Part shown: in pieces, positions 1-64,000 of the stretch
Position numbering within the stretch: position 1 is the stretch's first letter
How the letters are laid out: every line of letters begins with the position of its first letter
Origin: Chlorophyllum brunneum
Taxonomy: Eukaryota > Basidiomycota > Agaricomycetes > Agaricales > Agaricaceae
Assembly: GCA_963576785.1 (NCBI GenBank)
Contig: OY756139.1
Span: 3,968,001-4,032,000 of the forward strand
Direction: 5' to 3'
Length of the DNA stretch: 64,000 bases
The notes under the pieces: generated by a model
Seen by the model: only the letters and a program-made list of their open reading frames with translations
Told to the model about the DNA's origin: nothing
Databases searched by the model: none
Program-made: the position numbers and the translations under genes

Positions 1-456
1 CATCTGGGCATCTGGTGAATCGTATGACGTGATTGTTCCAATCAATTTCCGGGTTATGCTTGACCAGCCAGTCGTGTCCGAGATATAAGTCTGCACTTTC
101 CAGTTGTGTTACCAAAGCGTCGATTTGTTCCGTGTGGTTGCCGTTGTTTAATACCAGTTGTGCCTTGTCCATTATTTCTCCTTTTTTATTTTCTGTTCTG
201 TCGGTATTGATTACTCTGATCGGAGTTTCCAGGGGTTTGGTCGGGATCTGCTCTTCTTTTATCGTTCGTTGTGCTATGCACGTGTGGGTGCATCCGGAGT
301 CTACGAGGGTTGTAATTGGTCTGCGTCCTTTTCTTGTCTGGATTGTTGAGTCGAGGAGGAGTTCGCGCGTAGAGTTTTGTTTTTGGGGAATCACGTATCG
401 TCTATTGTGTGATAAAACAGAAACTCTAGGTTTATTGGCTTGCGGGTTTGCGCCTA
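1..456 (-). pseudogene. Gypsy B protease (start of pol, partial)
   Basis: The minus strand is open in a frame different from gag and encodes a retropepsin-like aspartic protease. The active-site core LVDSGCTHTC is visible, followed by a region ending YLGHDWLVKHNPEIDW, which matches the protease of elements A and C. The protease matures Gag-Pol inside the particle. No ATG is needed: the frame is already open at the end of gag, so pol is probably made as a Gag-Pol fusion. The left window edge cuts it before the reverse transcriptase, so I cannot tell whether the rest is intact. Confidence 0.8.
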
Positions 457-1698
457 CTCGGAGCCTTCGACAAAATCCTCTTTCTCCTCCATTTCTTGTT
501 CATCGTCCTCGTTGATCTCTCTGATATGTGCCTTTTTGGGCGCCCAGCAGTTCTTTGATATGTGGCCCTGTTTGCCACAATTGTAACACGTTATCTTGGT
601 GTACGTGACCTTCGTCTTCTTCCTGCAGTATTTGGCGATATGTCCATAGAGGTTGCAGTTGTAGCACCTCGGTTTTCCATTTTGATCAGTGTCTGCCCTT
701 TGTCATCCTATCTCCATGGGCTGTCCTTTACCTCCATAAGTAACTCCGGTGGTGGTTCTGACATCTCCTCGGGTGATGTCTGTTGCTTCATAGCCTTGTC
801 CTACCACGAGGATCATGGTTTTCCATTTGCTATATGTTGTTGGGATGGAGGTTGTCGGGTAGCCTACTATAGTTTGGATAATGTCTGCTCGGGTGTGACA
901 TTTGAGGAGGAATATCGCGTGGGTGTCGTCTGTCCCCGCTTGGGCTCTCAATGCCTCGAATTCAATTAAGAAATCTGCTGTGTTCTTCTTCCCTTGTTTG
1001 AACGTCTCGATTTCTCCTTCTGCTATGGCTTTCCTATTCCCCAAGGAGAATGTGGCCTCTATTTCTTTTGTAAAGTCATCCCAACCCGGTGTTTTCTTAT
1101 TCTGGATGGCTTGTAGCTGCGTGTTGGCATAAGGGCCTGCTAGCCCCCCTTTCATTCTTGCCAGAATTGCTACTATCCTCTGTTCTTCTTCGTCTATCTT
1201 GTTGAACATTAGCCACAAGGATATGGCTCTCCACCAGTCGTCAAATCTGGTTCTATCTCCATTGAAATATCCTGGCTCTGGGGCTAGGTTTTTTGGGACA
1301 TTGATCTCTTCTGTCATTTCTGGTTCTATTTCTGGTTCGCTGTGTTTGTTTTCGTAGGTCTCGGCGATTTCTATATCGGCTGTGGCGTCGGCGACTTCTG
1401 TGTCAATTTCTTCTTCAAATGGAGCTGGTTCTTTGTCTGTGCTGTGTTCGGATTCTTCCTCGTAGGTCTCGGCGATATCTATATCGGATGTGTTCTCGGC
1501 GACTTCTGTGTCGAATTCGGTTTCAAATAGAGCTGTGTTTTCATCTACGCTGTGTTCGGATTTCTGCCGTTTAAGGCCTTCAGGGATTTCTGGTTCTGTT
1601 GATCGTTTAGATCCTGTTGCTACAGGTGAACCCTGGATGTCGGATGGTCTCGGAGCTCTGTATCTTCTTGGTGTTCTCGATGAGCTACTGCTGCTCAT
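454..1698 (-). pseudogene. Gypsy B gag, one TGA stop before the zinc knuckles
   Basis: The capsid/nucleocapsid protein starts at ATG 1698 (Ser-rich N-terminus MSSSSSSRTPRR). Next come an acidic repeat region (copies of a T-D-I-x-I-A-E-T-Y-E motif) and a retrotransposon gag domain (YFNGDRTRFDDWWRAISLWL). Two CCHC zinc knuckles of the CYNCxxxGHIxxxC type lie at about 560-680. The frame is broken by TGA at 703-705, exactly where elements A and C have CGA (Arg, in the MEIGRQRAD segment), so the product would lose its nucleic-acid-binding end. Gag ends at TAG 454-456. Compared with A and C this copy lacks a 9-residue acidic unit. Confidence 0.88.
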
Positions 1699-1778
1699 AT
1701 ACTGTCGTCCTGGTCGGAGGCTATTATTCCAAGCCTAGCTACAAATAGTGGCACCTCTCTTGCAAGGTGAGTTGAATG

Positions 1779-1790
1779 ACACTTTACCAA
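1779..1790 (-). other. Primer-binding site of Gypsy B (self-priming type)
   Basis: The sense-strand sequence TTGGTAAAGTGT lies one base inside the 5' LTR. It is perfectly complementary to a 12-nt stretch in the element's own LTR. See the matching site of element A (54622-54633) for the geometry. Confidence 0.75.
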
Positions 1791-1791
1791 A

Positions 1792-2092
1792 TGTTACGAC
1801 CTTAGTCTCTGACTCAGGTTGCAAGCCTTTGGATAAAGGAAAGGAAGTAGAGAGAGGAAGAAGGGATGATACGATTGGTAAAGTGTAAGGAATACATCAA
1901 GTATTACTACACTTTATATACTAGTGGTAAGGGCTAAGAATAAGGGAGACGAGTAAAGGAGTCATAGGAGACGAGTAGAATGAGTCAGGTAGGAGGCATA
2001 GCCTCTAGGGGTGAGACAGGGAGTGAAACGCGTATGAGGGTACACGAGGTAACGGGTGCATGATAGGAATGAATGGCCTATAGTTCGTAACA
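1792..2092 (-). repeat. 5' LTR of Gypsy B (GyA family, 301 bp)
   Basis: A 301-bp LTR with inverted ends TGTTACGA / TCGTAACA. Six full copies occur in the window, all 301 bp: 1792, 17042, 36631, 42841, 48460 and 54635. In the sense orientation (minus strand) a TATATAAAG box is followed about 34 nt later by ACACTTTACCAA. Confidence 0.92.
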
Positions 2093-2393
2093 CAAGGGGC
2101 CACACTCCACAGCCAACCACCGATCGTTCGCCCATTGTTGCAAAGGTAACGATAAAGCAGACCCGCCCATCGCAGCTACCCCTGCCGGAGAACCATGCCC
2201 TCATAAAGCTACGTGCTCCAACTGTGGCAAGGACCACCTCGCTACTGACCGAAAGTGTCAGTTCTGGAAGAAGTGATTCGACCACGACTGGCATGCAAAT
2301 AAAGTGCTCGAACTAAGAGCCAACAAAGGAGTCCCATTGCCCCCCTCCTCATCATCCCCAGCTAGTCGAAGCCAGACTAACCCCCCCCAATGA
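2093..2393 (+). pseudogene. LINE L1 ORF1, C-terminal end only
   Basis: Only the last ~100 codons of the Gag-like ORF1 remain. A CCHC knuckle is visible (CSNCGKDHLATDRKC), followed by a basic tail. A TGA interrupts the frame after FWKK. The frame ends at TGA 2391-2393, which overlaps the ORF2 start ATG 2390-2392 as ATGA. ORF1 proteins of this type bind the LINE RNA. The N-terminal part, present in L2 (13507 onward), is missing here because the copy is truncated at the Gypsy B LTR. Confidence 0.75.
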
Positions 2394-5300
2394 ATAATGC
2401 CCCCGACGATCAAGACAGGCCTCCTTGCTCACTCCTGAGTGAATTGAAGGTCTGCTCTCACAACATTGGAAGATTGTATGGAGTGATGGAGACAGTCCTC
2501 ACGCGTAGAGGTGACGTCAACCTCCTCCTCATACAAGAACCCCCATGGAGATTTCTCCATGACATTCCCTCATCCGTCTCTAATGATGGATCTCCCCTCA
2601 TAGGAGGCCCAGTTCACCCAGACTGGATGCTCCTTTCATATCCGGTCATCGCCGAAGAAGTCCTCCAAGTGGGACGCCGACAATACCCTCAACGGACGGT
2701 CAACATGGAACACCGTACCACTCCACAAGTCCTCGCCTTTGCTCACAAGAGACTGAAGCGACTCCGACCCTCCATTAGAAGAGATTTAATCAAACATCGA
2801 GACCTCCTGTGTATTTCCCTATATGCAGGAGGAGAAGAACTACTGCTGCTAAATGTCTACAACGACAGCCATAACACCACACTCCACTTCCTTGAGGAGC
2901 GCCTCTTCAACCTCCTGCCCTTCCTATTAATGGGGGGAGATATCAACATCCGATCGGAGTTATGGGACTCTTCAACGGATCAACATCCGGCAAGTGCAGA
3001 CTGTCTCCTTATGATCACCGAAGCCCTCAACCTTGTGAGGACAACTCTGTCTGTGGCCAAGCCAACTCGTTATGCCTCAGACCCCAATCTACCAGACACA
3101 GTCATTGACCTGTTGTTTGTTTTGGGAACATTACCACACATCCCCACCCACTCTATCCAGGAAGGTGATTGGTACAACTCGGACCATGCCCCCCTCCTAA
3201 TTAGGATTCCTATTCCGCAAATGGACATTGTCATTGAACGATTGACAATCCCCAAAGACTCGGATGAAGAAACCAGGTTCCTGACAGATATAGTAGAAGG
3301 AATCAAGAACAAGAACTGGCCAATGAACAATGCGGAAGAGCTGGAAAGAGCAGTCGCAGAATTGGAAGTTTTATTTGACAGATCCTGGAACCAGAATGCG
3401 AAGAAGACCAAGATCACCATTAGATCCAAGACCTGGTGGAATGAGGAGTGCTCCACTGTACTCACTACACACCACGCGGACCGCAAGAACAAGTGCAAAT
3501 GGAATGCCTTTCGCAAGACCACGAGGAAAATGAAAAGAGCATATTTCGACAAGAAGATCCAGGAAATCTCAGTTGACCGAAAGCACCCGTGGGATCTAAT
3601 GCCATGGGTTAAAGATCGTGCACTCCCGGCTATGGAAGCTATGCATCATAACAGCCGACCTTGTCTTATTCTGGACAACCTGTGGATGGCACTCGACCAA
3701 CACTATAATGCCGCCCGTGACAGACCAACTAACACGGCAGTCTTGGACGAACTTCCTCCACCGAACAGAATGGAGAATAGGACTTGGGTGAATTTCTCTC
3801 TCCTCAAGATGATGGATTTGCTCAAGGGTACCTCGAATTCTTCTTCCCCCGGGCCCGACCATATTTCCTGGTCTCATCTTAAGCAGATTGTCACCGATGA
3901 AGCTTGCGCCGATCTCTTCCTCAAAATCAGCAGTGCATGCCTAAGCATCGGATATTGGCTTGCACACTTCAAAAAGTCAACGTCAGTGATCATCCCCAAA
4001 CCTAACAAACCCAACTACTCCACTCCAAAGGCGTTCAGACCGATCATCCTCCTCAATACGCTGGGCAAGCTAATAGAGAAAATGCTCACCAAACGACTCC
4101 AATTCGAGGCGGTGAAATTCAAAGTTCTCCACCCTCACCAACTGGGAGCCATCTGCCAACGATCTACTGAGGACGCAGGTCTCTTTCTGACACATATCAT
4201 CTGGGGAGCCTGGACAAAGAAGAAGAAGACATCAGTACTCGCATTCGATGTCGCCAAATTCTTCCCCTCCCTTAACCACGATCTCCTCATCGACATACTA
4301 GGTCAGCAGGGATTCCTCCCACAAGTCGCAGTGTTCTTCAACAACTACCTTAAAGAGCATCGCACTACCTACCAGTGGAATAGTGAAACCTCCCCGGAAT
4401 ACGATGCAGTGGTAGGAGTAGGTCAAGGTTCTGCCCTTAGCCCCATCCTTTCTGCCCTATACCTCGCCCCCCTCCTTCACATATTCGACACACATATGGA
4501 GGAATACCGTGATAGATGGGACTTTGATGTTCTCTCTTTTGTTGACAACGGCACTTTAGTCGCACAATCTCCATCCCTGGAATGGAACGTCGAGATCCTT
4601 CAACACATGTACCACGAAATGGAGCAGCTCATGAATGAATTCGGCCTAGAAATTGAACATGGCAAGTCCGAGGTCTTCCACTTTATGCATGCAAGACAAG
4701 ACTCGAATCCCTCTATTGATTTGGGATCACCACCGTTCACAGGTTGCACCCCCCTCAAACCGAAAGCCCATTGGTGTTATCTCAGCTTCTACTTCGATTG
4801 GACATTAACCTTCAAGGAACACATTCGATTCTACTCCGCCAAAGCAATATCCACGATTAAGGTGATGAAAATGCTAGGGAACTCTGTTAGAGGTCTGTCC
4901 CCCAGCAACAAAAGATTACTATACCGTTCGTGTGTTGTACCAGTGGCGACATACGGATATCGACTATGGTTTCACAATAGGTCACGAACTAAAGGGACCT
5001 GTGAAATCCTCAACAAAATGCAACGAAGTGTGGCACTCTGGATTACCGGGGCCTTCTGGACTTCTCCCACAGGTGGTGTAGAGTCCCTTGCGGGGCTCAT
5101 GCCCATTAAACTCCATCTCCGAAAGTTGGCCGAATGACAAACATCGAGGTTTCATATGTTGGACGATGAACACGCATTGGCAAGATTGACGAAAGAGTAT
5201 CATTCTTCCCCCCACTGACTTCACATCAAGAATTTCACGGAGATTCAGAAGAAGAAGACATTAGGAGCTGTGATGGACTTTTCGCACCCCACCCCTGAGA

Positions 5301-6439
5301 CTCGGTATATAGAACATTTTAACTCTGTTTCTAAATCTGTCTGGCCCGGACGTAGGTTACTCAACTGTTTCCCTACTAATATATCTTTTACAGGATTTAA
5401 CTGGGACAGCCCTCACCTCTCAAAGATGCTTTGGGACAATGTTACAACAAACACAATGACGGACAAAAAATCCATCATTATTGGCACGGACAGCTCAGTC
5501 CACCCCAACCCTAACCCACTTGCCAGCCAGTTTACAGTGGCAGCTACTATTTGACACCTAGACGGCGGGAGCTCTATCATGAAGAGACTCGGAGGAACTA
5601 CGTCGACAGACACGGAACTAGTCGCGCAGTACTTAGGAATCACCAAGGTACTTGCAACCGCAGAATACAACCAGGTTGAACACATTCACGTGTTCACCGA
5701 CTCCATCACAGCCTCCCAACTCTTACTCGATTGTTCGCCGCACTCCTGCCAGCGACAATCCATCCTCATATCGAAGGCGCTCCTGGTTTGGTTCAACAAG
5801 TCAGACCAACACCACCTTTCCTTTTATCACACACCGTCGAAGTGTAAATACGGTATTCAAAAAGCCACTCATGATTGGATTCAAACAGTCGCCTGGCCTA
5901 ACCGGGGTAGAAATCACCGAGTCCTTAACTCCGTGGACTACTTACGAAAAAAGTCTGCCGAATGAGCAATCCATACATGGCAAGCTATGTTCGGATTCAA
6001 GAAATACAGCAGTAGCTCCTTCCTCCACCTCCCGGTGCGAGCAAATGGGGCCTCCGCCTTACTGTCGCACATCAAGTCCGGTCCCTGGATATGAGAATGT
6101 GGTTACCAGCCTCAGCTCTTTGCAAGAGCATGTCGCGCCATCCTTTGCCATGCCCCGATCGGGGAGTTTTGACTTCGATTCTTCCCCAATGAGGACCTAT
6201 CATGCCACCACTGTGACAGTCAAATGATACAGACTAGGTCGCACATCCTCTATCGTTGCAACAACTTTGATCATCATTTTGGCGTCGACACCATCAAGAC
6301 TTTCGTCAACTTCTTGCGTCGCAACCCTACTGTGTTCAGCTTCCCTCCAGAACCTGACCGCCCTCGTATCCATGCCAGGTCAATACCCCCATTACATCGT
6401 CGTCAAGTCCAAAGGAGGTTTGGGTCTGTGCCTGTGTAA
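2390..6439 (+). pseudogene. LINE L1 ORF2: endonuclease, reverse transcriptase, RNase H (degenerate)
   Basis: The enzyme for target-primed reverse transcription. In order: an AP-type endonuclease (VCSHNIGRLYG, LLIQEPPW, GGDINIRSELWD, SDHAPLLI); a reverse transcriptase from about residue 480 (SSPGPDHISWSHLKQ, KAFRPIILLNTLGKLIEKML, FDVAKFFPSLN, GVGQGSALSPILSALYLAPLL); an RNase H domain (TDSSVHPNPNPLASQ ... HVFTDS); and a C-terminal Cys/His finger. The first 915 codons are open to 5137. Later stops at 5137, about 5217, 5552, 5965 and 6226 are mostly TGA. The catalytic FVDD box reads FVDN (codon 4547-4549 AAC), so this copy should be inactive even where open. Confidence 0.9.
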
Positions 6440-6905
6440 ATCCTTTTCTTTTCCCCCCCTTTTTTTTTTTCTTATGCTCTCCTGGTTATGGACTTCAAAT
6501 TCATTTCTCTATCTCTCCCTTCCTTGCTCATCTACTATTGTATATATAGTTTTCATTCAAAACCCATCTCTCCCGTGGTGTCTGGGCAAATGCCCTCCCA
6601 CATGCTAGTACCGTTTGTTGTTCCCCCTTGTGATTGCGAGTAGATAGTTTCTTTCTATCAATTTCTCTCTCTCACTCTCTCTCTTTCTGAATTCCTCTCT
6701 TCCTCTTTCTCACTGATCAATGTAGGTACCAAACATCTCTCTAGTGTACACGCTAGACGGCATCGAGTCTCAAGGGGTTAGTTTACACATAGTTTACTTT
6801 CCCTGCTCTGAACATTCTGTACATTCTAACTTTGTATGTATGTACATGCAGACTGCGTTCGAGCACCGCTATATAAATTGTTGATTAAAAAAAAAAAAAA
6901 AAAAA

Positions 6906-7753
6906 CCAAAGAGTTCCTTGGCATGAAGATTTCATGAAACCCTATAAACCAATCAATTACCCTAGACCAAATAGATTATCTAGGAAAAGTTCTTGATTGA
7001 TTTAAAGTAATTGGAAAAGAAGAAATTCCATTACCAAATGGATTTATCTTCGAATCCAATACAGGACAGGTGACACCTGACTTTATAAAGAGGTATCAGC
7101 AGTTAGTAGGATCAGTTATGTATCTGATGATAGGCAGTCGGCCTGACATAGCATTTGCCACTGTCAAATTATCACAACATATGACCAACCCTACTAAAGC
7201 GCATTACAATGCAGCCTTACATTTGCTAAAGTATCTTAATGCTACTTGCAAATATAGAATTACCTATAATGGAAGTTCTATGGAAGGCCTTAATGCGTTT
7301 TCAGACTCTGATTGGGCTAGTGATCCAATTAGTCATAAATCTGTAACTGGATATTTCTGTTTATTAGCCAGTGGAGCTATTGCTTGGCTAAGTAGAAAAT
7401 AGAAAACAGTAGCATTATCTTCCACCAAAGCTGAGTATATGGCTTTGTCAGATTGCAGTCAACAACTTGTTTGGACTGTCAATTTGTTGGAAGAAATTGG
7501 TATCCGATCATTAGCCCCTTATCTCTTTGGTGATAATGAGGGTTCAATATTTTGGGCCAAAAATCCAGTAACAGAAAAATGTTCAAAACATGTCGACATC
7601 AAATACCATTACATACGTGATTTGGTAGAAGACGGAAAGATTGAAATATTCTCTGTAAAAGGCACAGAAAATCCTGCCGATATTCTCACAAAGAATTTGG
7701 ACAAAATCAAATTCAATCTATTCCAACCTTACCTTGGCTTGATGTTTGAGTGA
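6906..7753 (+). pseudogene. Copia E pol fragment: end of reverse transcriptase and RNase H
   Basis: Ty1/Copia-type pol on the plus strand. The reading runs from the reverse transcriptase tail (KEFLGMKIS) through VGSVMYLMIGSRPDIAFAT, the RNase H start (SDSDWASDPISHKSVTGY), ALSSTKAEYMALSD, and the typical end KYHYIRDLVEDGKIEI ... NPADILTKNLDK, stopping before the purine tract GCAAGGAGGAG at 7777-7787. It is cut on the left by the LINE poly(A). TGA stops lie near 6934 and 6994. A TAG near 7400 replaces the CAG of copy 2. It is therefore a dead fragment lacking gag, protease, integrase and the catalytic half of RT. Confidence 0.88.
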
Positions 7754-7787
7754 TTAAAACTCTATACTGATACAGAGCAAGGAGGAG

Positions 7788-8360
7788 TGTTGAAGTTCGG
7801 ACATATTCTAGAAATAGACTATGAGGTCATTATGATAATAATAGACTGATCCGTTACTTTCCAGTAACTTCAATTCCGTAGTAACTTCCTATGAGTTGCT
7901 CTGCATACAATGAGAGTCATAAGTACTTGATAGATTATTCTACATAGTACCAATGACTAGTACAATATGTTCTGCAGTACTCCGCAGGCACTATGCCACA
8001 GTTAAAGAGAGTCATAAGGAACAATCTATGCATTACTAGTATTTTATGTAGTATGACTCACCTATGTTACAATATGTATATAAACCCCATGTAGCAGACC
8101 TAAGTTCTGCATCTTGTTCAATCGAACAACTTCTTCATCATCGCTTATCTTCTTCAGTACAACACCAGTCTCGATCTCCTCGACTTTGACCTGTCTACCT
8201 CTGACACCGACCTCTTTATAACTCATATCTGTCTATCTGAATTACCTTTCTATAGGTATCATATAGAAGCATATTATATTGGTAAGTAGACCCTACATTC
8301 TCTCCCACTGCATTTACTGCTGCCCCCAGCAAACAACTCGTTACGGTCATTTCCTCAACA
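7788..8360 (+). repeat. 3' LTR of Copia E (573 bp)
   Basis: The LTR begins TGTTGAAGTTCGG and ends TTTCCTCAACA, with inverted ends TGTTGA/TCAACA. A TATATAAA box is near 8085. It recurs at 55416-55988 and, inverted, as a solo LTR at 25641-26214. A 126-bp patch (8128-8253) differs strongly from the copy at 55756-55881 but encodes a similar peptide; see findings. It is followed without a gap by Gypsy F pol, so Copia E was inserted in Gypsy F. Confidence 0.9.
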
Positions 8361-10816
8361 GCCCGAGAAATGTGAATTCGAGAAACAGCATCTCGAGTAC
8401 CTTGGTGCTGTAATCTCCCCATCATTCATTAAAATGGATGCAGCCAAACTCGAAGGAATCAAGAATTGGCCAGTACTCAAAACAACCCGCAATGTGCGAA
8501 AATTTATTGGATTCTGTAACTTCTACAGAAGATTCATCAAGAATTATGCACAACATGCCACACCGCTAAACTCCCTCATGTCCAAGAATGTTAAATTCCA
8601 TTGGACCAATGAGCACCAAGCCGCCTTCGAAGATTTGAAGAAACGCTTCATGGAGAAGCCTATTTTGATTGTGCCAGATCCCAATAAGCCCTTTGAAATC
8701 AAAACTGATGCCTCCATATATGCCTCAGGAGCTGTCCTCACCCAATGCGATGACAATGGAGTAAAGCACCTGATTGCCTTTATCTCCAGAGCATTCAACT
8801 CAACAGAATGAAACTACCATTGCTCAGAGCAAGAATGGCTAGCTATCATATGAGCCTTAAAAGAATGGTGCCACCATTTGGAAGGAGCCAAACATGAATT
8901 CATTGTATGGAGCAATCACGAGAACTTATCCTGATTCAAGGAACCCCAAACCCTTAATTGACGCCAAGCCCATTGGGCAGCCTATATAGGACACTTCAAA
9001 CCTCAGCTGAAGGTTAAGCATATACCCAGCTGAAAGAACAGCCCAGCCAATGCATTATCACGACAACCCGACCACACTCCTGATGACAAAGATAACCAGG
9101 AAGTGACCGTATTCAATGGTACCATAGTGCACCTCCTCACTGAGGCTGATCTTGACAAAGTACGTCAACATTGTGATATGGTTGACCCTGACCTTGACAA
9201 GACACCTGATGGTGATCTCCCACACAATGCTGAGTCATCATTCCAAATGACCCTGGATTGAAGCACCAGATCAGTGAACGTGCCCACGATGCCTTACCAA
9301 ACCTCCACCCAGGAGCAGCAGCTACCCTATCCAAGATACTGGACTGTGCCTATTGACCAGGAATCAAGGACTACATCTGCGAGTATGTCACTGGATGTCC
9401 GAATCCCATTCCACGCATTTAAAATGCTACCTGCACAATCTTAGTAGTAGCTCATTTTCACTACGTTATAATAAATTAAGTTAAAAAATATCAATAACAA
9501 ATCTGTACACTAGAATAGCTTTGCTTATACCTTTTATTTCTAGTAGCGTAACTATTCTAACGTATATCATAAATGATATAACCAAATAAGATAGTCGCAA
9601 TTACTGAAACTAATGATCCAAAACTAGATACGGCATTCCATCCACTAAATGCATCAGGATAATCAGGTATTCTTCTAGGCATACCGAATGCCAGCAATTC
9701 AAGATTAACTGTCACCCGACAAAACCACCACTACAACCTATTCCTGCACCCAAGTTGACCTGTCCATTTTCCCAAATATCAATGGACCTTATCACTGATC
9801 TCCCCCCGTCCGGAGGATATGATTGTATTTTATCCATAGTGGACCATGGATTATCAAAGGGGATAATTCTAGTGCCAACTACCAAAAGCACCAATGCACA
9901 ACAAATTGCACAACTATTGGTTGACCACCTCTTTGCCAAATATGGCATACCTGACAAAATCATCTCCGACCGAGATCCGCGATTTACTGCCAAAGCAATG
10001 CAAGAATTCTATAAACTGCTTAACATCAACCCTGCCTATTCAACAGCCTATCACCCACAAACTGACAGATCAACTGAACGGATCAATCAGGAAATCGAGC
10101 TATATTTAGCACTTGCCACTGCAGCTCAACCAAATGATTGGGCAAAGTTCCTCTCACTCTATGAATTTGCTCATAACAACCATCCCCATGCTGGATGAAA
10201 GGAGTCACCTTTCCAGCTACTCTATGGCTATGCACCGAAATCATTTCCCACTACTCTGGAACCAACAAACATCCCTGCCACTGAGGATTGCCTCAAGAAA
10301 CTATCCAATGCTCAACATCAAGCCCTCGAAGCACACAACCACACCCGTGAAATCATGGCCAAACAAACCACAAATTATGGGTTACCAAACTTTAACAAAG
10401 GGGATAAAGTTTGGTTAGAAAACAAACACCTGCCAATAAACTTTGCAAATAGGAAAATTGCCCAAAGAAGGGAAGGACGTTTCACAATCATCAAGAAGAT
10501 CTCACCCATTGTGTTTCAGCTAAAATTACCTGAAACATGGAAGATCTATAACAAGTTTCATGCCTCTCTCCTTACCTCTGCAATCAAAAACACGATCTAT
10601 GGACAACACATGTCTCAACCCCTCCCTCTCCTTGTTGATGATCAAGAAGAATACAAAGTCGAGACCATTCTTCACCATAAAAGGGTAAATAATCATTTCA
10701 GATACCTAATCAAGTGGAAAGGCTACCACACTTCCGAAAATTCATGGGAACCTGCATCAAACCTCCAAAACACAAAGGATATACTTGAAGCCTATAAAAG
10801 AGCTCACAACATCTGA
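8361..10816 (+). pseudogene. Gypsy F1 pol: RT tail, RNase H, integrase, chromodomain
   Basis: The RT thumb and connection (HLEYLGAVISPSFIKMDAAKL, FIGFCNFYRRFIKNYAQ) lead into RNase H (FEIKTDASIYASGAVL). After the cox1 insert comes the integrase HHCC end (CQQFKI), the core (SQISMDLITDLPPSGGYD, KIISDRDPRFTAKAM, HPQTDRSTERINQE) and a chromodomain (YLIKWKGYHTSENSWEP) at 10680-10790. TGA interrupts at least seven times, for instance after FNSTE (8809), in LAII*ALKEW and LN*RQAHWA. In this family those sites carry Arg, so CGA to TGA explains them. The catalytic YxDD half of RT is missing. pol ends at TGA 10814-10816, eight bases before the ATG of the next frame. Confidence 0.87.
9403..9686 (-). other. 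cox1: Nuclear mitochondrial insert (NUMT): 3' end of cox1
   Basis: The minus strand from 9685 to 9557 reads [18 protein letters not shown], then [21 protein letters not shown] and a stop. This is the conserved C-terminal transmembrane segment of cytochrome c oxidase subunit 1. The remaining bases (9403-9556) are AT-rich and look like mitochondrial intron or flank. The duplicated segment at 57020-57045 lacks it: there the integrase reads straight through CPKCQQFKI. Comparison gives an insertion of about 284 bp with no target duplication and at most 1 bp of microhomology, as expected for end-joining capture of organelle DNA. It was added after the segment was duplicated. Confidence 0.92.
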
Positions 10817-10823
10817 GCTCCCC

Positions 10824-12146
10824 ATGTCTCTCAATGCTTCCAATACCCGCCCAACCTCAGCACTAGCCACCACAGCTACCATTATCAATACTACCGAAAT
10901 TGCTGCCAATATCATCAATGGACCGCCTGTATCGCCAGACCTTGATGATATCCTCCACTCATTGTCCAAGTATTCCATCACCCTCAACAACAAGGAATTT
11001 ATCCAGCCCATTGGATTACAGCCGCATACCATCCCTCCCCTACTTGATATCGAATCTGCATGTGACACTGCCTGCCTACAACTTTGAAACACTATCAAAA
11101 GATGACTATCCGATTGCTACCCCAATCTACAAGGGGATAACACATCTGTTGCCCATTGTGATGAATACAGGAATTTGCTTGCTGCTTGCCTTCATAATAT
11201 GCGAATGCTTAGTCAATACACCTATGCCATACAACAAAGCTATGACATCCTTACTAGCCGCACTCTACCCAATGGAGTACGTGAGGATTTGCAATGCATC
11301 CAACACTCCTATCGACTTCTCTGTCACTCAATCAGCACTATCCTTAGTGCACACAGCCGAGGCAGCCCTCTATCAACTCCTAACATTCCCCAACTACCCA
11401 CTTGAAACAATGACCAGTCTCAAGAACCTCCACCAGAGCCTCGCCCTGTATATCCCACATTGAGAATCCCTCGAGGCCTTCCTTTCCATGATGCCACTAA
11501 CAATGGCAATCCAACTCATCAATCAACTCCAGTTCAGACTGACACCCGAATGGAGTGTAGACTCATCGAACCTGTGCCTGTCCAAGGCCACCCTGCATGT
11601 CATGACCCACCTTGATATGAGCATGAACCACCTGCAGTTCTACTCAACTATTACCGGGCTATCCAAGATCGTCACTGATATCATGACCATGAAAACGAAA
11701 GACCCTGCCAGATTTCCTATACTGCAGCAACAATTAACCTGACTCCATGAGTTCATAGGCAGCCCATACGAAGCACCCAACCTCGAAATACTCGACTTGT
11801 ACTACAAAGCCAACCCAACTATGATCAACAATATGGCCAAACTACCACTCTGGCTTATCAAACCCAACGGCTGGATCCCGACATGCAAGAACTATACAAT
11901 TGGCTCGATGAGGTCATCAGCCATGTTCACAGTTCCAGAAATGGAGCAAGTACTCGAAGCTATCATACTATTAGGCTCAGGCCTCCCCATCCCAATGGAC
12001 ACTGGTGCTCCAGAACTACCACCACCAGGACCCAAAGTGGCATCTCGCCCCCTCTACCATCTGCCACCTCGACCTTACCACCCTACCAAGATGAAGGCCA
12101 TTACGAGGATCCCTTCTCAGACATTGGAAGCAGCCAATCACATTAG
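10824..12146 (+). pseudogene. Gypsy F1 ORF3: unknown protein after the chromodomain
   Basis: The first ATG (10824) is 8 bases beyond the pol stop and opens a frame that, reading through TGA codons (11085, 11100, 11403 and several later ones), continues to TAG 12144-12146, about 440 codons. I do not recognise a domain. A helical-looking central part (DEYRNLLAACLHNMRMLSQY) is followed by Pro/Gln-rich sequence and an acidic end (YQDEGHYEDPFSDIG). No signal peptide or clear membrane segment is visible, so an envelope protein is not supported. The position right after pol, with very short spacing, suggests reinitiation. Other frames over this region are open for shorter stretches, so the frame choice rests on composition and the TGA-only stop pattern. 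Confidence 0.55.
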
Positions 12147-12153
12147 ATACTGA

Positions 12154-12900
12154 CCTGTCAAACTATATGGAGTAGAAGAACTCCCCAAGGACAGTCCTTA
12201 CTACCAACCACCTAAGATTGAATGTAACAAAATGGAATTCATTACTAACAAAGGGAATAATGTTATGTCCAAACCTCAAACCTATGTCAGAGGTTATGAC
12301 AAGTTTCCAGAAGCAATACCACTTGTCCCACCACCATGATCCAACAATGCCATTATCAACTCTCTACTCCGACTAGCCTGGAAATATGCACCATACTTAC
12401 ATGTATGCGACACCAATGGACTCTACTTATGCACCATCGAGAACAACCTCTATGGTGCCTGGAACAATGGTTGGAAAGCATGACCAACCACTGAAGAAAC
12501 TATGCAGTACATCCACCCCTACATGTACACTTGTGGTCCAGTGCTCAAAGCGCTCATTCACCAACAAATCGCTGATGGAATCTATTGCATAGAAATGCAA
12601 CCCAAAGACTTATCACCAGACAATGAACCCGCTGTACCCAGTAGCGACAGTGACAATTCTCCTCATCCGCTATTGCAATCTACTCGAGCCTTTGTTGAGT
12701 CACCCGAGTCCTATCTCTCCAAAGAACCAATTGCATCCACATCATCCCTATCATCCAACTTCGACCATCCTATGGATGCAGTTCTTCCATCACCACCATC
12801 GTCATCATTGTCTTCTACCACTTTGTCCTATGTGTCTTGTGACTGTAGCTGTTCCAATGAATCTCCATCATTGTCATCTGAGATCTCTGAGGATGAGTAA
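12154..12900 (+). pseudogene. Gypsy F1 ORF4: unknown protein running into the LTR
   Basis: A frame shifted relative to ORF3 runs from about 12154 (first ATG 12232) across the LTR start at 12261 to a stop at 12898-12900. About 210 codons therefore lie in LTR U3. Recognisable blocks are VRGYDKFPEAIPLVPPP, HVCDTNGLYLCTIENNLYG, YMYTCGPVLKALIHQQIADG, then a Ser-rich acidic tail ending SEISEDE. The solo LTR at 18219 keeps the same frame (18223-18858). The minus-strand LTR at 58902-60034 keeps the same C-terminus. Stops here are TGA at 12338-12340 and 12481-12483; at the second site the solo LTR has CGA. I know no named family for it. Confidence 0.6.
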
Positions 12901-13397
12901 GCACTCATCTGTTTTACTGTCATCAGTTTCACGTCATTCTATGCTTAGCTGTTTCATCTTTATCAGTTTCATGTTTATCTTTAGTAGTGTTTCATCTTGA
13001 AGTTTCATATCTATCAGTTTCACATTGTGAAACATGTTTCAGTCTTGTTATCTATACTCCATAGTATTTATAGAAAAGAAGTAGTTAGTATAAATAGCCA
13101 ACTGTATTAGGAAGTCAAAGCTTAAGCTTTGATCTTCTACAGGGATAGCCTTCTTGATCGCCCAAAAAGAGTTTCTGTTGACAGTTGCTATCAATCAATA
13201 GAAGATTGCTTAACTGCTTATTCTCTACTTGCCCTCATCACTCAGAGCTACGAGATAAATGGGATTCCTATTTCTTGGTTAAGTAACAACAGTTTGATAA
13301 TGTTTGCTTATCTGGTTACTTGGCTGAGATAGGTATTAAGGCCATACCCTAGAGGTCGCATCCTCTTTGATCACCCTTAGTAGCCAAATCCGTAACA
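12261..13397 (+). repeat. 3' LTR of Gypsy F1 (1137 bp)
   Basis: The LTR begins TGTTATGTCC and ends ATCCGTAACA. U3 carries the C-terminal part of ORF4. A TATAAATA box lies at 13089-13096. The stretch AAGCTTTGATCT at 13124-13135, 35 nt downstream, matches the reverse complement of the GyF primer-binding site and is the predicted transcript start. Pairs of short TTTCA-rich motifs (12930-13040) lie between U3 coding sequence and TATA. It abuts the LINE L2 leader at 13398. Confidence 0.9.
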
Positions 13398-13506
13398 CTC
13401 CCCCCTTCACTGCACAGCCTCCGACCTCGCTCCTAACCCCAAGGCCCCTACCCCTAACCCCAAGGGCCCCACCCCTAACCTCCTGAAACCTGATAACAAT
13501 TTCCAC

Positions 13507-14943
13507 ATGGAAGTCATTGAACAGATTATCACTCCAGGCATCTCCAGTAACAATAAAGTCACTTATTTGGGTTCCTCCGATGATGATGTTCAAATGATTA
13601 CTGAGGTGGAATTCAAGACCATCACTCACAACAAGAAGCGCAGGGCCTGGAAGCCAAGGAATAATGCTACCAGTTCAAAAGGAATGACTAAACCTGCTCC
13701 TGTAGAGAAGACATCTGCTCCAAAGAAACCTGTGACTGCTACGGCATCCTATGCTCCAGTGTCCCCCCCCAAACACTCCCAACCCCCCAAAGAAGGCGCC
13801 AAAGCCTCCTATGCCATGGCTGCTGCCAAAACTGGTAAAGCCCCCGCTCCCATCTCCTCCAGTTGAGATCCTCTCAAACTCTTAGAGTTTGTGAGCAAAT
13901 TCCCAGAACTGTCTCACGAGAAAGTCGTGGCAATGTACAATGCCACTTTCTCAACCCCCCCCTCTGCAAACAAGAACCCCATCAAGAAGGCTGGCACAGT
14001 TTGCTCCATGCTCAATGGTCCTTCACACAAGTAGGTCATCATTCCCCTACTCATTGGCCCCAATGTCACCAACTTTGGGTCCATCATTGACTTTCTTAAT
14101 GTATGCCTCATAGCTGAGAAGTCCAAAATGAGGGTTATTGCCATGTCACAGGGTAAGCTGGGCCTCATGGTCCACACCTCAGAGGTTTTGACCCCCATTG
14201 AGCTTAATGTTATCAAGGCATGGCTCAAAGAAAGGTTTGGAGGAATCACCACAGGTGAAGCATCCCTTTCCCAATCCAAATTGTTTGTAAAGATTACAGA
14301 CATGAACTACATCACCCCCCGAGGTGCTGTCCTCACTGAGGCTGATGTGGTCTCCAGCATTCGAAGCTCCATCCACACAGACACCATCCAATTCATGATG
14401 CAACCATGAGTGTGGCGCAACTCCAAACACTCTGACACCTGCACAGTGTGGTTCAAAATCTGGGACTCCAAGGCAGGCTCCAACATCGCGAAAATCAAAG
14501 ATAAGTTCCTCAATATTTACAGAGGACTATCCCATATCAGGAGGGCCAATGCCAACCCAGGTGTCCTGTTCTGTGCCAAATGCTGCAGATGGGGCCATCC
14601 CCTAATCCAATGCCATGCAAGGCTATTCACCTGCACTCACTGCAAGGGTCCCCACTCCACCACAAATCATCACTCCTTTGCTTATTGCTGCAAAGGCAAT
14701 GATAAAGTGAATCCCCCCGTCACTGTCACCCCCATCGGTGAACCATGCCCTCACAGGCCTACGTGCTCCAACTGTGGCAAGGATCACCTCACCATGGACT
14801 GAAAATGCCAATTCTGGAAACACCATTTTGACCACAACTGGCATGCTAACAAAGCGCTCGAACTTAGAGCCAACAGAGGAGTACCATTGCCCCCCTCCTC
14901 TTCATCCCCAGCTGGTTGAAGCCAAACATCCCCCCCTCAATGA
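13507..14943 (+). pseudogene. LINE L2 ORF1: Gag-like RNA-binding protein (degenerate)
   Basis: The start is ATG 13507. The N-terminal ~110 codons are Lys/Pro/Ala-rich and open to 13866. A middle region follows (SKFPELSHEKVVAMYNATFS, VFKIWDSKAGSN-type segment near 14450). The C-terminus has several Cys/His clusters (CAKCCRWGHPLIQCHARLFTC, CTHCKGPHSTTNH, CSNCGKDHLTMD) typical of nucleic-acid-binding ORF1 proteins of Tad-like LINEs. Stops at 13864, 14029, 14407, 14800 and 14918 break it; most are TGA. The stop TGA 14941-14943 overlaps the ORF2 ATG at 14940. Confidence 0.75.
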
Positions 14944-17041
14944 ATAACACACCCAACGATCAAGTTAGACTCCCTCACTCATTATTGAGCAAACTGAAAG
15001 TCTGTTCTCATAATGTTGGAAGATTGTATGGAGTGATGGAGACAGTCCTTGCACATAGAGGTAATATCAACCTCCTCCTCATACAAGAACCCCTGTGGAG
15101 ATACCTCCACAATATCCCCTCTCCCATCTCCAATGACAGTTCACCCCTTGTAGGAGGCCCAATTCATCTGGATTGGACCCTCCTTCCTACCCGATTATAG
15201 CCAAAGAAGTCCTTCAAGTTGGACACCAGCATATTCCTCAAAGACTTAGACCTCGGCCCAAAGAGCCTAGCAGGACAGTTAATAGAAATCATCAATCCAT
15301 TCCTTGAGTCATCATGTTTGCTCACAAGAGGCTCAAATGCCTCTGACCCTCTATCAGAAGAGATGTAGTCAACCATTGTGACCTCATGTGCATTTCATTA
15401 TTTGCTGGAGGAGATGAACTATTGCTGTTAAACATCTACAATGACAACCATAACACTGCGCTCCACTTCCTTGAAGAGCACCTTTTTGACCTCCCACCAT
15501 TTCTTCTCATGGGCAGAGACATCAATATCAGATCTGAGAGATGGGACCCTTCAATGGATCAACATCCTGCAAGTGCGGACCATCTACTCAGGGTTACCAA
15601 AGCTCTCAATTTGGAGAGATCAATTCTGTCTGCTGCTAAACCTATACATTACGCATCAGACCCCAACCTCCCTGACATGGTCATTGACCTCGTCTTTGTC
15701 TCAGGAACACTTCCGCATATCCCCACTCATAGCATCCAGGACAGCAATCAGTACAATTCTGACCATGCCCCCCTTCTTATTAGAATTCCTATTCCACAAA
15801 TGGATATTGTCATAGAGAGAATGATGGTTTCTAAAGGCTCAGAGGAGGAAACCAAATTCCTTACAGATATCACAGAGGGAATAAACAATACAGACTGGCC
15901 AATGAACACCACAGACAAGTTAGAGAGAGTTGTAGCAGAATTGGGAGTTTTATTTGACAGGTCCTGGAATCGCAATGTGAAGAAGGTCAAGATCACCACT
16001 AGGTCCAAATCTGGGTGGAACGAAGAATGCTCTAAGACACTGGCAGAACACCACATGGACTGAAGAAACAAATGAAAATGGAACACCTTTTGCAAGATAA
16101 TGAAGATTATGAAGAGGACTTATTTCAACAAGAAGATACAAGAAATCTTGGTCAATAACCAACAGCCATGGGACCTTATGCCTTGGGTCAAAGGCCGAGA
16201 TCTCCCAGCTGCCAAAGCCATTCACCACAATGGTTGACCATGTCTCACCATAGACAATTTATGGACCACCCTTGACCACCACTACAATTTGGCTCAGGAC
16301 CGACCAGTCAACACGGCTGTCCTGGACAAACTACCTCTGCCAATTGGTCTGGAGAATAGGACTTGGGTGGATTTCTCTCTCTTAGAGATGATGGAATCAC
16401 TCAAGGATACCTCGAATTCTTCCACCCCTGGCCCAGATCACATTTCCCGGTCCCATCTCAAACAGATTGTTGCCATTGACACCTGCGCCAACCTCTTCCT
16501 ACAAGTCAGTTGTGCATGCCTGTCACTTGGACACTGGCCATTGCACTTCAATGTTGGTGATCATCCCTAAACCAAACAAACCCAACTACTCCACCCCGAA
16601 GGCATTTCGACCTATTGTCCTTCTCAATATGCTTGGCAAACTGGTAGAGAAGATGTTAGCCAAGTGACTACAATTTGAGGCAGTGAAATTCAAAGTTCTC
16701 CATCCACACCAACTAGGGGCAATCTGACAAAGGTCTACTGAGGATGTGGGCCTTTTCCTCACCCACATCATACAGGGAGCCTGGACAAAGAAGAAGAAGA
16801 CATCGGTTTTAGCATTTGATGTCGCCCAATTTTTCCTCTCCCTTAATCACAATCTCCTTACCAATATTCTCACATGACAAGGATTTCCCCCTCAAATTGC
16901 AGCTTTCTTTAACAACTACCTCAAGGAGCATCGTACTACCTACCTGTGGAATAGTAAAATTCCCCTGAATTTGACGTGGCAGTTGGAGTTGGCCAAGGCT
17001 TGGCCCTCAGCCCTATCTTATCTGCCCTTTACCTTGCCCCC

Positions 17042-17342
17042 TGTTACAACCTTAGTCTCTGACTCAGGTTGCAAGCCTTTGGATAAAGGGAAGGAAGTAG
17101 AGAAAGGAAGAAGGGATGATACGATTGGTAAAGTGTAAGGAATACATCAAGTATTACTACACGTTATATACTAGTGGTAAGAGCTAAGAATAAGGGAGTC
17201 GAGTAAAGGAGTCATAGGAGACGAGTAGAATGAGTCAGGTAGGAGGCATAGCCTCTAGGGGTGAGACAGGGAGTGAAACGCGTATGAGGGTACACGAGGT
17301 AACGGGTGCATGATAGGAATGAATGGCCTATAGTTCGTAACA
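17042..17342 (+). repeat. Solo LTR of the GyA family in LINE L2
   Basis: A 301-bp LTR, TGTTACAACC ... CGTAACA, flanked by CCCCC on both sides (17037-17041 and 17343-17347). The flanks rejoin to the conserved LINE RT segment YLAPLLH. It was left by recombination between the two LTRs of a full element. The orientation given is TG to CA on the plus strand; coding sense would be minus. Confidence 0.9.
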
Positions 17343-18218
17343 CCCCCCTCCTCTGAATCTTTCATGTTCACATGGAAGAACACCATGACAAGTGGGATTT
17401 TGATGTCCTGTCATTTGTGGATGATGGCACCCTCAATCCCCCTCCCTCAAGAATAATATCGAAATCCTCCAACATATGTACCATGAAATGGAGTGGCTCA
17501 TGAATGAATTTGGTCTGGTGATTGAACACAACAAGTCCGAGGTCTTTTACTTCATGCATAGAAGACAAGACTCCAATCCATCCATTGATCTGGGTTCTCC
17601 CCCCTTCACCAGTCATACTCCTCTCAAGCTGAAAACCCACTGGCAGTACCTCAGTTTCTATTTTGACAGGATGTTATCATTCAAAGAGCATGTCCACTAT
17701 TACTCTGCCAAAGCCATATCATCTATCAAAGCGATGAAGATGCTAGGCAACTCTGTATGCAGTTTATCCCCCTGCAACAAGAGACTTCTATATCAATCAT
17801 GTGTTGTCCCGGTGGCAACATATGGGTACCGACTATGGTTTCACAATAGGTCCCACATGAAGGGAACTTGTGAAATTCTCAACAAAATGCAGCGATGAGC
17901 AGCCCTCTGGATCACTGGGGCATTCCGCACTTCTCCCACCGGCAGTGTTGAATCCCTTGCAGGGCTTATGCTGATTAAACTCCATCTCTGTAAGTTGGCC
18001 AAACAACAAATGTCGAGACTTCACACATTGGACAATGAACATGCACTGGCAAGATTGACAAGAGAATATCATTCTTCCCCCCACCAACTTCACATCAAGA
18101 ATTTCACAGAGATTCAGAAGAAGAAGATGCTTGGAGCTGTGATGGATGTTTCACACCCTACCCCCGAGACTCGTTATATAGAATCTTTTAACTCTGTTTC
18201 CAAAACTCTATGGCCCAG

Positions 18219-19354
18219 TGTTATGTCTGAACCTCAAACCTATGTCAGAGGTTACAACAAGTTTCCAGAAGCAATACCACTTGTCCCACCACCATGATCC
18301 AACAATGCCATTATTGATTCTCTACTTTGACTAGCCTGGAAATATGCACCATACTTACATGTATGTGACACTGATGGACTCTACTTATGCACCATTGAGA
18401 ACAACCTCTACGGTGCCTGGAATAATGGTTGGAAAGCACGACCAACTACTGAAGAAACTATGCAGTACATCCACCCCTACATGTACACTTGCAGTCCAGC
18501 ACTCAAAGCACTCATTCACCAACAAATTGCTGATGGAATCTATTGCATAGAAATGCGACTGAGAGACTTATCACCAGATGACGAACCCACTGTACCCAGT
18601 AGTGACAGTGACAATTCTCCCCATCCACTATTGCAATCTACTCGAGCCTTTGTCAAGTTACCTGAGTCCTATCTCTCCGAAGAACCAATCACATCTACGT
18701 CATCCCTATCATCCGACTCTGATCATCCTATGGATGCAGTTCTTCCATCACCACCATCATCATCATTGCCTTCTACCACTTTGTCCTACATATCTTGTGA
18801 CTGCAGCTGTTCTGATGAATCCTCATCATCACCATCTGAGATCTCTGAGGATGAGTAAGCACTCATCCGTTTCACCATCAACAGTTTCACTTCACTCTAT
18901 GTTTAGCTGTTTCATCTTTATCAGTTTCACGTTTATCTTTAGTAGTGTTTCACCTTGAGTTTCATATCTATCAGTTTCACATTGTGAAATGTGTTTCAGT
19001 CTTGTTATCTATACTCCATAGTATTTATAGAAAAGAAGTAGTTAGTATAAATAGCCAACTGTATTAGGAAGTCAAAGCTTAAGCTTTGATCTTCTACAGG
19101 GATAGCCTTCTTGATCGCCCAAAAAGAGTTTCTGTTGACAGTTGCTATCAATCAATAGAAGATTGCTTAACTGCTTATTCTCTACTTGCCCTCATCACTC
19201 AGAGCTACGAGATAAATGGGATTCCTATTTCTTGGTTAAGTAACAACAGTTTGATAATGTTTGCTTATCCAGTTACTTGGCTGAGATAGGTATTAAGGCC
19301 ATACCCTAGAGGTCGCATCCTCTTCAATCACCCTTAGTAGCCAAATCCGTAATA
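18219..19354 (+). repeat. Solo LTR of the GyF family in LINE L2 (1136 bp)
   Basis: TGTTATGTCTGAACC ... ATCCGTAATA flanked by the 5-bp duplication CCCAG (18214-18218 and 19355-19359). Removing it restores the LINE segment LWPGRRLL. It keeps the ORF4 U3 frame (18223-18858) with only two TGA codons. Its TATAAATA and AAGCTTTGATCT sites lie near 19046 and 19081-19092. Confidence 0.92.
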
Positions 19355-20715
19355 CCCAGACGTAGGTTACTTGACCATTTCTCTGCTAATATATCTTTTA
19401 TAGGATTCAACCGGGATGACCCCCACCTCTCAAAGACTCTTTGGGATGATGTAATGACAAATGTGACAATGGAATCCAAATCCATTATCATAGGCATGGA
19501 TGGCTTGGTCCACCCAACCGCAACCCACTTGCTGGCCAGTACATGGTGGCAGCTACCATTCGGCACTTAGATGGAGGAAACTCGATCATGAAGAAGCTCA
19601 GAGGAACTACATCCGCTGCCATCAAACTAGTCATGCAGTACCTAGGCATCACCAAGGTTCTTGCCACAGATGATTACGATCAGGTTGAGCACATCCACAT
19701 GTTCACTGACTCCCTAGCAGCCTCCAAGCTTCTACTCAACTGCTCGCCACACTCCTGTCAGCGGCAGTCCATCCTCACCTCGAAGGCACTTCTGGCTTGG
19801 TTCAACAAATCCAACCAACACCACCTCTCATTCTACCACACTCTGTCTAAGTGCAAATACAGAATCCAACAAGCCACTCATGACCAGATACAGACAGTTG
19901 CCTGGCCCAACTGGAGGCAAAATCACTGTGTCCCTAACTCTGTCGCCTTCTTACGAAAGAAGTCCACTGAATGCGCCATTCACACATGGCAGGCCATGTT
20001 TGGGTTCAAAAAATACAGTGGTAGCTCCTTCCTCCACCTCCCAGTGCGAGCAAATGGGGCCTCCATCTTACCGTCACATGTCAACTCCAGTCCATGGATA
20101 CGAGAATGTGGATACCAGCCCCAGCTCTTTGCAAGAGCTTGTTGCGCCATTTTATGCCACGCCCCAATTGGAGAATACCGTCTTAGGTTTTTCCCTAACA
20201 AGGATCTATTGTGCCACCACTGTGACAACCAACTGGTCCAAACCAGGTCACACATCCTCTACCGGTGTCAGCATTTTGACCACCACTACAGTGTCAACAC
20301 CATCAAGAAGTTTGTCAACTTCTTATGTCACAATCCCGCTGCGTTCAGCTTCCCTCCAGAACCTGATTGCCCTCGTATCTGTGCTGGTTCAATACCCCCA
20401 TTACATCATCATCATTGAGTTCTTCAGAGGTTCAGGTCTGTGCCTGCGTGAGTCCTTTCTCTCTATTTCTTTTTTCTTGTGCTCTCCCAGTTATGGAATT
20501 CAATTCCATTTCTCTATCTCTCTCACTCCTCGCTCATCTACTATTTTATGTAGTTTTCATTCAAGATTCATCTTTCCCATGGTGTCTGGGCTATGCCCCT
20601 CCACATGCTAGTACCGTTTGTTGTTTCCCCTTGTGTTTGTGAGTCGATAGTTTCTCTTCTATCAGTTTCTCTCTCTCACTCTCTCTCTAGTCCGAATTCC
20701 TTCTCTCTCTTTCAT

Positions 20716-22037
20716 GCTGTCCTCAGATTCTTCTCCTTCTTCATCAGATCCTTCTTCCATTGGGTAAAGATTATTGAGCTGCTGCTTGAGGATGTGGTCA
20801 ACATCCATGGGACCATAGCCTGGGGGGTTACTGCTTCTTTGAGTTGGCTGGTAAGGTCTTGCATAAGACATCGAACTTGATGCTTTTTGAGTGCAATATT
20901 TTGAGTGATGGGAGGTATGTCATACTGAGTGACAATGTCCCGTTGAGCTAAAATTCTGTTGTAGGTGTGCCATTGTTGCTACATTTTGCATGGCTGTGTA
21001 CCAAGCATTGCTGTCATTTGGGGCAGGGTTCTGACTGTAGACAAGCCTTTTGTAATATGGATCCAGTCCTTTAATGAAGAACATGATTTTGGTCTCTGTG
21101 TGGGTGATTCCGGCTCGGGTACACATATTCTTGAATTGCTCAACATAGACTGCGGTGGGTTGTCCATTCTGGGTGACATTAGATAGTTGATTGATGGCGA
21201 CGAGGGTGTCGTTTGCTGGTAGAAACGAGGTGTCAAGTTCTGTGAGGAACTGTTTGATGGTCTGGGTGGGGCTGAAGACATTGTTGGTAGTATGTGAGAT
21301 GGTGTAGGCTTATTTCCATTCTCTGGCCAATTCTTCCATGCTAAGAAGGGCATACATGATTTTGGACTTGTCATTTGGTAGATTGTTGGGCTGTGATGCA
21401 AAGTAGATCTGGAGGTTCTGCTTCCAGTTGGGATAGTCAAGCAGGTCACTGTAGAAAATGGTGGGCTTTGGGAGCTTGGGGTCTGGCATGTTTGATCCTG
21501 TGGGTGAGTTTGGTGGCGAGCTTGCTGGGGAGTTTGACAGGGATGATTGGCAGGTTTGTGGCTGTTGGGTTGTTCTGAGTGTGATTGGAGGTCCTGGTGT
21601 TCTGGTCATCTGCTGGTGGGTGCTGGGAGGTACCACTGGTTGGGTTGTCTGGTAGCTGGTTGACTGGTAGTTGGTCATCTGGCTAGTCTGACTTTGTTGA
21701 GCTTCCCTTTCTCTTTGTTCTCGGAGTAGCTGGAGGGCTCCAGCAAGTGGGTTTGGTGAGTTTGATATGTTGTCATCGGATTTGTATTGGGGCTCAAGTT
21801 CTGGTGTCTGGGGTAGTGGCTCTTCAGAGTGCTCACTTCCATGTTCGGAGTGCTCAGGGTTGTCTGAGTGTTCAGACTCAGTAGAGATGGGTTTTCTGTA
21901 CTGTTGGTCAGACTGCTGGGATTGCTGGGATTGCTATGATTGTTGTCTTGAGATTGCTTGTTGTGCCCAGTCGGATTGCATGTAAGCAGGTGTCTGATAA
22001 GGCTCTGAACTCTGTCTTGGGGCAAGTTCACTGGTTC
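20716..22037 (-). pseudogene. Gypsy F2 gag, C-terminal part
   Basis: Minus-strand gag. A Gln/Ser/Pro-rich stretch is followed by a capsid domain: FYSDLLDYPNWKQNLQIYFA, KIMYALLSMEELAREW, FLTELDTSFLP, YVEQFKNMCTRAGITHTETK, FFIKGLDPYYKRLV. Capsid proteins of this Retrotrans_gag type form the particle shell. Stops near 21310 and 20920 break it. The upstream part lies at 33834-34638: removing the composite LINE and one copy of GTTCACTGGTTC joins the two in frame. I assign it to the GyF family because the 5' LTR and leader at 58819-60034 lie on the same strand. The left end is cut at about 20715 by LINE L2. Confidence 0.75.
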
Positions 22038-22304
22038 TTTTTATTTTTTATTTTTTTTAATCATTAATTTATATAGCAGTGCTCAATCACAGTCCACATG
22101 TACATACATACAAAGGCAGAATGTACAGAATGTTCGGAGCAAGGAAAGTAAACTACAAATAAACTAACCCCACAAGACTTGACACCATCTAGTGCATACA
22201 CTAGAGAGAAATTTGGTACCTAAGTTGTTCAGTGGGAAAAGAAATAAAGGATTTCAGAAGAGAGAGAGTGAAAGAGAGAAATTGATAGAAAGGAAACTAT
22301 TGAC

Positions 22305-24462
22305 TCACAAACACAAGGGAGAACAACGAACAGTACTAGTATGTGGAGGGGCATTGCCCAGACACCACGGAAAAGATGGATTTTGAATGAAAACTACATA
22401 AAATAGTAGACGAGTGAGGAGTGAGAGAGATAGAGAAATGGAATTGAATTCCATAACTGGGAGAGCACAAGAAAAAAGAAATAGAGAGAAAGGACTCATG
22501 TGGGCACAGACCTGAACCTCTGAAGAACTTGACAATGATGATGTAATGGGGGTATTGAACCAGTGCAGATACGAGGGCAATCAGGTTCTGGAGGGAAGCT
22601 GAACATAGCAGGATTGCGACATAAGAAGTTGACAAACTTCTTGATGGTGTTGACACTGTAGTGGTGGTCAAAATGCTGACACTGGTAGAGGATGTGTGAC
22701 TTTGGACCAGTTGATTGTTGCAGTGGTGGCATGATAAATCCCCATTAGGGAAGAACCTAAGGTGGTATTCTCCAATCAGGATGTAACATAAAATGGCATA
22801 ACAAGCTCGTGCAAAGAGCTGAGGCTGGTATCCGCATTCTTGTATCCATGGACTGGAGTTGATATGCAATGGTAAGGCAGAGGCTCTATTCACTTGCACC
22901 AAAAGGTAGAGGAAGGAGCTACCACTGTATTTCTTGAACCCAAACATGGCCTGCCATGTGTGAATGGCGCATTTAGTGGACTTCTTTCATAAGAAGGTGA
23001 CGGAGTTAGGGATGCAGTGATTTTGCCTCCAGTTGGGCCAGGCAACTGTCTGTATCTGGTTGTGAGTGGCTTGTTGAATCCCGTACTTGCATTTGGACAG
23101 AGTATGGTAGAACAAAAGGTGGTGCAGGTCTGACTTACTGAACCAAGTCATGAGTGCCTTCGAGGTGAGGATAGACTGCCGCTGACAAGAATGCAGCAAG
23201 CAATCAAGAAGAAGCCTAGAGGCCATGAGGGAGTCAGTGAATACATGAATGTGTTCAACCTCCTCATAGTCATTGGTGGCAAGAGCCTTAGTGATGCCAA
23301 GGTATTGCACGACTAGTTTGGTGTCAGTGGATGTAGTTTCTCTGAGTCTCTTCATAGCTGAACTTCCTCCATCCAGATATCAAATGGTGGCTGCAGCCAT
23401 GTACTGGCTACCAAGCGGATTAGGGTTGGGATGGACCAAGCCATCCATGCCAATGATAATGGATTTGGGGTCCATCATTGCATTCATTGTTACATCATCC
23501 CAAAGTTGTTTCGAGAGGTGGGGGTTGTCCTGGTTGAATCCTATAAAAGATACATTAGTAGAGAAGTGGTCAAGTAACCTATGTCCAGGCCACAGAGTCT
23601 TAGAAACAGAGTTGAAAGATTCTACATAATGAATCTCGGGGGTGGGGTGGGAAATGTCCATCACAGCTCCGAGTGTCTTCTTCTTCTGAATCTCCATGAA
23701 ATTCTTGATGTGAAGTTGATGGGGGGAAGAATGATACTCTTTTGTCAATCTTGCTAGTACGTGTTCATCATCCAAAGTATGAATCTTCGATGTTTGTCAT
23801 TTGGCCAACTTGCAGAGATGTAGTTTGATGGGCATGAGCCCTGCAAGGGACTCGATGCCACTGGTGGGAGAAGTACAGAATACCCCAGTGATCCAAAGGG
23901 CTACTCTACGTTGCATTTTATTGAGGATTTCACAAGTTCCCTTAGTGCGGGATTGATCATGAAACCATAGTCAGTAACCGTATGTTGCTACCGGGACAAC
24001 ACACGATCTATAGAGTAGTCTCTTATTGCAGGGGGAAAGGCCACAAACAGAGTTGTCTAACACCTTCATTGCCTTGATAGACAATATAGCTTTGGCAGAA
24101 TAGTATAAGATGTGTTCTTTGAAAGAGAGCATCCTGTCAAAATAGAAACCGAGATAACACCAATGGGTCTTTGGTTTGAGGGGGGTATGACCTGTGAATG
24201 GGGGAGTTCCCAAGTTGATGGAAGGGTTGGAGTCCTGTCTTGCACAGGTAAAGTGGAAGACTTCAGACTTGCTGTGTTTGATAACAAGACCAAAATTGCT
24301 CATGAGGCATTCTATCTCACTATACATGTGTTGTAAGATCTCGACATTGCTTTTGAGAGTGGGGAATTGGGTGATGAGGGTACCATCATCAACAGAAGAT
24401 AAGATGTCAAAATCCCATTTGTCACAATGAACTTCCATTCGAACATCAAATATTCAGAGGAG
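22305..24462 (-). pseudogene. Composite 1 LINE part: ORF2 from RT palm to C-terminus
   Basis: Only the 3' half of ORF2 is present, from just upstream of the catalytic box (WDFDILSSVDDGTLIT, both Asp present, about 24385). It continues through the RT thumb (SFKEHILYYSAKAI, GLSPCNKRLLYRSCVVPVATYGY), RNase H (IIIGMDGLVHPNPNPL, HIHVFTDSLMASRLLLDC) and the region WQAMFGFKKYSGSSFLYL. Frames are broken at about 23970, 23800, 23376, 22987 and 22700. The Cys/His finger and 3' UTR follow to the poly(A). The endonuclease is absent because the cDNA switched to module H. Confidence 0.85.
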
Positions 24463-24876
24463 CTCAACCAAGGGGCCCTTGCAGACTAATGCCCTTACCC
24501 CCTGAAGGTGGCATCGCAGTATCAACTTAAGCAGGTACACTTGGCTTCTCTCTGAGACCCACTGACAGAGGATTTAGACCTCTCCGGCCAGGCTGCACAT
24601 TCTCTGCATGGTCCGCCATGGCCCACCAGTGGTTCCAAGGTCTCACTCCTGGCTGGCTTCCCGTGCCCCAGCACCCACTTCACTATGCCCATAGGGCATG
24701 GATCCATGTGTTAATGGTGTCTGGGGTCTCTGTCTTGCAGGGGCTGCTACCAGGGAGGTGATTGCACCTTGTTTACAAAGCAAATCCATGGAATGCCTTG
24801 CAGCACCCATGTGGAATAGCACCCTGGAGTTTGAGTAATCCCTACTAATGTCTAGCACAGCCAGAGGGGGTTGTCT
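24463..24876 (-). other. Module H copy 1, segment nearest the LINE
   Basis: The first of three pieces of the H module in composite 1. It starts at the plus-strand motif CTCAACCAAGGGGC and is about 90% identical to 32498-32905 by eye. It is split here by LINE L5, whose target duplication AGAGGGGGTTGTCT is at 24863-24876 and 27183-27196. No known protein or RNA family was recognised. Confidence 0.75.
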
Positions 24877-24884
24877 CTCTTGCA

Positions 24885-25640
24885 GGGCTCATGCCCATCA
24901 AACTCCATCTCTGAAAGTTGGCTGAACAACAAACATCAAGGCTTTACACATTGGACAATGAACATGCTCTGGCAAGATTGACAAAAGAGTATCATTCTTC
25001 CCCACACCGACTTCATATCAAGAATTTCACAGAAATTCAGAAGAAGAAGACACTTGGAGCTGTGATGGACATTTTCTGCCCCACCCCCGAGACTCATTAT
25101 GTAGAACATTTTAACTCTGTTTCAAAAACTATCTGGCCCGGACGTAGGTTACTTGACTGCTTCCATACTAATATATCTTTTATAGGATTTAACCAGGATG
25201 ACCCCCACCTCTCAAAGACACTTTGGGATGATGTAACAATGAACACGACAATGGACTTCAAGTCCATCATTATTGGCATGGATGGCTTGGTCCACCCCAA
25301 CCCCAACCTGCTTGCTGGCCAGTTCATGGCAGCAGCCACTATTCGACACCTGGACGGAGGGAGCTCTATCATGAAGAGACTTGGAGGAACAATGTCAACT
25401 GACACAGAACTGGTGGCGCAATACTTAGGAATTACCAAAGTACTTGCCACTGATGACTATGACCAGGTTGAACACATCCATGTGTTCACCAACTCCCTTG
25501 CAGCCTTTCAGCTCCTGCTCAGCTGTTTACCACACTCCTGTCAGCAGCAGTCCATCCTCACCTCAAAGGCGCTCTTGACTTGGTTCAACAAGTCTGACTG
25601 ACACCGCCTCTTGTTTTATCACACTCCGTCGAAGTGCAAG
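24885..25640 (+). pseudogene. LINE L5 ORF2 remnant with RNase H
   Basis: A long open stretch (24918-25601) encodes the linker after RT (LYTLDNEHALARLTKEYHSS) and RNase H (IIIGMDGLVHPNPNLLAGQ, TMSTDTELVAQYLGITKVLA, EHIHVFTNSLAA). The catalytic Asp of HVFTDS is Asn here (HVFTNS). CAA at the KLAEQQ site, and CGA in SPHRLH, show the ancestral CGA at positions where L1 has TGA. Another ORF2 piece, the Cys/His finger (CDHCDNQMVQTRLHILYHC), resumes at 26391-26713. It is non-functional. Confidence 0.85.
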
Positions 25641-26214
25641 TGTTGAGGAAATGACCGTAACGAGTTGTTTGCTGGGGGCAGCAGTAAATGCAGTGGGAGA
25701 GAACATAGGGTCTACTTACCAATACAATATACTTCTATATGATACCTATAGAAAGGTAATTCAGATAGACAGATATGAGTTATAAAGAGGTCGGTGTCAG
25801 AGGTAGACAGGTCAAAGTCGAGGAGATCGAGACTGGTGTTGTACTGAAGAAGATAAGCGATGATGAAGAAGTTGTTCGATTGAACAAGATGCAGAACTTA
25901 GGTCTGCTACATGGGGTTTATATACATATTGTAACATAGGTGAGTCATACTACATAAAATACTAGTAATGCATAGATTGTTCCTTATGACTCTCTTTAAC
26001 TGTGGCATAGTGCCTGCGGAGTACTGTGGAACGTAGTATACTAGTCATTGGTACTATGTAGAATTATCTATCAAGTACTTATGACTCTCATCATATGCAG
26101 AGCAACTCATAGGAAGTTACTACGGAATTGAAGTTACTGGAAAGTAATGGATCAGTCTATTATTATCATAATGACTTCATAGTCTATTTCTAGAGTATGT
26201 CCGAAACTTCAACA
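25641..26214 (-). repeat. Solo LTR of Copia E in LINE L5
   Basis: The inverted copy (TGTTGAGGAAATGACC ... GAAACTTCAACA) is 574 bp. Flanking bases GCAAG and ATTTA do not match, so it did not arrive as a simple insertion at its present position. Its 8128-8253-equivalent patch matches copy 1 of the LTR, not copy 2. Confidence 0.88.
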
Positions 26215-26390
26215 ATTTATACTAACTACTTCTTTTCTATAAATACTACAGAGTATAGATAATGAGACTGGAACAGGTTTCACAATGTGAAACTGATAGA
26301 TATGAAACTCATCAAAGCTTAAGCTTTGACTTCCTAATACAGTCAGCTATTTATACTAACTACTTCTTTTCTATAAATACTACAGAGTAT
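26215..26390 (-). repeat. Rearranged fragment of the GyF LTR
   Basis: Two pieces of the GyF LTR promoter region in swapped order. TTATACTAACTACTTCTTTT-type sequence occurs twice (26219 and about 26347), once before and once after the AAAGCTTAAGCTTTG palindrome. It lies between the Copia E solo LTR and resumed LINE sequence. Confidence 0.7.
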
Positions 26391-27196
26391 TTGCAAGAGT
26401 ATGTCACACTATCCTATGCCATGCCCCAATTGGTGAATACCAACTTCGGTTCTTCCCCAATGAAGATTTATCTTGCGACCACTGCGACAATCAAATGGTC
26501 CAGACTAGGTTGCATATCCTCTATCATTGTAACAACTTCAATCATCACTTTGGTGTCGACACCATCAAGACACTCATCAACTTCTTGCATCGCAACCCTA
26601 TCACGTTCAGCTTCCCTCCAGAGCCTGATCACCCTTGTATCCACGTCAGTTCAATACCCCCGTTACATCATCGTCGTCAAGACCATCAGAGGTTCAGGTC
26701 CGCGCCTGCATGAGTCCTTTCTTCTTTTTTAATTTTTTCTTGTGCTCTCCCAGTTATGGACTTCTATTCCATTTCTCTATTTTCCCTTTCCTTGCTCGTC
26801 TACTATTTTATATAGTTTTCATTCAATATTCATCATTCCCATGGTGTCTGGGCAAAAGCCCCTCCACACACTAGTACTGTTTGTTGTTTCCCCTTGTGTT
26901 TGCGAGTCAATAGTCCCTTTCTATCAATTTCTCTCTTTCACTCTCTCTATATCTGCTCTCTTCCCCTTTTTTCTCTTGTTTCCACTAAACAACTTAGGTA
27001 CCAAACATCTCTCTAGTGTACGTGCTAGATGGCGTCAAGTCTCATGGGGTTAGTTTACGAATAGTCTACTTTCCTTGCTCCAAACATTCTGTATGTTCTG
27101 CCTTTGTATGTATGTACATGCGGACTGCAATTGAGCACCGCTATATAAATTGATGATTAAAAAAAATAAATAAATAAAAAAAAGAGGGGGTTGTCT

Positions 27197-27740
27197 ATGG
27201 ATCCACACCCTTGCAATATGACTGGAGGGGGGTAGCCTGTCCTTGCAGTCAGCTTGTTTTTTCCCCAAACCCCCTCTTATTGACTCCTATCCTTTCAGAC
27301 TCTCTCAGGCTCAGCTGGGCAGTTTTTCTCAATGCACCCCCAGCTGGGGAATGGGGCAGAATGAAGCCTCTCCTGTAGTTCCCATGTTGGAGTAGAGGCC
27401 TAGTTAGACTAGACTTGTACTGTAGCTCAGTCAAATAGACCAATGCTAGTCCCGCCATTGGGGAACTATGACACCATTTGGGAGTGCGCTGGGCCCCTCC
27501 GCTGCTAGAGGAGCCCTCAAAGTGAATGGGCAGAAGGCGACCAGCATGTCTAGTCTTTGACCCCCTTTGCCAAGGGGGCACCCCCTGCCATCCTGTACAA
27601 CCCAGTATCAACTCTTGTCTAGAGAAATCAACAGGCATACCCCATCATTAAGGCCCTTCACCAAGGGGCCACTCCCCCTGCTTGAACTAATTCTTGTCCA
27701 CCATATGATGGATCCCAACCTCTGTTCATGCATCCAAGAT

Positions 27741-27741
<1 letters not shown>
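27197..27741 (-). other. Module H copy 1, middle segment
   Basis: Matches 32905-33440 of copy 2. It ends at the composite 2 insertion, whose target duplication TGCATCCAAGATC is at 27729-27741 and 33630-33642. An open minus-strand frame (27249-27638) shares residues with the copy 2 frame (MAGLALVYLTELQYKSSLTR) but has no recognised domain. Confidence 0.75.
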
Positions 27742-27775
<34 letters not shown>

Positions 27776-28205
27776 ACAATTTATATAGCGGTGCTCAAAC
27801 GCAGTCTGCATGTACATATATACAAAGATAGAATGTACAGAATGTTCAGAGCAAGGAAAGTAGACTAAATGTACACTAACCCCACAAGACTCAACGCCAT
27901 CTAGTGCATACACTAGAGAGATGTTTGGTACCTAAGTTGAACAGAGTAAATATGATTAGAGGAATTCGGAGAGAGAGAGAGTGAGAGAGAGAAAATGATA
28001 GAAAAGAACTATTGACTCGCAAACACAAGGGAGAACAATGAACGGTACTAGCATGTGGGAGGGTTTTTGCCCAGACACCATGGGAATGATGATCATATGA
28101 ATGAAACTATATAAAATAGTAGACGAGCGAGGGAAGGAAAGAAAGAGAAATGGGGATGAAATCCATAACCGGGAGAGCATAAGAAAAAGGGAAAAAGAAA
28201 AGGAT

Positions 28206-31200
28206 TTATGCAGGTGCAGACCCAAACCTCTGATGGACTTGATGACGATGTAGCAGGGGTATTGAACCAGTGTGGAAGCGAGGGCAGTCAGGCTCTGGGG
28301 GGAAGCTGAACCTGGTAGAGTTATGACGCAAGAAGTTGACTAGTGTCTTGATTGTGTTGATGCCAAAGTGATGATCGAGGGTATTGCAACAATAGAGGAT
28401 GTGCGACCTAGTCTGGACCATTTGATTGGCACAGTGGTGGCAAGATAAATCCTCGTTGGGGAAGAACTGTAGTCAGTATTCACCAATTGGGGCATGGCAT
28501 AAGATGGCACGACACGCTCTTGTGAACAGCTGTGGCTGGTAACTGCATTCTCGTATCCAGGAACCGGATTTGATGTGCGATGGTAGAGCAGAGGCCCCAT
28601 TCGCTCGCACCGGGAGGTGAAGGAAGGAGCTACCACTGTATTTTTTGAATCCAAACATGGCTTGCCATGTGTGAATGGCTCGTTTGGCGGACTTCTTGCA
28701 TAAGTAGTCTATGGAGTTAGGGACTCAGTGATTTCGACCCCAGTTAGGCCAGGCAATTGTTTGGATCCAATCGTGAGTGGCTTTCTGTATTCCATATTTG
28801 CACTTCAATGGAGTGTGATAGAACGAAAGGTGGTATAGGTGAGACTTGTTGAACCAAGCCAGAAGTGCCTTCGATGTAAGGATGGACTGTCGCTGGCAGG
28901 AGTGTGGCGAGCAATCAAGTAGGAGCCGAGAGGCTGTGAGGGAGTTGGTGAACACATGAATGTGTTCCACTTGGTTGTAGTTGTTGGTGGCGAGTACCTT
29001 AGTAATTCCTAGGTATTGTGCAACCAGTTCTGTATCAGTCGACATTGTTCCTCTGAGCCTTTTCATGATAGACCTTCCTCCGTCTAAGTATCGAATAGTA
29101 GCCACCACTGTGAACTGGCTAGCAAGTGGGTTAGGGTTGGGGTGGACCGAGCCGTCCATGCCAATAATAATGGACTTGAAGTCCGTCGTTGCATTTGTCG
29201 TAACATTGTCCCAAAGTGTCTTCGAGAGATGGGGGTTGTCTTGGTTAAATCCTATAAAAGATACATTAGTAGGAAAATGGTCAAGTAACCTACGTCCGGG
29301 CCAGACAGATTTAGAAACAGAGTTAAAGTGTTCTATATACCGAGTCTTGGGGGTGGGGTGCGAAATATCCATCACAGCTCCAAGTGTCTTCTTCTTCTGA
29401 ATCTCCGTGAAATTCTTGATGTGAAGTCAGTGTGGGGAAAAATGATACTCTTTTGTCAATCTTGCCAATGCGTGTTCATTGTCCAATGTGTGGAGCCTCA
29501 ACGTTTGTCCTTTCGGAGATGGAGTTTGATGGGCATGAGCCCTGCAAGGGACTCGATGCCACTGGTGGGAGAAGTCCGGAAGGCTCCAGTAATCCAGAGC
29601 GCCGCACTTCTTTGCATTTTGTTGAGGATTTCACAGGTCCCTTTATTCCGTGACTTGTCATGAAACCAAAGTCGATATCCATATGTCGCCACTGGCATGA
29701 CACACAAACGGTATAATAATCTTTTATTGCTAGGGGACAATCCATGTACGGAGTTCCCTAACATTTTCATCGCCTTGATCATTGATATTGCCTTGGCAGA
29801 ATAGTATCAGACATGCTCCTTGAAGGTTAACGTTTGGTCGAAATAGAAACCGAGGTATTGCCAATGGGCTTTCAGCTTGAGAGGGGTGCGGCCAGTGAAT
29901 GGAGGGGATCCCAAGTCAATAGAGGGATTGGAGTCCTGTCTCGCATGTGTAAAGTGAAAGACTTCGGACTTACTGTGTTCAATTTCAAGGCCAAATTCAT
30001 TCATGAGCTGCTCCATTTCGTGGTACATGTGTTGGAGGATTTCAACATTTCGTTCAAGGGACGAAGATTGCACAACTAAGGTGCCATTATCTACAAAAGA
30101 AAGGACATCAAAGTCCCATCTGTCGCAGTGTTCCTCCATGCGTACGTCAAATATGTGAAGGAGGGGGGCGAGGTATAGGGCAGAGAGAATGGGACTAAGG
30201 GCTGAGCCTTGGCCCACTCCCACCACTGTGTCATATTCTGGGGAGCTTTCGTTGTTCCACTGGTAGGTAGTGCAGTGCTCTTTGAGATAGTTGTTGAAGA
30301 ACACTGCAACTTGGGGGGGAAATCCCTGTCAACCTAGTATATCGATAAGGAGGTTGTGGTTAAGGAAGGGGAAGAATTGGGCAACATCGAATGCGAGTAC
30401 TGATGTCTTCTTCTTCTTCGTCCAAGCTCCCTAGATAATGTGAGTTAGGAAGAGTCCTGCATCCTCAGTGGATCGTTGTTGGATGGCTCCTGGTGGAGAA
30501 CCTTGAATTTCACTGCCTCAGGTTGAAGTTGCTTGGCAAGCATCTTTTCTATTAACTTGCCAAGCATGTTGAGAAGGATGATCGGTCTGAACGCTTTCAG
30601 GGTAGAGTAGTCGGGTTTGTTAGGTTTGGGGATAATAACCGACGTTGACTTCTTGAAATGTGCAGGCCAATGTCCAAGTGTTAGGCATGCATGACTGATT
30701 CTGAGGAGGAGATCAGCGCAGGTGTCAATAGCGGCAATCTGTTTGAGGTGGGACCAGGAAATGTGGTCGGGGCCAGGGGCAGAAGAATTTGAGGTATCCT
30801 TGAGCGATTCCATCATCTCAAGAAGAGAGAAGTCCACCCAAGTCCTATTCTCCAACCCAATTGGTAGAGGAAGTTCGTCTAAGACAGCCACGTTAACTGG
30901 TCTGTTGTGGGCCGCATTGTAGTGTTGGTCAAGGGCCGTCCACAGGCTGTCCATAGTGAGACAGGGTCGGCCATTGTGGCAAATGGCTTCTGTAGCCAGG
31001 AGCGCGCATGCTTTGACCCATGGCATCAGATCCCATGGACATTTATTGTCGACTGAGATTTCTTGGATCTTCTTGTCAAAATACACTCTTTTCATTTTCC
31101 TTGTGGTCTTGCAAAAGGCATTCCATTTACGCTTGTTCTTGTGGTCTGCACAGTGAGTTGCAAGTGCAGTAGAGCACTTCTTGTTCCACCAGGTTTTGGA

Positions 31201-32235
31201 CCTAGTGGTGATCTTGGTTTTCTTTGCATTACGCTTCCAGGACCTGTCAAATAAGCCTCCCAAATCAGCATCAGCTCTCTCCAGTTCGTCCGCATCATTT
31301 ATCGGCCAGTTCTTGTTGTTAATTCCTTCCATGATATCTGTCAGGAATTTGGTTTCCTCTTCCGAGTCTTTGGGAATTGTCAATCTCTCAATGACAACTT
31401 CCATCTGTGGGATAGACAACCTGATTAGAAGGGGGGCGTGATCCGAGTTGTATCGATCACCTTCCTGGACAGCATGGATGGGGACATATGGTAACATTCC
31501 CAAAAAAAACAACAGATCTATGACTGTGTCTGGCAAATTGGGGTCTGAGGCGTAGCGAGTTGGTATGGCCACAGACAGAATTGACCTCTCTAAGTTGAGG
31601 GCTTCAGTGATCATGAGGAGACAGTCCACACTCGCCAGATGTTGGTCCGTTGAAGGGTCCCATCGCTCAGATCAAATGTTAATATCTCCACCTAGTAAGA
31701 GAAAGGGCGGAAGGTTGAAGAGGCGCTCCTCGAGGAAGTGGAGTGTGGTGTTACGGCTGTCATTGTAAACATTCAGCAGTAGTAGTTCTTCTCCTCCTGC
31801 ACAAAGAGAGATGCACAGGAGGTCTCGATGTTCAATAATATCCCTTCTGATGGAGGGTCGAAGTCACCTAAGTCTCTTGTGAGCAAATGCAAGGACTCGG
31901 GGAGTGGTACAGTGTTCCATGTTCACCGTCCGTTGAGGGTAATGGCGGCATCCAACTTGGAGGACTTCTTCAGTGATGATTGGATATGAAAGAAGCATCC
32001 AGTCCGGGTGGACTGGGCCCCCCACGAGGGGAGAGCCATCGTTAGATATGGGGGAAGGGATATCGCAGAGATATCTCCACGAGGGTTCTTGTATTAGGAG
32101 GAGGTCAACGTCACCTCTATGCGTGAGGACTGTCTCCATCACTCCATATGATCTTCCAACATTGTGAGAACAAACCTTTAACTCACTCAGAAGCAAGTGA
32201 GGAGGCCTGTCTTGATTGTCGGGTGTGTTATTCAT
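28206..32235 (-). pseudogene. LINE L6 ORF2 (endonuclease, RT, RNase H), degenerate
   Basis: The start is ATG 32235, overlapping the ORF1 stop as ATGA. Endonuclease: VCSHNVGRSYGVMETVLTHRG, LLIQEPSWRYL, YNSDHAPLLI. RT: SAPGPDHISWSHLKQ, RPIILLNMLGKLIEKMLAK, GVGQGSALSPILSALYLAPLL. The catalytic box is FVDN (codon at 30086-30088 AAT). RNase H: IIIGMDGSVHPNPNPLAS. The Cys/His finger ends near 28206. Stops or shifts lie near 31863, 31629, 30480, 30305, 29806, 29498, 28722 and 28473. It is dead, but every domain is still readable. Confidence 0.88.
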
Positions 32236-32497
32236 TTAGGGGGGTTAGTCTGGCTTCAACTAGCTGGGGATGATGAGGAGGGGGGCAGTGGGACTCCTTT
32301 GTTGGCTCTTAGTTCGAGCACTTTATTGGCATGCCAGTCGTGGTCAAATTGTTTCTTCTAGAATTGGCATTTATGGTCAGTAGCGAGGTGGTCCTTACCA
32401 CAGTTGGAGTATGTAGCCTTGTGGGGGCATGGTTCTCCAGAGGGGGTGGCCGCAATGGGTGGGTCTGCTTTGTCATTGCCCTTGCAGCAGTAGGCAA
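32236..32497 (-). pseudogene. LINE L6 ORF1, C-terminal end
   Basis: The last ~85 codons of ORF1 with one knuckle (YSNCGKDHLATDHKCQFW; the first Cys is changed to Tyr) and the tail before ORF2. The frame ends TGA, overlapping the ORF2 ATG. It is cut at 32497, the fusion point with module H. Confidence 0.72.
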
Positions 32498-33629
32498 CTC
32501 GACTAAGGGGCCCCTTGCAGACTAATGCCCTTACCCCCCAAAGGCAGTGTCGCAGTATCAACTTAAGCGGGTACACTCGGCTTCTCTCCGAGACCCACCG
32601 ACAGAGGATTTAGACCTCTCTGGCCAGGCCGCACATTCTCTGCACAGTCCGCCATGGCCCACCAGTGGTTCCAGGGTCCCACCCCCGGCTGGCTTCCCGT
32701 ACTCCAGCACCTACTTTGCTATGCCCATAGGGTGCAGATCCACGTGTTAATGGTGTCTGGGGTCTCTGTCTTGCAGGGGCTGCTACCAGGGAGGTGATCG
32801 CGCCTTGCTTACAAAGCAAATCCATGGAATGCCTTGCGGCACCCATGTGGAATAGTGCCCCAGAGTTTGAGTGATCCCTACTAACGTCCAACGCTGCCAG
32901 GGAAAGGTATACACATCCTAACTGCAGTTGGAGGGGGGTAGCCTGTCCTTGTGGTTGGCTTGTTTTTTCCCCTAACCCCCTCTTATTGACTCCTATCCTT
33001 TCGGACCCTCTCGGGCTTAGCTGGGCAGTTTTTCTCAATGCGCCCCCAGCTGGGGAATGGGGCAGAATGAAGCCTCTCCCGTAGTTCCCATGTTGGAGTA
33101 GACACCTAGTTAGACTAGACTTGTACTGCAGCTCAGTCAAATAGACCAACGCTAGTCCTGCCATTGGGGAACTACGACACCATTTTGGGAGCGCACTGGG
33201 TTCCTCCACTGCTAGAGGAACCCTCAAGGTGAACAGGCAGAAGGTGACCGGCATGCCCAGTCTTTGAGCCCCTTTTCCAAGGGGGCACCCCCTGCCGTCC
33301 TGTATAACCTGGTATCAACTCTTGTCTAGAGAAAGCGACAGGCATACCCCATCATTAAGGCCCTTTGCCAAGAGGCCACTCCCCCCGCTCAAACTAAATC
33401 TCGTCTACCATATAACGGATCCCAACCTCTGTTCGTGTGTCCAAGAGCGAGTGAGTATGCAGCGGCCAGCATACCCAGCCTTTAACCTCCTTCACCAAGG
33501 GAGTACTACACATCACCCTGTGTATAAGACAGTGCCAGGACCTAATGTCCAGCAAGAATAGGCTAGAAGCCCCCCACCAGAGAACTGTCCCAATTAGGAA
33601 GGTAGTGGTAAGAGGTCAAGAAGGGATGG
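32498..33629 (-). other. Module H copy 2, complete (1132 bp)
   Basis: An unknown module forming the 5' part of composite 2. Its sense (minus) strand begins CCATCCCTTCTTGACC at 33629 and ends GGGGCCCCTTAGTCGAG at 32498. GC content is higher than the LINE around it. A 214-codon minus-strand frame (32610-33254) contains blocks also open in copy 1 (LLQHGNYGRGFILPHSPAGG, FHMGAARHSMDLLCKQGAI), but nothing matches a protein I know. I cannot match it to rRNA, tRNA or snRNA. The equal endpoints of both copies suggest a discrete cellular or element RNA. Confidence 0.75.
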
Positions 33630-33642
33630 TGCATCCAAGATC

Positions 33643-33821
33643 GAGTGAGTATGCAGTGGCCAGCATATCTAGCCTTTAACCTCCTTTGCCAAGGGAGTAC
33701 TTCACATTGCCCTGTGTATAAGATAGTGCCAGGACCTAATGTCCAGCAAGAACAGGCCAGAACCCTCCCACCAGAGAACCATCCCAAATAGGAAGGTAGT
33801 GGTAAGAGGTGGTATGGTGAG
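33643..33821 (-). other. Module H copy 1, 5'-terminal segment
   Basis: Matches 33444-33629 of copy 2, so the two look like a 197-bp tandem repeat. They are in fact the 5' ends of two nested elements, separated by the composite 2 target duplication at 33630-33642. The 5' end of composite 1 is at 33821, directly before the second GTTCACTGGTTC. Confidence 0.8.
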
Positions 33822-33833
33822 GTTCACTGGTTC

Positions 33834-34638
33834 TAATCCTACTAGCTGTAGTGCTAGTCAAAGGTTGTTCAAGGGGTTGGGAAGTGGTCAAGGTGGACCA
33901 TTGGATGGGGGCTGGTGGGGAATATTGAACTGGTTCTGGGTTTTGCTGGGAGGTTTGTTGAGTAGGCTCAACACTGTAAGGCTCTGCAGCCTTGGATTGT
34001 GATCTAGTCCTGTAGACCAGAGGTGCAGGTGGAGTAGTCTCCTTTTGCTTTGCATGACATTGGACTCATTCAATCTTGACCAAGTTGCACCTTTATCTCA
34101 CCGACAATTATTCATGACTTCTTCCTGTACTTTCTGGGAATACACAACAGGTTTTGAGGGCATCCTCTACTGAGTGCTCTCGCTTTTCAAGGGAATCTGT
34201 TACTGGCATAACAGCAACAAGGCATGATGCGTCTTCACAGTTGCTAGTATCATCTGGCTGACTAGATGGCAGCCGCTTGGTTTAGCTTCTCTACAGACGG
34301 CTTCTCCATAGCCTAGTGGTTGTGACCTTCCATTCCTTCTAGGTCTTCTTTCAACCGGAGTACTTCTTGATGGGAATCCAGAGGCAGGATGCATAGCAGA
34401 CAAGTTTCTCTTTTTCTCAAGGAGGAAACCACAAAGTCAATCAATAGCATACGTTCTATGAGCAGGTCTTTGTGCTTAGCCCTACTAACTTGAGGGGTAC
34501 TCCAGGTACTGGCAGGCGCAGTGTGGGTCCTATGTGACTGATAGCGAGTTACACTCCTATGCAGCAGATAGGCACTGTGTACAACTCTTCTTGGCTTCCT
34601 GTAACAGTGACAATGGCAATGATGCAGGAAGATGTTAT
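33834..34638 (-). pseudogene. Gypsy F2 leader and gag N-terminal part
   Basis: Minus strand. A Gln/Pro/Thr-rich frame (KQKETTPPAPLVYRTRSQ) at about 34060-33834 leads into the target duplication and continues at 22037 in the same frame. Further upstream (34070-34638) I see broken coding-like sequence with TGA and TAA stops but no clear start. The right end is the Copia D insertion point. The leader resumes at 58819 after Copia D. Confidence 0.6.
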
Positions 34639-34643
34639 CCTTG

Positions 34644-35088
34644 TGTTGTCATTTGCACTTACTATAGCTGCATTCCATATGACTAGCTCTTCAGTATTAT
34701 TCATATAATATTCATCATCAAGACTGTGCCCTCTAACTCACATTATGCACTCTTTCCTCATGTATTTCATGAGCTGACTGATACTCTGTCACTCCAATCA
34801 TGCTACTGGACACTGCTGATGATATCACAGTGTTTCAAGGGACTCTGTAGTCATTACTGACTCATTATGCTTAGTATTATCCATAGGCCTTAGGGTTTGC
34901 TACCCAGACATTTAGTATATAAAGCAGCATGTATTCCTTTATGTTTCTTTAGACAATCTACTTGATTTCTACTTGCTCTACTTGACTCTCACAGCAACTC
35001 CTTACTAGTACTTAAACCATCCTACTAACCACACTATCAGTAAGTTAGATCATCCGTCTGCTACTGCGTGTTACTGTGCTGTTCAACA
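34644..35088 (+). repeat. 5' LTR of Copia D (445 bp)
   Basis: TGTTGTCATTTGC ... GTTCAACA, with ends TGTTG/CAACA. Clearly the same sequence as 58369-58813, with scattered transitions. It is preceded by the target duplication CCTTG (34639-34643). Confidence 0.93.
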
Positions 35089-35100
35089 GGTTATGGGCCC
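35089..35100 (+). other. Copia D primer-binding site: initiator tRNA-Met half
   Basis: GGTTATGGGCCC directly follows the LTR. It is complementary to the anticodon stem-loop of eukaryotic initiator tRNA-Met (GGGCCCAUAACC), not to a tRNA 3' end. Drosophila copia and yeast Ty5 use the same cleaved half-tRNA primer. Confidence 0.85.
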
Positions 35101-35330
35101 CAGATTGCCTGCTCCCCATGCACCATGACTGGCTGCAAGTGGGTTGTAGATAGGCTGATCTGACCAGTTCTGTAGAGCATGGTCTTTCTAGCCCATCCCT
35201 CTAACACAACTCAATTGTTTCATGCTCTATTAAAGGCTTCCTAATAAGGGTTCATAGCTTGAACAGTGCAGTGGCACAGATCTGATTGCCCATGAATCTG
35301 ATCACTAATTATGTCCATATTTAGACTACA

Positions 35331-36617
35331 ATGTCTTCTCCTATCTCCATAGTTCTTGCCTCGATCCCCGTTCTCTCCAGGACTGCCAATTATAATAAGT
35401 GGGTGGACCAGATGCAGGACACCCTTGCCTTGGTCTCTGCTGATGGTACCTCTGTCATTGGTGATGAATTCTTGCTGACACCCCTGTCACAAATTCACAC
35501 TCTAGTCCCTGCCTATGCAATCATTCCCCCTCCTACAGGGCAGGAGGCAATCAAACATGCTGCTCAGGTGCGCATGCACCAGGTGGTTTACTCAATCATC
35601 AAGAGTAAACTACCTGCCAAGATGATCAAGGGGAACCTCCCCAATGTCAACAGCATATGGGTACATCTTCACACTGCATATGGCCTAGAGTCCATTTCTG
35701 GACTCTATTCAAAATATGTTGAGACAATCCACTTCCGTCTCCATCTGAATGAGGACCCCTCCAGCCCAATCGCCAAGCTCACTGTTCTCTATGAACAGCT
35801 TGACACTAATGGCAATTGCGCCATCCCTGAGATCATTAAGGCAATGACTCTTCTCTCCGGCATCCTGAATGCCTAGAACATCATCACACCTTTCCTCACA
35901 GTAAACATGCAGATCCCTGCTGTGACCTTTGCTTCAGTCCATGGGGCTATAATGAACCACTGGTCAATGCTTAAGGTGAACCAGTTGGTGAATAAGTTCA
36001 CCAGTGTTAAACCACAAGGCATGTCCCCTTGCTATCAGCAGCAGCAGCAACAGCAACCTCCGCAGCAGCACCAGCAGCAGTCTTAGGAGGATGGTGAGAA
36101 GAAGAAGAGACAACGTGGTGTGAGGGGTAGTGGCAAAGGCCGAGTGAATAAGGTTGATGCTGGGCAACCAGCTCCCTCTGGAAATGACGCTGGGCAACCA
36201 GCCTACACCATGGACTCCGTCAACTTTGGCTTTGCCAAGTTGACAACCAAACCTAAGAAGAGTACTTGCAGTCTTGTCACCAAGATGCAGTCCTCAGTAC
36301 CTCTTCTACCTTCCCTTCTCTCACAGATGACAAATCCTGCTGAGAAGAAATCTCAAGATCCCTGGTACCACCCGACTCCATATGCAGCTGCCAAGGCAAA
36401 AGCCTTGGATCTATATGAGAAGTGAATGTGAAACACTTCCCTCCCCCATCTGGCCTCTCCTTTGATGGCTGCCTCCATTATGGAGGTTGACAAACTCTTT
36501 GGTGCCACTCTGGCAGCCAAACTGGTCATGAGCATCCCAGCTCTGACCACCGTCAAGATCAATGAGGATGCAGTGTCGATGGGATCTGAGGATGAGGACT
36601 ACTCAGACAAAGCAATG
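35331..36617 (+). pseudogene. Copia D gag (UBN2-type), degenerate
   Basis: The start is ATG 35331. The N-terminal 181 codons are open: SIVLASIPVLSRTANYNKWV, then MQDTLALVSADG, HQVVYSIIKSKLP, NSIWVHLHTAYG. This fits the gag of Copia elements, which coats the RNA. TAG at 35874-35876 and a TAG after a poly-Gln run (36085) break the frame; the second arises from CAG. The reading continues past stops near 36425 to an acidic end (SEDEDYSDKAMAGEP), where LINE L3 sequence begins. No zinc knuckle is visible before the break. Confidence 0.8.
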
Positions 36618-36630
36618 GCAGGAGAGCCAG

Positions 36631-36931
36631 TGTTACGACCTTAGTCTCTGACTCAGGTTGCAAGCCTTTGGATAAAGGAAAGGAAGTAGAGAGAGGAAGA
36701 AGGGATGATATGATTGGTAAAGTGTAAGGAATACATCAAGTATTACTACACTTTATATACTAGTGGTAAGGGCTAATAATAAGGGGGTCGAGTAAAGGAG
36801 TCATAGGAGACGAGTAGAATGAGTCAGGTAAGAGGCATAGTCTCTAGGGGTGATACAGGAGATGAAACGAGTATGTGGGTACACGAGGTAACGGGCGCAT
36901 GATAGGAATGAACAGCCTATGATTCGTAACA
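36631..36931 (-). repeat. 3' LTR of Gypsy C
   Basis: 301 bp, TGTTACGACC ... TCGTAACA. In sense it follows the purine tract GAAAGGGAGG (plus strand about 36935-36944). It differs from the 5' LTR at 7 positions. Confidence 0.95.
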
Positions 36932-37038
36932 ATACCTCCCTTTCAAGCTTCATGTCCTCATGATGCGCATTACTGTAAAGGTCCTTTGTAAAATAAAACA
37001 TACAGAATTTGGTGAAGGTAAGAAAGCGCGACGAGTAT

Positions 37039-37995
37039 TTACTCGTTCATAGGTACGGCCGCTCCCAGAGCTCTGGCCAAGTCCTTCTTGTTTCCTCCAA
37101 TGAGAGGTGCCTTGTCAACACATCGTAAGCCAATCCAGAGGGGTGCGTGTGGCGGTCCTTCTTTGAACAGGAAGTGGGTGTGATTGTTATATGTGGTGTT
37201 GTCGTTGGTGTGATTGCTTAAGAGCTTGTGCACGATGCCCTTCCAGTAGTCGTTGTCCTTTTCACCTTCTGATTTCAAAGTGTTATATCCTGTCGGTGGG
37301 TGGAAGGTCATGGGTGTGATGGGGGGTACTACTGTGGTGAGGATGGTTTGAAGATGGGTGACTTCTTCTTCGATGTCAGGGTGAAGTAATTGATCGGCGG
37401 CGGTTCTTCCTTGAGTCTTTTGTTTGCATGTGTGGCAGATGTGATGTTGGATGGGGAACGGGTCGTTACTAACGAGTAGTCGGTTAACAATGTGGTGAAG
37501 GAGTAATGATGTGGTGGGAGAGGTTGTCTGTACTCCTGGACTCGTACGTATTGAGTCGCTCGGCTAGGGCTACGAGGATACTGTGCATCCGAGCTCATAT
37601 GTTGGAGATAACGAGGAGTTGCAAGTCGTCGTTAATTTTGTACAAGTGTCTCTCTAGTTGGTCTCTCCTTCCTTCATCGATGATGAACTGATTGAGTCTC
37701 GGAGTGGCTTCGGATAATGTGTCCATAATTTTCGAGGCGCCTTCTTGGGTTGCTTTTACTGCTGCGCCCAATAGTATTATAGTGTCGACTAGGGTTTCTC
37801 CTTCTACGAGTTCTTCATGGCTGGTCCTTTCTGGGACAAGTTCTTCGAATTCTTTGAGGTAGGGGTATGGGGTAAGTTGGCGTTCGGCGGGCATGGTGTG
37901 TTGTAAAGATAATTCGCGAAGTCAAGTGTGAACTGGATACCACGAGTGATGCGTTGAGTGTAGTGGTTGCTTGGAATGCGAGGTTTGTTGTTCAT
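37039..37995 (-). pseudogene. Gypsy C ORF3 (unknown protein after chromodomain), broken
   Basis: The homologue of the element A ORF3. A short frame starts at ATG 37995 (MNNKPRIPSNHYTQ), overlapping the pol stop as ATGA. The main frame starts at 37894 (MPAERQLTPYPYLKEFEELV). TGA at 37595-37597 replaces a CGA of copy A (after LLVISNI). An 18-bp insertion near 37495-37512 and a frame change near 37312-37329 break it further. The end DLARALGAAVPMNE is conserved. No known domain. Confidence 0.65.
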
Positions 37996-40900
37996 AATTG
38001 CTGCTTTTTACCTCCCCTTTTTATAGGTTTTGTTCTCGAAATCTTGCTCATAAATTCTTGTACCACTTCCTTGGCATTATCTAAATTTGTCTCGTTTTCC
38101 CATGTATCTTCTTCGGATGTATATCCTTTCCAGTGTACTAGGTACTGTTTTCGTTTCCCTTTTGTGCGGTGTCCTTGGACTTCGTCTACTTCGTAATGTT
38201 CCTCATCATTGACTATCTCGGGGATCGGTGGTGGCGGAGTGCGCTGGCTGTCATACTCGGGGTTATGATAGGGGGAAAGTAGTCTGCTGTTGAATACGTT
38301 GTGTATCGCCCATGTTTCAGGTAGCTCCAGGTGGTAGCTTGTTTCTCCTATTTTTTCTTTTACTCGGAACGGTCCGTATCTCTTGTGATCTAGTTTCTTC
38401 GTTGGTCTTGTTGTCCTAATATTATTTGCCTCGAGCCAAATTTGGTCTCCTGCTCGGTACTCGTGTTCTGGTTTTGTGCTGTTCCGTTTCTCCATTTGTA
38501 CCTGGCTTTGTTGTAGCATTTTGATCGTCTCTTGGCGTATGTCCTGTAGCTCCTGTATTCTCTCCGTGATTGTGGGGGCCTTGATCTCGTTTGAGATGTC
38601 TCCTTTCCATGGGTGTCGTCCGTATACTATCTGGAACGGTGAGTGTCCCATGGCACTATGTGTTTTATCGTTATACTGGAATTCTGCGGTGCTGAGCCAT
38701 TTCTTCCAGTTGTCCTGTGCATGGTTGATTACATTTCTGAGGTAGGCCTCGACCTCTTGGTTGATGCGCTCCGTTTGACCATCTGTTTGTGGATGGTATG
38801 CTGTGGATAGGTTATGTTGGGTGCCGGTTGCTCTGCAAAGTTCCGCCATAAATTTTGATGTGAATTGTGGACCTCTGTCACTGATGATCCTGCGTGGTAT
38901 CCCATGTTGTCTCCATATGTCATCCCGATATATATCTCCTAGCTCCTCAGATGATAGGGTGGTGTTAACTGCACGTAGTCTGATCATTTTGCTGAAACGA
39001 TCAACAATGACAAGTATCGCATCATATCCTTCTGATTCAGGCATTGGTCCTATCATGTCGATTGATATCTCTTCCCATGGTTCGGTGGGTATTGGTAGTG
39101 GATGGAGGTGTGTGGTAGGTCGTGTTCGGAGTATTTTGTTTCGCTGACATGTGTCACATCCTTTGATGTACCGTTTAACGTCGTTGCACATTTGTGGCCA
39201 CCAATATGTTCTTTTGAGGAGTTTGATCATTCTGTGTTGTCCTGGGTGTCCTACGTCCGTTCTGTCGTGGTGTTGTTGAAGTATTTCTTGGCATAACTCA
39301 GTATTTGGTGGTACGTATATTCTTCCTTCGAAGATGGGTAATCCATCATTTTCCCATATCTCCTTTGGTTGTTTCTCCTTTTCTCTTAACCATTGTGTTT
39401 CTCTCCTCTGCTCCTTTCGTAATCGGTGTTTCAGGTCTTCTTCTCCCGATATTTCCCAAATTTGTCTGATCTCGGTGATGGTGTTATCGAATAAGTGGTC
39501 GGGTAATAGCGTGATATTTGTGTTGTCTCTGGTTGTATCCGTTTTTGCTAGTCTTGATAACACATCTGCTTTCGTGTTTGTTTTTCCAGGTATGTGTTTT
39601 AACGTGTAGTGATATTCCTGTAGTTCCAGTTGCCATCTCGCTTGTCGTCCTGTGAGTTGTTGTGGTTTCCTGAAGTATTCCAAGTTCTTGTGGTCCATCC
39701 ATATTTCAAATGGTTTGTCGGCATCGAGTAGGTATTGTCTCCAAGTTTTGATTGCTTCTCGGATTGCCAATAGTTCTTTGTCGTAGATTTGGTAGTTTCG
39801 TTCTGCCGGTGTCATTGTTCTCGAGTGGAAGGCTATTGGGTGCCACTGGTCATTCTGGTCTTGTGATAATACCGCTCCTACTCTGTATCCTGATGCATTC
39901 ACCTCTACCCTGTATTGTCCTTTGTCTCGGGGCATTGCTAGTACTGGTTCGCTCGTGATTTTCTCTTTGATTTTTTCAAACGCTTGCTGTTGTCGTTCTG
40001 ACCATGACCATTGCGCGTCCTTCTTCTTTAGTTCATGTAGTGGTGTTGCTATGTTACTGAAGTCTTGTATAAATCATCGGTAGAAGTTTGCAAAGCCTAG
40101 GAATTTTTCGACATCTTTCACGGACTTGGGTGTTGGCCATTCCTTTACTGCTTTCACCTTCTCTTCCTCCATTTTAACGCTGCCCTGTCCTACTACAAAG
40201 CCCAGTATGGGTATTTCCTTCACGTCGAACATACATTTTGATCGCTTGAAGTAGAGCTGGTGTTTGGCTGCAATATCTAAGAACCGCATTGTTCTTTTCT
40301 CAAGTTCTTCCTGTGTGGTTCCTGGGATGACGAAATCGTCCATATAGTTGACGAGCGCTCCTTCATGTAATAGTTCTCGAAATATCGTGTTCATCATTCT
40401 CTGAAAGGTTGCCGGTGAATTGCTCATCCCGAAGAACATGACCGTAGGTTCGAATAGTCTGCTGTTCGTTACGAACGCTGCCTTCCATTCATCTCCTTTC
40501 CTGATTCTGACGTTGTTGTATCCCCAAATGATATCAAGCTTGTTAAACACCTTTGCGTCCTTTAATCGATCTAGAACTTCGCCTATGAGTGGCAGTGGCA
40601 TTTTATCTTTGATGGTGTGTTCGTTCAGCTTTTTGTAATCTTGTACCAGGCATTTTGTTCCATCTTTCTTTGGTATAAAGAAACATGGGGTGGCGTAGGG
40701 GGATTGTGATGGTCTGATTCGTCCTGAGGTGAGGTTTTCGTCGAGAAACTTCTGTAGTTCTTGTTTTTCTGTTATTGTCATCGGGTAAACCTTGGACTGT
40801 AGTACCGGGGGTGCATCCTCTGATAGGTTTATCTCGTGGTCCCATATCGTGTGCGCGGGTAAATTATCAAAGTTCTTCTTGTTGAATAGGTAGGTGTATT

Positions 40901-41476
40901 GTCGGAGGTATGGTGGTAGATCTTCATCATCCATCCGGTCCGCTTTTTTCTCTTCAATGTGTTCCTTGACTGTTCATATTTTCTTGTTGAACTGTATGTC
41001 GCTATGTGATATCTTGCAATCTTCTGGACATCTGGTGAATCGTATGACGTGATTGTTCCAATCGATTTCTGGGTTATGCTTGACCAGCCAGTCATGTCCG
41101 AGATATAAGTCTGCACTTTCCAGTTGTGTTACCAAAGCGTCAATTTGTTCCGTGTGGTTGCCATTGTTTAATACCAGTTGTGCCTTGTCCATTATTTCTC
41201 CTTTTTTATTTTCTGTTCCATCGGCATTGATTACTCTGATTGGAGTTTCCAGTGGTTTGGTCGTGATCTGTTCTTCTTCTATTGTTTGCTGTGCTATGCA
41301 CGTGTGGGTGCATCCGGAGTCCACGAGGGTTGTAATTGGTCTGCGTCCTTTTCTTGTCTGGATCGTTGAGTCGAGGAGAAGTTCGCGCATAGAGTTTCGT
41401 TTTTGGGGAATCACGTATTGTCTATTGTGTGATAAAACAGAAACTCTAGTTTTATTGGCTTGCGGGTTTGCGCCTA
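37992..41476 (-). pseudogene. Gypsy C pol: protease, RT, RNase H, integrase, chromodomain
   Basis: Protease (LVDSGCTHTC, about 41330). RT with the catalytic box VNYMDDFVIPG (about 40340). RNase H (VEVNASGYRVGAVLSQ; the first Asp is replaced by Asn). Integrase zinc-binding region (HHDRTDVGHPGQHRM ... CDTCQRNK), core (SIDMIGPMPESEGYDAILV, RIISDRGPQF, QTDGQTERINQE). C-terminal chromodomain (YLVHWKGYTSEEDTWENE). Stops: TGA at 40974-40976, where A has CGG, and TGA at 40074-40076 in FYR*FIQDF, a stop shared with element A. pol ends TGA 37992-37994, overlapping the ATG of ORF3. Confidence 0.92.
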
Positions 41477-42746
41477 CTCGGAGCCTTCGACAAAATCCTC
41501 TTTCTCCTCTCTTTCTTGTTCGTCTTCTTCATTGATTTCCCTGATATGCGCTTTTTTAGGTGCCCGGCAGTTCTTTCGAGATGTGGCCCTGTTTGCCGCA
41601 ATTGTAACACATTATCTTGGTGTACGTGACTTTCGTCTTCTTCCTGCAGTACTTGGCGATATGCCCATAGAGGTTGCAGTTGTAGCACCTTGGTTTTCCA
41701 TTTTGATCGGTGTCTGCCCTTTGTCGTCCTATCTCCATGGGTTGTCCTCTACCTCCATAGATAACTCCGGTGGTAGTTCTGACATCTCCTCGGGTGATGT
41801 CTGTCGCTTCATAACCCTGTCCTACAGCGAGGATTGTGGTTTTCCATTTGCTGTATGTCGTTGGTACGGAGGCTGTCGGGTAGCCTACTATGGTTCGAAT
41901 AATATCTGCTCAGGTGTGGCGTTTGAGGAGGAATATTGCATGGGTGTTGTCTGTCCCCGCTTGGGCTTTCAGTGCCTCGAATTCGATTAAGAAATCGGCT
42001 GTATTCTTTTTCCCTTGTTTGAACGTCTCGATTTCTCCTTCTGCTATGGCTTTCCTATTCCCCAAGGAGAATGTGGCTTCTATTTCCTTTGTGAAGTCAT
42101 CCCAACCCGGTGTTTTCTTATTCTGGATGGCTTGTAGTTGCGTGTTGGCGTAAGGACCTGCTAGTCCTCCTTTCATTCTTGCCAAAATGGCTACTATTTT
42201 CTGTTCCTCTTCATCTATCTTGTTGAACATTAGCCATAAGGATATGGCTCTCCACCAATCATCAAATTTGGTCCTATCCCCATTGAAATATCCTGGTTCC
42301 GGGGCTAGGTTTTTTGGGACGTTGATTTCATCTGTCATTTCTGGTTCTAACTCTGGTTCGCTGTGTTCATTTTCGTAGGTCTCGGCGATTTCTATATCGG
42401 CTGTGGCGTCGGCGACTTCTGTGTCGAATTCGGTTTCAAATAAAGCTGTGTCGATTTCTTCTTCAAATGGGGCTGGTTCTTCGTCTGTGCTGTGTTCGGA
42501 TTCTTCCTCATAGGTCTCGGCGATATCTATATCGGATGTGTTCTCAGCGACTTCTGTGTCGAATTCAGTTTCAAATAGAGCTGTGTTTTCGTCTACGCTG
42601 TGTTCGGATTTCTGCCGTTTAAGGCCTTCAGGGATTTCTGGTTCTGTTGATCGTTTGGATCCTGTTGCTACGGGTGAACCCTGGATGTCGGTTGGTCTCG
42701 GAGCTCTGTGTCTTCTCGGTGTTCTCAATGAGCTACTGCTGCTCAT
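41474..42746 (-). pseudogene. Gypsy C gag, broken
   Basis: ATG 42746, same layout as element A: Ser/Arg N-terminus, acidic repeats (with the additional ALFETEFDT unit), a gag domain (FNGDRTKFDDWWRAISLWL) and two CCHC knuckles. TGA at 41910-41912 replaces CGA of copy A (KRHTRADIIR). An added A in the second knuckle (about 41571) shifts the frame so it reads SKELPGT and stops, where copy A has SKNCRAPK. Confidence 0.9.
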
Positions 42747-42827
42747 ATACTGTCGTCCTGGTCGGAGGCTGTTATTCCAAGCCTAGTTACGAATAGTGGC
42801 ACCTCTTCTTGCAAGGTGAGTTGAATG

Positions 42828-42839
42828 ACACTTTACCAA
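42828..42839 (-). other. Primer-binding site of Gypsy C (self-priming type)
   Basis: Sense TTGGTAAAGTGT, one base from the 5' LTR. It is identical in the B and A elements and complementary to the predicted RNA 5' end. Confidence 0.75.
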
Positions 42840-42840
42840 A

Positions 42841-43141
42841 TGTTACGACCTTAGTCTCTGACTCAGGTTGCAAGCCTTTGGATAAAGGAAAGGAAGTAGA
42901 GAGAGGAAGAAGGGATGATACGATTGGTAAAGTGTAAGGAATACATCAAGTATTACTACACTTTATATACTAGTGGTAAGGGCTAATAATAAGGGGGTCG
43001 AGTAAAGGAGTCATAGGAGACGAGTAGAATGAGTCAGGTAAGAGGCATAGCCTCTAGGGGTGATACAGGAGATGAAATGAGTATGCAGGTACACGAGGTA
43101 ATGGGCGCATGATAGGAATGAACGGCCTATGATTCGTAACA
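42841..43141 (-). repeat. 5' LTR of Gypsy C
   Basis: 301 bp. At one site the two LTRs carry TGGG and CAGG. Both can come from CGGG by CpG decay on opposite strands. Confidence 0.95.
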
Positions 43142-43539
43142 GCCAGCGCCAACCTGGGTGTACCATTCTGTGGAAAATGCTGCAGGTGGGGCCACCTCCT
43201 AATCCGCTGCTGAGCAAGGCTCTTTACCTGCGCACACTGCAAGGGGCCACACTCCACTGCCAACCATTGATCATTTGCCTACTGCTGTAAGGGCAACGAC
43301 AAAGCAGAACTGCCTGTTGCGGCCACCCCTGCTGGAGAACCATGCCCTCACAAGGCTACGTGCTCCAACTGTGGCAAGGATCACCTTGCTACTGACTGAA
43401 AGTGTCAATTCTGGAAGAAGTGATTCGACCACGACTGGCATGCAAATAAAGCGCTCGAATTGAGAGCCAACAAAGGAGTTTCACCACCCCCCTCCTCATC
43501 ATTCCCGGCTAGTCGAAGCCAGACTAACCCCCCTAAATG
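43142..43539 (+). pseudogene. LINE L3 ORF1, C-terminal part
   Basis: Cys/His clusters CGKCCRWGHLLIRC and CSNCGKDHLATD in a frame broken by TGA (near 43213, 43269, 43397 and 43421). It ends TGA 43538-43540, overlapping ORF2 ATG 43537 (ATGA). Its first ~13 bases are left of Gypsy C at 36618-36630. Confidence 0.75.
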
Positions 43540-46500
43540 AATAACGTCCCCGATGATCAAGACAGGCCTCCTCGCTCACTCCTGAGTGAGTTGAAGGTCT
43601 GCTCTCACAACGTTGGAAGATTGTATGGAGAGATGGAGACAGTCCTTGCGTGTAGAGGTGACGTTGACCTCCTCCTCATACAAGAACCCCCATGGAGATT
43701 TCTCTGTGACATTCCCTCATCCATCTCTAATAATGGATCACCCCTCGTAGGAGGCCCAGTTCACCTGGACTGGACACTCCTTTCATATCCGATGATCACC
43801 AAAGAAGTCCTCCAAGTGGGACGCTGATGATATCCTCAACAGATGGTCAACATGGAACACCGTACCACTCCCCAAGTCCTTGCCTTTGCCCATAAGAGGC
43901 TGAAGCGACTCTGACCCTCCATTAAAAGAGATTTAATAGAACATCAAGACCTCTTGTGTATCTCCTTATATGCAGGAGGAGAAGAACTACTGCTGCTAAA
44001 TGTCTACAATGACAGCTGTAATACCACACTCCATTTCCTCAAGGAGTGCCTCTTCGACCTCCTGCCCTTTCTCTTAATGGGTGGAGATATCAACATCCGA
44101 TCAGAGATATGGGACCCTTCAACGGATCAACATCTGGCGAGTGTGGACCATCTCCTTATGATCACCGAAGCCCTCAATCTTGTGAGGACGACCCTGTCTA
44201 CGGCCATACCAACTCGTTACGCCTCGGACCCTAATTTACCAGACACGGTCATCGACCTGTTGTTTGTCTCGGGAATGTTACCATACATCCCCACCCACAC
44301 TATCCAGGCAGGCAATTGGTATAACTCGGACCATGCCCCCCTTTTAATTAGGTTGCCTATTCCGCAAATGGATATTGTCGTCGAAAGATTGACTATCCCC
44401 AAGGATTCGGATGAGGAAACCAGGTTTCTGACAGACATAGTGGAAGGAATCAACAACAAGAACTGGCCGATAAATGACGCAGAAGAGCTGGAGAGAGCTG
44501 TCGCAGAATTGGAGGTTTTATTTGACAGATCCTGGAACCGGAATGCGAAGAAGACCAAGATCACCACTAGATCCAAGACCTGGTGGAACAAGGAGTGCTC
44601 CACTGCACTCGCTACACACCACGCGGACCGCAAGAACAAGCACAAATGGAACACTTTTTGCAAGATCACAAGGAAAATGAAAAGAACATATTTCGACAAG
44701 AAGATCCAAGAAATCTCAGTCGACCAAAAATGTCCGTGGGATCTAATGCCATGGTTTAAAGATCGTGCACTCCTGGCTATGGAAGCTATGCATCATAACG
44801 GCCAACCTTGTCTTACTTTGGATGACTTATGGATGGCACTCGACCAACATTATAATGCTGCCCACAACAGACCAATGAACGCGGCAGTCTTGGACGAACT
44901 TCCTCCACCAAACGGAATGGAGAATAGGACTTGGGTGAACTTCTCTCTCCTCGAGATGATGGAATCACTCAAGGATACCTCGAATTCTTCCTCCCCCGGT
45001 CCCGACCATATTTCCTGGTCCCATCTTAAGCAGATTGCCGCCGATGAAACTTGCACCAATCTCTTCCTCAAAATCAGCAGTGCATGTCTAAACATCGGAT
45101 ATTGGCCTGTGCATTTCAAAAAGTCAACATTGGTGATCATCCCCAAACCTAACAAACCCAACTACTCCACTCTGAAGGCATTCAGACCAATCATCCTCCT
45201 CAATACACTTGGTAAACTAATAGAAAAGATGCTCACCAAACGACTCCAATTTGAGGTGGTGAAATTCAAAGTTCTCCACCCTCACCAACTGGGAGCCATC
45301 CGCCAACGATCCACTGAGGATGCGGGACTCTTTCTGATGCACATCATTTGGGGAGCTTGGATGAAGAAGAAGAAGACATTGGTGCTCGCATTCAATGTTG
45401 CCCAATTCTTCCCCTCCCTAAATCACGATCTCCTCATCAACATACTAGGACGACAGGGATTTCCCCCACAAGTCGCAGCATTCTTCAACAATTACCTTAA
45501 AGATCGCCGCACAACCTACCGGTGGAATAACGAAACCTCCCCGGAATACGATACAGCGGTAGGAGTAGGTCAAGGTTCTGTCCTTAGCCCCATCCTTTCT
45601 GCCCTATTTCTCCCCCCCCTCCTTCACATTTTTGACATCCGTATGGAGGAACACCAGGACAGATGGGACTTTGATGTCCTTTCATTTGTTGATGACAGTA
45701 CCTTAGTCACACAATCCCCGTCCCTTGAACAGAACGTCGAAATTCTTCAACACATGTACTGCGAAATGGAGCAGCTCATGAATGAATTCGGCCTAGAAAT
45801 TGAACACAGCAAGTCCGAAGTCTTTCACTTTACATGTGCAAGGCAGGACTCAAATCCCTCTATTGATTTGGGATCACCGCCATTCACTGGGTGCACCCCC
45901 CTCAAACCAAAAACCTATTGGTGTTATCTCGGTTTCTACTTCAACCGGACGTTGACCTTCAAGGAACACATTCGATTCTACTCCGCCAAAGCAATATCCA
46001 TGATTAAGGCAATGAAAATGCTAGGGAACTCCGTAAGAGGTCTGTCCCCCAGCAACAAAGGACTATTATACCGTTTGTGTGTTGTACTGGTGGCGACATA
46101 CAGATACCAACTTTGGTTTCACAATAGGTCATGGACCAAAGGGACTTGTGAAATCCTCAACAAAATGCAAAGAAGTGCGGCGCTCTGGATTACCAGGGCC
46201 TTCCGGACCTCTCCCACAGGCGGCATTGAGTCCCTTGCAGGGCTCATGCCTATCAAACTCCATCTCCAAAAGTTGGCCAAATGACAAACATCGAGGCTTC
46301 ATACATTGGACGATGAACACGCATTGGCAAGACTGACAAAGGAATATCACTCTTCCCCTCACCGACTTCACATCAAGAATTTCACGGAGATTCAGAAGAA
46401 GAAGACACTTGGAGCTGTGATGGATACTTCGTGCCCCACCCCCAAGACTCATTATGTAGAACATTTTAACTCTGTTTCTAAATCTGTCTGGCCCAGATGT

Positions 46501-47587
46501 AGGTTACTCGACTGTTTCCCTACTAATATATCTTTTACAGGATTTAACCGGGACAGCCCTCACCTCTCAAAGATGCTTTGGGACGATGTTATGACTAATG
46601 CGACAATGGATGACAAGTCCATTATTATCGGCACAGATGGCTCAGTCCACCCCAACCCCAACCTGCTTGCCAGCCAGTTCACGGCGGCAGCTACTATTCA
46701 ACACCTAGATGGCGGGAGCTCTATCATGAAGAGGCTCGGAGGAACTACGTCAACAGACACTGAACTGGTCGCACAGTACTTAGGAATCACCAAGGTACTT
46801 GCAACTGCAGAATACGACCAGGTTGAGCACATTCATGTGTTCACCGACTCCATCGCAGCCTCTCGGCTCCTACTCGATTGTTCGCCGCACTCTTGCCAGC
46901 GACAATCCATCCTCACATCAAAAGCACTCCTGGCTTGGTTCAACAAGTCGGACCAGCACCACCTTTCCTTCTATCACATGCCGTCTAAGTGTAAATACAG
47001 TATACAGAAAGCCACTCACGATTGGATTCAAACAGTCGCCTGGCCTAATTGGGGTAGAAATCACCGAATCCCTAACTCCGTGGACTACTTATGCAAGAAG
47101 TCCACCGAACAAGTGATCCATACATGGCAGGCCATGTTCAGATTCAAGAAATACAGCGGTAGCTCCTTCCTCCACCTCCCAGTGCAAGCGAATGGGGCCT
47201 CCGCTTTACTGTCGCACATCAAGTCTGGTCCCTGGATACAAGAATACAGCCACCAGCCTCAGCTCTTCGCAAGAGCGTGTCACGCCATCCTATGCCATGC
47301 CCCGATCAGGGAGTTTCGACTTTGATTCTTCCCTAACAAGGATCTATCTTGCCACCACTGTGACAGTCAAATGATACAGACTAGGTTGCACATCCTCTAT
47401 CATTGCAACAACTTTGATCATCATTTTGGCATCGACACCATCAAGACTTTCGTCAACTTCTTGTATCGCAACCCTACTGCATTCAGCTTCCCTCCAGAAC
47501 CTGACCGCCCTCGTATCCATGCCAGGTCAATACCCCCATTACATCGTCGTCAAGTCCAAAGGAGGTTTGGGTCTGTGCCTGTGTAAA
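43537..47587 (+). pseudogene. LINE L3 ORF2, best-preserved copy
   Basis: Endonuclease start MNNVPDDQDRPPRSLLSELK, VCSHNVGRLYGEMETVLACRG. TGA breaks at 43827 and 43912. It is then open for 776 codons (43954-46284) through the endonuclease end, all of RT (FRPIILLNTLGKLIEKML, GVGQGSVLSPILSALFLPPLL) with the catalytic FVDD intact (45688-45696). After TGA 46282-46284 it is open for 339 codons (46306-47325) with RNase H (IIIGTDGSVHPNPNLLAS, EHIHVFTDSIAASRLL). The Cys/His finger lies at 47342-47410. Few lesions separate this copy from an intact ORF, so it is younger or less decayed than L1 and L6. Confidence 0.9.
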
Positions 47588-48052
47588 TCCTTTTCTTTTC
47601 CCCCCCTTTTTTTTTTTCTTATGCTCTCCTGGTTATGGACTTCAAATTCATTTCTCTATCTCTCCCTTCCTTGCTCGTCTACTATTGTATATATAGTTTT
47701 CATTCAAAACCCATCTCTCCCGTGGTGTCTGGGCAAATGCCCTCCCACATGCTAGTACCGTTTGTTGTTCCCCCTTGTGATTGCGAGTAGATAGTTTCTT
47801 TCTATCAATTTCTCTCTCTCACTCTCTCTCTTTCTGAATTCCTCTCTTCCTCTTTCTCACTGATCAATGTAGGTACCAAACATCTCTCTAGTGTACACGC
47901 TAGACGGCATCGAGTCTCAAGGGGTTAGTTTACACATAGTTTACTTTCCCTGCTCTGAACATTCTGTACATTCTAACTTTGTATGTATGTACATGCAGAC
48001 TGCGTTCGAGCACCGCTATATAAATTGTTGATTAAAAAAAAAAAAAAAAAAA

Positions 48053-48459
48053 CCAAAGAGTTCCTTGGCATGAAGATTTCATGAAACCCTATAAACCAAT
48101 CAATTACCCTAGACCAAATAGATTATCTAGGAAAAGTTCTTGATTGATTTAAAGTAATTGGAAAAGAAGAAATTCCATTACCAAATGGATTTATCTTCGA
48201 ATCCAATACAGGACAGGTGACACCTGACTTTATAAAGAGGTATCAGCAGTTAGTAGGATCAGTTATGTATCTGATGATAGGCAGTCGGCCTGACATAGCA
48301 TTTGCCACTGTCAAATTATCACAACATATGACCAACCCTACTAAAGCGCATTACAATGCAGCCTTACATTTGCTAAAGTATCTTAATGCTACTTGCAAAT
48401 ATAGAATTACCTATAATGGAAGTTCTATGGAAGGCCTTAATGCGTTTTCAGACTCTGAT
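48053..48459 (+). pseudogene. Copia E pol fragment, copy 2, left half
   Basis: RT tail and RNase H start (KRYQQLVGSVMYLMIG ... LNAFSDSD), almost identical to 6906-7320. Gypsy A enters right after the SDSD motif. The duplicated CTGAT (48455-48459) is codon sequence of this motif. Confidence 0.88.
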
Positions 48460-48760
48460 TGTTACGACCTTAGTCTCTGACTCAGGTTGCAAGCCTTTGG
48501 ATAAAGGGAAGGAAGTAGAGAAAGGAAGAAGGGATGATACGATTGGTAAAGTGTAAGGAATACATCAAGTATTACTACACTTTATATACTAGTGGTAAGG
48601 GCTAATAATAAGGGAGTCGAGTAATGGAGTCATAGGAGACGAGTAGAAGGAGTCAGGTAAGAGGCATAGCCTCTAGGGGTGATACAGGAGGTGAAACAAG
48701 TATGAGGGTACACGAGGTAATGGGCGCATGATAGAAATGAACGGCCTACAATTTGTAACA
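48460..48760 (-). repeat. 3' LTR of Gypsy A
   Basis: 301 bp. TTGGTAAAGTGT at 48543-48554 (sense ACACTTTACCAA) is the predicted RNA 5' end, complementary to the primer-binding site. Confidence 0.95.
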
Positions 48761-48867
48761 ATACCTCCCTTTCAAGCTTCATGTCCTCATGATGCGTATT
48801 ACTGTAAAGGTCCTTTGTAAAGTAAAGCATACGGAATTTGGTGAAGATAAGAAAGCGCGATGAGTAT

Positions 48868-49704
48868 TTACTCGTTCATGGGTATGGCCGCTCCCAGAGC
48901 TCTGGCCAAGTCCTTCTTGTTTCCTCCGATGAGAGGTGCTTTGTCAACACGTCGTAAGCCAATCCAGAGGGGTGCGTGTGGCGGTCCTTCTTTGAACAGG
49001 AAGTGGGTGTGGTTGTTATACGTGGTGTTGTCGTTGGTGTGATTGCTTAGCAGTTTATGCACGATGTCCTTCCAGTAGTCGTTGTCCTTTTCACCTTCTG
49101 ATTTCAACGTGTTATATCCTGTCGGCGGGTGGAAGATCATGGGTGTGATGGGGGGTACTACCATGGTGAGTATGGTCTGGAGATGAGCGACTTCTTCTTC
49201 GATGTCGGGGTGGAGTAACTGATCGGCGGCGGTTCTTCCTTGAGTCTTTTGTTCGCATGTGTGGCAGATGTGATGTTGGATGGGGAACGGGTCGTTACTA
49301 ACGAGTAGTCGATTAACGATGTGGTGGGAGAGGTTGTCTGTGCTTCTTGACTCGTACGTATTGAGTCGCTCGGCTAGGGCTACGAGGATACTGTGCATCC
49401 GAGCTCGTATGTTGGAGATAACGAGGAGTTGCAAGCCGTTGTTAATTTTGTACAAGTGTCTCTCTAGTTGGTCTCTCCTTCCTTCATCGATGATGAACTG
49501 ATTGAGTCTCGGAGTGGCTTCGGATAATGTGTCCATAATTTTCAAGGCACCTTCTTGGGTTGCTTTCACTGCTACGCCCAATAGTATTATAGTGTCGACT
49601 AGGGTTTCTCCTTCTACGAGTTCTTCATGGCTGGTCCTTTCTGGGACGAGTTCTTCGAATTCTTTGAGGTAGGGGTATGGGGTAAGTTGGCGTTCGGCGG
49701 GCAT
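48868..49704 (-). CDS. Gypsy A ORF3: unknown 278-residue protein
   Basis: The start is ATG 49704 (MPAERQLTPYPYLKEFEELV), ending before the purine tract at 48868 (DLARALGAAIPMNE). The protein is open and hydrophilic, mostly helical in appearance. It has a C-x2-C pair in HHICHTCEQK, no signal peptide and no membrane segment, so it is not an obvious envelope protein. It lies after the chromodomain of pol, where most chromoviruses have only the 3' LTR. A second frame (49614-49805) starts at the pol stop and overlaps its beginning by 91 bases; a -1 shift there could join MNNKPRIPSN... to it. The homologue in element C is degenerate. Function unknown. Confidence 0.7.
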   Translation of the reverse strand: MPAERQLTPYPYLKEFEELVPERTSHEELVEGETLVDTIILLGVAVKATQEGALKIMDTLSEATPRLNQFIIDEGRRDQLERHLYKINNGLQLLVISNIRARMHSILVALAERLNTYESRSTDNLSHHIVNRLLVSNDPFPIQHHICHTCEQKTQGRTAADQLLHPDIEEEVAHLQTILTMVVPPITPMIFHPPTGYNTLKSEGEKDNDYWKDIVHKLLSNHTNDNTTYNNHTHFLFKEGPPHAPLWIGLRRVDKAPLIGGNKKDLARALGAAIPMNE

Positions 49705-49805
49705 GGTGTGTTGTAAAGATAATTCGCGAAGTCAAGTGTGAACTGGATACCACGAGTGATGCGTTGAGTGTAGTGGTTGCTTGGAATGCGAGGTTTGTTG
49801 TTCAT
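49614..49805 (-). CDS. Short frame coupled to pol stop (ORF3 leader peptide?)
   Basis: Its ATG (49805-49803) overlaps the pol stop TGA (49804-49802) as ATGA. This overlap is kept in element C at 37995. It encodes 63 residues (MNNKPRIPSNHYTQRITRG...) and runs out of frame into ORF3. It may be translated by reinitiation after pol, or be the true N-terminus of ORF3 if a -1 shift occurs between about 49718 and 49704. The sequence alone does not decide. Confidence 0.5.
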   Translation of the reverse strand: MNNKPRIPSNHYTQRITRGIQFTLDFANYLYNTPCPPNANLPHTPTSKNSKNSSQKGPAMKNS

Positions 49806-52800
49806 AATTGCTGCTTTTTACCTCCCCTTTTTATAGGTTTCATCCTCGAAATCTTGCTCATAAATTCTTGTACCACTTCCTTGGCATTATCTAAATTTGT
49901 CTCGTTTTCCCATGTATCTTCTTCGGATGTATATCCTTTCCAGTGTACTAGGTACTGTTTTCGTTTCCCTTTTGTGCGGTGTCCTCGGACTTCGTCTACT
50001 TCGTAGTGTTCCTCATCATTAACTATCTCGGGGATCAGTGGTGGCGGAGTGCACTGGCTGTCATACTCGGGGTTATGATAGGGGGAAAGTAGTCTGCTGT
50101 TGAATACGTCGTGTATCGCCCATGTTTCAGGTAGCTCCAGGCGGTAGCTTGTTTCTCCTATTTTTTCTTTTACTCGGAACGGTCCGTATCTCTTGTGATC
50201 TAGTTTCTTCGTTGGTCTTGTTGTCCTAATATTGTCTGCCTCCAGCCAAATTTGGTCTCCTGCTCGGTACTCGTGTTCTGGCTTTGTGCTGTTCCACTTC
50301 TCCATCTGTACCTGGTTTTGTTGGAGCATCTTGATCGTCTCTTGGCGTATGTCCTGTAGTTCCTGTATTCTTTCCGTGATTGCTGGAGCCTTGATCTCAT
50401 TTGTGATGTCTCCTTTCCATGGGTGTCGTCCGTATACTATCTGGAACAGTGAATGTCCTGTGGCACTATGTGTTTTATCATTATACTGGAATTCTGCGGT
50501 GCTGAGCCATTTCTTCCAGTTGTTCTGTGCATGATTGATTACATTTCTGAGGTAGGCCTCGACCTCTTGGTTGATGCGCTCCGTTTGACCGTCTGTTTGT
50601 GGATGGTATGCCGTGGATAGGTTACGTTGGGTGCCGGTTGCTCTGCAAAGTTCCGCCATGAATTTTGATGCGAATTGTGGACCTCTGTCACTGATGATCC
50701 TGCGTGGTATCCCATGTTGTCTCCATATGTCGTCCCGATATATATCTCCAAGCTCCTCGGATGATAGGGTGGTGTTAACTGCATGTAGTCTGATCATTTT
50801 GCTGAAACGATCAACAATGACAAGTATCGCGTCGTATCCCTCCGATTCTGGCAGTGGTCCTATCATGTCGATTGATATCTCTTCCCATGGTCCGGTGGGT
50901 ATTGGTAGCAGATGGAGGTGTGTGGTAGGTCGTGTTCGGAGTATTTTGTTTCGTTGACATGTGTCGCATCCCTTAATGTATCGTTTAACATCATTGCGCA
51001 TTTGTGGCCACCAATATGTCCTTTTGAGGAGTTCGATCATTCTGTGTTGTCCCGGGTGTCCTACGTCCATTCTGTCGTGGTGTTGTTGGAGTATTTCTTG
51101 GCATAACTCGGTGTTTGGTGGTACGTATATTCTTCCTTCGAAGATGGGTAATCCATCAGTTTCCCATATCTCTTCTGGTCGTTTCTCTTTTTCTCTTAAC
51201 CATTGTGTTTCTCTCCTCTGCTCCTTTCGTAATCGGTGTTTCAGGTCTTCTTCTCCCAATATGTCCCAAATTTGTCTGATCTCGGTGGTTGTGTTATCGA
51301 ATAAGTGGTCGGGTAATAGCGTGATATTTGTGTTGTCTCTGGTTGTATCCGTTTTCGCTAATCTTGATAACACATCTGCTTTTGTGTTTGTTTTTCCGGG
51401 TATGTGTTTTAATGTGTAGTGATATTCCTGTAGTTCCAGTTGCCATCTCGCCTGTCGTCCTGTGAGTTGTTGCGGTTTCCTAAAGTATTCCAAGTTCTTG
51501 TGATCCGTCCATATCTCGAATGGTTTGTCGGCATCGAGTAGATATTGTCTCCAAGTTTTGATCACTTCTCGGATTGCCAATAGTTCTTTGTCGTAGATTT
51601 GGTAATTTCGTTCTGCCGGTGTCATTGTTCTCGAGTGGAAGGCGATTGGGTGCCACTGGTTATCCTGGTCTTGTGATAGTACCGCTCCTACTCCATATCC
51701 TGATGCATCCACTTCCACTCTATATTGTCCTTTATCTCGAGGCATTGCTAGTACTGGTTCGCTCGTGATTTTCTTCTTGATTTTTTCAAACGCTTGCTGT
51801 TGTCGTTCTGACCATGACCATTGTGCGTCTTTCTTCTTGAGTTCATGTAGTGGTGTCGCTATGTTACTGAAGTCTTGTATGAATCATCGGTAGAAGTTTG
51901 CAAAGCCGAGGAATTTTTCGACATCTTTCACGGATTTGGGTGTTGGCCATTCCCTTACTGCTTTCACCTTCTCTTCCTCCATTTTAACGCTGCCCTGTCC
52001 TACTACAAAGCCCAGTATGGGTATTTCCTTTGCGTCGAACATACATTTTGATCGCTTGAAGTAGAGCTGGTGTTTGGCTGCAATGTCTAAGAACCGCGTC
52101 GTTCGTTTCTCGAGTTCTTCTTGTGTGGTCCCTGGAATGACGAAATCGTCCATGTAGTTGACGAGCGTTCCTTCATGTAATAGTTCCCGAAATATCGTGT
52201 TCATCATTCTCTGGAAGGTCACAGGTGAATTGCTCATTCCGAAGAACATGACCGTAGGTTCAAATAATCCGTTGTTTGTTACGAATGCTGCCTTCCATTC
52301 GTCTCCTTTCCTGATTCTGATGTTGTTGTATCCCCAAATGATATCGAGCTTGTTAAACACTTTTGCGTCCTTTAATCGATCTAGAACTTCGCCTATGAGT
52401 GGTAGTGGCGTTTTATCTTTGATGGTGTGTTCATTCAGTTTTTTGTATTTTGTTCCATCCTTTTTTGGTATAAAGAAGCATGGGGTGGCGTAGGGGGATT
52501 GTGATGGTCTGATTCGTCCTGAGGCGAGATTTTTGTCGAGGAACTTTTGTAGTTCCTGTTTTTCTGTTATTGTCATCGGGTAAACTTTGGATTGCAGTAC
52601 CGGGGGTGCATCCTCCGACAGATTTATCTCGTGGTCCCATGCCGTGTGTGCGGGTAAATTATCAAAGTTCTTCTTGTTGAATAGATGGGTGTACTGTCGG
52701 AGGTATGGTGGTAGATCTTCATCGTCCGTCCGGTCCGCCTTTTTTTCTTCAATGTGTTCCTTGACTATCCGTATTTTCTCGTTGAACCGTATGTCACTAT

Positions 52801-53280
52801 GTGATATTTTGCAATCTTCTGGACATCTCGTGAATCGTATGACATGATTGTTCCAATCGATTTCTGGGTTATGTTTAACCAGCCAATCATGTCCCAGGTA
52901 TAAGTCTGCGCTCTCCAATTGTGTTACTAGAGCGTCGATTTGTTCCGTGTGGTTGCCGTTGTTTAGTACCAGTTGTGCTTTGTCTGTTATTTCTCCCTTC
53001 CTATTTTCCGTTCCATCGGCGTTGATTACTTTGATCGGGGTTTCCAGGGTTTTAGTTGGGATCTGTTCTTCTTCTACTGTTCGTTGTGCTATGCACGTGT
53101 GGGTGCATCCGGAGTCTACCAAAGTTGTAATTGGTTTGCGTCCTTTTCTTGTCTGGATTGTTGAGTCGAGGAGAAGTTCGCACGTAGAGTTTCGTTTTTG
53201 GGGAATCACGTATCGTCTATTGTGTGATAAAACAGAAACTCTAGTTTTATTGGCTCGCGGGTTTGCGCCTACTCGGAGCC
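49802..53280 (-). CDS. Gypsy A pol polyprotein with one internal TGA
   Basis: The frame is open from a TGA at about 53281, overlaps the last codons of gag in the -1 frame and continues without an ATG, so it should be a Gag-Pol frameshift product. Protease: LVDSGCTHTC. RT: SPYATPCFFIPKKDG, FGMSNSPVTFQRMMN, catalytic VNYMDDFVIPG (about 52150). TGA 51884-51886 interrupts FYR*FIQDF. RNase H: VEVDASGYGVGAVLSQ, YDKELLAIREV. Integrase HHCC (HHDRMDVGHPGQHRM ... CDTCQRNK), D,D,E core (SIDMIGPLPESEGYDAI, IISDRGPQFASKFMAE, QTDGQTERINQEVEAYL). C-terminal chromodomain (YLVHWKGYTSEEDTWENE) that would read histone marks for targeting. All other positions are open. Confidence 0.93.
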
Positions 53281-54540
53281 TTCAACAAAATCCTCTTTCT
53301 CCTCTATCTCTTGGTCATCATCCTCGTTGACTTCTCTGATATGGGTTTTCTTGGGTGCCCGGCAGTTCTTCGAGATGTGGCCCTGTTTACCGCAATTGTA
53401 ACATGTTATTTTGGTGTACGTGACTTTCGTCTTCTTCCTGCAGTATTTGGCGATATGCCCATAGAGGTTACAATTGTAGCACCTCGGTTTTCCAGTCTGA
53501 TCGGTGTCTGCCCTTTGTCGTCCTATCTCCATGGGTTGTCCTCTTCCCCCATAGATAACTCCGGTGGTGGTTTTGACATCTCCTCGGGTTATGTCCGTTG
53601 CTTCGTAACCTTGTCCTACTGCGAGGATCGTGGTTTTCCATTTACTATATGTCGTTGGGACGGAGGTTGTCGGATATCCTACTATGGTTCGGATAATGTC
53701 TGCTCGGGTGTGACGCTTGAGGAGGAATATCGCGTGTGTGTCATCTGTTCCTGCTTGGGCTCTTAATGCCTCGAATTCGATTAAGAAGTCTGCTGTGTTC
53801 TTCTTTCCCTGTTTGAACGTCTCTATTTCTCCTTCTGCTATGGCTTTTCTATTCCCCAAGGAGAATGTGGTTTCTACTTCTTTTGTGAAGTCCTCCCAAG
53901 CCGGTGTTTTCTTATTCTGGATGGCTTGTAGTTGCGTGTTGGCGTAAGGACCTGCTAGTCCTCCTTTCATTCTTGCCAAAATGGCTACTATTTTCTGTTC
54001 CTCTTCATCTATCTTGTTGAACATTAGCCATAAGGATATGGCTCTCCACCAATCATCAAATTTGGTCCTATCCCCATTGAAATATCCTGGTTCCGGGGCT
54101 AGGTTTTTTGGGACGTTGATTTCATCTGTCATTTCTGGTTCTAACTCTGGTTCGCTGTGTTCATTTTCGTAGGTCTCGGCGATTTCTATATCGGCTGTGG
54201 CGTCGGCGACTTCTGTGTCGAATTCGGTTTCAAATAAAGCTGTGTCGATTTCTTCTTCAAATGGGGCTGGTTCTTCGTCTGTGCTGTGTTCGGATTCTTC
54301 CTCATAGGTCTCGGCGATATCTATATCGGATGTGTTCTCAGCGACTTCTGTGTCGAATTCAGTTTCAAATAGAGCTGTGTTTTCGTCTACGCTGTGTTCG
54401 GATTTCTGCCGTTTAAGGCCTTCAGGGATTTCTGGTTCTGTTGATCGTTTGGATCCTGTTGCTACGGGTGAACCCTGGATGTCTGTTGGTCTCGGAGCTC
54501 TCTGTCTTCTCGGTGTTCTCGATGAGCTACTGCTGCTCAT
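53269..54540 (-). CDS. Gypsy A gag, intact, 423 residues
   Basis: The start is ATG 54540 (MSSSSSSRTPRRQRAPRPTD). Residues about 30-130 are acidic, with three related blocks (FETEFDTEVAENTSDIDIAE, PFEEEIDT, FETEFDTEVADATADIEIAE). The gag domain follows (EPGYFNGDRTKFDDWWRAIS, KGGLAGPYANTQLQAI, DFLIEFEALRAQAGTDD). Two CCHC knuckles: CYNCNLYGHIAKYC and CYNCGKQGHISKNC. The end is acidic (EDFVEGSE), stop TAG 53269-53271. It forms the particle and packages RNA. Copies B and C carry the lesions this one lacks. Confidence 0.94.
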   Translation of the reverse strand: MSSSSSSRTPRRQRAPRPTDIQGSPVATGSKRSTEPEIPEGLKRQKSEHSVDENTALFETEFDTEVAENTSDIDIAETYEEESEHSTDEEPAPFEEEIDTALFETEFDTEVADATADIEIAETYENEHSEPELEPEMTDEINVPKNLAPEPGYFNGDRTKFDDWWRAISLWLMFNKIDEEEQKIVAILARMKGGLAGPYANTQLQAIQNKKTPAWEDFTKEVETTFSLGNRKAIAEGEIETFKQGKKNTADFLIEFEALRAQAGTDDTHAIFLLKRHTRADIIRTIVGYPTTSVPTTYSKWKTTILAVGQGYEATDITRGDVKTTTGVIYGGRGQPMEIGRQRADTDQTGKPRCYNCNLYGHIAKYCRKKTKVTYTKITCYNCGKQGHISKNCRAPKKTHIREVNEDDDQEIEEKEDFVEGSE

Positions 54541-54621
54541 ATACTGTTGTCCTGGTCGGAGGCTATTATTCCAAGCCTAGCTACGAATAGTGGCACCTCT
54601 CTTGCAAGGTGAGTCGAAATG

Positions 54622-54633
54622 ACACTTTACCAA
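54622..54633 (-). other. Primer-binding site of Gypsy A, pairs with its own RNA 5' end
   Basis: Sense TTGGTAAAGTGT, one base 3' of the LTR. The LTR sense strand has ACACTTTACCAA at 54729-54718, a perfect 12-nt complement, starting 34 nt after the start of TATATAAAG (54763-54755). This is where Pol II should initiate. It matches Tf1-type self-priming, in which the cut-off 5' end of the RNA primes minus-strand synthesis. I see no tRNA 3'-end match. Confidence 0.8.
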
Positions 54634-54634
54634 A

Positions 54635-54935
54635 TGTTACGACCTTAGTCTCTGACTCAGGTTGCAAGCCTTTGGATAAAGGGAAGGAAGTAGAGAAAGG
54701 AAGAAGGGATGATACGATTGGTAAAGTGTAAGGAATACATCAAGTATTACTACACTTTATATACTAGTGGTAAGGGCTAATAATAAGGGAGTCGAGTAAC
54801 GGAGTCATAGGAGACGAGTAGAATGAGTCAGGTAAGAGGCATAGCCTCTAGGGGTGATACAGGAGGTGAAACAAGTATGAGGGTACACGAGGTAATGGGC
54901 GCATGATAGAAATGAACGGCCTACAATTCGTAACA
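54635..54935 (-). repeat. 5' LTR of Gypsy A
   Basis: 301 bp, TGTTACGACC ... TTCGTAACA, followed by target duplication CTGAT (54936-54940). Two of the three differences to the 3' LTR are at CpG sites. Confidence 0.95.
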
Positions 54936-54940
54936 CTGAT

Positions 54941-55381
54941 TGGGCTAGTGATCCAATTAGTCGTAAATCTGTAACTGGATATTTCTGTTTATTAGCCAGC
55001 GGAGCTATTGCTTGGCTAAGTAGAAAACAGAAAACAGTAGCATTATCTTCCACCAAAGCTGAGTATATGGCTTTGTCAGATTGCAGTCAACAACTTGTTT
55101 GGACTGTCAATTTGTTGGAAGAAATTGGTATCCGATCATTAGCCCCTTATCTCTTCGGTGATAATGAGGGTTCAATATTTTGGGCCAAAAATCCAGTAAC
55201 AGAAAAATGTTCAAAACATGTCGACATCAAATACCATTACATTCGTTATTTGGTAGAAGACAGAAAGATTGAAATATTCTCTGTAAAAGGCACAGAAAAT
55301 CCTGCCGATATTCTCACAAAGAATTTGGACAAAATCAAATTCAATCTATTCCAACCTTACCTTGGCTTGATGTTTGAGTGA
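54941..55381 (+). pseudogene. Copia E pol fragment, copy 2, right half (RNase H end)
   Basis: Continues the RNase H after Gypsy A: WASDPISRKSVTGYF, LSRKQKTVALSSTKAEYM (here CAG, where copy 1 has TAG), KYHYIRYLVED, NPADILTKNLDK, stop TGA at 55379. It is followed by the purine tract and LTR. Confidence 0.88.
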
Positions 55382-55415
55382 TTAAAACTCTACACCGATA
55401 CAGAGCAAGGAGGAG

Positions 55416-55988
55416 TGTTGAAGTTCGGACATATTCTAGAAATAGACTATGAGGTCATTATGATAATAATAGACTGATCCATTACTTTCCAGTAACTTCA
55501 ATTCCGTAGTAACTTCCTATGAGTTGCTCTGCATACAATGAGAGTCATAAGTACTTGATAGATTATTCTACATAGTATCAATGACTAGTACAATATGTTC
55601 TGCAGTACTCTGCAGGCACTATGCCGCAGTTAAAGAGAGTCATAAGGAACAATCTATGCATTACTAGTATTTTATGTAGTATGACTCACCTATGTTACAA
55701 TATGTATATAAACCCCATGTAGCAGACCTAAGTTCTGCATCTTGTTCAATCGAACAACTTCTTCATCATTGCCCATCTCTTTGAGTACAACACCTCTATT
55801 GATTTAATCAACTTTGACCTCTACTCCTCTGATGTTAACCGCTTCATCAATAATATCTGTCTATCCGAATTACCTTTCTACAGGTATCATATAGAAGCAT
55901 ATTATATTGGTGAGTAGACCCTACATTCTCTCCCACTGCATTTACTGCTGCCCCCAGCAAACAACTCGTTACGGTCATTTCCTCAACA
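55416..55988 (+). repeat. 3' LTR of Copia E, copy 2
   Basis: 573 bp and near-identical to 7788-8360, except a 126-bp patch at 55756-55881 that differs at about 30 positions. Confidence 0.9.
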
Positions 55989-57173
55989 GCCCGAGAAATG
56001 TGAATTCGAGAAACAGCATCTCGAGTACCTTGGTGCTGTAATCTCCCCATCATTCATTAAAATGGATGCAGCCAAACTCGAAGGAATCAAGAATTGGCCA
56101 GTACTCAAAACAACCCGCAATGTGCGAAAATTTATTGGATTCTGTAACTTCTACAGAAGATTCATCAAGAATTATGCACAACATGCCACACCGCTAAACT
56201 CCCTCATGTCCAAGAATGTTAAATTCCATTGGACCAATGAGCACCAAGCCGCCTTCGAAGATTTGAAGAAACGCTTCATGGAGAAGCCTATTTTGATTGT
56301 GCCAGATCCCAATAAGCCCTTTGAAATCAAAACTGATGCCTCCATATATGCCTCAGGAGCTGTCCTCACCCAATGCGATGACAATGGAGTAAAGCACCTG
56401 ATTGCCTTTATCTCCAGAGCATTCAACTCAACAGAATGAAACTACCATTGCTCAGAGCAAGAATGGCTAGCTATCATATGAGCCTTAAAAGAATGGTGCC
56501 ACCATTTGGAAGGAGCCAAACATGAATTCATTGTATGGAGCAATCACGAGAACTTATCCTGATTCAAGGAACCCCAAACCCTTAATTGACGCCAAGCCCA
56601 TTGGGCAGCCTATATAGGACACTTCAAACCTCAGCTGAAGGTTAAGCATATACCCAGCTGAAAGAACAGCCCAGCCAATGCATTATCACGACAACCCGAC
56701 CACACTCCTGATGACAAAGATAACCAGGAAGTGACCGTATTCAATGGTACCATAGTGCACCTCCTCACTGAGGCTGATCTTGACAAAGTACGTCAACATT
56801 GTGATATGGTTGACCCTGACCTTGACAAGACACCTGATGGTGATCTCCCACACAATGCTGAGTCATCATTCCAAATGACCCTGGATTGAAGCACCAGATC
56901 AGTGAACGTGCCCACGATGCCTTACCAAACCTCCACCCAGGAGCAGCAGCTACCCTATCCAAGATACTGGACTGTGCCTATTGACCAGGAATCAAGGACT
57001 ACATCTGCGAGTATGTCGCTGGATGTCCGAAATGCCAGCAATTCAAGATTAACTGTCACCCGACAAAACTACCACTACAACCTATTCCTGCACCCAAGTT
57101 GACCTGTCCATTTTCCCAAATATCAATGGACCTTATCACTGATCTCCCCCCGTCCAGAGGATATGATTGTATT
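55989..57173 (+). pseudogene. Gypsy F pol fragment, copy 2: RT tail, RNase H, integrase start
   Basis: Near-identical to 8361-9829 but without the cox1 insert. The integrase zinc-binding part reads through [15 protein letters not shown] and MDLITDLPPS before ending at 57173. It carries the same TGA codons as copy 1 (for instance after FNSTE, 56437-56439), so those predate the duplication. Confidence 0.88.
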
Positions 57174-58340
57174 ATCTTTATGGAACAACTGGAAGGCTTC
57201 ACACTTGGACAAAATAAAGTGTGGAGATTACAAAAAGCATTGTACAGCCTTAAGCAAGCCAGCTTGGCTTGGTAGTGTGTGATGATGAAATTACTGCTTG
57301 CCATGGGTTTCAAGCAATGTCTATCTGATACTGGAGTATATTATAATCGCTGTCCAAAGACTGGCTTGATTATGATTGCCCTTGTCTACATCAACAATGT
57401 TGTCTTCATGGGCAAGAAGTGCCCCTTCTATTATCAAATGAAGAAAAACTTCATGGAACAATGGGAATGTCGTGACCTTGGAGAAACTACTGAGTTTCTC
57501 AGCATGACTATCTTGTAGGACTGGAAGAACAAGTGGATCTACGTCAATCAGATTTCATATCTCGACAAAGTTCTTGCTAAATTTGGTGTCGCCACAAGGC
57601 TGACTCAAATGCCTCTTCCAGCAGGATGTGCCTTCCTGCTCTACAAGGGTATCATTGACCCTGAGTTCTGCCAGAAGTACCAATAACCAGTTGGGTCCCT
57701 GATGTACCTCATGATCAGCTCATGACCTGATATCGCTTATGCCATTGTGAAACTCAGTCAGCAGATGGCTAGTCTGTCAGAGGAGCACTATAAGCATGGT
57801 TTATACCTGTGCCACTACTTTCTGAGTACAAGATGCTATCACCTTGTTTTTAACAGGCAATCACAGAAGTCCATTCAAGGCTTCTCTGATTCTGACTTCA
57901 TGGGATGTCTTGCTATATACAAGTCTACTTCTGGCAATTTAGTCTTGTTTGCCAACAGACCAGTTTCTTGGTTGAGTCACCAACAAGCCACCACAGTGCT
58001 GTCTACCACAGAAGTCAAGTATGTCACCATGTGTGAGACATCTTGTCAACTGATTTGGATCCATCAGCTGCTCAGTGAGATTGGGTTCAAACAGCCTGCT
58101 CCACATCTCATGTGTGACAATTTGGGATTGACCTTCTGGGCCTCCAACCCGGTTGTTGAACATTGGTCCAAACATATCACAATTCACTGGCATTTTATCT
58201 GTGAACTCATTGAGACAGGCAAAATAGAACTATTTTATGTGGAGTCTGAAAAGAACCCTGCTGACATCTGCACAAAAAGTCTGGATACTATAAAATTCCA
58301 ACAATGTCGTAATTATTTACCTATTCAGTTTGGTGCTTGA
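57174..58340 (+). pseudogene. Copia D pol end: RT and RNase H
   Basis: MEQLEGFTLGQNKVWRLQKALYSLKQA leads into the RT palm. The catalytic YVDD is YINN (57387-57398), with both Asp codons changed to Asn, so RT is dead. Next come FLSMTIL, VGSLMYLMISS*PDIAYAIVKLSQQ, and RNase H (FSDSDFMGCLAIYKSTSGNL, STTEVKYVTMCE, KNPADICTKSLD). Stops: TAG near 57274, TAG 57516-57518, TAA near 57683 and TGA near 57721. It is followed by the purine tract AGGAGGAG and the 3' LTR. Confidence 0.88.
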
Positions 58341-58368
58341 TTCATATCACACTTTGAGCTAGGAGGAG

Positions 58369-58813
58369 TATTGTCATTTGCACTTACTATAGCTGCATTC
58401 TATGTGACTAGCTCTTTAGCAATATTCATATAATATTTGTCATTGAGGCTGTGCCCTCTGACTCACATTATGCACTCTTTCCTCATGTATTTCATGAGCT
58501 GACTGATACTCTGTCGCTCCAATTATGCTACTGGACACTACTGATGATATCACAGTGTTTCAAGGGACTCTGTAGTCATTACTGACTCATTATGCTTAGT
58601 ATTATCCATAGGTCTTAGGGTTTGCTACCTGGACATTTAGTATACAAAGCAGCATGTATTCCTTTATGTTTCTTTAGACAATCTACTCAATTTCTACTTG
58701 CTCTACTCGACTCTCACAGCAACTCCTTACTAGTACTTAAACTGTCCTACTAACCACACTATCAGTAAGTCAGATCATCTATCTGCTACTACATGTTACT
58801 GTGCTGTTCAACA
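58369..58813 (+). repeat. 3' LTR of Copia D (445 bp)
   Basis: TATTGTCATTTGC ... GTTCAACA; the second base is A where the 5' LTR has G. Followed by CCTTG (58814-58818). Confidence 0.93.
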
Positions 58814-58818
58814 CCTTG

Positions 58819-58901
58819 TTCAGCAACAATGGCAATGATGCAGATAACACTGGGGTTCTTGTTCCCTATGCTGAAATGACTCAGTGGAAGCTTTGATCTA
58901 T
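58819..58901 (-). other. Gypsy F2 leader next to the 5' LTR, with primer-binding site
   Basis: The untranslated leader of F2. Plus-strand AAGCTTTGATCT (58888-58899; sense AGATCAAAGCTT), two bases from the LTR, is complementary to the RNA 5' end predicted in the GyF LTR (13124-13135). This is a second, independent case of the self-priming layout. Plus-strand ACAATGGCAATGATGCAG (near 58828) is also found at about 34608, on the other side of Copia D. Confidence 0.75.
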
Positions 58902-60034
58902 TGTTACAGATTTGGCTACTAAGGGCAATTGAAGAGGATATGACCTCTAGGGTATGGCCTTAATACCTATCTCAGTCAAGTAACTGGATAAGCAAATGTT
59001 ATCAAACTGTTGTTACTCAACCAAGAAATGGGAATCCTGTTTATCTCATAGCTCTGAGTGATAAGGGTGAGTAGAGAATAAGCAGTTAAGCAATCTTCTA
59101 TTGATTGACAGCAACTGTCAACAGAAACTCTTTTTGGGCGATCAAGAAGGCTATCCCTGTAGAAGATCAAAGCTTAAGCTTTGACTTCCTAATACAGTTA
59201 GCTATTTATACTAACTACTTATTTTCTATGAATACTATGGAGTATAGATAATGAGACTGAAACAAGTTTCACAATGTGAAACTGATAGATATGAAACTCA
59301 AGACAAAACACTACTAAAGATAGACATGAAAGTGATAAAGGTGAAATGACTAAATATAGAGCAAAGTGAAACTGATGAAGGTGAAATGGATGAGTGCTTA
59401 CTCATCCTCAGAGATCTCAGATGATGATGATAGAGATTCATTGGAACAGCTGCAGTTACAAGACATGCAGGACAAGGTGGTAGAGGGTGATGATGATGAT
59501 GGTGGCAATGGAAGAACTGCATCCATAGGATGATCAGAGTTGGATAATAAGGATGACATTGATGCAATTGGTTCTTTGGAGAGGTAAGACTTGGGCAACT
59601 CAACAAAGGCTTGAGTAGATTGCAATAGCAGATGGGGAGAGTCATTGCTGTCACTACTGGGTACAGCAGGTTTGTCATCTGGTGATGGGTCCTTAGGTCA
59701 CATCTCTATACAATAGATTCCATCGGTGACTTGTTGGTGAATGAGCGCTTCAAGTGCTGGACCACAAGTGTACATGTAGGGGTGGATGTACTACATAGTT
59801 TCTTCAGTAGTAGGTCATGCTTTCCAACTGTTATTCCAAGCGCCATAGAGGTTGTTCTTGATGGTGCATAAGTAGAGTCCATCAGTATTGCATACATGTA
59901 AGTATGGTGTGTATTTCCAAGCTAGTTGAAGAGAGTCGGTGATGGCATCATTGGATTGTGGTGGTGGGACAAGTGGTATTGCTTCTGGGAACTTGTCATA
60001 ACCTCTAACATAGGTTTGAGGTTTGGTTATAACA
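58902..60034 (-). repeat. 5' LTR of Gypsy F2 (1133 bp)
   Basis: Reads TGTTACAGATTTGG ... GGTTTGGTTATAACA on the plus strand. It is the inverted copy of 12261-13397. The ORF4 C-terminus (DHPMDAVLP ... SEISEDE) is open on the minus strand (59398-59625). The right neighbour is an old GyA LTR fragment. Confidence 0.9.
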
Positions 60035-60211
60035 CTAGTGGTAAGTACTAAGAATAAGGGAGCAAGGTAAAGGAGTCATAGGTACAAGTCATAGAGAGTA
60101 CAGCATCTAGGGATGAAACAGGAGGCAGAAACAAAGATATAGTGAAGTAGACTGTACATAATGTATTGGGCATAAGATTGGAATGTAATCAACTAAAGAT
60201 AGTTCATAACA
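60035..60211 (-). repeat. Diverged GyA LTR fragment
   Basis: CTAGTGGTAAGTACTAAGAA ... AGTTCATAACA matches the outer ~180 bp of the 301-bp LTR, with many differences and small indels. It is the oldest LTR trace in the window, cut at its inner side by the GyF LTR. Confidence 0.75.
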
Positions 60212-60682
60212 TACACCACCATCTCCTGGATCTTAGACTAGATCATCTGAGTCCTCCACATCTCCTGGATCTCCAACTTGATCATCCAAGTCCTCAATAT
60301 TTCCAGATGAAGATTGAAAGCTTGAAGAGGGATATTCATTATGGTCTTAGATCTCCTAATTTTGTACTAGTATTCATGTCTTGGGGCTCAAGCAGAGAAG
60401 AGATGCTTTGTGAGATTACAAGCATAAAAAGGAATTTCACCTCACTTTGATACATATGAGCCTATAGGAAAACCTTGAAGTGAACCTTCTTGAAATGAGT
60501 TGCTTTCCAAATGAATGTGGTGGTGACAAGGTCCATTATGGCAGGATATCAAATGGAAAATACCAAGGCATGTTCTTGATGTACTTGCAATCACTGCTAT
60601 CTTCTTGGCTCATTGTTACTATCTACATATATGGATATCTTCAGTACCCAGAGGGGGCTCAACAAAACCTGCAAAATCTGTA

Positions 60683-61149
60683 ATGCAGCCACCAAGGAAT
60701 GATCTTGCCACTCCCAAAGATGACTTACTCACTGCAGAGAAACTTAAACAGTTCAACAGAAGCAACACACTCAAACTAATCTATGTTATGATAAAGGGTG
60801 AGCATATCCTCTTAAACCTGAATAATGTGCTGCTGAATGTACTTTTGTTCTTATACAGGAGATGTTTTTGATATCACTTGTAAAATGGACACATAAGGGA
60901 AGGGAAAGTCATATAACATCTTTGCAGAAAAGAATGGTTTGTGTGGATTTGGCATGTGTAGTTTGAAATCAGAGGATGCAGTTGCAGATTATAGCATATT
61001 AAGCAAGAAGCAATGGAAGGTTTTGGATGATTGGCATTTGTTTTTTATGTACATCTTCATTTTGTCATCTCTACCTGGTTTTTTTAATTATTCTTGTTTG
61101 CAGTAAATACTACAACATTGTGGGATATGTGACTGGTTCCAAAATTTAA
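60683..61149 (+). pseudogene. MAPR / Dap1-type heme-binding protein gene with a nonsense codon
   Basis: Three exons: 60683-60797 (or starting further upstream), 60859-61048 and 61104-61149. Introns are 61 and 55 bp with GT-AG ends. The spliced product reads PKDDLLTAEKLKQFN, VMIKGDVFDIT, GKGKSYNIFAEKN, LKSEDAVADYS, KVLDDWHLFF, KYYNIVGYV. This is the cytochrome b5-like fold of membrane-associated progesterone receptor proteins, which bind heme and support P450 enzymes in sterol synthesis. TAA at 60894-60896 (DT*GKGKSY) stands where the family has Tyr. The Tyr in KSYNIF, expected to be a heme ligand, is kept. A hydrophobic segment (SWLIVTIYIYGYLQY, 60595-60640) in another frame may be the lost membrane anchor. 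Probably a recent pseudogene, or one base is wrong. Confidence 0.8.
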
Positions 61150-62930
61150 CACATAGTATAATAGATCTGTCTCTTGGATAATACATTATCTAATGTGCAT
61201 TCACTTCAGCACAACAGATTACATCCTCAGGAAGTGCTTTCTAGCCACTAGGATATTGTTCAAAATTGGTGATTTCCATGAGATTACAACAAACTCAGTC
61301 CAGTCTGCTGAGGTTTTATTCTGACAGGGCCCTGTAATATTCATCAAAACTATCCATTAATTAGCAAAAGTCATTTCAAGTGATACCTGATGACCAAAAT
61401 ACATACCAGATAGTCACACTCAGTATCACTATAGGTAGGGTGACAGAGCTGAAGGGAACCTATGCTCACTCACCTTCTTTTTATCCATGAAATCTGCATT
61501 TTTGTTCTCAACAACAAAATTAAGGATCAGACATTGAAGCAGTTCATGAATGTATTCTGGTTTTTACTAATTTGTGTCCTGAGCCCAGTGGTAGTCTGGG
61601 GTGATTGCCCTTGCCATTTCTCTGAACAGTGTCCCAAGTTTTCTATATCCAGAATATAAAACCTATATACAACATGAAAACATAGTGAGAAGCGACTGGG
61701 ATTGGTAGGACATCTGCAGCAGAACTGAGATATCAGTGTACTCACATGTTACACCACCAAATGTGATGCACTAAAGGTACCATGTTATGCCACCCAAAAG
61801 CTCATATTAATATACTTATCATATGTATATACTCCTTCAAAGCTGAGTGTCACTTTTGCTTTGTTCAGTTGCTGGGAGGATATCAGTGGATCATCTGAAC
61901 CTCATAGCTGTGGTTTGCCAGTTATATAATTGGGTATCTCTATGAAATCAGTTCTACCTACCATGATAGCCTCAACTGGTAGCCAATTCCAGTCTGTTTT
62001 ATCCTACAAATAAGCAGGTATGGGCTAGAAGACCTGTCCAGCCTTACCACACTTGAGGTAACTATACCTGAATCACAACACTTCTCCCATGATATACAGC
62101 TATCACTCAGTAATCAGCCATTAATGGCACTGACTCTCTCACTTTCTTACATCACCAAGGCCACATTGGCCTCTCCTCACTGCACAAACCTGCAACAACC
62201 ACTTCACCAAGTACATGGAACACCTCAACAATGACAGGGTCCTCATTTACCAATACTGCTTACCTCTACCAGCATATGACAATCATCACCCAATCCCCCA
62301 TGTCTGCTGCCCCACTCTTGCATAGAATGTTCACTGCTCCCATAGAATGAGCAGACACATTGTTGCTCTCCAGTTGCTGAGTAGACCCACAGTCTCTCAC
62401 TCATGCAATATAAGCCACAGAGGCCCTGACATAGGTTTGCCCCTGTGTACCCAGTCAGGGAAGATGTGTCTTGGTCTACTCTCTGCGGCACTTCTCCTGC
62501 AATATTTGGTCTACTCTCTATGGTACTTCTCCCATGATATGTTCTTTGTTCTACCTCTGTGGCACTTCTCCTGCAATATTTGGTCTACTCTCTATAGTAC
62601 TTTTCCTGCAATATTTGGTCTGCTCTTAAACTCTCATTCCTCATGTACTACCTTCTCCTATGAAAGAATAACTCCATGACAAGTTGATGTTGGATCCTAT
62701 TGTGAAGCTATGGTGTAAAAGCTCATACCCGGCCAAAAAACGCATGCTACAGTAACTATGTGTGCTGAAGATAGATTGGAACATGGTCTAGAGCCGAAAT
62801 ATGAGAGGAAATTACATACAAGATATCATTTGCTTTGGAGTTGTGCATTGATTGGAGATGAAGTGGGAGTATGGTGAAGTATATAAAAGGTACTCAACAC
62901 AGAATTGACTAGGACTCATTGCAATACCAA
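61150..62930. other. Non-repetitive stretch, no recognised gene
   Basis: AT-rich, host-like sequence with short frames on both strands, for instance 61462-61659 (+) and 61527-61745 (-). None shows a motif I know. Several possible 50-60 bp introns could be drawn, but nothing confirms them. It contains a small minisatellite at 62472-62630. I see no transposon ends. Confidence 0.5.
62472..62630 (+). repeat. Minisatellite, ~36 bp unit, about 4.3 copies
   Basis: The unit is TTGGTCTACTCTCTRYGGYA plus CTTCTCCTGCAATAT, repeated four times with variation, then a partial fifth. A short open frame over it (62347-62679) is probably a by-product. Confidence 0.8.
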
Positions 62931-63020
62931 TAAATGTGTTCCCTTTCCCCTCTCCCCCATGTTATTCCTCTTTTCTATCATCATCCTCAGTGTTACTGTC
63001 ACTGTCTTTCTGCTAATCTC

Positions 63021-64000
63021 ATGGAATTATGTGCCAGAACCTCTGAATCATTGTCTGGTGATGGATGTGGTAGACTTTTCCCATACAAATCATCAGAGGG
63101 ACTCTGTGCTAAATGCCAGAAGCTAAATGGTATGCCTGAGGACAGTCAAGAATACAAAGTTTGGAAGGTACAATTTATGTTTGTTCTTTATTGCCTAGCA
63201 GTTATTCTAAGTAATGATTACATACAACAGAATATACCACAGTACACTGGCTGTGGAATCAGTTACAAGTTCCTCAAAGCTACTTACTGTGGAAAATGTG
63301 AGTAACACTGCAGTAGTATCATGTCCGACTTGCTGGCTGCTACTTTGACTAGTGAATCAGCTTCTGGAGTCAACCCTGGTACCACCTTTTCTCTCTGGAC
63401 TGGAGGAAAGAATACTTGATCACAAGCAATGACAGTATGCTTAACTTGCCAGCCCCTTATTTTTGTTCCACTGATCAGCTCCTCAGCTCCTCACCATACA
63501 ACAGCAGGTTTAATGGCTGCAAAAGCTGCGGTAACACCCAATGACAATAAGATTATTGTAGAAGTTACAAAATGTCAAGTAAAGGCTGTAACCACTCAAG
63601 ATGCAAATTCTACAAGTCTTGACTGTGGAGTTTGGGAAAAATCTTGGAAGCAAAGTGACTACCTCTCTGGTACATGTTTTCTATATTCTTTTTGGAGTAA
63701 TATCTCATATATAGTATTATTGGCAGAGGTACTTGATGATGCATTAGCAATGGTGAACCCTAACTGGTCAAAGGTGTATGGCATGTCACTTGCAATATGA
63801 GTCTATATTAACTTTCATCATTCATACCTCACTTACAAATATAATAGAGATGAAATTGAATTTTGCTACTCTGGGAACAGAATATTTCTCCCTGGTACAA
63901 GAGGAAGGACAGTTGGAGAGGTGACTCCCAGTTATCTTGCATTGGCAATCTCTGTCCATCATAGCTGGGAAATAATAACTCCCAGTATATACATATAATA
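63021..64000 (+). pseudogene. Cys-rich gene of a mushroom-type family, partial, runs to window end
   Basis: Exon 1 (63021-63167, from ATG 63021) encodes two Cys clusters (SGDGCGRLFPYKSSEGLCAKC). A 63-bp intron (63168-63230) follows. Exon 2 has a second zinc-ribbon-like pair (YTGCGISYKFLKATYCGKC) to about 63297. Later exons end WEKSWKQSDYLS at 63669, then a 57-bp intron (63670-63726), then EVLDDALAMVNPNWSKVYG and, after one more gap, SGNRIFLPGTRGRTVGE. This order resembles uncharacterised Agaricomycete proteins, some of which carry a kinase-like domain further on; that is from memory and not certain. TGA codons near 63419 and 63800 cannot be removed by clear introns, so it may be degenerate. 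Confidence 0.4.

Follow-up and report, generated by a model that had tools for sequence, protein, structure and literature searches.

The window, a stretch of 64,000 nucleotides of Chlorophyllum brunneum DNA (assembly GCA_963576785.1, contig OY756139.1; C1:3968001-4032000; the genome comprises 38.9 Mb on 14 contigs), harbours two composite retroelements, one inside the other. Each consists of the 3' part of a LINE that ends in poly(A) and, at the 5' side, a copy of a 1.1 kb module termed H (Table 1). A sequence-only reading had described both units in this way, each with a perfect target duplication of its own and with a different LINE breakpoint. Coordinates and letters agree, and both perfect duplications are confirmed (GTTCACTGGTTC for composite 1, TGCATCCAAGATC for composite 2). 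The breakpoints do differ; in composite 1 the LINE breaks off within the domain match to RT in ORF2, and in composite 2 it does so in an ORF1 stretch that resembles zinc knuckles by eye.

Table 1. Features of the two composites and of the plain LINE inserted in composite 1 (positions in the window).
Feature	Position	Strand	Basis or remark
Target duplication of composite 1, 3' side, GTTCACTGGTTC	22026..22037	.	sequence read
Composite 1, whole (LINE 3' part + H)	22038-33821	-	duplications GTTCACTGGTTC at 22026-22037 / 33822-33833
Composite 1, LINE 3' part, poly(A) at 22038, break inside RT	22038..24462	-	sequence; domain match
Composite 1, H, 3' piece, H edge at 24463	24463..24876	-	sequence
Separate plain 5'-truncated LINE without own H, inserted in H of composite 1	24877..27182	+	duplication AGAGGGGGTTGTCT
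Composite 1, H, middle piece	27197..27741	-	sequence
Target duplication of composite 2, 3' side, TGCATCCAAGATC	27729..27741	.	sequence read
Composite 2, whole	27742-33629	-	duplications TGCATCCAAGATC at 27729-27741 / 33630-33642
Composite 2, LINE 3' part, ORF1 stretch to poly(A)	27742..32497	-	sequence
Composite 2, complete module H, 1131 nt, 3' edge at 32498	32498..33628	-	sequence, genome comparison
Composite 2, 31-nt 5' end of H	33598..33628	-	comparison of H and LINE starts
Target duplication of composite 2, 5' side	33630..33642	.	sequence read
Composite 1, H, 5' piece	33643..33821	-	first ~13 nt unlike usual H start
Target duplication of composite 1, 5' side	33822..33833	.	sequence read

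Composite 1 owes its length to two later insertions, a plain truncated LINE and composite 2. The former has its own duplication, AGAGGGGGTTGTCT, at 24863-24876 and 27183-27196, and is interrupted in turn at about 25640-26390. The joining of H is optional, as this 5'-truncated LINE without H demonstrates within the same window.

The LINE itself is about 6.8 kb long, a length derived from two overlapping copies. Its ORF2 contains endonuclease and RT domains (Pfam), while Pfam gave no match for an ORF1 piece. At least 222 protein relatives were found at E 1e-30 or better among 8000 scored candidates, the best scorer with 49% identity. The relatives named among the best 120 of these 222 come mainly from mushrooms, e.g. 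Candolleomyces, Cyclocybe, Psilocybe and Tricholoma. Candolleomyces belongs to the Agaricales.

In the assembled 38.9 Mb, 47 copies of H were counted by uniting, by hand, a DNA search (at least 42 matches; 40 of 108 candidates scored) and three sequence patterns. These patterns, for the 5' end, the interior and the 3' edge of H, occur at 44, 45 and 41 sites, respectively, and at no site when reversed; the 3' edge pattern is beyond chance because its 41 sites compare with none in the reversed control. The 45 interior sites all lie within these 47 copies, provided that pieces up to 8 kb apart make one copy. For five copies (C4 twice, C6, C8 and C11), same-strand pieces 2.5-8 kb apart were taken to be one interrupted copy. 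In all 30 loci compared (L001-L030), H starts within nt 1-8. The 5' part of the composites is a complete copy of H with fixed ends, presumably made from an RNA. Among 45 junctions read in the assembled DNA there is no clear case of a solo H (the neighbour in L086 is unplaced), and the genome census of 47 copies revealed no source gene.

Target duplications of 12-15 bp flank all seven composites for which both ends were read (7 of the 47 H copies). They are perfect in four (both window composites, L005 and L014), have one mismatch in L006 and L062, and two in L026. The last three were completed by eye; in L026 a script finds no exact word of 7 or more letters.

The junction between H and its neighbour was read in 45 of the 47 copies (L001-L030, composite 1 of the window, L057, L058, L062, L073, L078 and L083-L091); in L092 and L093, H is cut by other elements short of its edge. 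The same 3' edge, GTC(A/G)AG with some decay, is present in 44 of the 45, and in 43 LINE sequence in the same orientation adjoins the fixed edge (BLAST). The breaks in the LINE range from about nt 320 into the 3' UTR, nearly to the 3' end. The sequence-only reading had described one H edge over different LINE breaks for two composites, and had proposed a census of H, a map of the breaks and a list of duplications as the check; the same arrangement extends through the genome, with breaks at many LINE positions and duplications wherever these could be checked.

A few junctions deserve separate mention. In L024 the neighbour is a LINE 5' part, about 323 nt from the LINE start, for which a first comparison gave no LINE match. 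The match of the neighbour is weak and limited to one reference in L089, and BLAST gave no convincing LINE match for the neighbour in L086. In L023, H is 3 nt shorter and a 9-nt identity links its edge to the LINE, so that homology can guide a junction too. In L091, H stops at nt 1060 and is joined, at a shared 5-nt word, to the terminal ~90 nt of the LINE; a deletion would fit this junction equally well.

The base that precedes the break in reference LINEs could be placed in 38 cases, in a list compiled by hand; six of 44 junctions (L018, L021, L023, L058, L085 and L086) were left out as ambiguous or special. It is C in 26 cases, T in 10, A in two and never G, i.e. a pyrimidine in 36 of 38. 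The excess of C has a binomial P of about 6e-7 at p = 0.29, and the LINE copies measured contain 26-28% C. Some of the T may once have been C, because decay in this genome converts C to T. Breaks also cluster in C-rich stretches: five lie in a 9-nt span of RT, three in a span of 4 nt, and two pairs (L004/L022 and L030/L073) are exact. Within these hot spots neighbouring breaks lie 1-8 nt apart, and alignment within C runs is uncertain.

Because the fixed 3' end of H, its complete 5' end and the target duplications all fit, these chimeras can be understood as fusions at the RNA level during LINE insertion, most likely by template jumping. Each composite would represent one LINE insertion. The LINE reverse transcriptase would start at the 3' end of the LINE RNA on nicked target DNA, as poly(A) and duplications imply, and copying would halt just after a pyrimidine of the LINE RNA, often in a C-rich stretch. 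The enzyme would then take up a second RNA, that of H, at its 3' end and copy it through to the 5' end. H RNA would be a discrete and probably folded molecule of about 1131 nt with fixed ends, and several H lineages would have been joined again and again to different LINE fragments. We regard repeated jumping from the 5' end of broken LINE RNA to a discrete H RNA, at its 3' end, as the simplest mechanism and the probable origin of the composites.

The alternative that survives best is ligation before reverse transcription, in which an RNA ligase would join the free 5' end of a LINE RNA fragment to H RNA at its 3' end, the chimeric product being copied afterwards. A fixed H 3' end is as expected, and the breaks that follow a pyrimidine in 36 of 38 cases, with no G, could be sites of RNA cleavage; for U6/LINE-1 chimeras, ligation has been proposed alongside jumping (PMC13174262). 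No sequence feature here separates ligation from a jump onto the end of H. The template switching put forward in the sequence-only reading is therefore borne out by the fixed edge, the variable breaks and the duplications but not singled out by them, as ligation fits these too; we consider ligation the less likely route, though one to be taken seriously.

H and the LINE resemble each other at their 5' ends. The LINE starts with CATCCCTTCTT... in L081, L082 and L014, three copies whose upstream flanks are unrelated, and H starts with CATCCCTTCTTGACC.... Aligned terminus to terminus, nt 2-32 of H match the LINE start at 87% in L081 (E 6e-6) and 81% in L082 (E 0.003), whereas the next best similarity between H and the LINE pieces compared has E 0.13 or worse. 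By this alignment, 31 nt are common to the starts of H and LINE, and H is not unrelated to the LINE because its first 31 nt match. The high conservation of this end in H is no proof of selection, since it contains no CpG and CpG decay dominates the changes in H. Rfam gave no match for the LINE 5' ends at E 0.5.

The common start would be expected if H simply served the LINE as its 5' UTR, with the composites being full-length elements that had suffered internal deletions. All three LINE 5' starts that were read, however, run into another 5' region without H. The start motif occurs at 242 sites with up to 2 mismatches (control, 0), and by two separate patterns 126 of these continue in LINE type vs 44 in H type. 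H as a constant 5' UTR of full-length LINEs, which the sequence-only reading had named as the result that would overturn it, was looked for, and among the 43 LINE junctions no H precedes a complete LINE. A 5' UTR origin, set aside on the three LINE starts without H and the lack of H before a complete LINE in 43 junctions, is very improbable. The genome contains at least 416 LINE 3' ends; as a rough estimate from these patterns, H composites make up a sizeable share of the incomplete LINE copies.

Splicing would also yield a fixed H edge on variable LINE parts, if H were a 5' exon joined in cis or trans to cryptic acceptors in the LINE and the spliced RNA then retrotransposed. Spliced integrated LINE-1 copies (SpIREs) are of this type; they have a 5' segment fused to a LINE without its middle, and in this respect the composites resemble them. 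H does end in AG, and exons often end in AG before a splice donor. The difference lies at the acceptor; AG precedes the retained LINE part in 0 of 38 cases, with C or T in 36 and A in two. Splicing was set aside on this count and is hardly credible. An equally faint chance is left to composites that copy themselves as units, with few joining events and many copies, as their LINE-like 5' end and LINE 3' end and the two exact break pairs might suggest. L022, however, has the private columns of H subfamily S4 while L004, with the same break, lacks them, and the H of L073 is nearest to L028 (87%), its break partner L030 (82%) being among the farthest. The H parts of both exact pairs are thus not matched, and self-copying was set aside; the remaining breaks differ, though hot-spot neighbours lie only 1-8 nt apart and C runs align uncertainly.

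The history of H was followed in L001-L030. Of 2527 departures from the majority in these 30 copies, 1828 are C>T or G>A, at a rate of 27-32% for CpG letters vs about 5% elsewhere, a pattern that looks like decay of methylated cytosines. When decay changes are left out, the copies can be grouped by eye into subfamilies, of which some have private columns (a transversion or an indel): S1 has 4 copies, 3 private columns and 4 different LINE breaks; S2 has 6 copies, 2 private columns and 6 breaks, three of them inside one 9-nt hot spot; and S4 has 3 copies and 4 private columns. S3, S5 and S6 have no private columns. Since one subfamily is found at several different LINE breaks, H multiplies independently of any particular LINE part. 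Decay overlaps among S2, S3, S4 and S6 (44-73 changes per copy), with S1 younger and S5 older, so that the activity of several H lineages seems to have overlapped in time. Four-combination marker pairs number 216 of 741, a count in which neighbouring markers are not independent and three alignment-end columns are included; they suggest exchange between H lineages and mosaic subfamilies, and homoplasy is also possible. A single host gene does not easily account for the subfamilies; a multigene family in unassembled DNA could. The composites themselves are a possible source of H RNA, because no H with a readable edge lies clearly outside a composite.

The parallel drawn in the sequence-only reading, the MINE elements of Magnaporthe, in which WEIRD RNA is fused to the MGL LINE, agrees in anatomy and in the missing solo gene (PMC2104539). 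There, too, the 5' part is a complete copy of a 1.1 kb RNA (WEIRD 1113 nt, H 1131 nt), the 3' part is a 5'-truncated LINE in the same orientation, and target duplications are present; breaks vary but include shared sites, and the description has no solo copies of the 5' module (PMC2104539). In Table 3 of that paper, which gives representative sites, C or T precedes the break in 18 of 18 rows by our own count (16 C, 2 T), vs 36 of 38 here; its authors give the break consensus as GCC*A/U (PMC2104539). They judged WEIRD not to be a transposable element and reported that other genomes yielded nothing similar (PMC2104539). The differences are that phylum and LINE are others here, that the likeness of H to WEIRD is one of anatomy, and that H has a LINE 5' start and subfamilies. 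The 31-nt common start and the occurrence of apparently mosaic H subfamilies on different LINE breaks are new relative to MINE/WEIRD.

The MINE/WEIRD pattern is thus present in a distant, mushroom-like fungus. The agreement in anatomy and in pyrimidine bias suggests that such chimeras recur as part of LINE life in fungi, and the common 5' start offers an initial hint at the reason for the frequent choice of one RNA. In the literature that was covered, MINE-like fungal chimeras were found in Magnaporthe only, where the 5' RNA has no known function and its gene had not been located; this is weak evidence of absence given thin coverage of subscription journals. The common start also makes the question of the missing WEIRD gene testable, with composites as candidates for their own source. 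H may survive in the genome only through LINE fusions.

H also differs from Pr77-type elements, which have a constant body and tail and are defined by a constant 3' end of their own, in that it acquires a new LINE 3' part with each insertion, and its composites have no constant 3' end of their own, since their LINE breaks vary. The likeness is that of a non-autonomous element with the short 5' end of its LINE, 31 nt here and, in the accounts available for trypanosomatid LINEs and SINE-like elements, the 77-nt Pr77 (PMC8190864, PMC4035085). In mammalian LINE-1 chimeras, as described in PMC13174262, known host RNAs (U6, U3, 28S and Alu) are the source, and a truncated LINE likewise carries the RNA on its 5' side, in the sense direction for the most part and with duplications; here no host source RNA was found and H starts with LINE 5' sequence. 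These features may be combined in a tentative proposal that we hold to be possible but doubtful. H would be a novel retro-parasite, an RNA replicon that lacks its own 3' end and imitates the 5' end of the LINE. The composites would be its genes; their transcripts would begin at the LINE-like 5' end and be trimmed to the terminal stem that joins both ends of H, which would free H RNA with a fixed 3' end, and this RNA would be held by the LINE machinery through the shared 5' signature and spread only by 5' addition to broken LINE copies. WEIRD of Magnaporthe would perhaps be of the same kind.

As to what H RNA might be, 7 of 30 copies have an open frame of about 214 codons, more than simple shuffles give. 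Shared changes show no codon-position bias, and H has no Pfam match and no protein relative at E 0.01; its two Rfam matches are both far below the cut-offs. RNAalifold pairs CTTGAC (columns 10-15) with the terminal GTC(A/G)AG, so that the last base of H is the last base pair. This predicted fold joining both ends of H, new relative to MINE/WEIRD, is weakly supported. Its terminal stem has six pairs with 99.4% of cells paired and no compensatory changes; three pairs are invariant and the other three have changes on a single side. When eight copies were folded singly, the ends paired in four. Across the whole fold of 337 pairs, 97.8% of cells pair vs 97.4% in shuffles, and 89 cells are changed on both sides vs 54, values that none of 500 shuffles reach. 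Pairs changed on both sides (31 vs 26, matched by 32 of 500 shuffles) and further pair types (218 vs 215, matched by 110 of 500) are not outstanding, so that two of five measures do not set the fold apart from shuffles; kinship of the copies inflates such numbers. Folding energies, each against 24 shuffles, give z of -1.0, -2.4 and -4.1 in H (three copies), -0.7 in one antisense control and -1.6 and -0.5 in two LINE controls, a modest effect. The measures over the whole fold mildly favour H as a structured RNA. Columns 279 and 291, in which S2 differs, form a predicted base pair that was changed on both sides, probably once.

In module H, nucleotides 316–1026 hold a frame of 206–237 codons that is open in 8 of the 30 aligned copies (an example is listed in the table). 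Its length exceeds that obtained from simple shuffles; no relatives were found, and no codon signal. Inspection of the H alignment by eye also identified three repeats of approximately 55 nt each, at about nt 125–180, 245–300 and 340–400. Each contains the hairpin CCCTTGGCAAAGGG, with a second hairpin after it.

Coordinates of the features discussed.
Feature	Sequence	Position	Strand
Open H frame, example	window	32610–33254	(−)
LTR-like repeat	window	25640–26390	
Duplicated stretch, first	window	1–7200	
Duplicated stretch, second	window	41000–48500	
Gapped H copy	L062	829–1521	
Composite L091	C13	53100–53700	

The H copy of the H–LINE composite L062 has an internal gap from H nt 478 to 915, with both ends, the LINE junction and the duplication all normal; the gap perhaps reflects a jump within the H RNA. 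In L023, 9 nt (CCTTAGTCA) are common to the H edge and the LINE reverse transcriptase region, and the junction falls inside them; this is the only break near the usual H edge for which homology of such length was noticed. In L091, H extends only to nt 1060 rather than to the usual 1132 and is joined to the final 90 nt of the LINE, with TGTAC common to both at the junction.

LINE and H copies are also broken up by a repeat starting TGTTGAAGTTTCGGACATA, which by eye appears LTR-like; besides the window, it occurs at L092 (an H copy cut before its edge) and at two further H or LINE loci, L037 and L036. Two stretches of the window, approximately 90–92% alike when compared with each other, share a LINE together with the LTR-element sequence that flanks it, and represent an old segmental duplication.
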